Positions 1 to 64,000 of a stretch of DNA of 64,000 bases are shown one piece after another; the stretch's first letter is position 1, and the number at the start of each line of letters is the position of its first letter. The stretch comes from Tetrahymena thermophila SB210 (lineage: Eukaryota > Ciliophora > Oligohymenophorea > Hymenostomatida > Tetrahymenidae). Location of the stretch: assembly GCF_000189635.1 (NCBI RefSeq), contig NW_002476218.1, forward strand, positions 484,188 through 548,187, in the 5' to 3' direction. Below the pieces are notes generated by a model. That model did no database searches, was not told the origin of the DNA, and saw only the letters and a program-made list of their open reading frames with translations. Position numbers and translations under genes: made by a program.

Positions 1-431
1 AATCTCAAAGCTATCAGGTACATAATTTAAAACATTTTTTAGAAATAAAATTTGATTAATAATTAATTAATTGTAAAGGTGGTGAAAAGACTTTAAGTTC
101 TCTTTCTTTAGTTTTTGCTTTGCATTATTACAAGCCAACTCCATTATACTTTATGGATGAAATCGATGCTGCCTTAGATTTCAAGAATGTATCAATTGTT
201 GGTAATTATATCCAAGAAAGAACTAAAAATGCACAATTCATTATTATTTCCTTAAGAAATAATATGTTTGAGCTTGCCAACAAATTAGTTGGAGTCTACA
301 AAACATACGATACTACTAAAACTATTGCAATCATTCCTGAATTAATTTATTAAAAAATTCAACACTTGAATGATGATAAGACTGACACTAATTAAAACTA
401 GAATGAAGATAAAGACAATAAGAGCAACTGA
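1..431 (+). CDS. SMC4: Condensin ATPase SMC4, C-terminal end (partial)
   Basis: This is the 3' end of a gene that begins outside the window. SMC4 is the ATPase core of condensin, pairing with SMC2 to compact chromosomes. Exon 1-17 ends in ISKLSG, an intron runs 18-78, and the next exon (79-431) continues GGEKTLSSLSLVFA. Together these rebuild the ABC signature LSGGEK. Walker B and the D-loop follow as YFMDEIDAALDFKNVSI, then the H-loop region IISLRNNMFELA and GVYKTYDTTKT, which matches SMC4 better than SMC1, SMC2 or SMC3. After that comes a short charged D/N/K-rich tail with in-frame TAA and TAG read as glutamine, ending at TGA 429-431. The intron phase restores the signature exactly, so the model is secure. 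Confidence 0.95.
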
Positions 432-972
432 TAAAAAATAGTTTCAAATAATTAAATTAATGTTTTGTAATCAATCTATCTATCTATCTATCCATCCATC
501 CATACTTTATTATTTTAGAGTGAGTGTAATTTTAAAATCATCTATTTTCCTTAATAAAAATTTTTGTATGTATAAAACAATAATAATTTCCCTTAAATAA
601 TTTTAGTTAAAGTATTTTTACTTTTAAATAAATGATTGAATTAGTTAATAATATCTAAAATAATTGTTTAATACTTTTAATCATAAATTGAAATAAGATA
701 TTTTTTTTTTCTTTTTGTTTTAACAAATAAGTAAAATAATTTTTATTATTTAAAATTAAATGGTTTTTTAAAAGTGTAATAAAAATCTTATAAAGATAAA
801 AAGATGATTTTAAAAAAATTTAAAAAATATAAAAAGATGATTTTAAAATAGTCTTATACAATTATTTACTTAATAGATATTATTTTTAATTAATAATTTT
901 AGTTCATATTGATATTTAATATCATTAAAGTAGCACTAATTAGTAAAAATCAATTTTTTAATAGAAAGTTAT
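432..972. other. Intergenic, AT-rich, short simple repeats
   Basis: No gene was found between SMC4 and the LRR gene. A TATC/CATC microsatellite lies at about 474-503, and a motif of about 18 bp (AAAAAGATGATTTTAAAA) occurs twice between 797 and 848. Confidence 0.6.
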
Positions 973-2680
973 ATGATCTGTGTTGATTTTAAAGCTCCAA
1001 GATAAAATTAGCTTAGAGAAGTTGAGAACTAAGCTTAAGACAATATTGAATACTAGAAAATGTCTTTTTAGGAACTTTTTGCTGCTATTATAGATAAGTT
1101 GGCAAAGTTGTCTAATTAATCTGAATATTTAGATGTCTTAATAGAAGTTTAAAATAGACTAGATTAAGATGCCTAAAAGTTTGAATTCTCATCTAAAATC
1201 TCACAACTAAAATCTTGTATGAAAAAATCTAAGGAATTAAATGACTATTTATAAAAAAATAGTGAGAATAAAGCTCTTGTTTTAAAAAAAATATAAGACA
1301 ATTTTGAAATTATTGAAAATGATAATGAAATATGTTTGATTGAAGAACTTGAAATCAGAAGAAAAATGAATAGAAAATATGAAAAACTAATTGAAAAGCA
1401 TTTATAGCAAGCAGTAATTTATTTTATATTTCAATAGTTTGTTAAATTATTTATTTAATTAGAAAATTGCAAAGTAGATTTTATCCTAAGTAGAAACAGA
1501 TTCTTACTTTTAAGAAATTTTGGACAAAAGTGGTAAAGCAAGTATAGATCTAAGCAATCAAAAATTATTGTAATAGTTTAATTCAAAAAAATTTGAGCTA
1601 GATGAATATAGTTATTGGTAAATATTATTTAAACATAATTAATTTGCTAATTAATTTTCTATAGTAACGATTAATAGTTGTAAACTCAAGCACAAATAAA
1701 AGCCTTAGGAGCTGGTATTGCTAAAAATTAACAACTCGAAGAGCTATCATTGAACTTATTGTAATAGATTAAGTATAAAAAGTAGATTTTCATTATTTTT
1801 AAAAAGTGGAACAGGAATTAATTCAGGAAGATTACAAGCACTATCTAATGGATTAGCTAAAAATAAAAAATTAAAAACTTTAGACCTTAATTTAGGGTAA
1901 TTTAAGAAACATTCTTTTCATTACTAATTAAGACAATAAATTTTATTATAAAAAAGAGGAAATTTGATAAACCAACAAGATGTGCAAATTTTAAACACTT
2001 TTTTGTTGTAAAACTCAACTTTAGAGAATCTTTAATTAAATTTAAAGTAAACATTATTTTTTTTTTAATATTCAATAATAATGCTAATTCTTTTTAGTTA
2101 TAATATTATACTTGGAGGAGGATTAAAGGATTTGGGGTATGCGTTTTAAAAAAATGTAAATTTGAAAAGTATCAAACTTGAAATATTGGAAAATGATGTT
2201 AGTAAAAGAGGATAAAAATTATATGATTAATTTGTTAAAAAGAGATCAGGCATAAGTGCAAAGTAAAATACAATTAATAGATATCTAATTTATGAATTTT
2301 TTTTTAAAGTATTAAATAAGGAATTGAATGTAAGTAGTATGAAATCTTCAAAGATTTTCACTAAAAAAGAATTAGCAGTATTTAGGAAATTATAGCCAAA
2401 CAAAAATTATAAATTAAGTGTGATTGTTTGTATTCATTAAATTGAATTATTTTATTTGCATATGTATTTAAATTTAATATAAATTATTTAAACTTTATTA
2501 AAAATTTAAGAATCAAGCAAGGCTAGGTTGGTATTTCAGACATTTTAAGCATAAAATATTTTAAAGCTATAAAAATAAATAATCTAAATGATTTACTAAA
2601 TTATTTTAGTTCAAGAAACAAACAAAATATTTGTAATTTTAGTAATAAAATAAAAAATTTTTATTAAATAAAATTTATGA
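973..2680 (+). CDS. Leucine-rich-repeat (RNI-like) protein
   Basis: The model is join(973-1413, 1463-1617, 1665-1760, 1807-1896, 1957-2046, 2098-2680), giving 484 residues. All six exons join in phase and the stop is TGA. Residues 1 to about 200 are charged, glutamine-rich and probably coiled-coil. From about 200 to 330 there are repeats of the form LGAGIAKNQQLEELSLNL, LSNGLAKNKKLKTLDLNL and LLQNSTLENLQLNL, which is the ribonuclease-inhibitor-like LRR pattern common in large ciliate families. The C-terminal 150 residues are lysine- and isoleucine-rich with no recognised domain. They look less coding-like after about 2450, so the true stop could be reached through an unseen intron. Function is unknown; LRRs usually mediate protein binding. 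Confidence 0.75.
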
Positions 2681-2994
2681 GAAAATTGAAGAATATATAC
2701 TTGTTTGATTAAAATAAATAGTTTAAAAATAAATTTAAAATTATTAAATTATTATTTTAAATAATTTAAATTGATTTTTCTAAAATAGAATAGCAAATTA
2801 TTTTAAATATTTTATTGGCAAAAATACACATTTGATTTTATACAATAAAAGTTATAAATTTTTATTTAATTATTCATTTAATTTTTTTATTTACATTTTT
2901 AAGCTTAAAATAGGAAAGTATTTGGTTACTTTATTGAATTATAAATTGTTTCAAGTATTTTAATGTTTATACTTAATGGATTATTTAATGAACT
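2681..2994. other. Convergent intergenic spacer
   Basis: This is a very AT-rich spacer between two tail-to-tail genes. No feature was seen in it. Confidence 0.6.
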
Positions 2995-5900
2995 TCAATT
3001 AGGCTTTGAAATTTATGGTAAAAGAAATACATCTTTAAATAGTTGTTTATTTGATCTTGATCTGAATTTTGTAAGCTAGAATTTTTTTCTTTTTTCTTTA
3101 AATATATCATAAGCTTAGATCTGATTCGTATTCTACTTCGCTTTGCGTTTTTGTCTTCTTCTCTTTTTCCTTCTTTCATCTCTTTTTAGTAACTTTTAAA
3201 TTGTTTTTTAGAATTTTTCTTTGTCAAGCACAAATCTATTTTCGTGCTCACCTGAAGCTTAAGTTGAAGAATCATCAAAATCATTTTAAGAAGAAGATTA
3301 ATAATTAGAAGCTAAATCTAAATTGAGTAAATTTAGATAATTTTCTCTATGATCTTAAGCAAATTTCCTCTTCAAAATAATTATAATTTTGTAGAGAGAA
3401 TCCCAATCATTTAGCATATACATATCACTTTCACTTAAATACTTTTTCCATACATGCTTATAGCGGTCTACTGCTCTTTTGTAAGCTTAATTTTAATTAG
3501 GTTAATCTTAATCAAAACTGTTGGCTTATTATTTTTAACCTGTTTCTTTCATAGATATTTCTTTGAGTTTATTAAGTTAATCATCAAGGAGAATTTCATA
3601 TTAATAATCGCGTTAGTTAAATCTTTTTGAGGGTGATGCAAGTAACCTTTCCCCTTTGCTTTAATTTTATTTATTCTTTTTAGTAGGATGAGGTAAAGTT
3701 TTAATAGTATAATTTGGTTCTAATATTTATTCTATTTGCTTAATTTTTCCTCTACCTTTATCAAAAGATTTGTTCACTTTATCTCTTAGTTCATCAGCTC
3801 CAATTTTTGGATTAAGTAGAACTTTTTTAGGTACATCAAGCTATGCATTTCTCTTTGTTTGATATATAGAATTACTAAATTCATTAAGAAAATCTGTTTT
3901 ACTTAAATCGTTTAATTCTTTATCAAATATGTTCATTTCTTTATTTATTTACTCTTTTTGAAGTATTTTTGCTTTTAAATTTCTTAGAAACTCAGGAATT
4001 AAAACAGAATTGTCAGATGTTTCAAACTTTGGAGAAGTTATTAAAGATTATTTAGTAAATTAATATAATTTAGATTAAAACTTTTATGAGTTATCAATTT
4101 ATTTTTTTTCCTCTTCTTCGTAATTTTTCTTTATGTTAGCTTCAAACTATTGCTAAAATTGCCCTTATTGATTATGATTAAAAAATGAATAATTCGTTCC
4201 TGTTTGCTCATTTTCCTACTATCCATCATAGTTAAAATATGGCTTATTGGCTGAGTTTCCTAAATCTTTATTTTAGAAAGATGAAGAAAGTCCTCCAGGT
4301 GTAACTCTTTTTGTAATTCTTATGTCTTTTTTGGGAGAAAATTATTTTTTTGGTGGGCTTTGATGATTTATGCCTTTTTTTAAATGGGTTTCAATGGCTT
4401 CTTTCTAAAATGTTTTGTTTAAATCCTTTTAAGCTTAATTCTATAGCTTCTAAGACTCTTTTTCAAGAAGAGGATTTTAGTATATTTATTTAGATTAACT
4501 GAAATTCTATCTTGATTAATTATTAGAGTCTCCTTATAAAAAACTATTTCTCATTTATTTTTATCTACTAGATCCTCTGCTTGATAAGGCTATAGAGTGA
4601 AATTACTTTTAAAAAGGTTAACCTAATGAATCAGGTAATTATCCAACATCTTCTCTTGTATTATTTATATTCTAATAATTTTCTTAATTTTGATTCTAAT
4701 TTGTTTAGCCTTCAGAAAAAGTTTTATTCACAGCTTGATTTGGCTACAATGAAGTGCTTCTTACTTAGGGAACTAGAAAGGAAGAATCAATTTAGTAATT
4801 TTAAATTGGATTTTCTCCTCTATTTCTCAGATAAATTTTTGTTTAATCGTTATTCTTTGGTTATGGATTGATATGTTTACCTAATACAGGAATTTTAACT
4901 ATCTTTTTAAGTACGATATTCCCTCTCTCATCATAGTCTACTTCAAATTATTACTATTTATTATCTTAATAAGTGGTATGTTACAATCCATTATTCTAAT
5001 CTTACTAAATTTATTTTAATATTTGCTGCTTTTGGCTAATTAATTATTAGTTGAAGTCCTTTTATTATAGCTAATTCAATTTTTATCTAATCAAGTCTTT
5101 GCTTTCCCCTAACTGCTAAAAAGATTCTTAGTAGTTTAGTTGAGGACTTATTGAAGCAATCATAGCTCCATGTTACCTTTAGCTTAACTTAGAACCTTCG
5201 TCTTGCATAATAGTAGCTGATTTATCTTATGAGCTTTTAATACCTTTATCTACCTGTTAATTATCAATTTATTGAGGGATTGTTTTTCCCATCTATGAAG
5301 TTATTTCATTATTAATAGTATCAATAGCCTTTTCAAATATCGATACAAGATCGTATATTCTATCTTCTTCTTCCTCTCCAAATATACTAGAGAGTTTTAA
5401 AATTACATTTTCACCCATTTCATTTAACCTTAAATAATTCCATTCACACCAAGCTCTATAATAACGTAAGTTTTTCTTTTTTTACTTAGCATATATTTCT
5501 TTTTAACGCTCAAATTCCTCGAAAAACTCAAATCTCAAATTTTCTATTTCAAGCGTATTTTTAAGCATCGAATCTTTAATTCCCTCTTCACCATCAGATA
5601 TTTGTAGAAATATGCTGAACATGAATATTACAAATAATTCAATATCCAAGAATTCACACCAAGTAGTACACAAATCAAATAAAAACTTACAAAATACTTC
5701 ATTAGTAATATGAAATTTAACAATCTTAAAAGCTTCATGCTCCTTAAACATATCAATAAATTGCAAATATTCTTCTACAGGTAAAGTAAGACTTTCTTTA
5801 TCAGCTTTATAATTCAATTAAAATATAAAATTTAAAGAATATAATATTATAAATTTAAAAAAATATTATTCTCTTCCAAAAAAATAGTAAATTACTCTTT

Positions 5901-6250
5901 TCTATTTCTAATTTTAAGTTGAGCACATCTGTCTCATTCGAAGAGTAAAGATCTGCATAATTGAAGCATTCAGTTATTTCTTTAACCCAATCATTTAAAG
6001 CAGAGACAAAAGCATTTGATAAATCAAATTGGGGAAGCAGGCATTTTTAAACTTTTAAATTAAATTCTATAAATTCTAAAAAATTCATTTAAAAATCTTG
6101 TGGATGTTTGTAATTCTGTTATATATCAGGTTTATTTTTTCTAAAAAGGGCGAATGTCCATTAAGAAGTAATTTCTTAAAACAACGGGTGGTAAAAAATA
6201 GCTAAAGACCGATCAATATCAGAAGGTCTATTATTTAGTGATTAACTCAT
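2995..6250 (-). CDS. Large hypothetical protein, 1054 residues
   Basis: The model is complement(join(2995-5804, 5896-6250)). The single intron at 5805-5895 joins in phase and the second exon is open for 2.8 kb. The start is MSQSLNNRPSD. Residues 1 to about 270 are folded-looking, rich in Phe, Leu, Trp and Cys, with segments such as FCKFLFDLCTTWCEFLDIE and YYRAWCEWNYLRLNEMG. About 300 to 750 is low-complexity, glutamine- and asparagine-rich (many TAA/TAG codons). The C-terminal part is charged, with a basic block KRDERRKKRRRQKRK near residue 1010, which could be a nuclear localisation or nucleic-acid-binding patch. I recognise no family. It is convergent with the LRR gene upstream and divergent from the dynein gene. 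Confidence 0.8.
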
Positions 6251-7103
6251 ATTATAATCGAAAAGTATTTAATTTCTTTTAATAATTTCTAAAAGTAATT
6301 AATGTCTTCTAAATATGTTAAAAGCTTTTGAATCAATTATTTTTAATTAAATTATCAAGCTATAAAAACCAATTATTTCTATTAGTATTTACCATTCATT
6401 TACATTAAATATTATATAAATTATTAATAATATAAATTAATTAAATAAATAAGATAATTTACAACGAATTTCAATTAATATCTTATTTAATAAATCTAAT
6501 TAGCTTTTTGAATTAAACCAAAATAAGCAAACAAACAAATCAGTCCTTTAAAACAAACATTTTATTAAATTTATCTTTTCAAGCTAGCTAAAATATAAAA
6601 ATTGCTTTTATTACAATTACATAGCTTTATTAATATCTATCTTGGCCTTATAAGAAAGTCATCAAATTTTAAAATTATTTTTGTAACAGATTAATTGGCA
6701 TTTATTTTTAAAAATTATTTTTTTATTGTTTAAATAAATTTGAAATAAATAAATATAACAAGCAAATGTTTAAACAATTTTACTATTTAAAAACAATAGA
6801 AATGAGGTCTTTTGAATCTTTAAAATACTAAAAAATAAAATAATATACTTAAAATAAAGAATATATGATAGAATATCTTAATAATTAAATATAGAAAAAC
6901 AAACTTCAGAAATCATTAAATTTAAAATGGATGTTGAAATACTCATCTTAGAAGTTATGGACGGACGGACACAAGGAGATGCAATTTTTTAAAATAAAAA
7001 ATCTTCTATTGAAAGAAAAACCTTGTAAATTAAAATAAATAAATATTAATAATTATCAAATAATACAAATAATTAATAGATAATAATTATAGCGCAAAAG
7101 GAA
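6251..7103. other. Divergent promoter region and dynein 5' leader
   Basis: This lies between two head-to-head genes. It contains a probable non-coding or alternative first exon of the dynein gene (ending at 7024) and an intron at 7025-7092 with GTAAAT donor and TTATAG acceptor. An ATG at 6979 would splice in frame into the dynein coding sequence and add 19 residues. Confidence 0.5.
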
Positions 7104-10100
7104 ATGGACGCATCAACATTAAGAGCTGGTACAACAAGAGCTAATATGTAAATGAGTTCAAAAGCTGGACTCAAATCTGGTCCTACTATGGCAGGGTAAT
7201 TAGCAATTTAAGATAGCAGATTATAAGCACATAGCTGAAACCATATTTGATTTTCAAAAAAGAAAAATACTTTAAATTTTGAAACTCACAGCTAATTTTT
7301 GTTTTTTGTATTGATTTTTGTATGCAGCTGGCATATTAATTAACAAACTACTAAATAATATAACAACTACAAAAATATACTAAAAATTCACCTAAAATGC
7401 ATCCTAGATGATAAAATTTCTTCTTTTAAAGTAAAAAGCTAGCAGGTGGTACCACTAGGTTGCCTTAGGGCAGTAAATCGTCCAAGCAAGCAGGATAGTC
7501 TAAGATGAAAACTACGGGATCAGAAAGAGATAATGAATATGTAATGGAGGGTAATGTTAATGTAACTCCTAAAAGGTAAAAAATTATTTTAAGACAGATT
7601 ATTTAAATATAAACTTAAAATTGATTACAAAAAATATTTTTTTGGCTTTCTAAGCACATTTTTCAAACAAATAGGCTTATAACATAGTAAATGAAAGAAT
7701 TAGCTTAAGAGTTTCAAAAGCACGAATAAGAATAAGCTGAAAAATAAAAGAAATTAAAATAGTCATTTAAACCACAAACTTCATTATTAGAATCCTCGAT
7801 GAGGAGTGCATAATAGAGCGTTGTAAGCATTTAAATAATATTTTGGTTTTATTTTAAATAATTAACAATAAATTTGCTTTTTTTTAGACATATTTTTTAA
7901 AAAATAAACGATTTGCAATTATTTTTGAATTACTATTCTATACAATTAATAGATTGCTCAAAATTTTTATTTTAATAGGATAAGAGTTCTGGCAGTGAAA
8001 ACAAAACAAGTAGCGCAAATATAAAGGAGTCTTCTATGATGGATAGTAGTAGACGTTCCGAAATATATTCTGAATCAGAAGAAGAATCTGTAAGCTTGTT
8101 TGTTCAATATTTTTAAGATATTTACAATTTAATTTCTACCTTTTAATGAATATCTTACAATAAATTTCAAATTTTTTGAGCTTAGATAAAAAAATAACTA
8201 TTATTTGATAAGTTAGCCAAAAAATATATAATAGATTTTATGAACTAAGTCTAATAGTTCAATACGATTTGAGCAAGTATTTAAATAATTAAATTTATTT
8301 TATAATAGAGACTTAAAGAGGAGCGTGAAAAGAAGGCAAAAAAGGCTAAATAACTTAGTGAAGACGATAAGGAAAAAGATGTCATAATCAATTTATAAGA
8401 ATCTGAAACAGAGATATTATTATATATGTAATAAACAAATTCAAATCATATGATTAATTAATATTATAAAATAAACAATAAAGTCCATCTTCATTAGTTT
8501 CAAGCTCATCTGTACAAATAAATTAAAACTAAATAAGGGATGAAAATACCAAAAACCCAACTGCAATTATTTTAGAAAGAAACCAAAAGTATGAATAACA
8601 TTGCTAAGATATTATTGGCAGTGATAAGTTTTCTAAGAGAGCTGCTTAAACATTTAAGTATGCTCCTAAGTAACAGTAATAGTAATCTAATAGAATTGAA
8701 AGAGCTGAGAAAGGTGTGTTTGCAGCTGTTTGGGATTTGTATGATGCATAACTATAAGAATAGTACAACGAATATGAATAACTATAAAATGAAATATAAA
8801 AAAATATTGATTTAGAGTTAAAGAAAGCTCTAAAAAATCCATTTTGCTTACTTCCTCTTGATGTTAAATCTATCAACTTACACTCTAGAGCTGAAGTACC
8901 TGGTGATACTCGTCTTTTGACTGAGAAAATGAGCAGTAAAACCTACAAGCCAGGACATACTGCTTCAGTAAATAATAATACACTTAATCCTTCATAAGAT
9001 GATACAGGACCTCGTGATTCTTCTTTCTCAAATTTGAAAGAGTATTTAATTTAATTTAAATAAAAAATTTATAATAATAAAATATTTAAAGCGTTTCAGG
9101 CACTAAACTAAAGAGACAGTTTGAAAGCTAAAATTTAGTGACAAAATCTTATGGTGGTAATAAGGTTCATCATGAGTAAATGCTTAAGTAACATAAAGAA
9201 ACATTAGAAATTTTAAAGAAAGAAGAATAAAAGCTGATTGAATAAAGACTTGAAAAAGTTAAAAATTAGATAAGTAAATTTAATCCTTATTAAGTTGTTT
9301 CTTACTTTTAATTAAATTATCAATTTTAAAATAAAAAGATGAGGAAGAACAAAAGATCATTTCTAGTGATTCTTTATCGACATATTTAAAATATGTTGAT
9401 AGAATTCTCAATCAAAATACTTATCATAAGTAATACATTTTGTATAGAAATTATCCTGAAGTCAAGATTCACAAAAGAGCTGATGATGAGGGTAACAAAA
9501 GATTCAACAATATGCGTATCAAGAGAATGAAGTAAGGTAATAATGAAGATGAAGATGAAGAAAAAGAAAAGAAAAAAGAAGTTTTAGAGTTCCTTTTCAA
9601 ATTTAATTGTGATATCACTTAGGATAGAACTGTAAGTTGTGCAGATTGGAATCCAGTTAATAAAGATTTATTGGCTTGTACTTACGGTGAACTTGATTTG
9701 AATGTTAACAGACAAGGTATGGTTATGTTTTGGACACTTAAGAACCCTAGCTATCCTGAAAGAATTATCAAAACTAAATCACGTAAATTTTTTAATAAAT
9801 AAAAATCTTACAGTGCAAATAAAATTTTAAAATATATTTTAGGTTTAACTAGTTGTAAATTTTCTGAGATGAATCCTAATTTACTTGCTACAGGAAGTTA
9901 TGATGGTATAGTAGCAATTTATGATATAAGAAAGAAGGGTAATCAACCAATCCTTTGTAACGATTAAACCGAAGGTAAGCATAGTGATGCCATTTGGGAG
10001 TTAAATTGGATTGGTAAAGGAAACAAAGGTAACGAAAAGGGAGAAAGCTTAGTCAGTATCAGCTCTGATGGTAAAAATTCAAAGATTTTTTCATCATTTA

Positions 10101-11068
10101 AGCTTTATTTTCATTTTCTTTTAATAAAATAAAAAATGAATAAAATAAAAAATATTTTTTATTGCTTAAAATTAATATTTAAATAATTTCAAATATGGTT
10201 TGATAATAATTTTAAAATACAAAAAGGTCGTATTGTTGAATGGAACATGAAGAAAGAATTAGAAAATACAGAATTAATGAGCCTTAAAAAGACATAAAAT
10301 CCTTCTAGCAAAGAACAAGCAAATGAAGGAACTAATTTTAGATAGGCAGCTGGTTTTTCTATGGACTTCATTAGGGGAGAATACTCTACTTACTTAGCTG
10401 CAACTGATGATGGACCTATTCATAGATGCTCTAAAAATTATTCTGGACAATATCTAGAATCGTACTTCGGACATACAGGACCTGTATATAGAGTTCGTTT
10501 CAATCCTTTTTGGTCAGACATTTTTCTTAGTTGTTCTGCTGATTGGAGTTGTCGCCTTTGGAATATTAAAGAAGAATAACCTTTAAGCACATTCTAGGTA
10601 AATAAAACTTTAAGTTACAAATTTTAAAAAAAATAAAAAATAAAAAAAAGTCCTTAGATCTTTAAGATGAAGTTATGGATGTAGAATGGAGTCCAAATTG
10701 TTCTACCTTATTTGCTAGTGTTGCTAAAGATGGAAGAATGGAGCTTTGGGATCTCACTAAAAATAATATGTTAGATCCATTTGCATCAATTATTCCTAAA
10801 AACAATGAACCTCCCTTCCCTCCTAAAACAATGGTAAGATTTGCATAAAGTGCTCCTGTTATTATTACTGGTGATATAGCAGGTGACCTCAATGTCTACA
10901 GATTACATGGTAAATTATCTTTTAAAAAATCTAATAGCTTAAATTTAATTCATTTTTATTATAGGTTATGAAGATTCCGATCCAAAAGTTTAACATGATA
11001 GGTTATTAAAATTACTATATCCTTCCGGATATACAAAAGGAGTCAAAGATACAACCGAAGTAGAGTGA
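7104..11068 (+). CDS. Axonemal dynein intermediate chain (DNAI1/IC78-like, WD40)
   Basis: The model is join(7104-7195, 7432-7575, 7675-7822, 7979-8089, 8309-8427, 8484-9041, 9092-9273, 9339-9782, 9843-10070, 10227-10597, 10651-10909, 10965-11068), giving 919 residues with all junctions in phase. The protein is a scaffold that binds dynein heavy chains in cilia. Residues 1 to about 280 are disordered and S/K/Q-rich. About residue 286 is VWDLYDAQLQEQ, matching the segment before the repeats in outer-arm IC1. About 550-895 hold WD40 repeats, with WTLKNPSYPE, GKHSDAIWELNW, GHTGPVYRVRFNPF, LSCSADWSCRLWN and AKDGRMELWDL. These fit DNAI1; DNAI4/IC138 is the main alternative. The start at 7104 is conservative; an ATG at 6979 joined through the 7025-7092 intron is also in frame. 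Confidence 0.92.
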
Positions 11069-11939
11069 TAAAAATGATAAATAATTTAAAAGTACAAATA
11101 AAATAATTTAAAATATATTTAGAAAGCAATAAATTAAAAATTAATTACCAACCCTAAGTTAAATTGTTTGTTTAATGTGCTTCTATTAAATTCCAAATGA
11201 AAGAAAATATGGAAGGACGAATAGAAGTATTATACAAAATAATTAAAATATTTGTAAGATATTTATATAGTTGTTTCATAGTTTATATTAATTTTCCTTA
11301 AAGATGAAAATAAATTTAAACAATCAATTTCAATACATTCTTCAAAACTAAATTAATCAATCATAAATTAATTCAAGAATTTTTATTTTTTTAAATTTTA
11401 GTTAATTATCTTTTTTATTACACAGAAAGTAAGTTAAGTTATTTATCATTTTTTTCTTAAATTAATTAACTACATTAAAAACTCGGCTTTTACAAGTCAG
11501 TTTTAAAAAACCTAAGCTGAGAAGGAATTTTTAAAATATGGAATTAAAAAAAGGAAAAAATAATGTTTGTTTTTCAAAAAACCATAATTAATCAGAATAA
11601 ATATTATTTATTATAATTTAGTAACATATAATCCCTTGAAATTTTATGGTTTGTTTGTTTGTTTGATTGTTAATAAGACCTAATTATGGTTGGATTATTA
11701 AAATGAAGTATTATATTGGAGTAAGAGCACTTTTCTAAATAAATAGTTCATTCTAGTAGACAAAATATGAAAAATAAGCTTAGATTTTTATAAGAAAAGT
11801 ATTTTTAATTTTAGAAATATAATTTTTTTTCTTTCATACATACAAAAAAAATAGACAGACATTAAATAATTATTTAACATTAATGTAAATATTTTAAAAA
11901 TACAAGCCTAGATATTTATTATTTCGATCATTAATTTTG
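11069..11939. other. Convergent intergenic spacer
   Basis: This AT-rich spacer lies between the 3' ends of the dynein gene and the first LVIVD gene. Similarity to the second duplicated unit starts only near 11890; nothing else was recognised. Confidence 0.6.
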
Positions 11940-14900
11940 TCAATCTTGAGGAGCGTTCTTATTTTTAATATAATTTAATTTAGAGTTGCAAAATTAAAAA
12001 AATAAAGTTAAAATTACTCTTTCTACATCTTTAGATTAATAATTATTGTCCATCTAATTTCTAAGAGCAGTATAACTTACATCTATATCAGCTTGAGTTT
12101 TATCTAATTCTTATTGATTTTTTTAACTATAAGATGAAATTTCTTTTTCTATCATTTATCTGTTCGATGTTTGCACTGAAGTCATTTCTTTATTTTAAAC
12201 TGAAAATAGTTCATCAACATAATCTTGACCAGAATCTCTAGGAATCAATAGAGGAGATTATTATTGTATAGATTTGAGCATTGGATTGTTATTTGAGGAG
12301 GTTCTATAAATTAAAGAGTCTTAATCCATAAATCTTTAAGAATTTTAATTATAATTCTAAAATAAAAAAATTGTTTAGATTAAAAAACCTTTAATGAAAT
12401 TTTTACCTTAAATTAGCTTGCTTTTTATTGATTCTTATCAGCTGCTAATCTTAAACTGTTCTAACTTTCTTAGTTGATAATTAAATTCATATTCTCAGAT
12501 ATGTTTAAATCATCAGCTAATTCAAAATTATCTTACTCTGCATTATATTCATCCACTATATTTAAAAAGAATTACTGAACAATATAGAAATCTTCATCAT
12601 ATATTCTGATTAGCAGCTAATCTATATCATTGTAAGATGGAGTGCCTTCTAAAATCAAAAATCCATTTTTAATATCAAATTTAAGCCAATGAGGTAGATT
12701 CATATTTTTTGACATACCAAATGGCATGTAATCCAATCCTATACATTTTCTTAATTTGATACACCATTTATCTTTTACTTCCCTAATTAATAAATTTATT
12801 TTTTTATTTATAGAAAAATTAAGTTAAATTATTTATTTACTTAAAAGCTTCAACAGAATGAACTTAAAAGGACTCTAAGTGTAGTGACTCTCCAACGCAT
12901 GGTTAAATAAAAGATGCTGCTTCAACTACTATTCCCAAAGCATCAGAATACAAATTTTATTTTATAATGTGAGGGTTAATTCCTAAACTATGTATGCTAT
13001 CTAGCTTTTATCCTTTTTGATTATGGATACTTAAGTCCAAAAAAACCTTTTAAAATTAATAAATTTTTAAGTAAAATTTAAATATTTTAATGGATTAATT
13101 ACTCTATTTATCATATCTTCGTTGATTTTAATATCAGAAAAAGGAACTTATTAATTGTATTTATCCTTTTTATTTGTGGATTGAATGTCTACATAGACTT
13201 TATACCAATCGTTTTCAGTATACTAAAAATTCTTTTTAGCATAATACTTCAAATAATTATAAATCGATAAAGCCTTGAAGTCATACTTAATAAAATCTCT
13301 AGCTACAATACCTTATAAGCATTTAAAGAACCTAGATTCTTTGTTTTAAAACTCTTTTATGTCGTTTTTTACAAAATATGTTTTCCCATTTAAAGTATAT
13401 GTAACTTCAAGCTAAAGCATGTCTCTATACATTTTTGTCATAGCTATTGATCCATCTTTTCTCAAAAAGAGCTTTTCCATCTATTTATTAAATAAAATTT
13501 TTTATTTAATTTTTGAAAATAATTTTTCGAAAATATTTTTTACAATAGTTTTATTTCTTTATGCAGGACTCATTTGTAAATTATAAACTGTTTTTTTAAG
13601 AAATTCGTCTTCATAATCCATACACTTCAACCTTCTTGTTTATTAGAATTTCTATATATTTTATTAATTGTTCTTTTCTATATCTTCATCTTTAATTGTA
13701 TTTGCACTTTCTTAATGGAAGTATATCTTCTTCTCTCTTTCTTCCTATACAAATAGATTTTCCTTTTACATAAGTTTGCTTTTGAATGAATAGTAAAGTT
13801 CATATGCCTTTTTAAGGTCATTGCCCATAATTGTAATTTATTTTCTATATAAGCAATTCACTTAGGCAGTTTCTGTTGAATAAAATGTTTTTTATTTAAA
13901 TACCAAATTTAATATATCACTCTTGTATTTGTAAACTCCAAAAACACCGATTATAGGTCCAAATATTTTAATCAGCAAATTTAAAATATAAGTAAAAGGG
14001 AGTATGCTTACAGATATTGAAAAATAATTAAATGCTTCACTATAACCATCACTAGCTCTTATTCTTAAATAATATGTATTTCCAAACTAACTATCAGTAG
14101 TTTTTCCAGACACTTTTAAATCTGTATTTGACAGTTGTAAAAAGAAATCTGAAGCAACAGGAATATAAACACCATCTTAACTAACTTACAAAGAATAGAT
14201 TAAAACTGGAGTGTCAGGGTCAATAAAACTATCCTTACTAAATGAAATTGATATATCTGCTTCTATAGCTACATTTCCATCTGAGAATTATGAGTTAACT
14301 TAAGATTGTAATTCTTTACCTTTTCATTAAAAAATTATTTTTTAGAAAACAAATATAAATTTCAATATTTATTCAATAATATTTTAGGAGGGAAGGGGTA
14401 TAAATTTATAGCATTTCTATTTAAATAAACTATAATTTAGTTCAATAAAATAAAAAAAATAAAACATTATAATTAAATAAATAATCCTAACATTTTTATT
14501 TTTAATTTTTTATGTGAGAACTGAAAATTAATAATTTATCTTAGATAAAATAGATTTAATTAATTGATTAAACAAATTTACCTTTAGTGGTTGGGATATT
14601 TAATGCTATAAAAGACAGTTAATCTACAATAAATGTCTATACTATATTATTATTCACACCATCTTCAACTGTGATGTTAACCATTTTATTAGTAGCATTA
14701 GCGAATAATGAAAAGTATAATTTTTTACTAATGACAGAGTTAACATTATCTTTTAAGCCTTCTATCTTAACCTAATTTTAAGCATCTGTATAAGATACTA
14801 TAACACCTTCAAATGCTTGTTTAACAAATAAGCCTGTGGTTTTTTCTACAAGCATAGTAAATGTAATTTAAGTAGATTTTGTTTAAATTGGAGATGTTGA

Positions 14901-17900
14901 ATTATTTAAATCTAATGTGAGAGAAGGAGCAATGTAAAACAAAATTGGGTTATAGTAAGTTCCTCTCATTAAAGTTAGTTTAACAAGCTAAAATAGCCTT
15001 TCCATATTACTTACTTAAAGATTTGGTATGTTAAAAGAGAAAGGCTAATTATGATCGAAAAATGATGTTACAAAATTATTGCTATCTAGAAGATACTACG
15101 AAATTAGATACTCATAAATGAGATTAGCTTATTAGGGCGTTGTTGTTAAACCTGTTAATTAATCATTATAAATAAAGGATGAAGTTTTGATAGGAACAGC
15201 TGTTTGGATAATAACTGTGTTTAAATTAGGCTATGTATAATTGGTGCCTAATCCATCCTTGACTACTTTTATTGTTAGGCTTTAAGAACTACTTGTATAG
15301 TCCATCCAATATGGAAGACTTTTCATTTCGTAATTATCATAGTAATAGACATTTATAATTGCCATAGATATGATTGGTTTAATGATAATGAAATTAAACT
15401 AAATAGTCTCACCTACCTTTTATATTGTAAAAATATTTTAATTTAATTGTCTTCTATATTAATAATTAAGAGTTTACTAATAAATTTTAGTCTGGGGGAA
15501 GAGTAATAAGCAAAGGTTTGGCTCCTGTTTGAGGAACTACCTGAGAAATTTGTGTATGTATAGTGACATCAGATTTTAGTGGTATTGTTCTCAATCCTGA
15601 ATTTGTCATAATAAATCCATATTTATTATCTAATGTAGTGCAAACTCCAAGTGCTTATTCTCTTTTAGAATTATAAGTGCTCATTAAAATAGGATTAGTG
15701 AGATCTCTGATATCAACGAGTGATAATTAACCATTTTCATAGTCAACTACAATTAAAAATTGATCATTGTACATTGGTTAAATATAGTTTGACCATCCTG
15801 TAAGTTAAAGTTTGCTTATAACTTTTAAATTTGGTAAATCCTAAATATCTAAAATTAGTAGTCCTCTAAATCCATCAAAGCAATAGAGATATTTTTAATT
15901 TAAAGAAACAATCATTCCTTCTGCTCCTGAAGTTTCAAGAGTATTCATTAGTTTTGGGGTTGTCTTGTCTTGGATATCTAGCACAAAATATCCCCAATTT
16001 CTTACAGATCCAATTACATATTTGTTGTCTATTTTATTTATTGGAAATTCAAATTAAAAACCACAAAGAATAAAAATCATATTTTTTTCATTAACTCAAT
16101 CAACTAAAAAATTATTTTTTTATAATATATTTCTATCTTTAAATTTCAAAATTGAACTAACGAACGAACAGCTTTTTAGCTAATTTTTTTAAGATAATTA
16201 AATAAAGATATCAAATTAATTATGATTCATATTTTACCATAACTCATGCAGAGATCCTTTATAGATCCAAAGATAGTTGGTGGAGGAAACCATTCAAATA
16301 AAACATTAAGAATTGCTGGATTACTAATATCATATAAGATAATACAGGAATAGTTACATTAAGCTAGATATTTTTTATCTTGGCTAATATATAGACCATC
16401 AGCATCTTTATAGCCATCAAAAGGGACTTGATAAATCAATTTGGGATTAGTTGGATCACTAATATCGTAATTATATGCTACATAAGGAGAGTCTGCTACT
16501 CCAACATACATATACTTTCCGTTCAAAACGGCTGCTATATCTATTGACGATATACTATCAGGAAAAATTTTTGATTAAAACTTCATGTGGTAAGGATCTA
16601 AGCTATAATCCATAATATAGACTCCATTCTCACCAAAGAAGCCATACAAATATTTGTCATCTTCAGAAACGTTGCATCTCCATTGATAATTAATATTACT
16701 TATAATAATTATTATTGATATTATAAATACTATGTGAAAAAATAGCTTTGAATCAAACTTACGAAAGTTGATCAATATCGGCTTGTTAGAAGTTATGCAA
16801 GTTTGGAAAGTAATTGTTGAAATTCGGAATCGCTTTAGTGAATATGATTATACTTTTAGCGTTAGCATAATATAGTTTCTGCTCATCTTAAGAAAGTCTC
16901 AAATCGAATCCTACTGCTTCAGATGGGATTGTCTAATAATAAACAGGAGATAGTTTGTTGCTGATATCTATAATTTATACACCTATAGATCTATGCCCTA
17001 CTAATAGGTAGTTATTATCTTGAGTAATTAAAGCTGAATAAACAGAAGGAGATGCAAAAGGCCAAAACTTCAAATTATAATTTATTTCTATATTTTATTT
17101 TAAATAAATTTAATAAAGAAAATGATTTTGCTAAAATGAATAAATACATGCTGGATAAAGTGCTTCATCTGTATCGTAAACATTTTAAAGATCAGTAATC
17201 CATATTCCATCCCAATTATCTATAACATAAGCATACCTTTTTTATAAATAATTAAGGGAAATAAGTAGCAATGATTTAAAAAATATATATTGATAATAGA
17301 TGCCAAAATATAAAATGGATTGGTAACTATAAATTTGTTAAATAAAAATTTTTTTAAATGAAATTTGTCTTTTAAGTGAAAATAATATTTTTTTTTTACA
17401 AAATTTAAAAGCTAACTAAACTAACTCTTTTTTATTCATTAGAAAAATTTATTAAACAAGTAAGTTTGTAAGTAAGTAAGTACCTTTTATCAGAAGTAAT
17501 TGCTAGAGCCCATGATTACCACAAAGTCGAACCTCCTGTTGTAGCAACAATCAATTAAAATTCAGGTACTTATTAAATTTTTAAGAGAACGAGTCCTTTT
17601 TTAGTTAAAAATTATTTGATTAAATTAAATGCTGTTTTTTTATACTTTCTAACAAATTCTTGTTGATTTAAAATACTATCAAATTAATTTAAACAATTAG
17701 AAGTAAATATATTTATGTAGATAGAAGCTTTTACCATTTATGTCATCAGCAAGATACAAAAAGCTATTATCATTAGCTATTACAGCTCTTCTTACTTGAG
17801 CTGAATCGCTGAAATAAGCACCTATCTATTAGGGATTAGTAATATCACTTATATTGTATGCTATCAAAGTTCCTAATGTACCATAAGCAAAAGCAATAGT

Positions 17901-18468
17901 TTCAGTTGAATCTAAGATTATATCTTAAAGGAATCCTTTTGAATATGTAGCCTATGAAATAAGCTTTAAGTCTTAAGAATTTCCATTTTACACATATTAA
18001 AATATAGAAAATTTATTTTAATGTGGTAGCATAATATATTTTCCATCTTAAGTAATGGCAAGCCCAGAAATAGCTTCTCCTTCAAATACCTTTTAGTATT
18101 CTTTTAAGTAGAAATAAAATAGTTTTTTTTTTATAAAAATTAAATTAAAATAATATAATTTATACTATTTTTTCTATTAAAAGTTATTTCATTAGTTGTA
18201 TATAATATTTACATATCTAGTCAGTTTTTCCATTGATAATAATTAAACCTACCACACCGCATGCTACGGCAACTAAATCTGCTTACTTGGCCATTTTAAT
18301 TGTTACTGCTGTTCCAAACTAACTTGTTAAGTCAAAATTCGCTAAAAAAAAAGGTGAAAATACTATATCTGTAACTGTACTTTCTGAAGCGGCTCTGCTA
18401 ATATATTATGATAAAATCAATAAAGTACCTACAAAAAAATAAATCAAATAGTTTATTTTCTTAAACAT
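11940..18468 (-). CDS. LVIVD-propeller/cadherin-like membrane protein, copy 1
   Basis: The start MFKKINYLIYFFVGTLLIL (18468) is a signal peptide. The stop is TGA 11940-11942, read through a 60-base intron that gives the C-terminus ERNAPQD. The exons, interrupted by many short introns (for example 18101-18212), total roughly 1.7-1.8 kaa. The N-terminal half has LVIVD-type propeller repeats such as GLLILDIQDLPNLKVI and QLSLVDIRDLTNPI. A cadherin-like (CADG) block follows, with FIDPDTPVLIYSLQ and YYLRIRASDGYS, then hydrophobic segments FSISVSILPFTYILNLL and FGPIIGVFGVY. Beyond those lies a second CADG-like module (LPHWLKFDIKNGFLILEGTP, LLIRIYDEDF) and a polar Q/S-rich tail. It is probably a surface or secretory-pathway membrane protein of a large ciliate family. 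Not every intron was fixed. Confidence 0.85.
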
Positions 18469-18995
18469 TTTTTTTAACTTTGTAGTTTGTTTGTTTGTTT
18501 GTTTACTTGCTTATTATACTTAATATTTGTTTTTAATTTATCAAAAGTAGAAATTACTATTTATTATTAATTATACTAAACAATTATTTCGCTAACTTAT
18601 TTTTTTTTAAACTAGCGATTTATGTTATATTAAGTAATGATTATTCATATTTTTTAATAAAAAGCATGATCATTAATTTATTTTTTATATTTTACATATT
18701 TTTATATTGCTTTTTATTGAATTAATTGCTAATAAATTACAATTCAAAAATCATTAGTTAGTTAGACCCTTATTTTATTTGAATTTTTATTTAATAATTA
18801 TTGCTTGTCTCATTTTTAAATAATATCAAAATATAGAACTGTTATTGTTATGAAATCTATATAATTAAAAATTGCTTTATTTTAATTTTATAACAACAAA
18901 TAACTGTATAATAATGGCACTAAGAGCTATTAATTATTTCTTTTTCTTTTTAAAAAAAGCTTAATTTAAATTTCTATATTTTTATTTGGTTTTTA
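18469..18995. other. Spacer upstream of LVIVD copy 1
   Basis: This contains the promoter side of LVIVD copy 1, with a GTTT microsatellite at 18485-18504. From about 18600 it resembles the 3' flank of CCDC146 (28000-28347), so it is part of the duplicated material. Confidence 0.6.
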
Positions 18996-19225
18996 AAATG
19001 AAGTATATTTTAAACCAGCCTCGAAGGATTTAAAAGGTGAATGCTTACCATACGGTTTAGGAATACCTATTACATAGGGATATAAGCAATTACTTTATGC
19101 TCTGTGAATGTTTTATTTGCAAAAGGGGGAAATTTTTTCCTAAAGATTCTCTTAACAAAAGTAAAACATACTTTTCTTAGTAGCTCTTTTTTGTATCAAG
19201 AACTATTTTTAAATATTTTACTTCA
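18996..19225 (-). pseudogene. CCDC146 C-terminal fragment (decayed), scar 1
   Basis: This matches the last ~80 codons of the intact CCDC146 gene (28348 upward). The stretch encoding NAYIP...GIPKPYG...PFKPFEPGSNMR is recognisable but carries substitutions and frame damage, and the original TGA stop has mutated. It breaks off at the same point in the CCDC146 coding sequence as scar 2 and is joined directly to a dynein fragment. Confidence 0.85.
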
Positions 19226-19545
19226 GATAAATTCTTGAGAGGAGTACATAATAAATAAAATGCTATAACCATTTAAATTATAATTAGATTCCATTTTAAA
19301 TATTAAGGAGCAATTTCCATTTTTTGAATTATTTAAATTTATTTAAAATAAATAAAATATTTACTTGAATTTTTAATTGCTACTCAATGTTATTAATAGA
19401 TTGCTTAAATTTTTATTTTAATAGGATAATAATCATTTATTGAAAATTAAATAATTAGCTCTAATATAAAGGAATCATCTATGATGAATGTAATAAACAT
19501 TCTGAAATATATTTTTAATCTGAAGAATAGTCTTTAATTATTTTT
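19226..19545 (+). pseudogene. Dynein IC exon 3-intron-exon 4 fragment (decayed), scar 1
   Basis: This matches dynein positions of about 7790-8090: the end of exon 3, the following intron (including TAGATTGCT...TTTTTATTTTAATAGGATAA) and exon 4 (ATATAAAGGA...TCATCTATGATG). The reading frame is broken. Exons 5-12 are absent, so most of the original 3' part was deleted. Confidence 0.85.
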
Positions 19546-19804
19546 TATTGTTAGATAATATCAAGTTACTATTATTTCTCATAATTGATACCAACTTGAG
19601 AAAAAAAATTTTAAATTCATTACTATTCTATTTAATTATTTCTCAAGTAGAAAAATTTTATTGAGTAGAATAATAAAAAAAAGTATCGAAATAGGTTTGG
19701 AGCATGGATAAAAAAATACAAAAAAAAAATGTTTAGACAATGATTTAATTTTTTAATGAAGGTAGAAATCTAAATTTTTAATGAAACATTTAATTTTAGA
19801 AAAC

Positions 19805-19845
<41 letters not shown>

Positions 19846-20050
19846 TAATTAAAAATTAAATTTTTGGTAAAAAAAATTATATACATTAAAAAAATATAAA
19901 ATTTGACTTAAAAACTTTTGCTTTGTATCAGAATTCTCCATACTACATATATTGTTTTTTAATTAATTAAACATAAATTCTTTCACTCTCAAACAGTTCA
20001 AAAAGCTTTATTTTTTCATTTTTAAAAGACTATTTATTTATTTTATTAAA
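19546..20050. other. Spacer between duplicated units
   Basis: This is an AT-rich spacer with no gene, holding a (TA)n tract at 19808-19841. It is the place where several kilobases of duplicated dynein sequence would be expected but are missing. Confidence 0.6.
19808..19841. repeat. (TA)n microsatellite
   Basis: About 17 perfect TA dinucleotides lie in the deletion region between the two duplicated units. Confidence 0.95.
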
Positions 20051-20102
20051 TCCAGCAATTAAAATTCCCTTGATGCCATATCATGGAATTTTAATTGCTG
20101 GA
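20051..20102. repeat. Perfect 18-bp inverted repeat, 16-base loop
   Basis: The left arm 20051-20068 (TCCAGCAATTAAAATTCC) and right arm 20085-20102 are exact reverse complements around a 16-base spacer. The right arm ends about 8 bases before similarity between the duplicated units begins. No copy was seen at the matching edge of unit 1. Confidence 0.95.
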
Positions 20103-20159
20103 AGTGCTATATTTTAAAAATACAACCTTAGCTATCTATAAGTTCGATGATTAATTTTA

Positions 20160-23100
20160 TCAATCTTGAGCAGCATTCTTAATTTAAAAATAATTTAATT
20201 TAGAGTTGAAAAACAAAAAAAAATAAAGTTAAAATTACTCCTTCTACATCTTTAGATTAATAGTTATTGTCCAGCTAATTTCTAAGAGCAGTGTAACTTA
20301 CATCTATATCAGCTTGAGTTTTATCTAATTCTTATTGATTTTTTTAACTGTAAGATGAAATTTCTTTTTCTATCATTTATCTGTTCGATGTTTGCACTGA
20401 AGTCATTTCTTTATTTTAAACTGAAAATAGTTCATCAACATAATCTTGACCAGAATCTTTAGGAACCAATAAAGGAGATTGCTATTGTATAGATTTGAGC
20501 ATAGCATTGGTATTGGAGGAGGTTCTATCAATAAAAGAGTCTTAATCCACAAGTCTTTAAGAATTTTGATTTTAATTCTAAAATAAAAAAACTGTTTTGA
20601 TTAAAAAACCTATAATGAAATTTTTACCTTAAATTAGCTTGCTTTTGATTGATTCTTATCAGCTGCTAATCTTAAATCGTTCTAACTTTCTTAGTTGATA
20701 ATTACATTTATATTCTCAGAAATATTAAAATCATCAACTAATTCAAAATTGTCTTTCTCTGCATTATATTCATCAACTATATTTAAAAAGAATTACTGAG
20801 CAATATAGAGATCTTCATCATATATTCTGATTAATAGCTAATCTATATCGGTGTTAGATGGAGTACCTTCTAAAATCAAAACTCCATTTTTCATATCAAA
20901 TTTAAGCCAATGAGGTAGAGTCATATTTTTTGACATACCAAATGACATATAATCCAACCCTATAAACTTTCTTAATTTTATGCACCATGCATCTTTTACT
21001 TCCCTAATTAATTAATTATTTTTTTTTAATTTATAGAAAAATTAATTTAAATTGATTGCTTACTTAAAAGCTTCAACAGAATGAACTTAAAAGAACTCTA
21101 AATGTAGTGACTCTCCAACACATGGTTAAATAAAAGATGCTGCATCAACTACTATTCCCAAAGCATCAGAATACAAATTTTATCTTATGAGGTGAGGGTT
21201 AATTCCTAAACTGTGTATGCTATCTAACTTTTATCCTTTATAATTATGGATACTTAAGTCCATAAAAACCTTTTAAAATTAATAAATCTGTTAGTAAAAT
21301 TTAAATATTTTAATGGATTAATTACTCTATTTATCATATCTTCCTTGATTTTAATATCAGAAAAAGGAACTTATTAATTGTATTTATCCTTTTTATTTGT
21401 GGATTGAATATCTACATAGACTTTATACCAATCGTTTTCAGTATACTAAAAATTCTTTTTAGCATAATACTTTAAATAATTATAAATCGATAAAGCCTTG
21501 AAGTCATTCTTAATCAAATCTCTAGCAACTATACCTTATAAGCATTTAAAGAACCTAGATTCTTTGTTTTAAAACTCTTTTATGTCGTTTTTTACAAAAT
21601 ATGTTTTCCCATTTAAAGTATATGTAACTTCAAGCTAAAGCATGTCTCTATACATTTTTGTCATAGCTATTGATCCATCTTTTCTCAAAAAGAGCTTTTC
21701 CATCTATATAAATAAAAATTGTTTATTTAATTGTTGAAATTAATTTTTTCAAAAATGTTTGTTACAATAGTTTTATTTCTAAAGGAAGGAGCCATTTGTA
21801 AATTATAAACTGTTTTTTTAAGAAATTCATCTTCACAATCCATGCGCTTAAGCCTTCTTGTTTATTAGAAATTCTATTCATTTTAATGATTGTTCTTTTC
21901 TAAATCCTCATCTTTAATTGTGTTTGCACTTTCTTAATGGAAATACATCTTCTTCTCTCTTTCTTCTTATGCAAAAATATTTTCCTTTTACATAATTTTG
22001 CTTTTGAATGAATAGTAAAGTTCATATGCCTTTTTAATGTCACTGCCCATAACTGTAATTTATTTTCTATATAAGCAATTCACTTGGGCAGTTTCTGCTG
22101 AATAAAATGTTTTTTATTTAAATACCAAATTTAATATATCACTCTTGTATTTGTAAACTCCAAAAACACCGATTATAGGTCCAAATATTTTAATCAGCAA
22201 ATTTAAAATATAAGTAAAAGGGAGTATGCTTACAGATATTGAAAAATAATTAAATGCTTCACTATAACCATCACTTGCTCTTATTCTTAAATAATATGTA
22301 TCTCCAAACTAACTATCAATAGTTTTTCCAGACACTTTTAAATCTGTATTTGATAGTTGCAAAAAGAAATCTGAAGCAACAGGAATATAGACACCACCTT
22401 AACTAATTTACATAGAATAGCTTAAAACTGGAGTGTCAGGGTCAATAAAACTATCCTTACTAAATGAAATAGATATATCTGCTTCTATTGCTACATTTCC
22501 TCCTGAGAATTAAGAGTTAACTTAAGGTTGTAAATCTTTACCTTTATATTCAAAAATAATATTTTAGAAATAAAATAAAAATTTCAATTTATATATATTA
22601 AATAAAATCAATTTTAGGAAGGAGGGAAGGAGTATAAATTTATAACATTTCTATTAAAAAAAACAATAATATTGCTGAAAATATAAAATTTTGATTATTT
22701 TAATAAAAATAATGAAAGCTCAGTAAAATTAAAAAAATAGAGCATTATGATTAAGTTAATAAGTAATCCTTACATTTTTATTTTTTAAAATGAGAACTGA
22801 AAATTAATTATTTATTTATTTTAGATAAAATAGATATAATTTAACAAATTATTTACCTTTAGTGGTTGGGACATTTAATGCTATAAAAGAGAGTTAATCT
22901 ATAATAAATGTCTATACTATATTATTATTCACACCATCTTCAACTGTAATGTTAACCATTTTATTAGTTGCATTAGCAAATAATGAAAAGTATAATTTTT
23001 TACTAATGACAGAGTTAACATTATCTTTTAAACCTTCTATCTTAACCTAATTTTAAGCATCTGTATAAGATACTATAACACCTTCAAATGCTTGTTTAAC

Positions 23101-26100
23101 AAATTAACCTGTGGTTTATTCTACAAGCATAGTAAATGTAATTTAAGTAGATGTTGTTTAAATTGGAGATGTTGAGTTATTTAAATCTAATGTGAGAGAA
23201 GGAGCAATGTAAAACAAAATTGGGTTATAGTAAGTTCCTCTCATTAAAGTTAGTTTAACAAGCTAAAATAGCCTTTACATATTACTTACTTAAAGATTTG
23301 GTATGTTAAAAGAGAAAGGCTAATTATGATCGAAAAATGATGTTACAAAGTTATTGCTATCTAGAAGATACTACGAAATTAGATACTCATAAATGAGATT
23401 AGCTTATTAGGGCGTTGTTGTTAAACCTGTTAATTAATCGTTATAAATAAACGATGAATTGTTGATAGGAATAGCTGTTTGGATAATAACTGTGTTTAAA
23501 TTAGGCTATGTATAATTGGTGCCTAATCCATCCTTGACTACATTTATGTTTAGACTTTATGAACTACTTGTATAGTCCATCCAATATGGAAGACTTTTCA
23601 TTTCGTAATTATCATAGTAATAGACATTTATAATTGCCATAGATATGATTGGTTTAATGATGATAAAATTAAACTAAATAGTCTCACCTACCTTTTATAT
23701 TGTAAAAATATTTTAATTTAATTGTCTTCTATTTTAATAATTAAGAGTTTACTAACAAATTTTAATTTGGGGGAAGAGTAATAAGCAAGGGCTTGGATCC
23801 TGTTTGAGGAACTACCTGAGAAATCTATGTATGAATAGTGACATCAGATTTTAATGGTATTGTTCTCACGCCTTTATCTGTTATAATAAACCCATATTTA
23901 TTATCTAATGTAGTGCAAACTCCTACTGCTTATTCTCTTTTAGAATTATAAGTGCTCATTAAAATAGGATTAGTGAGATCTCTGATATCAACGAGTGATA
24001 ATTAACCATTTTCGTAGTCGTCTACAATTAAAAATTGATCATTGTACATAGGTTAAATATAGTTTGACCATCCTGTAAGTTAAAGTTTGCTTATAATTTT
24101 TAAATTTGGTAAATCCTAAATATCTAAAATTAGTAACCCTCTAAATCCATCAAAGCAAAAGATATATTTTTGATTTAAAGAAATAGTCATTCCTTCTGCT
24201 CCTGAAGTTTCAAGAACATTCATTAGCTTTGGGTTTGACTTGTCTTGGATGTCTAGAACAAAGTATCCCCAATTTCTTACAGATCCAATTATGTATTTGT
24301 TATCTATTTTATTTATTGAAAATTAAAATTAAAAACCACAAAGAATAAAAATCATATTTTTATCATTAATTAATTAATTAATCAACTAAAAAATAATTTT
24401 TTTAAAATTTATTTCTATCTTTAAATTTCAAAATTAATTGAACGAATGAACGAACTAACAGCTTTTTAGCTAGTTTATTTTTCTGAAAAAATAATATTTT
24501 TTACTTAATTAAATAAAGTTTTCAAATTAATTTTCATTCATATTTTACCATAACTCATGCAGAGATCTTTTATAGATCCAAAGATAGTTGGTGGAGGAAA
24601 CCATTCAAATAAAACATTAAGAATTGCTGGATTACTAATATCATATAAGATAATACAGGAAAAGTTACATTAAGCTAGATATTTTTTATCTTGGCTAACA
24701 TAGAGACCATCAGCATCTGTGTTGCCATTAAAAGGTACTTGATAAATCAATTTGGGATTAGTTGGATCACTAATATCGTAATTATATGCTACATAAGGAG
24801 AGCCTGCTACTCCAATAACCATATACTTTCCGTACAAAACTGCTGCTATATCTATTGACAGTCCTGGGATATTAGGAAAAATTCTTGATTAAAACTTCAT
24901 GTGGTAAGGATCTAAGCTATAATCCATAATATATACTCCATCATCATCAAAGTAGCCATAAAAATATTTGTCATCTTCTGAAACGTTGCATCTCCACAAA
25001 TATTTTGTATTACTTATAAGAATTATATATATTATAAATATGATATGTAATAGGTTTGAATTAAAGTTACCAAAATTGATCAATATCTGTCTGTTAGAAG
25101 TTATGTAAGTTTGGAAAGTAATTGTTGAAATTCGGAATCGCTTTAGTGAATATGATTATACTTTTTGCGTTAGCATAATAGAGTTTCTGTTCATCTGAAG
25201 AAAGTCTCAAATCAAACCCTACAGCTTCAGATGGAATTGTTTAATATTAAACAGGAGATAATTTGTTGCTGATATCTATAATTTCTACACCTATAGATCT
25301 ATGTCCTATTAAGAGATAATTATTATCTTGAGTAATAATAGCTGAATAAACAGAAGGAGATGCATATGGCCAAAACTTCAAATTATATTTTATTTCTTTT
25401 GTTAATTGTAAATAAATTGAATTTAAAAAATGATTTAGCAAACACAAATACATGCTGGATAAAGTGCTTCATCAGTATCGTAAACATTTTAAAGATCAGT
25501 AATCCATATTCCATCCCAATTATCCATAACATAAGCATACCTTATTTATAATTAATGAAGGGAAATAAATAACAATTATTTGAAAAATATCTATTGATAA
25601 TAGATTCCAAAATATAAAATGGATGGATAGAAGTAAATTTTAATATTATTTTAATGAAATTTGTCTTATAAGTTAAGTAAAAATAATATTTTTTTTTACA
25701 AAATTTATAAGCTAACTAACTCTTTTTTATTGATTAGAAAAATTTGTTATACAAGTTATTACCTTTTATCAGAAGTGATTGCTACAGCCCATGATTACCA
25801 CCAAGTTGAACCTCCTGTTGTAGCAACAATCAATTAAAATTCGGGTACTTATTAAATTTTTAAGAGAACGAGTCCTTTTTTAGTTAAAAAATTATTTGAT
25901 TAAATTAAATGCTGTTTTTTTATATTTTCTATCGAATTCTTGTGAATTAAAATACTATCAAATTAATTTAAATAAGTAGAAGTAAATATATTTATGTAGA
26001 TAGAAGTTTCTACCATTAACGTCATCAGCAAGGTATAAAAAGCTATTATCATTAGCTATTACAGCTCTTCTTACTTGAGCTGATTTGCTGAAATAAGCAC

Positions 26101-26743
26101 CTATCTATTAGGGATTGGTGATATCACTTATATTGTATGCTATCAAAGTTCCTTTTGTACCATAAGCAAAAGCAATAGTTTCAGTTGAATCTAAGATTAT
26201 ATCTTAAAGGAATCCTTTAGAATATGAAGCCTAGGAAATAAGCTATAAGTCTTAAGAATTTCCATTTTACACATATTAAAATATAGAAAATTTATTTTAA
26301 TGTGGTAGCATAATATATTTTCCGTCTTAAGTAATGGCAAGCCCTTAAATAGCTTCTCCTTCAAATACCTTTTAGTATTCTTTTAAATAGAAATAAAATA
26401 GTTTTTTTTTCTTAAAATTAAATTAAAATATTATAATTTAAGTTATTTTTTCTATTAAAAAGTGACTTCATTAGTTATAATATTTACATATCTAGTCAGT
26501 TTTTCCATTGATGATAATTAAACCTGCCACACCGCATGCTACAGCAACTAAATCTGCTTACTTGGCTATTTTGATTGTTACTGCTGTTCCAAACTAACTT
26601 GTTAAGTCAAAACTCGCTAAAGAAAAAGGTGAAAATACTATATCTGTAACTGTGCTTGCTGAAGCGGCTCTGCTAATATATTATGATAAAATCAATAAAG
26701 TACCTACAAGAAAATAAATCAAATAGTTTATTTTCTTAAACAT
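20160..26743 (-). CDS. LVIVD-propeller/cadherin-like membrane protein, copy 2
   Basis: This is a close paralogue of the gene at 11940-18468 with the same start (MFKKINYLIYF, ATG 26741-26743), the same exon-intron order and the same end (AAQD before TGA 20160-20162). Signal peptide, LVIVD-type repeats, CADG-like block (YYLRIRASDGYS), hydrophobic pair and second CADG-like module are all present. Differences are scattered substitutions, for example GENGVYIMDYS in copy 1 against DDDGVYIMDYS here; introns vary more in length and sequence. I saw no frame-breaking change in the exons I translated, so both copies are probably functional, but I did not verify every codon. The role is unknown; it is inferred to be a membrane or surface protein. 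Confidence 0.83.
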
Positions 26744-27339
26744 TTTTTTAACTTTTTAGTTTATTTGTTTGTTTGCTTGCTTATTTTACTTAATATTTGT
26801 TTTTAATTTATCAAAAGTAGCAATTATTTTTATAATTATATTAAACAATTATTTCGCTAACTTATTTTTTTATAAAATTTTAAGAGAAATGTACTGATTA
26901 TTGATCATTAAATTTAATTTACCAATAAAGACAAATTCAGTGAAGAATGGAGTTGATACTAGCAATTTATGTTATATTATGAAATGATTACTCATATTTT
27001 ATTATTAAGTAGTATGATCATTAATTTTTTTTAATATTTTACCTATTTTTATATAGCTTTTTATTGAATTAATTTGCTTATTAATTACTATTTAAAATAG
27101 TTAGTTAATCCCTTATTATATTTGAATTTTTAATTAATTAATATTTTTTGCCTCATTTTTAATTAATATAAAAAATATAAATCAACTGTTATTGTTATGA
27201 AATCTATATAATCAAAATCTGATTTATTTTAATTTTATAACAACAAACTAACTGTATACAATTTATACTAAGAGCTATTAATTATTTCTTTTTCTTTATA
27301 AAAAAGTTTAATTCAAATTTCAATATTTTTTTTTAGATT
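26744..27339. other. Spacer upstream of LVIVD copy 2
   Basis: This is the promoter side of LVIVD copy 2. From about 26880 it resembles the sequence just downstream of CCDC146 (28000-28347), as expected if it is a duplicated CCDC146 3' flank. Confidence 0.6.
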
Positions 27340-27584
27340 TTTAAAATGTAGTATATTTTAAGCCAGTCTCGAAGGATTTAAAAGGTATATGCTTGTAATA
27401 TGGTTTAGGAATACCTACTTCATTAGGGATATAAGCATTTACCTTCTGTTCTATAAATATTTTATTAGCAAAAGGAGAAAATTTTTTCCTAAAGCTTCTC
27501 TTTACAAAAGAAAACTACACTCTTTTTAGTAGCTCATTTTATTAAGAACCATTTTTAAATATTCTACTTCAAATTCTTGAGTTG
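27340..27584 (-). pseudogene. CCDC146 C-terminal fragment (decayed), scar 2
   Basis: This is similar to 28380-28626 of the intact gene and to scar 1. Similarity runs to GAGTTG at about 27584 and then switches abruptly to dynein sequence. The coding frame is damaged and there is no upstream coiled-coil part. Confidence 0.87.
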
Positions 27585-27868
27585 AATTCTCAATGAGGAG
27601 TACAAAATAAATAAAATGCTGAAAGCATTTAAATTATAATTAGATTCCATTTTAAATATTATTTGACTTTTTTTTTAATAAATAAAATATTTAATTGATT
27701 TTTTAATTGCTACTCAATGTAAGAAATAGATTGCTTAAATTTTTATTTTAATAAGATAAGAATCATTTAATGAAAATTAAACAATAAACTCTAACATAAA
27801 CGAAACATCTATGAAGAATGTAACAGACATTCTGAAATAAATTCTTAATCAGAAGAATAATCTTTAAT
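27585..27868 (+). pseudogene. Dynein IC exon 3-intron-exon 4 fragment (decayed), scar 2
   Basis: The AATTCTCAATGAGGAGTACA start matches the end of dynein exon 3 near 7787. The intron and exon 4 remnants follow in order, ending near the exon 4 donor. The open frame is lost. Confidence 0.85.
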
Positions 27869-28347
27869 TTTGATTATTAAATAATATCAAGATACTATTA
27901 TTTCTCATAAATTGATACCAACTCAAAAAAAATTTTTAAATTCATTGCTATTCTAGAATTTTAAATAAAATTTTTTTAAAGAAAATAGTTAAAGTCACAT
28001 AATTTAATGTAAAATATGGTAATTATTAATATTTAAATATAATTTATCAATCAAACAAAATACAACTCAGAATAGAGTTGAAAATAGCAAATTATATTTA
28101 TAATCAGAAATAAACTCTCATTTTATATTATTCTTTTACTAATAAATAAAGTCATTTTTTGTATTAACTTATTTTTAAATTATTTTCGTTGAATTAGATG
28201 TTGAAAAAAACTAAATAAGATAATTAATCCTTTTATTTTTTGTATTTTTAATTTTAAAGTTAATAAATATAACAACAAATTAACTACATACTAATTATAA
28301 TAAGTTCTATTAATTAACAATTTTTAGTTTAAAAAGAAAATGTTTAT
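27869..28347. other. 3' flank of CCDC146
   Basis: No gene was found. About 28000-28347 is the original copy of the flank that also appears at 26880-27300 and 18600-18950. A third LVIVD gene would be predicted here by the duplication model but is absent. Confidence 0.6.
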
Positions 28348-31300
28348 TCAAATTTCTATATCCTTTATTGTTGGATTTTTAAAGTGGCGCATATTTGAGC
28401 CAGGTTCGAAAGGTTTAAAAGGAGCATGCTTGCCATATGGTTTAGGAATACCTATTTCGTCTGGGATATAAGCGTTTACTCTATGTTCTGCGAATGTTTT
28501 TGTGGCAAAAGGAGGAAAATTTTTTTCTAAAGCTTCCCTTTATAAACGCAAGCTACGCTCTTCTTAGTAGCGTTTTTTATCGCGAACCATTTTTAAATAT
28601 TCTACTTCACATTCTGGAGTTGGAGGAAGATTCTATTCAACGCGCTGCTTTGATTCATCTAAGGCACCTACTAACTCATCTCTTTCTTATTAAAGTTTTA
28701 TAGAAGTTGCTTAGAACATAGATAACTCTGAAATAGATGCCATCATCTTTTTAGTGATATCTTTTAACTTGGCTTGGAAATTGTTTAATTTTTCAGATAA
28801 TTCGAGAGTATTTTAACGTCCATCTAAAGCCTATTTTCTGAGTTTTTCAGAAAAATTTGTAATTTCATCTAAAATCAGTTCTTTTTCCAGCAACTGTTCT
28901 TTTTTGTTATTTAAACGCTCTTCTAGAACACCAATCTTAGTGTCAAGAGCTTCTTAATCAGGATCTTCTCCTTTCAAATCTCTATATCTGTATTCGTTTG
29001 TTGGATTTTCTAACTGCTCTGAAAGCTCAGCTTCAAGTTGCTTGTTTTAATTAAATAATTTTTAAACTCTCTATCAATCTAAACTAATAAAATTTAATTA
29101 AGAAAACTGAAAAATTTTACTTGTTATTTTTTTAATTCATTTTGTAAATTGACTACTTCGTCAGCTAAAACAGGAACATCTTAAATTTATTTCCTAGAAA
29201 CATCAATTTTTCTCATTGTTTCTTGAATAGTAATTTTTATCATACGAACTTCATCCTCAAGTTTTTTAATCTCTACTTCACCACTTCTTAAAGTAGTTTC
29301 TTGGTTGTTTGATTTTTCATACATTATACACAATTCATCATTCCTGTCAATAAGCTAAACACCAGTAAAATTACGTGATTCTTAAGCTTTTTCATACTTT
29401 CTTCTCAGATCCAAACTTTCGTTCTCTAAAGAACGAATAATCATGTTCAGCTTTTCTATTTCATTTATATTTCTATCTACCTATTCTTTCTTAGCTCTAC
29501 GAATAAATTCTTAAGCATTCAATTCTGCTTGAGCTCCATCTCTTTAATGTTTTTGTATTTATAGAGTGTGTTGATACTGAATTAAGTTTTAGTGCTTCTC
29601 TTGATATTCATTCTTAAATATTTCAAGTTCATTCTAAGATATTTTGTTTTATTCTTTAACTTCTGCCAAATCTTATTATGTACTCTAAATGTAATTAACA
29701 TATTTATTTCTTTCTGCCTTGACAGCTTCATAAAGCACTTTGCAGTTGTTTCTTTCAAATTTAATCTCTTGATATTTCTTTTCTAAATCTTTAATGGCAA
29801 GCTCTTTTATTTTTAACTGTTATCTAGTTTCTCTAACCTCTTATTTTAGATTGTAAAAATCGCAAAATTTTCATTAAATTAATATTTTACCATGCATAGC
29901 TTGAGATGCTTTACGAGCCATAGACTCTCTCATAGCTGTAAGTCTTTTCACTTTTTTAAGGGCATTAGCCTCAAATTCTTCTCTAGCTTAGAGTTGTTAT
30001 TCTAAATCTTAAATTTGTTTTTGAATTTTTTCATATTCACTTTCTTTGCTTGAAATCTTATCCTTAACTCTTCTGGTTCTAAATTCAATTAACTTTGTAT
30101 CGTCTTCAACATTTTATTCCACTTCGAGCATTTTTTCTCTTTCATATTTAAGTTCGGCTTGCTCTTTAGTGTATTTATCTATTGAAATTTCAAATTCCCT
30201 AATCATATTACGAAAATCATTCTTCTTTTTCTCTAATTGCTTGTACATTTTTTTAGTAACATCAATCTCTTTTTTTTTCTAATTTATTTCTTCATTCATT
30301 TTCTTCTTTTGGATTTCATATTCATTGAGCTTAACTTAGAGATCATATTTTCTTTGCTTAAGTATTTTCATCTCTTCTTCATTAGCAGTATACCTGCCCT
30401 TTTGTTTGGTATAATCTTCCTAATAGTTAAATTATTGTTTAACTTATGTAAGCAAAAATAAACATTCATTTTTACTTGAAAGATTTGGTTTTCCCTTTTT
30501 AGATTTTTATTGTCTTCTGCATTTTAATCTACAAGAATCTTTAATTTGCCATTTTTATCCTTTAATTCTTCTATTTCTTTATCTTTTTATTTATTAGTAT
30601 CCTCTACTAACTTCAAATCTCTTTCCATCATCTTCTTGCCACTTTCGAGCATATCTGCCTTTTTTCTATGGCGTTCAGGCTCATCTTTATTTTGTAAAAA
30701 CTCATTTTATAATTTTTCTTACTCTTTTATATATTCTTCATTTTCTTTTTTTAGTCTTTAAATCTTCTCTAAATTCTCATTCAATTGTTTTTAAGTCTTA
30801 TCAAAGTCTTGTTACTTCTAATTACATTTGCCTTTCAATGTTTCAATATCTTATTTAAGCTTTTCTTCTTCTTAGTAAATTTTCATCCTATTTAAAATAC
30901 ATATTTGAAATATTTTCAGAAATAATAAACATTTTTGGAAATAATTTCATTTTTTAAATGAAAATAAACAAAATTTATTTGTTTAAAAACTCTAATTTAA
31001 TTTAAATTTAAAAATGTTTGTTATTCATTTTATAGGTAGATATTGTAAAATGTATTTAAATACAATTTTAAAATAATTTATAAAGAGAGACAAGTGATTT
31101 TTTTATTTAAAAATAATTATGCATTAATTAAATTACCTTGCTTCTTTTTCAAGTTCTTAAATTTTCATATTTTCTTCAGTTAATTCTTGGCTTTTTCTTT
31201 CAGCCTCTAGGTTCATTTATTCTACAATTTTACGTTCCAATTCTTCTTCTGCTTCAGCTTTTTTTACTTAGCTTTAAGCCTTTTTAACTTCTTACTCTAT

Positions 31301-31552
31301 TTCTTCACTTTTTAACTAAGCTTGCTCATACTCATCGCGTTTATATTTCAATTCTGCTTTTAATTTATTCGCTTTGGCAGGTAAAACTTTTACATTTTAA
31401 TAAGTCTTAACTATCGCATCATGCAATGTTTAAAATTTAGTTTTATAATCATCATATTTTTCATAGGATATTCTATTCTGAGCATGTAAATTTTAAAGCT
31501 AACCTAGGATGAGATTACCCTTTAAATCACTCAGATTATCTCCATCAGACAT
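28348..31552 (-). CDS. CCDC146: Coiled-coil ciliary/basal-body protein CCDC146 (MBO2)
   Basis: CCDC146/MBO2 is a coiled-coil protein of cilia, flagella and basal bodies; the Chlamydomonas mutant swims backwards. The start is MSDGDNLSDLKG (31552). Introns at 30888-31136, 30420-30475 and about 29840-29890 join in phase, and one more lies near 29060-29130. Almost the whole length is heptad coiled coil. Two signatures identify the family: FTGVQLIDRNDELCIMYEK in the middle, and a C-terminus NAYIPDEIGIPKPYG, PFKPFEPGSNMRH, ending IKDIEI before TGA 28348-28350. The length of roughly 950 residues equals the vertebrate protein. Two decayed copies of its tail lie downstream at 18996 and 27340. Confidence 0.93.
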
Positions 31553-32687
31553 CTCTTTTTAAATCTTTTGATTGATAGATTACTTTTCCTACTACTTATT
31601 TCCCTTTATGCTAATCTGTGTTTTCTATCAATAAGACTATTTATTACTTTTTCACAAATTTTAATATAATTTTTTAACTTCAAATTTATGGATTTTAATA
31701 ATTGGATGTTTATCTTATTTCTGTTGTATTTATTAATTATTAACTTCAAATGCATTAACTCTTAAATTGAATGTCAGATATTAACATATATATATATTTA
31801 ATTTTATTAATGACTCCTAACTTTAATATTTTTAGGATATAAATATAGCAACAATTACCATTTAAAATATATAATAGGCATAAATACTTTGTATAATTTT
31901 AAATTAGAAATTTTGAGTATCTTTAAAAAATAAATAAATAAATTATTTATTATTTTTATATTTTTTCATTAATTAAAGTTTCATTTATTTGATGTTTAAA
32001 TTAAATATAATTAAATAAAATCTATCACTAATTTCCTAAAACTTATTCGAAAATAAGTTAATAATAATTTACACAAAAAAAAAGAAAAAAGAAAGACAAA
32101 CATACAGACAATGATCATCTTATTTAAATAATAATTGTTTAAACTTTACTGACAAAATCATGTATTATTGTGTATTTATTTCATAAAATGGCGACTTTTG
32201 CACACAAACAAACAAAAGTGCATATACTTAACAAACAAACAAAAAAAGATGATTGATAGAATAAATCCATAAATTAAAAATGAATAAATATATTTGAAAG
32301 TAAATAAAAAATAAGCTCAGTCACAAAAAATTAGAAATATTTACAGTTAAACTTGTAAATAAATGAAAAAAGAAAAAGCAGTTAACTTAAGAAGCTAAAA
32401 GTGTTCTTAGTTAGAACATTATCTAAAAAAATATGATTGAAAACTAATAAAATGAGTAGATATAAATAAATTTATGAATCATGTAAGATAAAAAGGCATA
32501 AAATTTAGAAGTTTGCTAAATTTTTATAAATAAAAATGTGGTATTTTAAACTCAGCTAATTAAAATATTCTCTGCAGATTTCCCTAGTAATTTAGATATT
32601 ATTTATAACTAACTCTCTTTTTATTAATTTAAAGATGAAAATATCAATTAAAGATATAAAAAATTATAATAGAAGAGATTAAATAAA
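31553..32687. other. Intergenic, AT-rich
   Basis: No gene was recognised between CCDC146 and the 3' end of the CCCH gene. Short CAAA-rich and TA-rich runs occur, for example a TA tract near 31785-31797. Confidence 0.6.
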
Positions 32688-35600
32688 TCACTGCTTATTT
32701 GCTTTTTTTTCTTCAAATTTCTCTTTAGCTGCAATTCTTGGATCTTACTTATTACGAGAGAGAATTTATTAAACCTTACTTTATGATGATGGTTGAGAGG
32801 CCTGTTGTTACTTTGCCCCACCAAAAATACCTATATTAGCAAGCTTTTCATTGAAATCCTTCTTTTTATTATCTCCTATTTCTGGCTGTGCAGCTAAAGA
32901 TGCAGGAGGTGGAGGAGGCGCTGAATTTGATAATAGATTTTAATTTTACTGAATTAATTATTATTGTTGTTGTTATTAAATATTAATATTTTGCTATTGC
33001 TATAGCTAGTTTTATTACTATTACTGGTTAATTTAAGGGAGATCTATATTTTATTTATTGTTTATTATTTAATCTATTTTTTTTCTAAATTCTTCTGCTT
33101 TTGCAGATTTCACAAAATATTTTAACTTTTATATTACATCAGGTGTCATTTTTTAAATTTGCTATTCATGTTCAAATTACAAATGATTATTCTCTAGGAA
33201 ATATTTTGAAATTTGTAAAATTTATAATTAGCTGTCTTAGTCGATATTGCTTAGCTCTCTCATAAATTCTTACAATTAATCATTATCCTATTAAATTTGA
33301 GCAGAATCTTATTATGGCTACTACTGATTAATTTAAGCTTATTACATTTGTTGAATGCTTTATTAAGAGGGGTGAATGGGTGGTGGTGGTGGCGGAGGCA
33401 TATTTTGTATGAAGTTACCTGTCTAAGTTTACATCCCCTGATTGTAGCCATTGAATTATTTATTTTAGTTATTATTTTAATAGTTTTATTTTTAACCTTG
33501 CAGATTTTAATTTTGTTATGGCTGAGTTGGAGGTGGTGGAGGAGGATACATAGAATATCCATTATTCAAACTACTATTAAGATTTCCGTTGTTTCCTCCA
33601 ACATTTTAGAAATTTTGTTATTCATTATTTAACCTCATTTAAGATATGCGATTTCTTTCTTATTCCATTACATAGTCTCCTTCATACTAATCCTTTTCGA
33701 AATAATATTAATTATTGCATTCTATATTTTTTTGGTCACTTAAATACATATTATTCTTGCCACTAATCCCTTATTATTATGAAGGAAGTGGGGGAGGAGG
33801 AGGAGGGATTTATTAAATATATGAAGATTAATTATAAGACTGATCTAAATTATTCTATGGAGTTTATTAAGCTTATATTGAAGGAGGTGGCTGAGGAATC
33901 TACCCACTTTAATTTTTATTATAAAGCTACTACTAAGGTGGAGGAGGTTATTGAATTGGTATATTGTTTCTAGTAATATAAGGAGGAATTTCATTACTTT
34001 ATTGCCCTCCAGTAGGGGGAGGAGGTGGTGGTGGTATGAAATTAGGTGGTATCACTTATGATTGTAGTTACTGGTTTTTCAAAGAAATATCATTAATTTT
34101 ATTATTTGGAAGTTGCTACAAATTAGAAGGAATATTAGAGGACTGAGATTATCCAAAGTTGCTGTTTTAAAATTACTATACTTGAGGTTGATTTTATTTA
34201 ATAGGCTAATTAACTGATTACATTTAGTTTATATTAATATTGCTACCCAAATTAGATTGAATTTAATTCTGTTAATTAATAGGAACTTATTAATTAATAG
34301 GTGGAATATTCTATTAGTTCAAGTTTTATAGTGGAGGTGGTGGAGGGGGAGGTTGTGGTATGCCAGCCAAGTTTCTGTTGGGTACAAGAGGTGGTGGGGG
34401 AGGAGGCGGAATATTTTATTAATTTCTGTTTGTCATGCTTATAGGTTGATTTGGTTACAATTGTAGGTTTCTGTTTCCTACGTATTAACCTTAGTTTTAT
34501 TGAGGAAGGTTATTATTTGTTTACATTTACTAGTTTTAAGATATTGGAGGTGGAGGTTATTAGATACCATTTTAAAGTTAAACTGGTTAAGGTGGAGCTG
34601 GCTAGCTCAAAGGACCATTTATTTTTTGTTATATTTGTTAAGGTGGAAGTGGTTATGATTATTTAGTTAAGCTTTATTGCAAAGGTAATGCTTAAGGTAT
34701 TTAATTTTAAGATGAAGGAGGATAATTGTTAAATTATTGTTATTACTATTAAGGTAATTAAAGGTTACTGATTTAAGTTTATTGTATAGGCATTTAATTA
34801 ACTGGTGGTGGGACTGCAGATTATGAATAATTTCCACTATAATTATATCCTTATTGAATGTTGTTATTGTTATTGCTATTATTGCTTATATTTGGGTAAT
34901 ACGGAGAAATATTATTTTAAGGATACTGGTTAATGTTACTTGCTTATTGAGATTTTTATTAAATGTATTATTATTAAGAAGGAGGTGGTGGTGGAGGTGG
35001 TACAGAAGTAGGAATATTCATCCCTTGCTATTACTAGAATACTTAATTTTATTATTATTAGTAATTTTATTGTTGCTATTACTGGATTTATGAAGGGGGT
35101 GGAGGAGGTGCTTGGTTTGGAATTTATCCTCTTATTGGATTTTACATTTGCTAGGTTTATTGAGGTGTGTTTACTGATGAAAGAATTTGCGATGATTGGA
35201 ATTAGCCAGGTTATTAGTTATTCTAGGGAGGAGGTGGAGGTGGTGGTTAGACAGGTGGTATATTTTAATTATTTAAAGGAGGCTGCTATTTATTTCTAGT
35301 TTACTAAGAAGATGAAGAATTATTTGGAGGTGGTGGAGGAGGAGGTGGCTAATTAGGGAATCCCATATTTATATAAGGAGTAGCAGAAGAAGTATTTTAC
35401 AAATCTGCAAACATTTAATATTTTTTACGAAATTTAAGAAATTTATCACCGAGCTTAGTTGAACCTTAATTTTTGTACAAGTCTTCTAAATAATTATAGT
35501 TATCTTTCATAAATCTGAAAAGCTCTTTTTTCTCTAATTTTTCAGGCTCGTGATTATAACTATTAAATAAAAATGAATTAAATTAAGTAATTTATACAAA

Positions 35601-36758
35601 TGAAAATTTTATTAGAATATTTAAATTACAGGCATCCATTAATAGTGCACTAGCCAGTTGAAATTTTAGATCTACAAGGATAATTAACTGTTTCGTGTGA
35701 AATCTAACAATTTGATGTTTTTAGACACTTTCCTTGAATAAAGTTAGAGCAAATTGGCTAATTTTTTTTTAAATATTTAAAAAAAATCATATTTTAAATA
35801 AAAAATTTACTTTTCCACTTAAATCTTTGAACTAAAAAGCTTAGCTACCTTCAGATAATGAGCTATCCGATGAGCTTGAAGAAGATTTCTTTTTTTATTT
35901 TGCTTAATTCTTTTAATTTTTTTACTTCTTTTTTCTATTCTTCTAATCATCCTTTCTTTTATTACCAGGTAATTTTTTATGAATAGTTGTTGGATCTACT
36001 TTAACAAATCTAATCTCTCCTTCTAATTCATCTTCGTCATCATCATCTTCTTCAAATGAGGAGTTATCGTTCCTATTTTTTTTCTTACTGTAAAATTTTT
36101 CTCCATTATTAGAATCATCAAAACTATTATAATCACTATCGTACGCACTACTTGATACACTTTGGATGCTTTTACTTCTTGTAGATTTGCTTTTGCTTTT
36201 AGCTTACTGTTTCGATTTCTTTTTGTTCTTAGAAGAATTAGATTATTATTGTTTACTTTTTTTACTTGGTTTTCTATTCTTAGATGAAGATCTTGACCTA
36301 GATCTACTTGATGAATTTTATAACGATTCATCCTCAATATAGGAGTTTCTAGACTTTGAAGAAGAAGATGATTTCCTTGAATTTATTTAAGCACTTTCCT
36401 TTGTTTTTTTATTTTTATCATAATTATTGTTTGACTACGATTTTGAATCTTTGTTTTCTTATTCTGTTGAACCTTTATCCTTAGATTTAGTATGAGTTTA
36501 TTTCTTCCTTTTTTATTTTGACTTTTCATCACTGGAAGATCCAGAATCAGAGCCACTGCTTTGAGATTATTATCTTTTTTTTGATTTTTCAGATTTAGAT
36601 TATTTTGTATTTTATTTTGCTTTTTTTTTGTTTTTAGACTTCGAAGGAGATTAAGAATAAGAGTCTGATTCATTATCAGAAGGAGAAGAAGAACTCGGGT
36701 CACTTTTGTGTTTTGGTTTTTTTTAGTGCCGACCAGTATTATCAGACTTTTTTTTGTC
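32688..36758 (-). CDS. CCCH zinc-finger protein with RS-like and polyproline regions
   Basis: The exon from 36758 downward encodes a long S/K/R/Q-rich segment with RSRSRSSSKNRK, then an acidic patch and LEGEIRFVKVDPTTIHKKL. After an intron near 35765-35817 come two CCCH fingers, C-x7-C-x5-C-x3-H (CSNFIQGKC...H) and C-x8-C-x4-C-x3-H (CRSKISTGQC...H). The second is split by an intron near 35572-35632. A single open exon of about 2.9 kb then encodes a Q/N-rich region with at least ten tracts of three to eight prolines, and a conserved-looking end with MTPDVIQKLKYFVKSAKAEE and KQDPRIAAKEKFEEKK. It may be a nuclear RNA-binding protein of the ZC3H4/ZC3H6 type (inference). The first exon is unresolved; an ATG at 36911-36913 is a candidate. 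Confidence 0.82.
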
Positions 36759-36913
36759 CTAAAAAAGTTTTAAAAAGAGGTAAAATTTACATAAAAGAAA
36801 ATATTTAAAAATTAATTTTGAAATTTAACAAATAAATATTTTTAATTTTCCCTTTAAAAATTGTTTTTCTTTCTAAACATTAAAATAAATCGATAACTTC
36901 TATTCACACCCAT

Positions 36914-37820
36914 CTTAAAAAATAACTTTATTCTAGAAATAAGGCTAAGAGATTAAGTAAATACACACACTTTTAGCCTAATTTAAGTTAGGTTAAGCAA
37001 GTGTTCAGACTTATTTTGATACATAAGTGACTAAATGATTTAGTTTCTGCTCTATTTATAACACTAAATTAAAACTCTTATGTACTCATATATTTATCAT
37101 TGTATCTTAATAAAACTCATAATTAACAAAATATATCTATTTATTTAGCTTTAATAATCATTAGTAATGTATTTGTTTTCTATCTATGATTTGAGAAATT
37201 CGAAATGCAGTGTTCTGTTTTTTTTTGTAAATTAGCATCAAAATATGCAAAAATATTTTAAAGTACATTGTTTTTTTTTTCATTTTCCCATTTCCACAAT
37301 TACTTTAAAACGCTATCGATTGATTGTGCAATTTTATTGTTTAAAGTGATATTAAAGCTGATGTTTATCAGTTAAGTATTTTTTGAAATTGTGATTTTAA
37401 ATTTTAATTTCTGAAGAAGAAGGAAGAAACCATTATTAATTAAGATGATATTCAAATGTGTTACTTACTTACTTACTTACTTACTCACTTCCAAAAACAT
37501 AATGAGATGCAAAGCAAATTAAAATAAATTTAGAGCTAATTATGTGTTATGAGTTTATTTAATGAGATAAATATAAATTGAAAAAGTGAAGACATTTGTT
37601 AATTGCTAAGTAATTTAAATCCATAAACTCTCAAAAAAAAATAAAAGAAAAGGTGTGAAGTGAACTACATCGAGCATCATCAATAAATCAAATGATTACA
37701 AAATATTTGTTGGGGTTGCATGCATTTACTATTTTATTATCATGAAGGTGAGATTTTTTAGTAAAAAAATCTCTGGAAAAATTCAAGGAAAATTAATTTT
37801 GATGATATTTATTTATTTAT
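36914..37820. other. Intergenic, upstream of the CCCH gene
   Basis: This is an AT-rich region with no gene, probably holding the promoter of the CCCH gene. A (TTAC)6 microsatellite lies at 37461-37484. Confidence 0.55.
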
Positions 37821-37991
37821 TCATTTTTTTATTACTGCAAGTTTATTCATATAATCTGGAGAATTTGATTTTTGAGGAAGGTTTTCTCCTGATTCTTCAC
37901 CTGTAAGTTCACCCTCTTCTATACCTCCTTCCTCCTCACCAGCTTCTAACTCCATTTACGTGTTCTTCAATCGATGCTATTCAGTTGACAT
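37821..37991 (-). CDS. Possible small acidic protein, 56 residues
   Basis: A single open frame MSTEQHRLKNTQMELEAG runs to a C-terminus YMNKLAVIKK before TGA. The middle is strongly acidic (GEEEGG, EEGELTGEESGEN). The base composition is clearly less AT-rich than the flanks, which in this genome is a sign of coding. Only two codons are reassigned. I do not recognise a family. It could be a real short gene or the last exon of a longer one. Confidence 0.45.
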
Positions 37992-39267
37992 GTATAATTT
38001 TACACAACTATTAAACTGATTTTTTATGTGTTTATTTATTTATCAAAAGCTTAATCTTTAAATTCTTTATATTTTATTTATTTTTTATATTTTTTGTCTT
38101 GCTCTTCTAACATATAATCAATCATTTTGCCTCTATAACTTTTCTTTTTATATTTGATTCATATAATTAAATTTTCAAACTATATACAGAAGGATATAGT
38201 AATTTATTATTACATATTTTAATATGACTTCAATCTAAAAACTATGATTAATTATAGTGATCCTATTTATAAGACTAAATTAAATAGTAAAAGCAGTAAA
38301 AATTAATGAATGATAAATAAACATTTTGGATAATAACTTCTAATTAACAAATTTTACTATAATTCACAGAGGATCGATCATAATTAGATTTTTAAAAGTT
38401 ATAAAATTTTAATTACAATACTTAATCTTATATTCTAATATATTTTTAAAAAATAAATATATTTTTTTGTTAAGTAAAACAGGTATATTTTTAGATTAAT
38501 CAGAGTTTTATATTTAAAATATTATCTTTTGTTGTATTTCTTTTTTTAAAGTTTCAAAAGTGTCTTTATCCCTTAAATATTTTAAGGATAATCATAAATT
38601 TATTTACTTTATAAACATAAAATATTAAATATTATTATTCCTCATTTGAAGTTCTTACACAGATTTTAGGTTAAAGGTAGGAATAATACATTTAAATTAA
38701 TTTTTTTTAAATAAAAAATATAAAATGTTAGAGTAATTTATTTAACTAGCTGCAGTTGATATTTTTAATAAAATTATTAACTTAAAATATAAACCCTTGT
38801 TAATATTTATGATTTGTATATACAAAGCAATAAGGATAAGATGCATCTCATACATAAAATTACATATAAAGGGAGATGATGAGAAGTTGTTAATAAATTA
38901 ATATTTATTTATATTAAACTTTAGTATAGAATTTATTATGATCAAATTTTTATATTTTTTTTAGCTTTCAAGAATTTTTATTCCTTAAAATAAACCAAGT
39001 TATTTTCAACTAATTTTAAGATTTTCTTAATTAATTAATTTTAGGTCGTTTGTTTTATTAAATTATTATTTAATATAATAGTTGAATAAATTTTATATTT
39101 TATGAATACCATTTTTAGTATTCTTAAAATATTTTAAATAAGTTGAATTTTAATTATGAGTACTGTTATTCATTTTAAATTGGAGATAACTTAAAATGTT
39201 AATATATTTAATTTTAGATAGAAAGATAGATAGATTGAACCAATCAATCACTCAATTAATTAATTAC
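37992..39267. other. Intergenic, AT-rich
   Basis: I saw no coding signal, RNA gene or long repeat in this stretch. Confidence 0.55.
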
Positions 39268-42040
39268 TCACTCGTAATCGATTCTAATATCAGTAATTCC
39301 TATTTATCTTGGTTGTTACTAATTGTTTTAATTTTCTATGTTTATATTCTAAGAGTTTTGGTGATAAGTGAAGCTTTAGAATTACGCTTGAGGTAGACTG
39401 TTGTTATTGTTATTATTATTATATTGATTAAAAATTTGATTTTTGAATTTCTTTTCTTTTCCTATAGAATAAATATCTTATTACAATTATTAATTATCAA
39501 CCATATCGTAAATTATAACATCATTATTTTCTATTTCCTCAGCTACATCTTTCTCTTCATTTTTATCTTACTAGTATTTTTAAATTTAGCCACTTAAATA
39601 ATTATGTTCGTTTATTACTCTACATATTTCAATGTGAGCTGGAATTGGAGAGATTTATTCGCTTCTATTTATTTAAGGAAAAAAATAATTTTAGATTTAA
39701 CCTTTTGAATAATCATAATTAAAAAATTTTTTAATATTACTTAATTGATGATTTTTTAACAACTTCTAATACCAGGATAGCTTTTCCTGTTTAAAGTACA
39801 ATTTTTTTATCTTTTAGATTCTGCAAATCTAGTTTATCATTTATTTAAACCAAAGTTCCAAATTTAGATTTATTATCTTTGAGAACGAGCTTGTCTCCTT
39901 ATAAAGTTAGAGAAGCATGATTTCTTGAAACTGAGATATCATTTAATCTGATATGACAATCAAATATTCTTCCCTTTTTTAATGTAAATTAAGTAATTAA
40001 GTAAGTAAAATGTAGAAAAAACTATTAATTTGATTGATTTTTAGAAATAATTAATAAGTTTACTATTTCACAAGAACTATTATTCACTAGATCAACCATA
40101 TAGAAGTAATGATCCTTAGAATTTGGATTAATCTAGCGAAGAACAACGTAAGGATTTGAAGATTTCTTTAGTTCAAGTAAATTATATTCAAAGTTTTAAT
40201 ATTTGAAAGAAGCTTTTTAATATTTTATTGAAAATTTTACAAATTTAAATCGAGCTAAATAAATAAATAAATACTTTTATATTCACATTTACATAGTTCG
40301 CAAATAAGCTTTTTATAAACAAATACTTTTGTGTTTCCCATCATTTTTGTTTTGCCTAATGAAGAAACCCACTACTTTAAACATGCCAAGTGACAATATT
40401 TAAGCGATCCTTAACCTTAAAGAAATTAAAATCATCAATTAATAAATAAATTGAGTTAAAAAAAAATGTAAAAATTAATTAAGTGATATTTTATATTTAT
40501 TAAAATTTATTTTCAAAAGAATTATTATGATTACATCCACAAGCACTTAAAAGAGGATTTTCTGTTGTGGCTGTTTCAGCTAAGCATATTTTACATTAAA
40601 ATTATCTGTCATCCATATTCTGGCTCTAATCAGTTGCTTTGACTAAAATAAAAAACAAATAAATTTTAATAAATCATTAATTAAATAAATAAAAGATAAT
40701 GATAAAAAATACATTAATAACTTATAGATTTATTTAATTATTAAATTATTACTTCCTTATTCAGCATCATCATCCTCTTTTTTTAATAGGTCTTAGTTCT
40801 AAGATAAATTTCCTGTGTGAGAAAAATCTTCAATTTTCAACAAAATTCTTCCTAGTTTAATGGTATCTCCTTTTTTGACATTCCATGTCTATTTTTATAA
40901 AATAAAATTTAGCTATCTTTTGAAACAGTAAAAATTCTTATTTTGGTAGATAGATATTTCTCAAATAATTTCAATTTTTTAATATAAGAGGAAGCATCAA
41001 ACTTTTAAAATACAAAGATTGATTGATAGATAGATATATATATATATCCTTTTTATAGTAATAGTATATTAAACAAAAATTTGGATTATACCGGTTAATT
41101 AAATGTAGAAGGCTCGTCTCTAATTACTCTCCATAGAGTAAAATCAGGACTACTGTTAAAAGCTTTAAGAGAATAAGATCCGTTTTCCATTCTAATATCA
41201 AATATTTATACTTGATTTTTTATTTATTCCTATAAATAGACAGACAATTTATATTAGTCATTTAATATATAAGATTTTTTATGGCATATTTGTTGTTAAT
41301 ATTTGTCTACTCTACTTATTTAATATTTTTCTTGATATTCTGCTAGTTGAAGGAAGGTAAATTATTAATTTTATTCTATTTACAAAACATAAGAAAAAGA
41401 TATATTTATTAATCTTTTAATTATCTTGTTTGATTTGAAAATTAATTATTCATTCATTCACATTCAAAAATAAATGAATGAATAACAATTTGTGTAAGTA
41501 AGACTGGATAGGTAAAATTAGTACGATCTTACTACAATTAGAGACAAATATTTTATGCCAAATAATTAATTAAAATATCCAATTGTAAATATGATTTATT
41601 TTGAATGATGGATGGATGTTTTTTGTTTATTTTAAATATTTTACAGATTAGGAAAGTGGAATAAGCTCTTAATCATATGCGACAACTTAATCTTTTTTTT
41701 TAATACAAAAAAAACAGTAATTTTAATTGAAATTTGAAAGTTATGATTGATGAATATTGATTGTATAGCTTTTTCTTAAAAAATACTATCTTTCTTAAAT
41801 GAGGAAGCTTAAAATTATTTTCCAAAACTACTACTTTTAAAAATAGCTCCATGATGAGTTATTTAACACTCAACATTTATATTTAAAGACTTTTAAAGGT
41901 AATTTAAGCTAAAATATATGTTTAATTTAGTCTTTACCTTTTTCTTTTAGCACAAAGTTACGCTTTATTATCTAGTCTGTCTCAAAATCAAAGAGATTAG
42001 GAGTGTCCTTTTCCCATATTTTAGCTTTGACGTATATGCT
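39268..42040 (-). CDS. RING-variant (RING-CH) plus FHA domain protein
   Basis: Exons are split by several introns. The order is an N-terminal piece WEKDTPNLFDFETDQIIKRN (41938-42040), then NGSYSLKAFNSSPDFTLWR (near 41100-41200) and WNVKKGDTIKLGRILLKIED. A C4HC3 RING-variant follows with CKICLAE, SACGC, YCHLACLKQWV and CELCKC. An FHA domain comes next with DISVSRNHASLTL and DNKSKFGTLV. The tail has PIPAHIEICRVINEH and ends DIRIDYE before TGA 39268-39270. RING-variant proteins are normally E3 ubiquitin ligases, and FHA domains bind phosphothreonine, so a phospho-targeted ligase is inferred; the combination is common in ciliates. The 5' end and the joins between the first exons are not resolved, so 42040 is the edge of the recognised coding sequence, not a start codon. 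Confidence 0.8.
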
Positions 42041-42815
42041 GTTGTAATAAATAATTGAACATTTAGATTATGAAATAAGTATATATAGTATTTATAAGGA
42101 GTTAGTGATGGTCACTTATAATTATCTAATTTAAAAAGAGAGTGTCATTCATTCAATCAATCAGTCAGCATTTGTTTGTTACAATTAACACTCTACAAAT
42201 ATTACTTGTTTAATCACAAACCCCTTTCATTTAAATCTAATTATCTGTCATAAATAAGTTGAATACCAATATTTCGTTTGATTACTTTTCCCAACACAAG
42301 CACCCATTTTATAAATCAAAGTCTTTCAAATTGATAGTTTAAAAACTCTGTCTTTGCTTTTGTTATTCACTTGTTTTTTTGCTTATTTCTTTATTTTTTG
42401 TTCTCTATAATTTCTTATCAAAAAGTATATAAATTGCTTTCTTTATATTTATTAATCGAAGTACGCAAAAATAAAAAAATACTCTTGAATGATTATTAAT
42501 TTGATTTACATTTCTCTACTTCTTACTAATTTTTTGTTTGATTTTAGCTATTTCCCACTACTTACCAACCTTTTATTTGTATTTGAGCATTTTAAATGGA
42601 TTTGAATCAAAAAATTGATTGAATAAAAATATCATAAATTAAATGTGTACTTGATTTAGTTAGCATTCTCATTGATTTCAGAAGCTTTAATTAATTAATA
42701 TACTAAGATATAAAGATTTGATATTTACAATTTTAAGATCAATTTTAAACAATCAATCAATAATTCATTGGTTTTAATTACTACTCATTTTAAAGTTAAA
42801 ATAATAAATTAATTC
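42041..42815. other. Divergent promoter region
   Basis: This region lies between head-to-head genes and may include the unresolved first exon of the RING-FHA gene. No other feature was seen. Confidence 0.5.
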
Positions 42816-44559
42816 ATGAGTTCAAATAAACAAACTTATAAAGGTAAAAAATGGTGTGAATATTGTAGGACATAAATTAACTGGACAAAAGAAGTATATT
42901 TCTATTTTATTCGTAAAGTTGTGGTACTAACTTTAATTTAAATTAGGATATAGCCTATCACGAATAATCGAGGACACATAAAAAAAATGTTGAGCGCGAA
43001 ATAGAATTCAAGAGATAAAAAATTATCAGAGAGTAGGAGTAGGCAAAGAAAATGACAGAATTGGATGATTCTGCAAAATTAATGCAAGAAATTGAGAAAG
43101 TAATTCATTCATTTTTTTGAGATTTATTCTAAACTTATGATTGATCTTTTTAATATCTATCAATAGAAAGCATAGGAAGCCATGTAAAATAATACATCAC
43201 AAAGAAAATAGCAAAAAATGTAATTTGATAATCAAGCGCACTCTAAAAACCCTTCAATAGGTCCAGTATTCCCCGTTTTTTAGCTAGAAAAAGAACCTGA
43301 ATTGACTGAAGAATAGAAAAAAGAACTTAAAAAATAAAAAAAGAAAGAAGAACTTGGCTCTGAATTTGGGTCTAGTTATGAAGAAAGTGATACTGATGAA
43401 GAATAAGATAAATATAGAGAAGAAGAAATAGAATTAAAAATGAACTAAAACAAAGCAGAATTAGCTCAGAAATTTGACAGAGGTATGTATTTTCATGAAT
43501 TTTGTTTTTAATTGAGCTTTGAATTATATTTTTATAAATAAGCTAATTTTAAATAATATATATATGACTGTTGCTTTTAAGTGTCTATTAACTCTCTTTT
43601 ATTCAATAGTATGGTATCTCTCAAAAGATGAAAAAACTGGCAAGCTATTTTTTTATAATTAGCTATCAGGATAGAGAAAATATGAAAAGCCTATTGGTTT
43701 GAAAGTAAATTTTAATAAATTAGCTATTTGTAAGGTGAGTGCTATTTAAATTTATTTATTGATTATTATTTTAGCTTCTAGATGAAGAACAAAGGTTATG
43801 GGATGAATACATTCTTCAGCAAATGGAAGAGTAAGAAAAATTAGAACAAGCAGAATAAGAAGCTACAAATAAACAAATTAGAGAATATAAAAATAAAAAC
43901 CTGAAAGAGGGAGAAAATGATTCGTAAAGTGGCTAACAAGAACAAAAAGTAGAAGATCAAATAAATGATTAAGAGGGAATAATAAAAAGTGATTGGGTAG
44001 AAGTAACTGAAGAAGATAATTTCTTTAACAAGTATGCTGTTAGAAATGTTTATGGGGATGTTTTGAATGATAATGGAAACAATGAAGGTAATGAAGAAGA
44101 AGAAGAGGAAGATGATGGAATGGATGATGATGAAGTTAAAAAATTAGCTAAAATAGAACTTTTAATTGAATAAGGAAAAATATAGACTCAGTAAGAAATG
44201 ATCTAAGCTTTATTGTAGACTAATGAAGGGGGGAATACAATGAAACAAAATGAAAAATTAAAAAAAATAATCGAAAGTAATTTAGATATATAGAATGATA
44301 CAATGTAAAAAACATACAAAAAAAAGGTAATAGTTTTATTTAATTTTTAGTTGTAATAACTCTTTGTTATTTCTATATATAGAACTGGCTCGAAGATGAA
44401 GATAGTACAAATGTAAACTAATAAAAACCAGTTAATAATAATTAAAAATAAGACTAAAAATAGGCAGATGCTGACCAAAAGTCATAAACAAAAAGCTCTT
44501 TATTTAAAAAAAGGATAAATAATAACAAAAATGTTTAAAATATTCCTGTAGACAATTGA
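42816..44559 (+). CDS. WBP4: WBP4/FBP21-like spliceosomal protein (U1-type zinc finger, WW domain)
   Basis: The model is join(42816-42893, 42947-43099, 43167-43482, 43610-43704, 43775-44326, 44383-44559), giving 456 residues with every junction in phase. The N-terminus has a matrin/U1-type zinc finger: C14, C17, H31 and H37 in WCEYCRTQINW...AYHEQSRTHKKNVE, very close to WBP4. A WW domain spans about 184-210 (VWYLSKDEKTGKLFFYNQLS), whose second Trp position is Tyr (RKYEKP). The rest is acidic and glutamine-rich, with SDWVEVTEEDNFF near 300. WBP4 binds proline-rich splicing factors in the pre-catalytic spliceosome. One WW domain instead of the two of vertebrates, and the Trp-to-Tyr change, are the oddities. 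Confidence 0.88.
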
Positions 44560-45769
44560 TTATTTAAATTTTTTCTATTTTCAATATATATACAAACAAC
44601 CCCTTTTATCAAAACATTGTAAATAAGTATTAAAATTATGATAAAATTAGATTTTTTAATTTACCTGTTTTAATTTTTGTTTAAAATTGGTCCATTGCAA
44701 AAAACCTTTTTATAAATGATATTAATTCTAAAAAGAAATAAAAGATTGTAATAACAAATTAAATACTTTTTCAAATATTGTTTTTTTTTAAGTTAATTTT
44801 TATGGTAGGTAGGTAATATTTGCATTAATTTTGATTATCATATTAACCATTAAATCTTCATCAACCTAATTTATCCCTACATACATATCTTTTATACTTT
44901 ATCCTTAAAAAACGTTTATTTTTTTGCTTAGAATATCATGAATCAATTAGTATTTTCATTTATTTATTCATATGATAAAATATTTACAAAAAAAATTAAA
45001 TTAACTCAATTACTATTAATCTAAGCAAAAATCCTTAATTAAATTTGTTTGGTTTAATTAAAATTTTTTTTGTTCATAAATTTAGGCATTATTCTTTAAT
45101 TCTATAAGTTTAATTTTTTAGTCATCGCATATTTATTTTATAGCAAATTAATAGCTTAAATATGTTTCACCAATTATTTTAGTTTTATAATTTTAAACAC
45201 TATTTCAATAATAAAAAATTTTGATAATTTGATAAAAAAATACCAAGTAAGCAAATTTTATATGATCCAGTTAATTTAAAATTCAAGTGTTAGTTAATTG
45301 ATTCATAATATTAATTAAAATTTTCAAAATATTTGAATTAATTTAAATGTAATAATATTGTTAAATATATTGATTATAAAGTTAGGCGGCAGGTAGTTAG
45401 GGATTGTTTAATTGCAAAATATTTAATTATAAATTATTTTCTTATTTAGTACATATATATATATATACTTTTATAATTAAATAAATATTTAAAATGTGGA
45501 TAAAAATAAATCAGTTTATTTATTTAGTATTTATTTATTCTTTTAAAATTTAGTAGTTATGTCTTCTTTATTCTTTATTCTTAACAGGCAGGCATGTATT
45601 TATTTATTTACTTATTTTAATGCCTAAAATATAAGTAAAAGCCTAAAGTATAACAAAAGTTCCAAATTAATTTATCATTAGATAACATTTGCAGTTTTAT
45701 TTAATTTAATATTTTGTATTTTCTATTTAATTTATATTATTGTTGATTGTGTTATCATTTTTATTGTAA
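44560..45769. other. Convergent intergenic spacer
   Basis: This 1.2-kb AT-rich region lies between the 3' ends of the WBP4-like and PP2C genes. A short TA tract lies near 45453-45466. No gene was recognised. Confidence 0.6.
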
Positions 45770-47028
45770 TCAATTTAATCTTAAAACCATAACACTAGTA
45801 TTATCTCTAGAGCCGTTTAAGAGAGCTCTCTTAAGTAATTCTGCAGCAACCTCTTCACTATTTGATTTTAACTTAGAAACTTCTAATACTTCCTATATTT
45901 GATAAAGATATTATAAAATATATATTGATTTTAAAATATAAAAAAAATACCTTAGGGATTACAACATCCCACAAACCATCAGATGCAACTACAAGATATT
46001 TATGGATCATTCTTAATTCCATTCTTGTTACATCAGGCTATGCAATAACTCCAAAATTCCTCAAACTGTGATCTCCAAATGCTCTGCTAACTGCTAATAC
46101 TCCTGCAACTCTATCATAGATAACACTTCCTCCTGCTTTCCTTTTTTAGTAAAAGTACTATTTAAAAATGTTATTTGGGAGAAGCATAAAAATTAAATAT
46201 TTTATTTGTGTAAAAATCTAAAAGAAAAAATTATATTATTATTTAACTATTTAGTACTTGATTCTTTCTATTTCTCTTGGATTCGAGGCTTTGTGTTCAA
46301 TAGTAACATTATGAGCTTAAGTATCATCTAATACCAAACCTGCAGTATCTCCAACATTAGCAATATATAAAACCCTCTTTGCTTCTTCTAATCTTATAAA
46401 TCCAATGCATGCAGTTGAGCCTACTTCTTGAGATTTGCACTTTTGCTTTACTAATTCATCTACCTAGATTTTATAAATGTTTTTACAACTTTTATTATCT
46501 AAATGTGTCAAAATTACTCTTAAAAATGTTCTCTTTAAAACATCGACTACATCTTTAGGTGTTTTTTTATATTCATCGCTAAATTCCTGTATTTATAAGT
46601 AAATTTTCAAGCATCTTCTTTATGATTTATATGTCAACAAATATAGTTAATATATTGAGATATTTTACTTTTGTGAAGTTTTATTTAACAAATTCCACTA
46701 CATCAGAGCCTCCATGACCATCAAGTACACCGAAAAGTATTGATTTTCCACCGTCATCTAAAAAATTATCTGCTATGAAAAACCCTTTTAATAAAAAATG
46801 AGTAATTATACTTTTTAAAATATTTTTAATAAAATATAATTATGTAAATCTTAAAATGAACAAATTAATTTTATATGTTATTTATATGAAAGATTTACCA
46901 TCCTCCATAGTTTGTCTATATTAAATATTGATATCATCATAAAAGGCGTATTCTTTTACACCAAGTGCCCTTGGCATATAGATTTTTTTAGCTTAATAGT
47001 TAGATCTTATTTGGCTAGTTTTCATCAT
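45770..47028 (-). CDS. PP2C-family protein phosphatase
   Basis: The model is complement(join(45770-45892, 45951-46140, 46258-46586, 46669-46784, 46899-47028)), giving 295 residues with all joins in phase. PP2C enzymes are Mg/Mn-dependent Ser/Thr phosphatases. The metal-binding motifs are all visible: YRQTMEDG near 37-44, GVLDGHGGSD at about 62-71, GSTACIGFI and ANVGDTAGLVL, RVAGVLAVSRAFGDH, ASDGLWDVV, and the final SRDNTSVMVLRL. The length is that of a bare catalytic domain, with no signal peptide or membrane segment, so it is probably cytosolic or nuclear. The substrate cannot be told from sequence. Confidence 0.93.
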
Positions 47029-47519
47029 TTGGCTATTTTAAATTGTTTGAAGATAATATTGTTAAATAAATAAATAAATTATTTATTTTTGTAATTTAAT
47101 TAAAAATTCTTAATAAAATAAATATTTGAATTTATCAGAAAGACAAAATGAAAGATAAATTCAATAAATAAATGAATGAACAAATAAAACTATAAATTGT
47201 AATTCTCAAAATCAGAACTGATTAAAGGGAAATTTACAATTTTTTGACAGTTATTTTAACCATAATTATTGCTTGTTTATAATAATTCTAAATATCAATT
47301 AAATATTATATTTTAACTTGAAAAATGATTTATTTGTTTATTGAGTAAATGCTTAAAACTATCAAAAAATATTGTAGACAATAATTTTTTATCATTTTTA
47401 TATACTTTTATAGTTAGTTAGCTATTTTACTGATAAAAAATATAAACAATACGAATTTAAAACTATATTTAATGCATCTTCGTTTAGTTAGTTTCCCAAA
47501 ATCCAAATTAGTTTCGATT
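47029..47519. other. Intergenic, AT-rich
   Basis: This is the upstream region of the PP2C gene and downstream region of POMP. No feature was recognised. Confidence 0.6.
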
Positions 47520-48332
47520 TCAATCGAAGCTCTTTAAGAAACGTTCATGAGCATTAAGTTTATGCATTTCAGGATTATCAGCTTTTATTTAAAATAAATA
47601 AAAGATTATTTAAATTACTTTTTACTAAATTTTTTATTTTCTAAAATAATTCTTTTTAAAAAGCTATTTATTTACTTCCCAAGAAATCTTCGAATTCAAT
47701 TTAGTTCAATCTATTCATCATAATATCAAGACCTAAGTTTTATTTTCAATATTTAAGATAAATAAATATCTTGCTGATAACTTCATTTTAAATTTAATGT
47801 TTGATATTTAAATAAAAATTTTATGATTTCTGTAGAATATTCTTTGATGCTGAATAGCATAAGCTACATTAACTATTTTTAAATGAATAATACCTAATAA
47901 TGATTATTTTTCACCAGGAAGTCTGGATGGTTAAGCAAGGATGTTTCTTTCAATAGTCAACAACATAGGAAATTATGAACCATAAAGATTAGAGTAAGTC
48001 TTCATTTTGGCTTCTTCTTAGCCATATAATCTCTTTGTTAAATAAATATTATAAATATCTCTGCATTAAAAATAGAATTTTCATATTCTTTTAAAGTAAG
48101 AAAGAAAGTATACCATTTCTTATATAGTTTGTACTGGATGTTTTTCAATATTTTCATTCTTCTTAGTCCATGGAAGACCTCCTTAAATATCTAATTGGTT
48201 GGTAAAATCTTGCTATATTTGTAAAAGAAAGTTAACACTAAATGGAAACACTAAGATTTTTATTTGAATTATGCTAATAAACTTCAAAATCTTGAAGAAA
48301 ATAATAAATTAATATCAATATTCTACCATCAT
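47520..48332 (-). CDS. POMP: Proteasome maturation factor POMP/Ump1
   Basis: The model is complement(join(47520-47581, 47676-47732, 47894-48032, 48114-48212, 48327-48332)), giving 120 residues, slightly shorter than the usual 140. POMP/Ump1 is the chaperone of 20S proteasome assembly and is the first substrate of the finished proteasome. The conserved core is present: YGSQFPMLLTIERNILAQ, then PSRLPGEKQSLLGLDIM and IEFEDFLG, matching the family pattern of a YG/MR-type helix, RLPG, SxxLGLDIL and DFEDFL. The C-terminus is NAHERFLKSFD. The first exon is only six bases (ATG ATG), joined by a 114-base intron. An upstream alternative start cannot be excluded. The very short first exon makes automated prediction likely to fail. 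Confidence 0.85.
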
Positions 48333-49565
48333 TTTTGTGAATATTTGGCTTTTTACTTTATGTTTACTAAATAATTACTAAATTATTAATTGATTTATTT
48401 ATTGCAAATTTATTTGATTTATTTTTTATTATTTTTAAATTTCATTCTTAAAATATATCTTTCTTATTGCACAAATATTGATTATTCTTCTTGTTATCAT
48501 ATATAAAGAAGATCAGAAAACGAAGATAAGATAATTAACTATCATATCATACAGATTCTGAATCTTTCAAGCTCTAATTATATTAAAATTATTGATTATT
48601 AATATTGTTTATTAAATCTAAACAATATTTACATATTACAATCATTTCATTTAATTTTTTTTATATTTTAAACTATTTACGAAACGAATATATTCAAAAT
48701 CAAGCTTTAAAATATCTAAATATGAAATTATTTAAATAGTAGATAATTTTTATTTTTCAAATTTATTATTAAAAATAATTTTATTTTAAAGTTTTTGACA
48801 TCAAAAAATACAAAACTATAAATTTTAAAGATTTTGTTAAAACCAAAATTTATATTTAAAGATAAAATAATTGAATTATAATTTTAAATTCCTAAAATCA
48901 ATAATCAGCAAAATTTGAATACAAAAATTAAACTAAATTTACAATTTTAATACAATAATTTTTAAAGAAAATATAAATTATCATTTATAAAAAGTTGTCT
49001 ATTTATATTTATTAATCAAATAATAATAAAATATTTTATAAAACACCATAATTTCTCGATTATCTGATTTCTGATAGTTAGAATTCCTAAGATCTTCAAT
49101 TAAATCTAATGCAATTTTAAATAAGTTGGAAATTTTGTTTTTCTGTTTCGCAAATTTGAAATTTTACACTAAATTAAACTAAATAATGTTCTCATCTAAA
49201 AAAAATACAGCAGGTTTTTCTTATCTATCTAGAATTTATGTTAATTTAAGTAAATTCAAATTTAACAAATATTTTTATCAAAATAAAAAATAAAAGATTT
49301 TCAAAGAAATATTTAAAATTAACTAATTGAAAGCTCTAAAATAAAAATCTTAATCTAACCAACGATAGATAACTAACACTTATTTATAGTTTTTTATGTA
49401 CAAGAGATAATATTTTTTATAAATACCAAAATTATTATTTATATGTTTATTACGAAGTTATATTACATTTTAAATATAAAAATTTAATCGATATTGCAAG
49501 CAAATATGCATGTAAATTCTACTTTTTGTTTTATTTAATCATATCAATCTATTGAAATATGCTCA
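48333..49565. other. Intergenic, extremely AT-rich
   Basis: No coding signal was seen. This includes the POMP promoter side and the region after the stop of the pseudokinase gene. Confidence 0.6.
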
Positions 49566-52500
49566 TCATTTTTTTACTTCTTTAATCTTCTTTTCTAAGG
49601 CACCAATTATACTTGTTTATTTTTATTACTGGTTTTTAGCCAGCTGAAGAGCTTCGTAATAAAATTAGAGAGCTTCTTTTTTGTTTCCTGTTTCAAGTAT
49701 CATATTTCCAATATCTTCAATAGCATTGTAAGTTGCATCATCGTTATCTGATGTTTTATTTTGAGGTTACTTTCTCAATTTTTTGACATCAGAAACAGTT
49801 TTAAGCAAAATGTCCATAGCTTCTTTTCTCTGACCTAATTAGAAGCATATATTTGCTAGTAATTACTTCCATTTTATTAATTCACCATCATAACCTATAC
49901 ATGATTCCCTCATTTTTATTGCCTTTTCAATAACTTATTAGGCTTTTGGAAGATGGTTTTTCTTAATGTATACATTACCAAGAACATACGCATATTGAGA
50001 CACTTCAACTGATTTAACTTTATGCTCAGTTGTCTTTACTTTATAAATATCAAATAATATGTTCTCAGCTTATGTTAAATCATCTTATTCAAAATATATA
50101 ATTGCTATGTTATATCTGATAAAGAAATATAAATCATCATCTGTGGAGCGAGTAAATTCCTGTAAAATATTTAATAAAAGAAATTATGAGTGAAAAGTTT
50201 GAATACAATAATTTACCATAATTAATTAAGCTTATTAGAAATATTCTAGCGATTTTGTGTAGTTAGCTAACGATTTATAAAGAACGCCTATGTTATTTAA
50301 CATTGACACAACTTCTGAGTGATTTGCTCCATACAACTCTGTTAAAACTTATATTGTTTTATCATAAAAGTGAATGGATTTCTCAGGTTATTGAACAGTA
50401 AAGTAAAGCTATCCTGTCATTTTAAGATCTTCAGCTAAATCCTCTAAGAATTCTTTATTTTTCATTTTTTCTTCAGGTGTTTAAGAAAGAAGCTCCATAT
50501 ATAATTAGTTATATTTTATAGCATTATCATATTCTTATTGCTTAAAGTAGCTTTTCCAAACATCTCTTAAGATTTTTCTCTTTTTTTCCTTTTGAGCATT
50601 TGTAAGACTTCCATCTCCCCCTTCATGTTCAATTTATAATAATTCATCTAGAAGCTTCTTTTATCTATCAGCTGCATTCTACCACTAGAATATTCTAAAG
50701 TAAAAATCAGCTATAACCTCGCTGTCTTTTGATTACTTCCACTTTAATTTGTGAAGGGGATTTAAATTTACTAAATCTTATTTTTAATATGGAGTAAACT
50801 CCTGGTTCTTTTGTTTCATAACAGTATGAATATGATTGCACAATGTTGCGTAAGTATTTTCGAGCCTTTTGCTTTATTATTTAAATAAAAGACTTTTGAT
50901 TATTTGTGCTGATAATCTATTATCGCTTTCAACAGTACTAATTAGTCTATTTATTGCTTCTTATGATCTCATATTCTCAGGAATTAAATATTTTATCATT
51001 AAGAAAGACATACCCAAACTATACATGTCGCCTGCCAATATATCATATTTATTTGATTTACTATTGTTATAATTTAATCCCTTCTTAATCTCAGGAGCAA
51101 GGAATGGCCATTGATAATAAATAGGATATCCTCCCTTCATATTTAATAAAAAAATTTTTTGAAATTAAAGAAAATAAATTTTTTAAATATTTGAATAAAA
51201 ACAAATTTAATTTATTTATTTGTTTTTTTTATTTTTATGTAGAATTTTTGATTAAAAACTTTTTGAGTCTGTCATGTTTAATTTTATAAAAATCATTTTA
51301 AATTAATAAAATTTACTTTATAATCTTTATGGCTAATTTAAGCAGCAGAAAAATTAAAAATTTTATATCTATTTGTTTTATAAGAATAAGCAATGTGAGC
51401 AGGTGTGATGTTTCCATGACAGATATTCAGAGAAAAAAGCTCATTCATGCAATCAAGAAGAGAATAGAAGATACTAACCATTTCCTCTTCTTCCCATTCC
51501 TGTCTAATTTAGTAACGGTATTCTAAAATACACTCTAAAGTTGAATAGTACTCCTATTAAGTTACAAATTCAACTTCTTTTTTACTTTGCTAAAAGATAT
51601 TAGGAATTGAATACATCAATAGAGTAGGATTTCTAACTCTGTCTTTTTCATAGTGTAAATTAACCATATATGCAATCGATACATCTTTTAAATAATCTTT
51701 ATGAGAACTTAAGTCAGAGCAATTAAAGAAATGAAATGAACATTTTTATTTAATTTTTTCATCCTTTCCCTTAAGTACTCTTAATCTTTGACTATTTTAA
51801 TCGGAAGTTAATGGTGTCCAAACTTCATCGAATTTCCATTAGAAGTTTTTAAAATTATCTTTAGATAGCTAATCAACCTTCAGCAAGCTTTACTCATTGT
51901 CTTCAGGATAACCCCTTTTCAAAACTACTGAAACTGTGTCATTATAATTTTGATTGTAACTTATGATAAAATTCTAATATTCTTCTTCAACTTTTTTCAT
52001 TTAGATCTATTTTGGAGCTTCTGCAAACATAGAATTATCAACTGTTCCAACTGCTGTGTGAGGTAATACAGATGCATCATTGCTGATGCTATTATTATCT
52101 GCTCCTTTTACTTTTTTGGAAGGACCATTAAATTTTTCATCATCTAACCTTCTTCTCTCTTCTTCTTTTTATTATCGTATGCTTTTTGGTTAGTTCGCTT
52201 TATCTTTATTACCGAGCAATCTGTCCCTGGCTTTTTCTCTTTCTGCAGCTATTCATAAATAAATAAATAAATTTTTATAATATAAATTTTTTTCAATTTT
52301 TTACGATCGATTTGGGATTTCTTTTTTTTGTTATTTGGTAATTCACTTTCATTTAAATACTACAAAATTTTTGAACACTAAACTGCTTTTTAAAGATCTG
52401 GGTCCATATTACTGCTATTTGTTTAGTTGAGACTTAGTTTAGGTAGTATAAGTTTACCAGTAGATGTAAACTATGTTGGATTTTTAGATTTATCTTGTAT

Positions 52501-55062
52501 ATTGCTACTGCTATACTATGTATTATTTATATTATTGTTATTGCTAGTATTATTGTTGTTGTTGTTATTATTGTACATATTTGACTAAGGGAAGTCTATG
52601 CTAGGATTGAAAAAATGATTTGTATTATTTATTATACTGCTTGGTTGATAGTCCAAGTTTTAAGATCCTCTATCAGGACTCATTAGCTCTTATTGTTAGT
52701 AGTTTGTTGGTTATCCATAGTTTGTTTCCTTATTTTCATGATTATTAAATGGGCTTCTTTCTCTTTAAGTAGGCATCTAAGACATTCCCTAGAAGGGATT
52801 TAATCTATGAAAATGCGAATGGGGATAAAAAGAATGAGTTGAACTTGTGGATAAAGGATATATGCTTGATAATATATCACTTCCATTCAAGCTACCTCCA
52901 ACTCCTCCAATATTAAAATAAATGGGGGCTTGATTATTATTTCTAGCTCCTATAAATAGGGGTTAAAATTTTTTTTAAGGAGAAAGCTAATTTTTAGTCC
53001 TAAAGCTTTGTTGAGTGGCATCAGCATCATTATTTGGTCTTTAATGATGATAATGTGTAATATTAGGTGATGATTCAGATTAAACTAAATTAGGAATTGA
53101 CTGAGAAGGATTTACTTAAAATGTATTAAAACCTTATTGAGTCATCTGGGGATTACTTATGCTGTTGTTGTTATGAAGAGTTATTTAAGAAGGTTGTGCT
53201 TACAGTATTTAAGTACCATTTTTTTTCTCTGATTTATCTCTCTTAGCTTATTGTTAACCTTACTAATTAGCGGCATCTAAAAGATATTTCTATCCTCTAC
53301 CTATTTCAGGTCTACTGAGCTTAGATCCGTCGCAGACAGAGTAATATACTTTAGCAGCATCAACATAATCAAAATCTGTCTTTTTATGAGTTTTTCTCTA
53401 TTTTTCTAACTTTTTTACAAAAGCTTCAGTAAATTGCTTGGTAAAAATCTGTTGTGTTAAAGGGTCATTGTAAGGATTGCCTCTTTAATTGTGAGTTTTA
53501 GTAATTTTTGAGATGATTAAATCCATATTATTCAGTTTTTTCAATTTAAGACCTTATTCGATTAATCTTTTTTCATGTATATTCACGAAACTCTAGCTAG
53601 ACCTTTATTTTTTACTATTAGGATTTATCTTTGATATACCATTAAAGCTATCACTATTACTGTCGCTATCATCTTTGTCTGGCTAGGTAAGAATTCTAGA
53701 ATTTATATGAGGTAGATTTGTTTTATTATTAATACTTTTGTTTAATTTATCTGAACTTTTATTTGAAAGTCCTTTAGAACTTAAACTTCTAACTTACCTT
53801 CTATGATTTTTACTTACTGGAGACCTACTTGGTGAATCATTTTTATTAAAATTTTATCCTGTAAACCTATTATTATCAGAATCTAGCTTACTTGTGTTAC
53901 TTTAATCTCCATCTTATTATGGGAGTTGCACTCTCTTATTTTAAGAAGGGTGCTAGCTTTAGTGATTTGAAATTAAATTATTAGATAAATTTTTGGACTA
54001 CTCACTGTCTTAATTTTAGCTAGTAGGATATTCAAAATATTCTTCTCTTTCATCACTATTTTAGGCATTAGGACTGTTATCTGAAATGCTCTATTATACT
54101 TTACTCTAATTTTATTAATTTTAGTTTCTACTATTACTATTAGTATTTACACTTTCAGGAAAAGGAGATATTGAATTGTTGTTTTCTTGTTAATCTTTAA
54201 AGTATGGAGCACTCTATTTTTTCATGTTTGAAGATAAAGGTATTTTAGTTTAGCTTGAAGATTAAGGCATTTGTGTTTGATTAGAGGATGATGGTATTTA
54301 ACCTTTGTTTTCTGAATTATTTTACTTTTTTTCAGGGCCACTTTTTAAAGTTCCACTTTTGTTTAAACTTTTGGCTTGATTTAAGGTTTTTTTATTATTT
54401 CTTTCGTCTTTTTTATCAATATTTGCTGTCATATTACTCCCCTTTGTACTTCTCAAATTACTTGCACTTTATTATCTATTGTTATTATCAGTTTATTCGA
54501 TATTATCTGTATTTTCATCAACTGAAAGCTCAGTCTTATTCTTAGTTTATCTCCTTTACAGCCTTTAATCGTCAGCTTTAATCCGCCCAACAACAAATGT
54601 TTTTTCAGCTGCCTTTATTCTTTCATGTATCATACGTTCTTAAAAATTTTTCTTTTTATCATTTTTAGAAATATCTAAAACATTATGCTAGTGACTATGA
54701 TTATGGTTTGGTTATTTATTAAGTATATTGCTATTTTAATGTGTACGTTCTTCTGAATCTTCATCTCTTTACTGTATGTTAGCTAATGAAGAATTAGCTT
54801 TTCCTTAACCTTATATTTTGCTTTTATTATCTGAGTATTTATTGCCACTTAATGGTGGCTTAGAATTACTTCTCTTCAAAGGACTTTAATCACTTTGTTA
54901 ATAGTTTTATCTTGCTTAAATTGCATTTTAGTCATACAAATACTACTATTATATTTTATCATTATTATTTTGTTAATGGTAAAATATTTTTGAATTATCT
55001 TCATTTCTATTACCAATATTTCCTGTATTTGAATAACTGTTATCTAAAATAGCAGTATTCAT
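49566..55062 (-). CDS. Pseudokinase with long disordered N-terminus and TPR C-terminus, 1733 residues
   Basis: The model is complement(join(49566-50159, 50217-51134, 51317-52248, 52305-55062)), in phase throughout. Residues 1 to about 920 are disordered, rich in Asn, Gln and Ser, with many poly-N/Q patches. About 1040-1320 resembles a protein kinase, but the catalytic motifs are degenerate: HGNITPAHI replaces HRDxKPxN, NFS replaces DFG, and no clear glycine loop or VAIK lysine was found. The structural APE motif (PFLAPEI) and DMYSLGMSFLMIKYL are kept. About 1430-1733 holds tetratricopeptide repeats of kinesin-light-chain style (SVVSMLNNIGVLYKSLANY-like, YAYVLGNVYIKKNH, LLANICFQLGQRKEA). It is probably a scaffold rather than an enzyme (inference). 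No known orthologue was recognised. Confidence 0.85.
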
Positions 55063-56140
55063 TATATTTCGTGACTTGTTATAGTTTTATGAATTTAGAT
55101 GCTAGTATGTTGCAAACTTTAGAAATATTACTGTAATAGTATTTTCTATTTTTATTGAAACTCGCTTTATTAAACACCAACAACAAGTATAATATTAAAA
55201 ATTCAAGTATTAATTATCTCAAATTATTAAGAGTAAAGGATATTTTTTTCTTTCTTTTTTTATTGGTTTTACAAACTGATTTGAATGATATTCATTTACT
55301 AATAATCAAATGCTAATTGAATTATAAACTTTATTATTTTACTTTTGCATCAAATTCATTCATTCATTACATTCATTATTATTATAAATAATTTCACAAA
55401 ATAAAGATAAATACTTTTAATTCATCTTGTGTGTTTTCAAATACTGATAATAAAAAGCTTTTTTACAATCTATTAATTTTCTTTATCTCCATCAACCACA
55501 TTTTCAAGATTTTTTATTGTCCATTCCTTTTATTTAAATTAATTATAACCAATCTCTATTGTTTTATTAAATCAGATTTTTACAAAATAAATAATATCCT
55601 AAAGATTAAAATTCAATAAATAAATTCGATTTATGGTCAAATTTAATTAATAGTAAAAAATTATAGCAATCTTTTAAGTAAGGTTTTATATATAAAATAT
55701 CTTAATTATTACAATTTTAATAATTTATTAATCATATTGATCTTGTCTAAGCTGTATCATTAAGATTAAATTTGAGGACTGATAATAACACTTTTAAAAA
55801 TTAATTTAATTTTTTCTTATAATTCCCTTTGTATAAGTTGAAAATATTAATAAATATATACTTATTATTTGTAAGTGTATTAATATCTTAGTTATTAAAA
55901 AGCCTTTTACATAAAATTTTATAGATTATAATTTACAAAAACAAATTATTTTAAAAAATTAAAATTAGATAAAAATATAGTTTAAGCAAGCAAAATGTAT
56001 CCTATACAATTTAAAAGATTATGAAGATAATTAAATACTCTCTTTCTATAACTTTTAGAGTGTTTTTATTAAATTTTTTACTTTTTAGCTTTTAAATCCT
56101 CCTAAGTTGAAAAAAATCACTTGAAGTTAAGTTAATTTTA
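55063..56140. other. Intergenic, AT-rich
   Basis: This is upstream of the pseudokinase gene and downstream of the next gene. No gene was seen; short + strand open stretches lack coding character. Confidence 0.55.
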
Positions 56141-57400
56141 TCATGAGTTATTTTAATTATTAACAAATCTATATTTACATGTTTTTTCAGGATATAAATC
56201 TTAGTTGATTTTAGGTTCAAAGTTTTTATAATTTGTGATGTAATTTCCAAATTTATTAGCATATATTGAATAAATGTTTTATGATAAAAGTAAATCTAAT
56301 ATATTTTAAGAAGAATGGATGTGAGAGCCTTAAATTCTAATAGATAAAATCCTTTCTAACTCTTCGTTTTCAACTAAGTATTAAGAATAATAAAAACTAG
56401 TAATTAGCATACCTTTATATAATTGACTCACTTATTTCAAAACCATTCTCACATTAAAATGTATTCCATCTACTGTCATAATTGTTAATTATTCATCAAA
56501 AACGTCAGTAAGTTTCACAAAATAGTCTAAATTTTATAACATAAAAAAATGCCCAAAAGGCTCAAGATCTTGCAAATGTTTTGGAAATCCTCTTTTAATT
56601 ATATGCTCAATAAAACCATATCTTTACATTAATTCTACAACTTAAAATTAATCACATCCTAACAATGCACAAACAGCTTCATTAATTCCTTGTTCTTTTT
56701 GAATAGGAAACCCTAATTCTAATTAATCAATATAACTATAAAATAAATATGAGTAAAAATCATGGTCATTTTTAATTAATTTTTATTTGAAATCCTATTT
56801 CATTCTCTAAAAAAAATCTTGCTAGGCTTGGTAAATCAAATCTTGATCATTTTCCATAAAAAATCTTTCATAATTTATTCTTTGCTCGACAATTTTTTAT
56901 TCATACAAAGATAATTCTTGAGCTAAATTGTAATTTTAGCTACTTTAACTTCTCAATAAAATCTCATACACATACTTAAAATCTGTTGATCCATTAAATA
57001 AATTTTCTGATTTCATTTCAATTAAATGAGCATTTTTATCATATATTACTTCTGTTACTCTTTTTTTTTACAGATAAGTATTGCATATTTATAAAGTGTA
57101 ATCAGGATCGTAGTAGTTTTTTCTTGTTTCCAAAAGCAAGTCACCATACATTAAAAAAATATTTTATTGATTAGGCTATTTGAAAAATTAAGAAATATTT
57201 TTAACTTAACAAATACTCAAATAATCAAATCCATTAGAAGAACTTTATGTACTTTGATTATTCTAGTCTTGTTATTACTATTGCTAGGAATCTTTTTTTT
57301 CAAGAGAATCTTGAATACTACTACAACTATTGATGTTCTATTATTCATTACTTAAAGGAGTATCTGCAAGTTATAAGATAATATTTTGATTTGAGTTCAT
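56141..57400 (-). CDS. Unrecognised protein, tandem paralogue A (419 residues)
   Basis: A single exon runs from MNSNQNIILQLADTPLSN (57400) to TGA 56141-56143. The N-terminal 80 residues are Q/N/S-rich, with a run QQQQQQD. The body is folded-looking: YGDLLLETRKNYYD, YTLQICNTYLQKKRV, a middle rich in Y/F/Q, then LGFPIQKEQGINEAVCALLG, GFIEHIIKRGFPKHLQ, EPFGHFFMLQN and a C-terminus ending near PEKTCKYRF. It has no signal peptide or membrane span. It is about half identical by eye to the neighbouring gene at 57893-59140. I do not recognise the family. The conserved part may contain a PAS-like fold, but that is a guess from the pattern GFIE...RGFP...EPFGHFFMLQN. Confidence 0.8.
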
Positions 57401-57892
57401 TTATGAAGGTAATATTTATTTATATAAACTTTAATTTTTTTCTTTTAATTCTAAAATGAATTTGATATTTAATCAATATTTTTTTACACAAATGATTATT
57501 ATGATTTTTTTGATCAAAAAGACTTAATTTAAGCAAAACTTGTAATTTATATTACCTCAAAACACTAACGTAAAATTTTACAAAACAAATGGTATTTTTG
57601 ATAGAATTTATAAGAATGCTTTTGTTTATAATTTTATTTACATTTTTATAAATACATCAATCAAAACTAATTAATATAAAAATATTTATTTTAAGATTTC
57701 AGTTTAGATTTCTAATTGTAAATAATAAATATTCAATAAATTTTTATTTATTTTTAATATATTTTGATACTGATTTAATTATTTAGATATTTATCAAGAT
57801 ATGCAAATTTTTTAATTTATGATTTTTCTTTTGTTTGATAGTTGATAAAAGAAAGCAATTAAATTAATTTTCCTTTTATTAATAAACTTAAA
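57401..57892. other. Spacer between the tandem paralogues
   Basis: This AT-rich spacer of about 490 bp must hold the promoter of paralogue A. No other feature was seen. Confidence 0.6.
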
Positions 57893-59140
57893 TCATTAAA
57901 CAGGTTTTTAGATCAGATTATATTTACAAGTTTTTTCGGGAAATAAATCTTATTAACATGGTTATTTAAAATTTTAAGGATTTGATATGAAATTTCCAAA
58001 TTTTTTTGCAAATGTAGAATAAATATTTTCTCTAAGGAGCAGATCTAAAATATTATCTGAAGAATTAATATGAGAGCCTGACGACCTAATTTATAAAACT
58101 CTCTCTATTTCTTAATCTTTTATTATAAATTAAGAATAGTAAAAGCTTGATATAATATATCCATTATAAACTTAAGTTGCTTAATTAAGCTCCATTCTTA
58201 GCCTAATTGTAATTCCATCAATAGTTTTAGCATAGGAATCTGAGTTAAATAATTGTTTTATTTAAATAAAAGATTCTTAATTTTACATCATAAAAATATG
58301 GCCAAAAGGCTCTTATTCCTACATATCTTTAGGAAATCCTCTTTTGATAATAACTTCTATAAAGCCATATCTTTATAATAACTCTATTGACTATGAAGCA
58401 TCCATTCCAAATAAAGCACATGCTGCCTCATTAATTCCTTAACATTTTTAAATAGGAAATCCCAAGTCTTATTTATCAATATAACTGAATGATGTATAAC
58501 AAAAAAAATCAAATTCATTCTTGCATATATTTTATGTTAGTTACTGCTTCATATTCTAAAAGAATTCTGCTTAAGCTTAATAAAGAATATCTTCATCATT
58601 ATCTGCTAAAAAAGCTTGATATTTATTAATCTGTTGAATCACCTTTTACTCGTGCATTTATAAATGCTAAGCAAGCATATAATTTGTTTTATTCTATGTT
58701 TTTAACAAAATTTATTGAGCATACTGAAAATTTCTTGATCCTGAAGTTAAATTTTCAGAAATCATTTCAATTATGTTGGCTTTCTTGTCATAATTAATCT
58801 ACACTACTCTTTTCTTTTACAGGTATATATTACAAATTTGTAAGGTGTAATCAATATTATCAAAGTCTTTCCGAGCTTCTATGAGTAAATCTCCATATAA
58901 AATAATGCTGTTTTATTCTGCAGGTGATTTAAATAGTAATGATATATTTTAAGCCTAGCAAACTTTTATCTAGTTAAGTACATTTTAAGATTCATCATTA
59001 ATTTGTTTTTAATAACCATAAAAATCATTTTATTTAGATTCCTAAATTATTCTGCTATCGTCTTCATTTTAATGTTGATTAATTTATAGGAAATCGTTGT
59101 TTTGACTTATAAAAAAAGCTGAATTTTCATTATAAATCAT
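57893..59140 (-). CDS. Unrecognised protein, tandem paralogue B (415 residues)
   Basis: A single exon runs from MIYNENSAFFISQNN (59140) to TGA 57893-57895. It shares with paralogue A the blocks YGDLLIEARKDFD, YTLQICNIYLQKKRV, LGFPIQKCQGINEAACALFG, GFIEVIIKRGFPKDMQ, EPFGHIFMMQN, SFYYSQF and the end FPEKTCKY. The first 60 residues differ between the two genes, so the conserved fold starts at about residue 65. Same strand, similar length and lack of introns in both point to an old tandem duplication. Function is unknown. Confidence 0.8.
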
Positions 59141-59957
59141 TTTTTTAAATTTTGATTTTTTTTAAATCAGAAAATTTGATAACTTATCAAAATTATCCTT
59201 AATATTAAAAATTGATTGGCCTGCCTGATTTTCACTTTTAAAATATGTAAATATTTATAATTACAAATAAAATTGTTAAATTTATTAATAAAAATAGGTA
59301 AATAATAAGTAAACATTTTTTAAAGTTCTACTAAAAATATTTTTTTAAGATTTAAATTTGCAAAAATCATATACATAATTTAATAATTAAAAATACTTTA
59401 ATCAGACACACTCTATAAATGATCTTTTATGCTAATATTATTAAATATAAATTATTCTATTAAAAAATAGGCATGAATGTATTTGTAAATAATATTTTAT
59501 TAATTTAATCCCAAATAGAGTTTTAATTCATTTTAATATTTTAAATAACTCAAACCTTGCTAAATATAAATAAATTAAAAAAAAAACTTAATTTTAGGAA
59601 TGAATTAACCTTTCATAATAATTATTAATGATAATAAGCATAAATTATTGAAAAATAATTTTTTATCTTTTTAGGATTAACTTTAGTTTAATTAAAAGTG
59701 TCAAATATAAATATTTTTATATAGCAAAACATTTTATATGCAAATGAACCAAAGAGTTTATAATTTCTGGTTTGCTATGATATTTATTACTTTCTTTATT
59801 TTAATAATGGCAGATATTTTTTAGGATTTTTTACTTAATTTTATAAACTAAAGAATTTCATCTATAAATTCATATAAAATTGTTAACATAGTTAAATAAA
59901 TAATATTAAGGGTAAATATTAAAAGAATTTTTAGTATTAAAGTTAAGGAGAATAGAA
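59141..59957. other. Divergent promoter region
   Basis: This lies between the head-to-head paralogue B and bL36 genes. It is AT-rich and no gene was seen. Confidence 0.6.
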
Positions 59958-60239
59958 ATGAAAATTAAATCAGCTCTTAAAAAGTACTGCCAACACTGTT
60001 ATATTGTTAAGAGAGGCAAAAAGGTTATGATTAAGTGCAAGATTGATCCTCGTCATAAGCAAAGATAAGGATTTTGCTCTACTTAAGAGATGTAGGGTGA
60101 ATAATAGTAAATTATTTAAAATGAATGTCTCAATCAAAATATGGTGAATATGGATTAGATTTATATAATGAGTAAGATTTAAAACGATTGCATGATGACT
60201 TACTCAATTTCTGATTTATACAACAAAATTATCTAATGA
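59958..60239 (+). CDS. MRPL36: Mitochondrial ribosomal protein bL36 with C-terminal extension
   Basis: The start is MKIKSALKKYCQHCYIVKRG, followed by KKVMIKCKIDPRHKQRQG. This is the full bL36 fold (about 38 residues) with its zinc ligands C11, C14, C27 and H33, the canonical C-x2-C-x12-C-x5-H. In eukaryotes this protein belongs to the large subunit of mitochondrial (or plastid) ribosomes; ciliates point to mitochondria. There is no obvious N-terminal import extension, as the bacterial-type start is at residue 1. The frame stays open after the domain for about 55 more residues before TGA 60237-60239. That tail looks weakly coding, and a second frame (ATG 60125) encodes a more protein-like stretch, so the true C-terminus is uncertain. 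Confidence 0.85.
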
Positions 60240-61032
60240 ATGAAGACAATAATAATGTCAAACTTGTATTAGATTCGTAAAGATGTTAGTTGCATGTTAT
60301 GTTTAATTATGGTACTCGTTGACTTTGATTTTATCTCAAATTATTCTCGATCAATTAAACTTGCTTTATTGATTGATTTTCTACCTTCTAAAATTTAATT
60401 CAATCAATTTGAATATTAAATTAACTAGTGGAATATTCTCTGTGGATCTTTAGAATTTTATATAAAATCATATCAAATTTATTTAAATCATTTTATAATT
60501 ACATCAAACTAAGTTTATTTCATGTATTTTAAATTTTTAGTGCTACTGTTCTATTTCAGTTGAACTTATTTTAAGCCAATTTTTTTTTTAATTTCATTTT
60601 TAAAACTAAAAAATAAAAATATTATTTCATAAATAATTTTTCAATAATTTTTGAATTAGAATTTAACATGAAAAGATATTATTATTTTGTAAAAATATCA
60701 TTTTAAAATTAAATTAAAGTTATAAATAAGAATTTATGCTCGCTCAATCATAAATTATAATATTTTATTAAAGCATATTTATAAATTATTTAATCTATAG
60801 AGTGAATAATATTGTTTGAAGTCAGAAAGATAGATAGATAGATATTTTTATCAGTGAAAAGATATAATGAGTTTATAACAAAATATTTAAAATAAGTAAG
60901 TAAGGACATTTAGTACTTTTAATAATCCTAATAGAATTAATTACTCACTTTTGTAAAAGGTTTTACTTTTTGTAATAATCCTTTAAGGGAAATATCATTT
61001 TTAATATCCTTAAACTCACTAAACATTTAACT
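60240..61032. other. Convergent intergenic spacer
   Basis: No gene was seen. A GATA microsatellite lies at about 60828-60843. Confidence 0.6.
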
Positions 61033-61605
61033 TCAATGATGAGCATCAACTTAAGTAAAACCATAAGTCCAATCTAATATTTTTTAACAATTATTTATTA
61101 TATTTCATCACAAATAAGTTGAATTGCAATAAATTGTTAGTATTTTTATGTATATTTAAATTCTAAAATTGTATTTACCATAAGCAAATAGACAAACACC
61201 AGTGACTAATAAAGGATACTTTAATCTCAAGAATTTAGGAGCTTTTTTGTAAGTAAATAAAAATATTAATAAATTTAAAGCAGAGTTTTGCTAAAATATG
61301 GTGGCACTTATTTTATTTAATTTTTGATAATTCTATTTTATTTGGAAAGAATTAAATTTTTCATTTTAATTTATAAAAATTAAACCATTTTAGAAGCAGA
61401 TTTAATTGCAATAAACAATCAAATATGTTTATAATGAACAAAAAAATTAATATATACCAGTTGTATTATCCTTTGTATTCCATCTCCATCTATTAACTCT
61501 GTAGAAGAAAAGCTTTTATTCATTATTTGATTTGATATTTTCATTAATATAATGTTTGAATAATTTGCGACCTGCGCCTTAAGCTACCTTTTGAGGACTA
61601 TTCAT
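61033..61605 (-). CDS. Small single-membrane-span protein, 83 residues
   Basis: The model is complement(join(61033-61073, 61179-61241, 61458-61605)), with both introns in phase. The protein starts MNSPQKVAQGAGRKLFKHYI. It has a basic, Trp/Arg-rich middle (FFYRVNRWRWN), a single hydrophobic span LRLKYPLLVTGVCLFAYDW, and ends GFTQVDAHH. Size, basic N-side and single span resemble accessory subunits of the mitochondrial inner-membrane respiratory complexes, but no specific family is recognised. The gene is too fragmented for simple ORF finding. Confidence 0.7.
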
Positions 61606-61939
61606 TTTTCCTTATGTATTGAAATCACTAACAAATTTTTAATTTATTATGCTTTTATTTAATATAAATTTCTTTCTTTTGAAGATAGCTACTAATTAGA
61701 TAAGTAAATATCATTAAATAAATACAAAATGCTTGTATTTGAAAGAAAAATAAATAAAGAACCAAACAAGATATTTAGTGAATCAAATTTGTATATTTTC
61801 ATATAAAATTTTATTCTTCTTTTTATAAAATAATTTACTTTCATAATAATTTTTCAAAATAATTATTTATACTTAATACAAATATTTGTTTACTATTAAA
61901 TTAAATTAACTTTTTTATTTCGGATGAGAATAAAAATAT
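61606..61939. other. Intergenic spacer
   Basis: This short AT-rich spacer holds the promoter of the small membrane protein. No other feature was seen. Confidence 0.6.
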
Positions 61940-63332
61940 TCACTTTTTAGTAAAAAAGCTGTCGATCCTGCTATTATTAGCAGGAGGTAGCACAACCTTT
62001 TCTTTTTTACCTGGTTTATTATTGCTCTTAGTATTAACATTTTTTTTATTACTTGATTCAGGAATCTCCTATTACTCTAAATCTTTATTTTCTATTTCCA
62101 TGTTGCCTTCTTAGTTTACATCTTCATCGTCAGCAATGACTAATCTTTTGCGAGATTTTGTTTTTGATGACTGCTAGCTTCCACTAATTACATTTTATTG
62201 GTTTTCTTCTTCACCAGTTGCTTCTTAAGGCACCATACCTTTTTAGAAGTATTATTAATATTTTCAACTAAATAATAAATTACATTATAAGAAGTTCAAG
62301 TACATGTCCCTTTTAATTACTTCATCTTATTTTTTTAAAATCTTATTAAATTTTTTAGATATTTTTATTATTTTATTTTACATAGATCACCAGTTTATAA
62401 TTTTTTTCTGCGATTTTATTGCATATTTCTAAAACATTTTTAAGCTAAATAACCCCCAAATAATTCCTTTAAATTAACCAAAAAATTAAAACTATAAAAA
62501 AATCCATTGAAATTTTACTGTAGCTTTTTCAAAGTAAAGGAGTGTGTCTTTGCTTAATAGTTTATTGTCTTCATCAACTTTAAGAATACCTTTAATCCTT
62601 GATATAGGAAAAGCAATATCTAATTCATTATCTAATTGTTCTTCATTTCTAACAAAAATAATAATTTAAACTCAATTTTTAATTAAAAATATTTTTTACT
62701 CCTCGTCACCTTGCTATTCAATCTATGTTTTTATAAAAATATTTTAAATTTAAAATTAAAATAGTTTAATTATTAATTTTTACATATTCGTCCATTTCTT
62801 TTTTAAAGCGAGCTTTTTCTTCTTCTTATTTTTTATAGTATATCTAATTTTTAAGATTTTCATCACTACATATGCATAATTCAATTTAATAAATTATTTT
62901 TCTTACTTGCTTTTCATCTTACGAAGTTTCATTCCATATATTTCCCATTTCTTTCAAGTTTATTTTGCTTCCACATTCTAATTTTATAATGCACATACAT
63001 AAATAACTGAAACATTTGAGAAAATTACCAATTACTTTGCTTATAGTCTTAAATAAATAAAAAGTATGCACTCAAAGGCTTTTTAGGCTTTTATAAATGC
63101 TTCTTTTAATTAGTAATATCTTCTTTATTCTACATTTCTGTATTAGTTTATATTTATTGTTTTTCACCATTTTAGCTTTTTAAAAACCTTGTAGGCTATG
63201 CTAGCTACTACTCTAAGTTTAGATCCTGAAACTCATCTTCATAATCGAATTCCAACTAATATTTAAGGGAAATCTTTAATCACTCAATCTTTTTATATAA
63301 ATTTAATTTATGCAAACCTATTCTTAATCCAT
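61940..63332 (-). CDS. HMG-box plus histone-fold (POLE4/NF-YC-like) protein with PIP-like tail
   Basis: The model is complement(join(61940-62238, 62284-62341, 62382-62444, 62519-62648, 62700-62722, 62784-62865, 62923-62977, 63036-63255, 63318-63332)): nine exons, 314 residues, all in phase. Exon 1 is MDQEQ. An HMG box occupies about 58-125: PKKPLSAYFLFIQDYKQ, then GSKINLKEMGNIWNE and DENLKNQIYYKKQEEEKARF. About 142-200 is a CBF/NF-Y-type histone fold, FPISRIKGILKVDEDNKLL, LLYFEKATLKNVLEICNKIA, like POLE4/Dpb3 or CHRAC/NC2-alpha subunits. The tail is acidic and basic, with KSRKRLVIADDED, and ends SRIDSFFTKK, a PCNA-binding (PIP)-like motif with Asn in place of the first Gln. It is presumably nuclear and chromatin- or replication-linked. 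The 40-base intron 62342-62381 is the least certain join. Confidence 0.83.
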
Positions 63333-63640
63333 TTGATCGTCTTAAAATATCTTATAAAATTTGTTTACTATTAAATGTAAATTTACAAAAATTTAATTTA
63401 TATCCAAAAGATTTTTATAAGCAAATTTTTATCAATCAAACTGGCGCAAATTATTATAAAATTTAAAGTAAGCGCAATTTTTAAAAAAATTAATATACAA
63501 AATACCCGTTAAATAAATTATTTTTATATTTCAGCTTTCTTAAAAATGACTACTATATTAATCAATAAAATAGATTAAAATATAAATAAAATTATTATGG
63601 AAAATATTATTATGTTTAATCATTTAATACTAAATAATCT
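63333..63640. other. Subtelomeric spacer
   Basis: About 308 bases of AT-rich DNA lie between the last start codon and the telomere. They must contain the whole promoter of the last gene. No other feature was seen. Confidence 0.7.
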
Positions 63641-64000
63641 GGGGTTGGGGTTGGGGTTGGGGTTGGGGTTGGGGTTGGGGTTGGGGTTGGGGTTGGGGTT
63701 GGGGTTGGGGTTGGGGTTGGGGTTGGGGTTGGGGTTGGGGTTGGGGTTGGGGTTGGGGTTGGGGTTGGGGTTGGGGTTGGGGTTGGGGTTGGGGTTGGGG
63801 TTGGGGTTGGGGTTGGGGTTGGGGTTGGGGTTGGGGTTGGGGTTGGGGTTGGGGTTGGGGTTGGGGTTGGGGTTGGGGTTGGGGTTGGGGTTGGGGTTGG
63901 GGTTGGGGTTGGGGTTGGGGTTGGGGTTGGGGTTGGGGTTGGGGTTGGGGTTGGGGTTGGGGTTGGGGTTGGGGTTGGGGTTGGGGTTGGGGTTGGGGTT
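63641..64000 (+). repeat. Telomere, (GGGGTT)60
   Basis: Sixty perfect GGGGTT hexamers run 5' to 3' towards the right end, the G-strand orientation of a right-hand Tetrahymena telomere. There are no variant repeats. The junction with unique sequence is TAAATAATCT then GGGGTT. Confidence 0.99.

Follow-up and report, generated by a model that had tools for sequence, protein, structure and literature searches.

The window, the whole 64,000-nucleotide stretch of DNA analysed here, is the last 64 kb of Tetrahymena thermophila contig C282. Its final 200 bases (63801–64000) are pure TTGGGG telomere repeats, and we take the window as the end of a somatic chromosome. Part of the telomerase gene of this genome agrees with a PDB telomerase chain, itself from T. 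thermophila, at 101 of 102 aligned residues. Reading frames were translated with the ciliate code, and genome-wide searches were run on the 101-Mb genome (445 contigs). The locus is bounded by two intact genes. On the left lies a dynein intermediate chain gene, for which the best PDB matches are dynein axonemal intermediate chain 4 (DNAI4) and IC138. On the right, on the opposite strand, lies a coiled-coil gene with its stop codon at 28348–28350, which matches CFAP58 at 5e-16. Because a far better CFAP58 match (2.8e-38 over 108 amino acids) is found on contig C91, the window gene was taken as the partner, CCDC146, the name it carried in the original prediction. A CCDC146–CFAP58 pair has been reported from Tetrahymena axonemes (PMC10541116, PMC11151096). 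A second CCDC146-like gene, 65% identical to the window gene, is present at C247:160302–160946; as an internal outgroup, this paralogue had no dynein or LVIVD match in 20 kb of sequence beside it (tblastn, E 1e-3; five dynein queries, one of them in a wrong frame). Rfam gave no match at the gathering threshold in window positions 1–40000.

Self-comparison of the window and alignment resolved the stretch, from left to right, into the full dynein gene, LVIVD gene A, CCDC146 fragment A, dynein fragment A, a repeat element, a hairpin, LVIVD gene B, CCDC146 fragment B, dynein fragment B, the first bases of the element, a gene-less LVIVD 5' flank and the full CCDC146 gene. The features are listed below, where each scar is a decayed CCDC146 fragment joined to a decayed dynein fragment.

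7104–11068, plus strand: intact dynein intermediate chain gene, DNAI4/IC138-like (PDB matches, frames; start codon inferred by eye)
11889–19629, no strand: block A of the proposed second copying (self-comparison, block alignment)
11940–18468, minus strand: LVIVD gene copy A, reads through (gene model; Pfam LVIVD and Beta_propel above cut-off)
18889–19224, minus strand: decayed CCDC146 3' fragment, scar A (self-comparison, alignment, site patterns, shuffles)
19224–19240, no strand: joint A, overwritten by a 10–14-nt deletion (alignment)
19240–19560, plus strand: decayed dynein fragment of scar A, from the end of exon 3 through intron 3 and exon 4 into intron 4 (self-comparison, alignment, site patterns, shuffles)
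19619–19930, no strand: MITE-like multicopy noncoding element (profile hit 19615–19925, inverted half; other genomic matches)
19931–20051, no strand: intervening stretch (similarity to dynein and spacer no higher than for shuffles)
20052–20101, no strand: hairpin bordering block B, its 17-bp arms perfectly complementary (exact-pair search, arm search, folding)
20108–27954, no strand: block B of the proposed second copying (self-comparison, block alignment)
20160–26743, minus strand: LVIVD gene copy B, reads through (gene model; comparison with A)
27236–27584, minus strand: decayed CCDC146 3' fragment of scar B, which runs up to the founding joint (self-comparison, alignment, shuffles)
27584–27894, plus strand: decayed dynein fragment, scar B (self-comparison, alignment, shuffles)
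27944–27954, no strand: first 11 bases of the element, scar B (left-end match; too short for a profile hit)
28001–28267, no strand: third unit, 5' flank of the lost LVIVD gene (28001–28132 matches 26876–27006 at 72%; z 11.4)
28348–31552, minus strand: intact CCDC146-like gene (CFAP58-family matches, frames; start codon inferred by eye)

Adjacent copies lie in the same orientation. In the self-comparison, 11889–18611 repeats as 20109–26876 (90.8% identity) and 18611–19630 as 26958–27955 (83%). The dynein gene recurs in part in both scars (7791–8093 as 19230–19537, 74%; 7777–8120 as 27571–27894, 71%), as does CCDC146 (28268–28612 as 18889–19228, 77%; 28268–28622 as 27236–27584, 79%). The remains of three units are present, of which the third is without an LVIVD gene and keeps just its flank beside the intact CCDC146 gene. 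The units do not each hold the whole segment: most of dynein is absent from units 2 and 3, and LVIVD from unit 3, absences that we read as later deletions. The original prediction of a tandem duplication spanning all three genes stands with amendments: three units rather than two have left remains, and the scars contain just ∼330 bp of dynein. The remaining ∼3.7 kb up to LVIVD, which the duplicated dynein copy would once have included, is in no extra unit. We sought this lost part in 19931–20051, using dynein and the dynein–LVIVD spacer, and similarity was at chance level, with 54 to 197 of 300 shuffles reaching the score depending on target and scoring; being no better than shuffles, the stretch allows nothing of the lost part to be shown. 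Unmasked BLAST with 19931–20102 yielded weak hits on both strands, of which the best was to the spacer in the same direction (E 6.6e-7, 66.7% over 102), and given the shuffles for 19931–20051 this candidate remnant was not used.

A direct switch from decayed C-terminal CCDC146 into decayed dynein exon 3/4 had been predicted at two places, and both the repeats and the shuffles confirm it. Alignment z-scores, each from 300 dinucleotide shuffles, were 35 and 40 for the dynein pieces and 75 and 83 for the CCDC146 pieces, with the third-unit flank at 11.4; none of the 300 shuffles attained the local alignment score observed for the scar pieces, which thus match both genes beyond chance. Scar B retains ∼90 CCDC146 codons with the stop and, from dynein, the last 33 nt of exon 3 followed by intron 3, exon 4 and the beginning of intron 4 (splice sites judged by eye). 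A genome-wide search with window 19100–19400 returned two places, scar A itself and scar B. The joint of scar B was read by eye to one base, with CCDC146 continuing to 28622, dynein starting from 7790 and one G shared, at window position 27584. In scar A, two alignments are about equally good at a 10–14-nt deletion, so that the breakpoint lies within 19224–19240 and is unreadable there. The predicted joint at 27584 is accordingly exact and that at 19225 falls inside the uncertain interval; the expectation that the breakpoint would be legible to within a few bases in both scars holds for scar B but fails for scar A.

The edges of the founding duplication are 7790, in dynein exon 3, on the left and 28622, in the end of the CCDC146 coding sequence, on the right. 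Whole edge genes occur at the outer ends only, with intact dynein at the far left and intact CCDC146 at the far right; a dynein WD40 exon has one strong match on contig C282, and all CCDC146 matches within the window, other than the gene, are partial. Because a head-to-tail duplication leaves such geometry, together with a joint of the right edge to the left edge, the predicted head-to-tail reading is upheld.

Both LVIVD genes, which encode beta-propeller membrane proteins, read through. A piece of copy A scored 29.7 bits against the LVIVD repeat model (PF08309; curated cut-off 20.2), and the hits listed by a genome-wide search with this model did not include either gene. In a Viterbi gene model, copies A and B share their exon structure, with proteins of 1715 and 1696 amino acids; the model leaves the last exon of A whole, but it is probably divided as it is in B. 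The proteins are 91.8% identical over 1690 aligned residues, with Ks 0.138 (0.116–0.161), Ka 0.039 and Ka/Ks 0.286 (0.220–0.352), and on this sequence evidence the extra copy looks still functional. The silent-site difference is 12.6%. Identity between A and B is 87.9% in the 11 introns (161 gap columns set aside), 88.4% in the 5' flank (104), 86.3% in the CCDC146 scars (13) and 88.8% in the dynein scars (34). Since silent sites, introns and scars differ alike (11–14%), one second copying explains both the LVIVD copies and the scars; the LVIVD genes appear younger than the scars in the self-comparison (91% versus 83%) because coding sequence is under selection and because of indels. Across the block, identity ranges from 78% to 99% per 150-column window and is lowest in an intron, with 71% in the last 28 columns at the block end.

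The element in scar A, which like the hairpin was missed in the original prediction, is short, noncoding and multicopy with inverted repeats, as a MITE is. A query around the window copy gave 70 matching pieces (its own and the scar B rows included) and a better copy at least 86, from 170 candidates of which 40 were scored; these are not copy numbers, because inverted-repeat halves often list both strands of one place. The family is present in the somatic genome, and its inverted-repeat halves bear GGTTCGAAACC-like motifs ahead of T runs, which we take to resemble a Pol III B box. Rfam searches with five element copies gave nothing at E 1, and copies showed no excess close to contig ends: 12 of the 28 places lie within 50 kb of one, where 11.5 would be expected. 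The left end of the element, ATTGCTATTCT, is matched at 9 or more of 11 positions in 18 of 28 other aligned copies. Elsewhere in the window it has a single exact occurrence, at the homologous position of scar B, where the 11-nt end gave no profile hit up to E 10. This placement suggests that the element was probably in place before the second copying. The deletion that took the third LVIVD gene begins inside the element.

We consider it very likely that the history of the locus comprises a founding head-to-tail duplication, arrival of the element, a second copying and loss of the third LVIVD gene. A germline segment of ∼11.4 kb (size inferred), from dynein exon 3 through LVIVD into the CCDC146 coding end, would have been duplicated head to tail, the founding joint having formed through end joining over a one-base overlap. 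The outer dynein and CCDC146 genes would stay whole while the inner partial copies decayed, a harmless geometry. The MITE-like element may then have come to sit in the decaying dynein fragment, after which the block of LVIVD, CCDC146 fragment and dynein fragment would have been copied again with a period of ∼8.3 kb, either through unequal crossing-over among the units or through another local duplication. Finally, the last unit would have lost its LVIVD gene in the deletion starting inside the element, if the deletions took this order.

The two routes for the second copying fit about equally well. In the local variant of this history, to which we give slightly less than an even chance, the second copying took place as an independent duplication that created new edges at 11888 and 20107, instead of through unequal crossing-over between whole units. 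Block homology begins abruptly at 11889/20108, the block edge adjoins the hairpin, and unit 2 need not have lost 3.7 kb in a deletion of its own; however, no test result favours this route over crossing-over near the LVIVD 3' end, and the sequence after 20107 in the source copy is deleted from the third unit, leaving that edge invisible. In 150-column windows, no older patch marking a crossover was found at the LVIVD 3' end or along the block from 11889. The hairpin (20052–20101) lies just left of block B and folds far better than shuffles (z −7.6), and its exact pair was found only here in the genome. Its single arms, with up to two mismatches, hit 50 places versus 21 for a reversed control, with no clear family. 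It may be a repair product or a weak point. The broader idea that element or hairpin-forming DNA in the germline broke repeatedly at these edges, setting both the second copying and the unit 3 deletion, and that similar elements help to multiply LVIVD genes elsewhere, seems to us improbable.

That the founding duplication happened once and was then copied again, as originally claimed, is supported by the sequence patterns of the two scars. Sites at which A and B agree against the parent outnumber those at which A alone or B alone differs, both in the CCDC146 part (42/22/16) and in the dynein part (55/17/13); in the third-unit flank the pattern is 50/9/6, the flank standing apart from A and B at 50 sites. 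The scars also have indels in common, one of three bases and two of one base in CCDC146 coding sequence and two of one base in dynein exon 4. Over 767 gap-free columns, the scars differ from each other by 12.8% and from the parents by 25.7–27.4%, a corrected distance ratio of 2.34 (bootstrap 1.93–2.91) that counts the third-unit flank as parent of the scar flank and probably understates the age ratio, because the parent genes are under partial constraint. For the noncoding flank by itself, a hand calculation gives a ratio of ∼4, from an AT-rich alignment with 110 gapped columns. Two independent duplications, each breaking by chance in the same two genes and leaving one scar, might find room in the scar A joint, which cannot be read to the base. 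With independent origins the difference between the scars should be about double their difference from the parents, whereas half is observed, and such origins do not account for the shared derived sites and one-base indels; because the scars share frameshifts and derived bases, they point to one founding event copied later, and we regard separate origins as very unlikely.

It is similarly hard to credit that the scars are in use, as a chimeric transcript or regulatory piece under selection. They do persist next to two intact LVIVD genes, yet both parts carry frame-shifting indels, A–B differences in the CCDC146 part are spread over codon positions (10/86, 14/86 and 15/88) as in neutral decay, and the scars have diverged to the same degree as introns and silent sites. 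An assembly artefact, a chimeric or misplaced join, can be practically dismissed, since a false join would hold parental sequence and the scars differ by 26–27% from the parents and 13% from each other.

The locus is a clear case of an ordinary, known kind of process, with an LVIVD gene copied and the joints decaying. In the genus Tetrahymena, tandem gene copies are reported to be common, and ectopic recombination in the germline nucleus has been invoked for new genes (PMC6564038); unlike this locus, that account, where it counts tandem genes and treats LRR exon shuffling, shows no joint inside two neighbouring genes. For tandem repeats around chromosome breakage sites in the T. thermophila germline, a two-step model has microhomology-dependent end joining make the first copy and unequal crossing-over act later (PMC5182062). 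Our locus fits this model, although a one-base overlap is weak microhomology, and the example there has units of ∼120 bp around a breakage site as against a gene block of 8–11 kb here. Literature searches on duplication breakpoints, on Tetrahymena with LVIVD, and on Tetrahymena with beta-propeller, cadherin, gene family and tandem found no paper. Beyond the original prediction, the third-unit remains, the equal divergence of LVIVD genes and scars, the MITE-like element in the scar and the edge hairpin are new. A single 21-kb stretch lets us put in order the founding joint, the decay common to both scars, the element, the second copying and the loss of one copy; it is a compact record of a ciliate germline multiplying a gene, with steps that can be dated relative to one another.

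Searched genome-wide, LVIVD DNA gave 21 matches, of which the two long ones are copies A and B and the other 19 are at most 222 bases. One LVIVD exon matched 134 places; among the strongest 76 (E ≤1.7e-22), 49 fall into 17 same-strand groups with gaps of up to 15 kb. The window's pair is one of these 17, and the other LVIVD-like genes resemble it in forming same-strand tandem groups. If those groups have like joints, they would reveal what starts such arrays. The LVIVD-like family is large and often tandem, for example on contigs C174, C60, C94, C40, C65 and C255. Elsewhere in the window, within long minus-strand frames that gave no Pfam match at E 0.01, a further direct repeat pair (56170–57213 and 57919–58962) is 68% identical.
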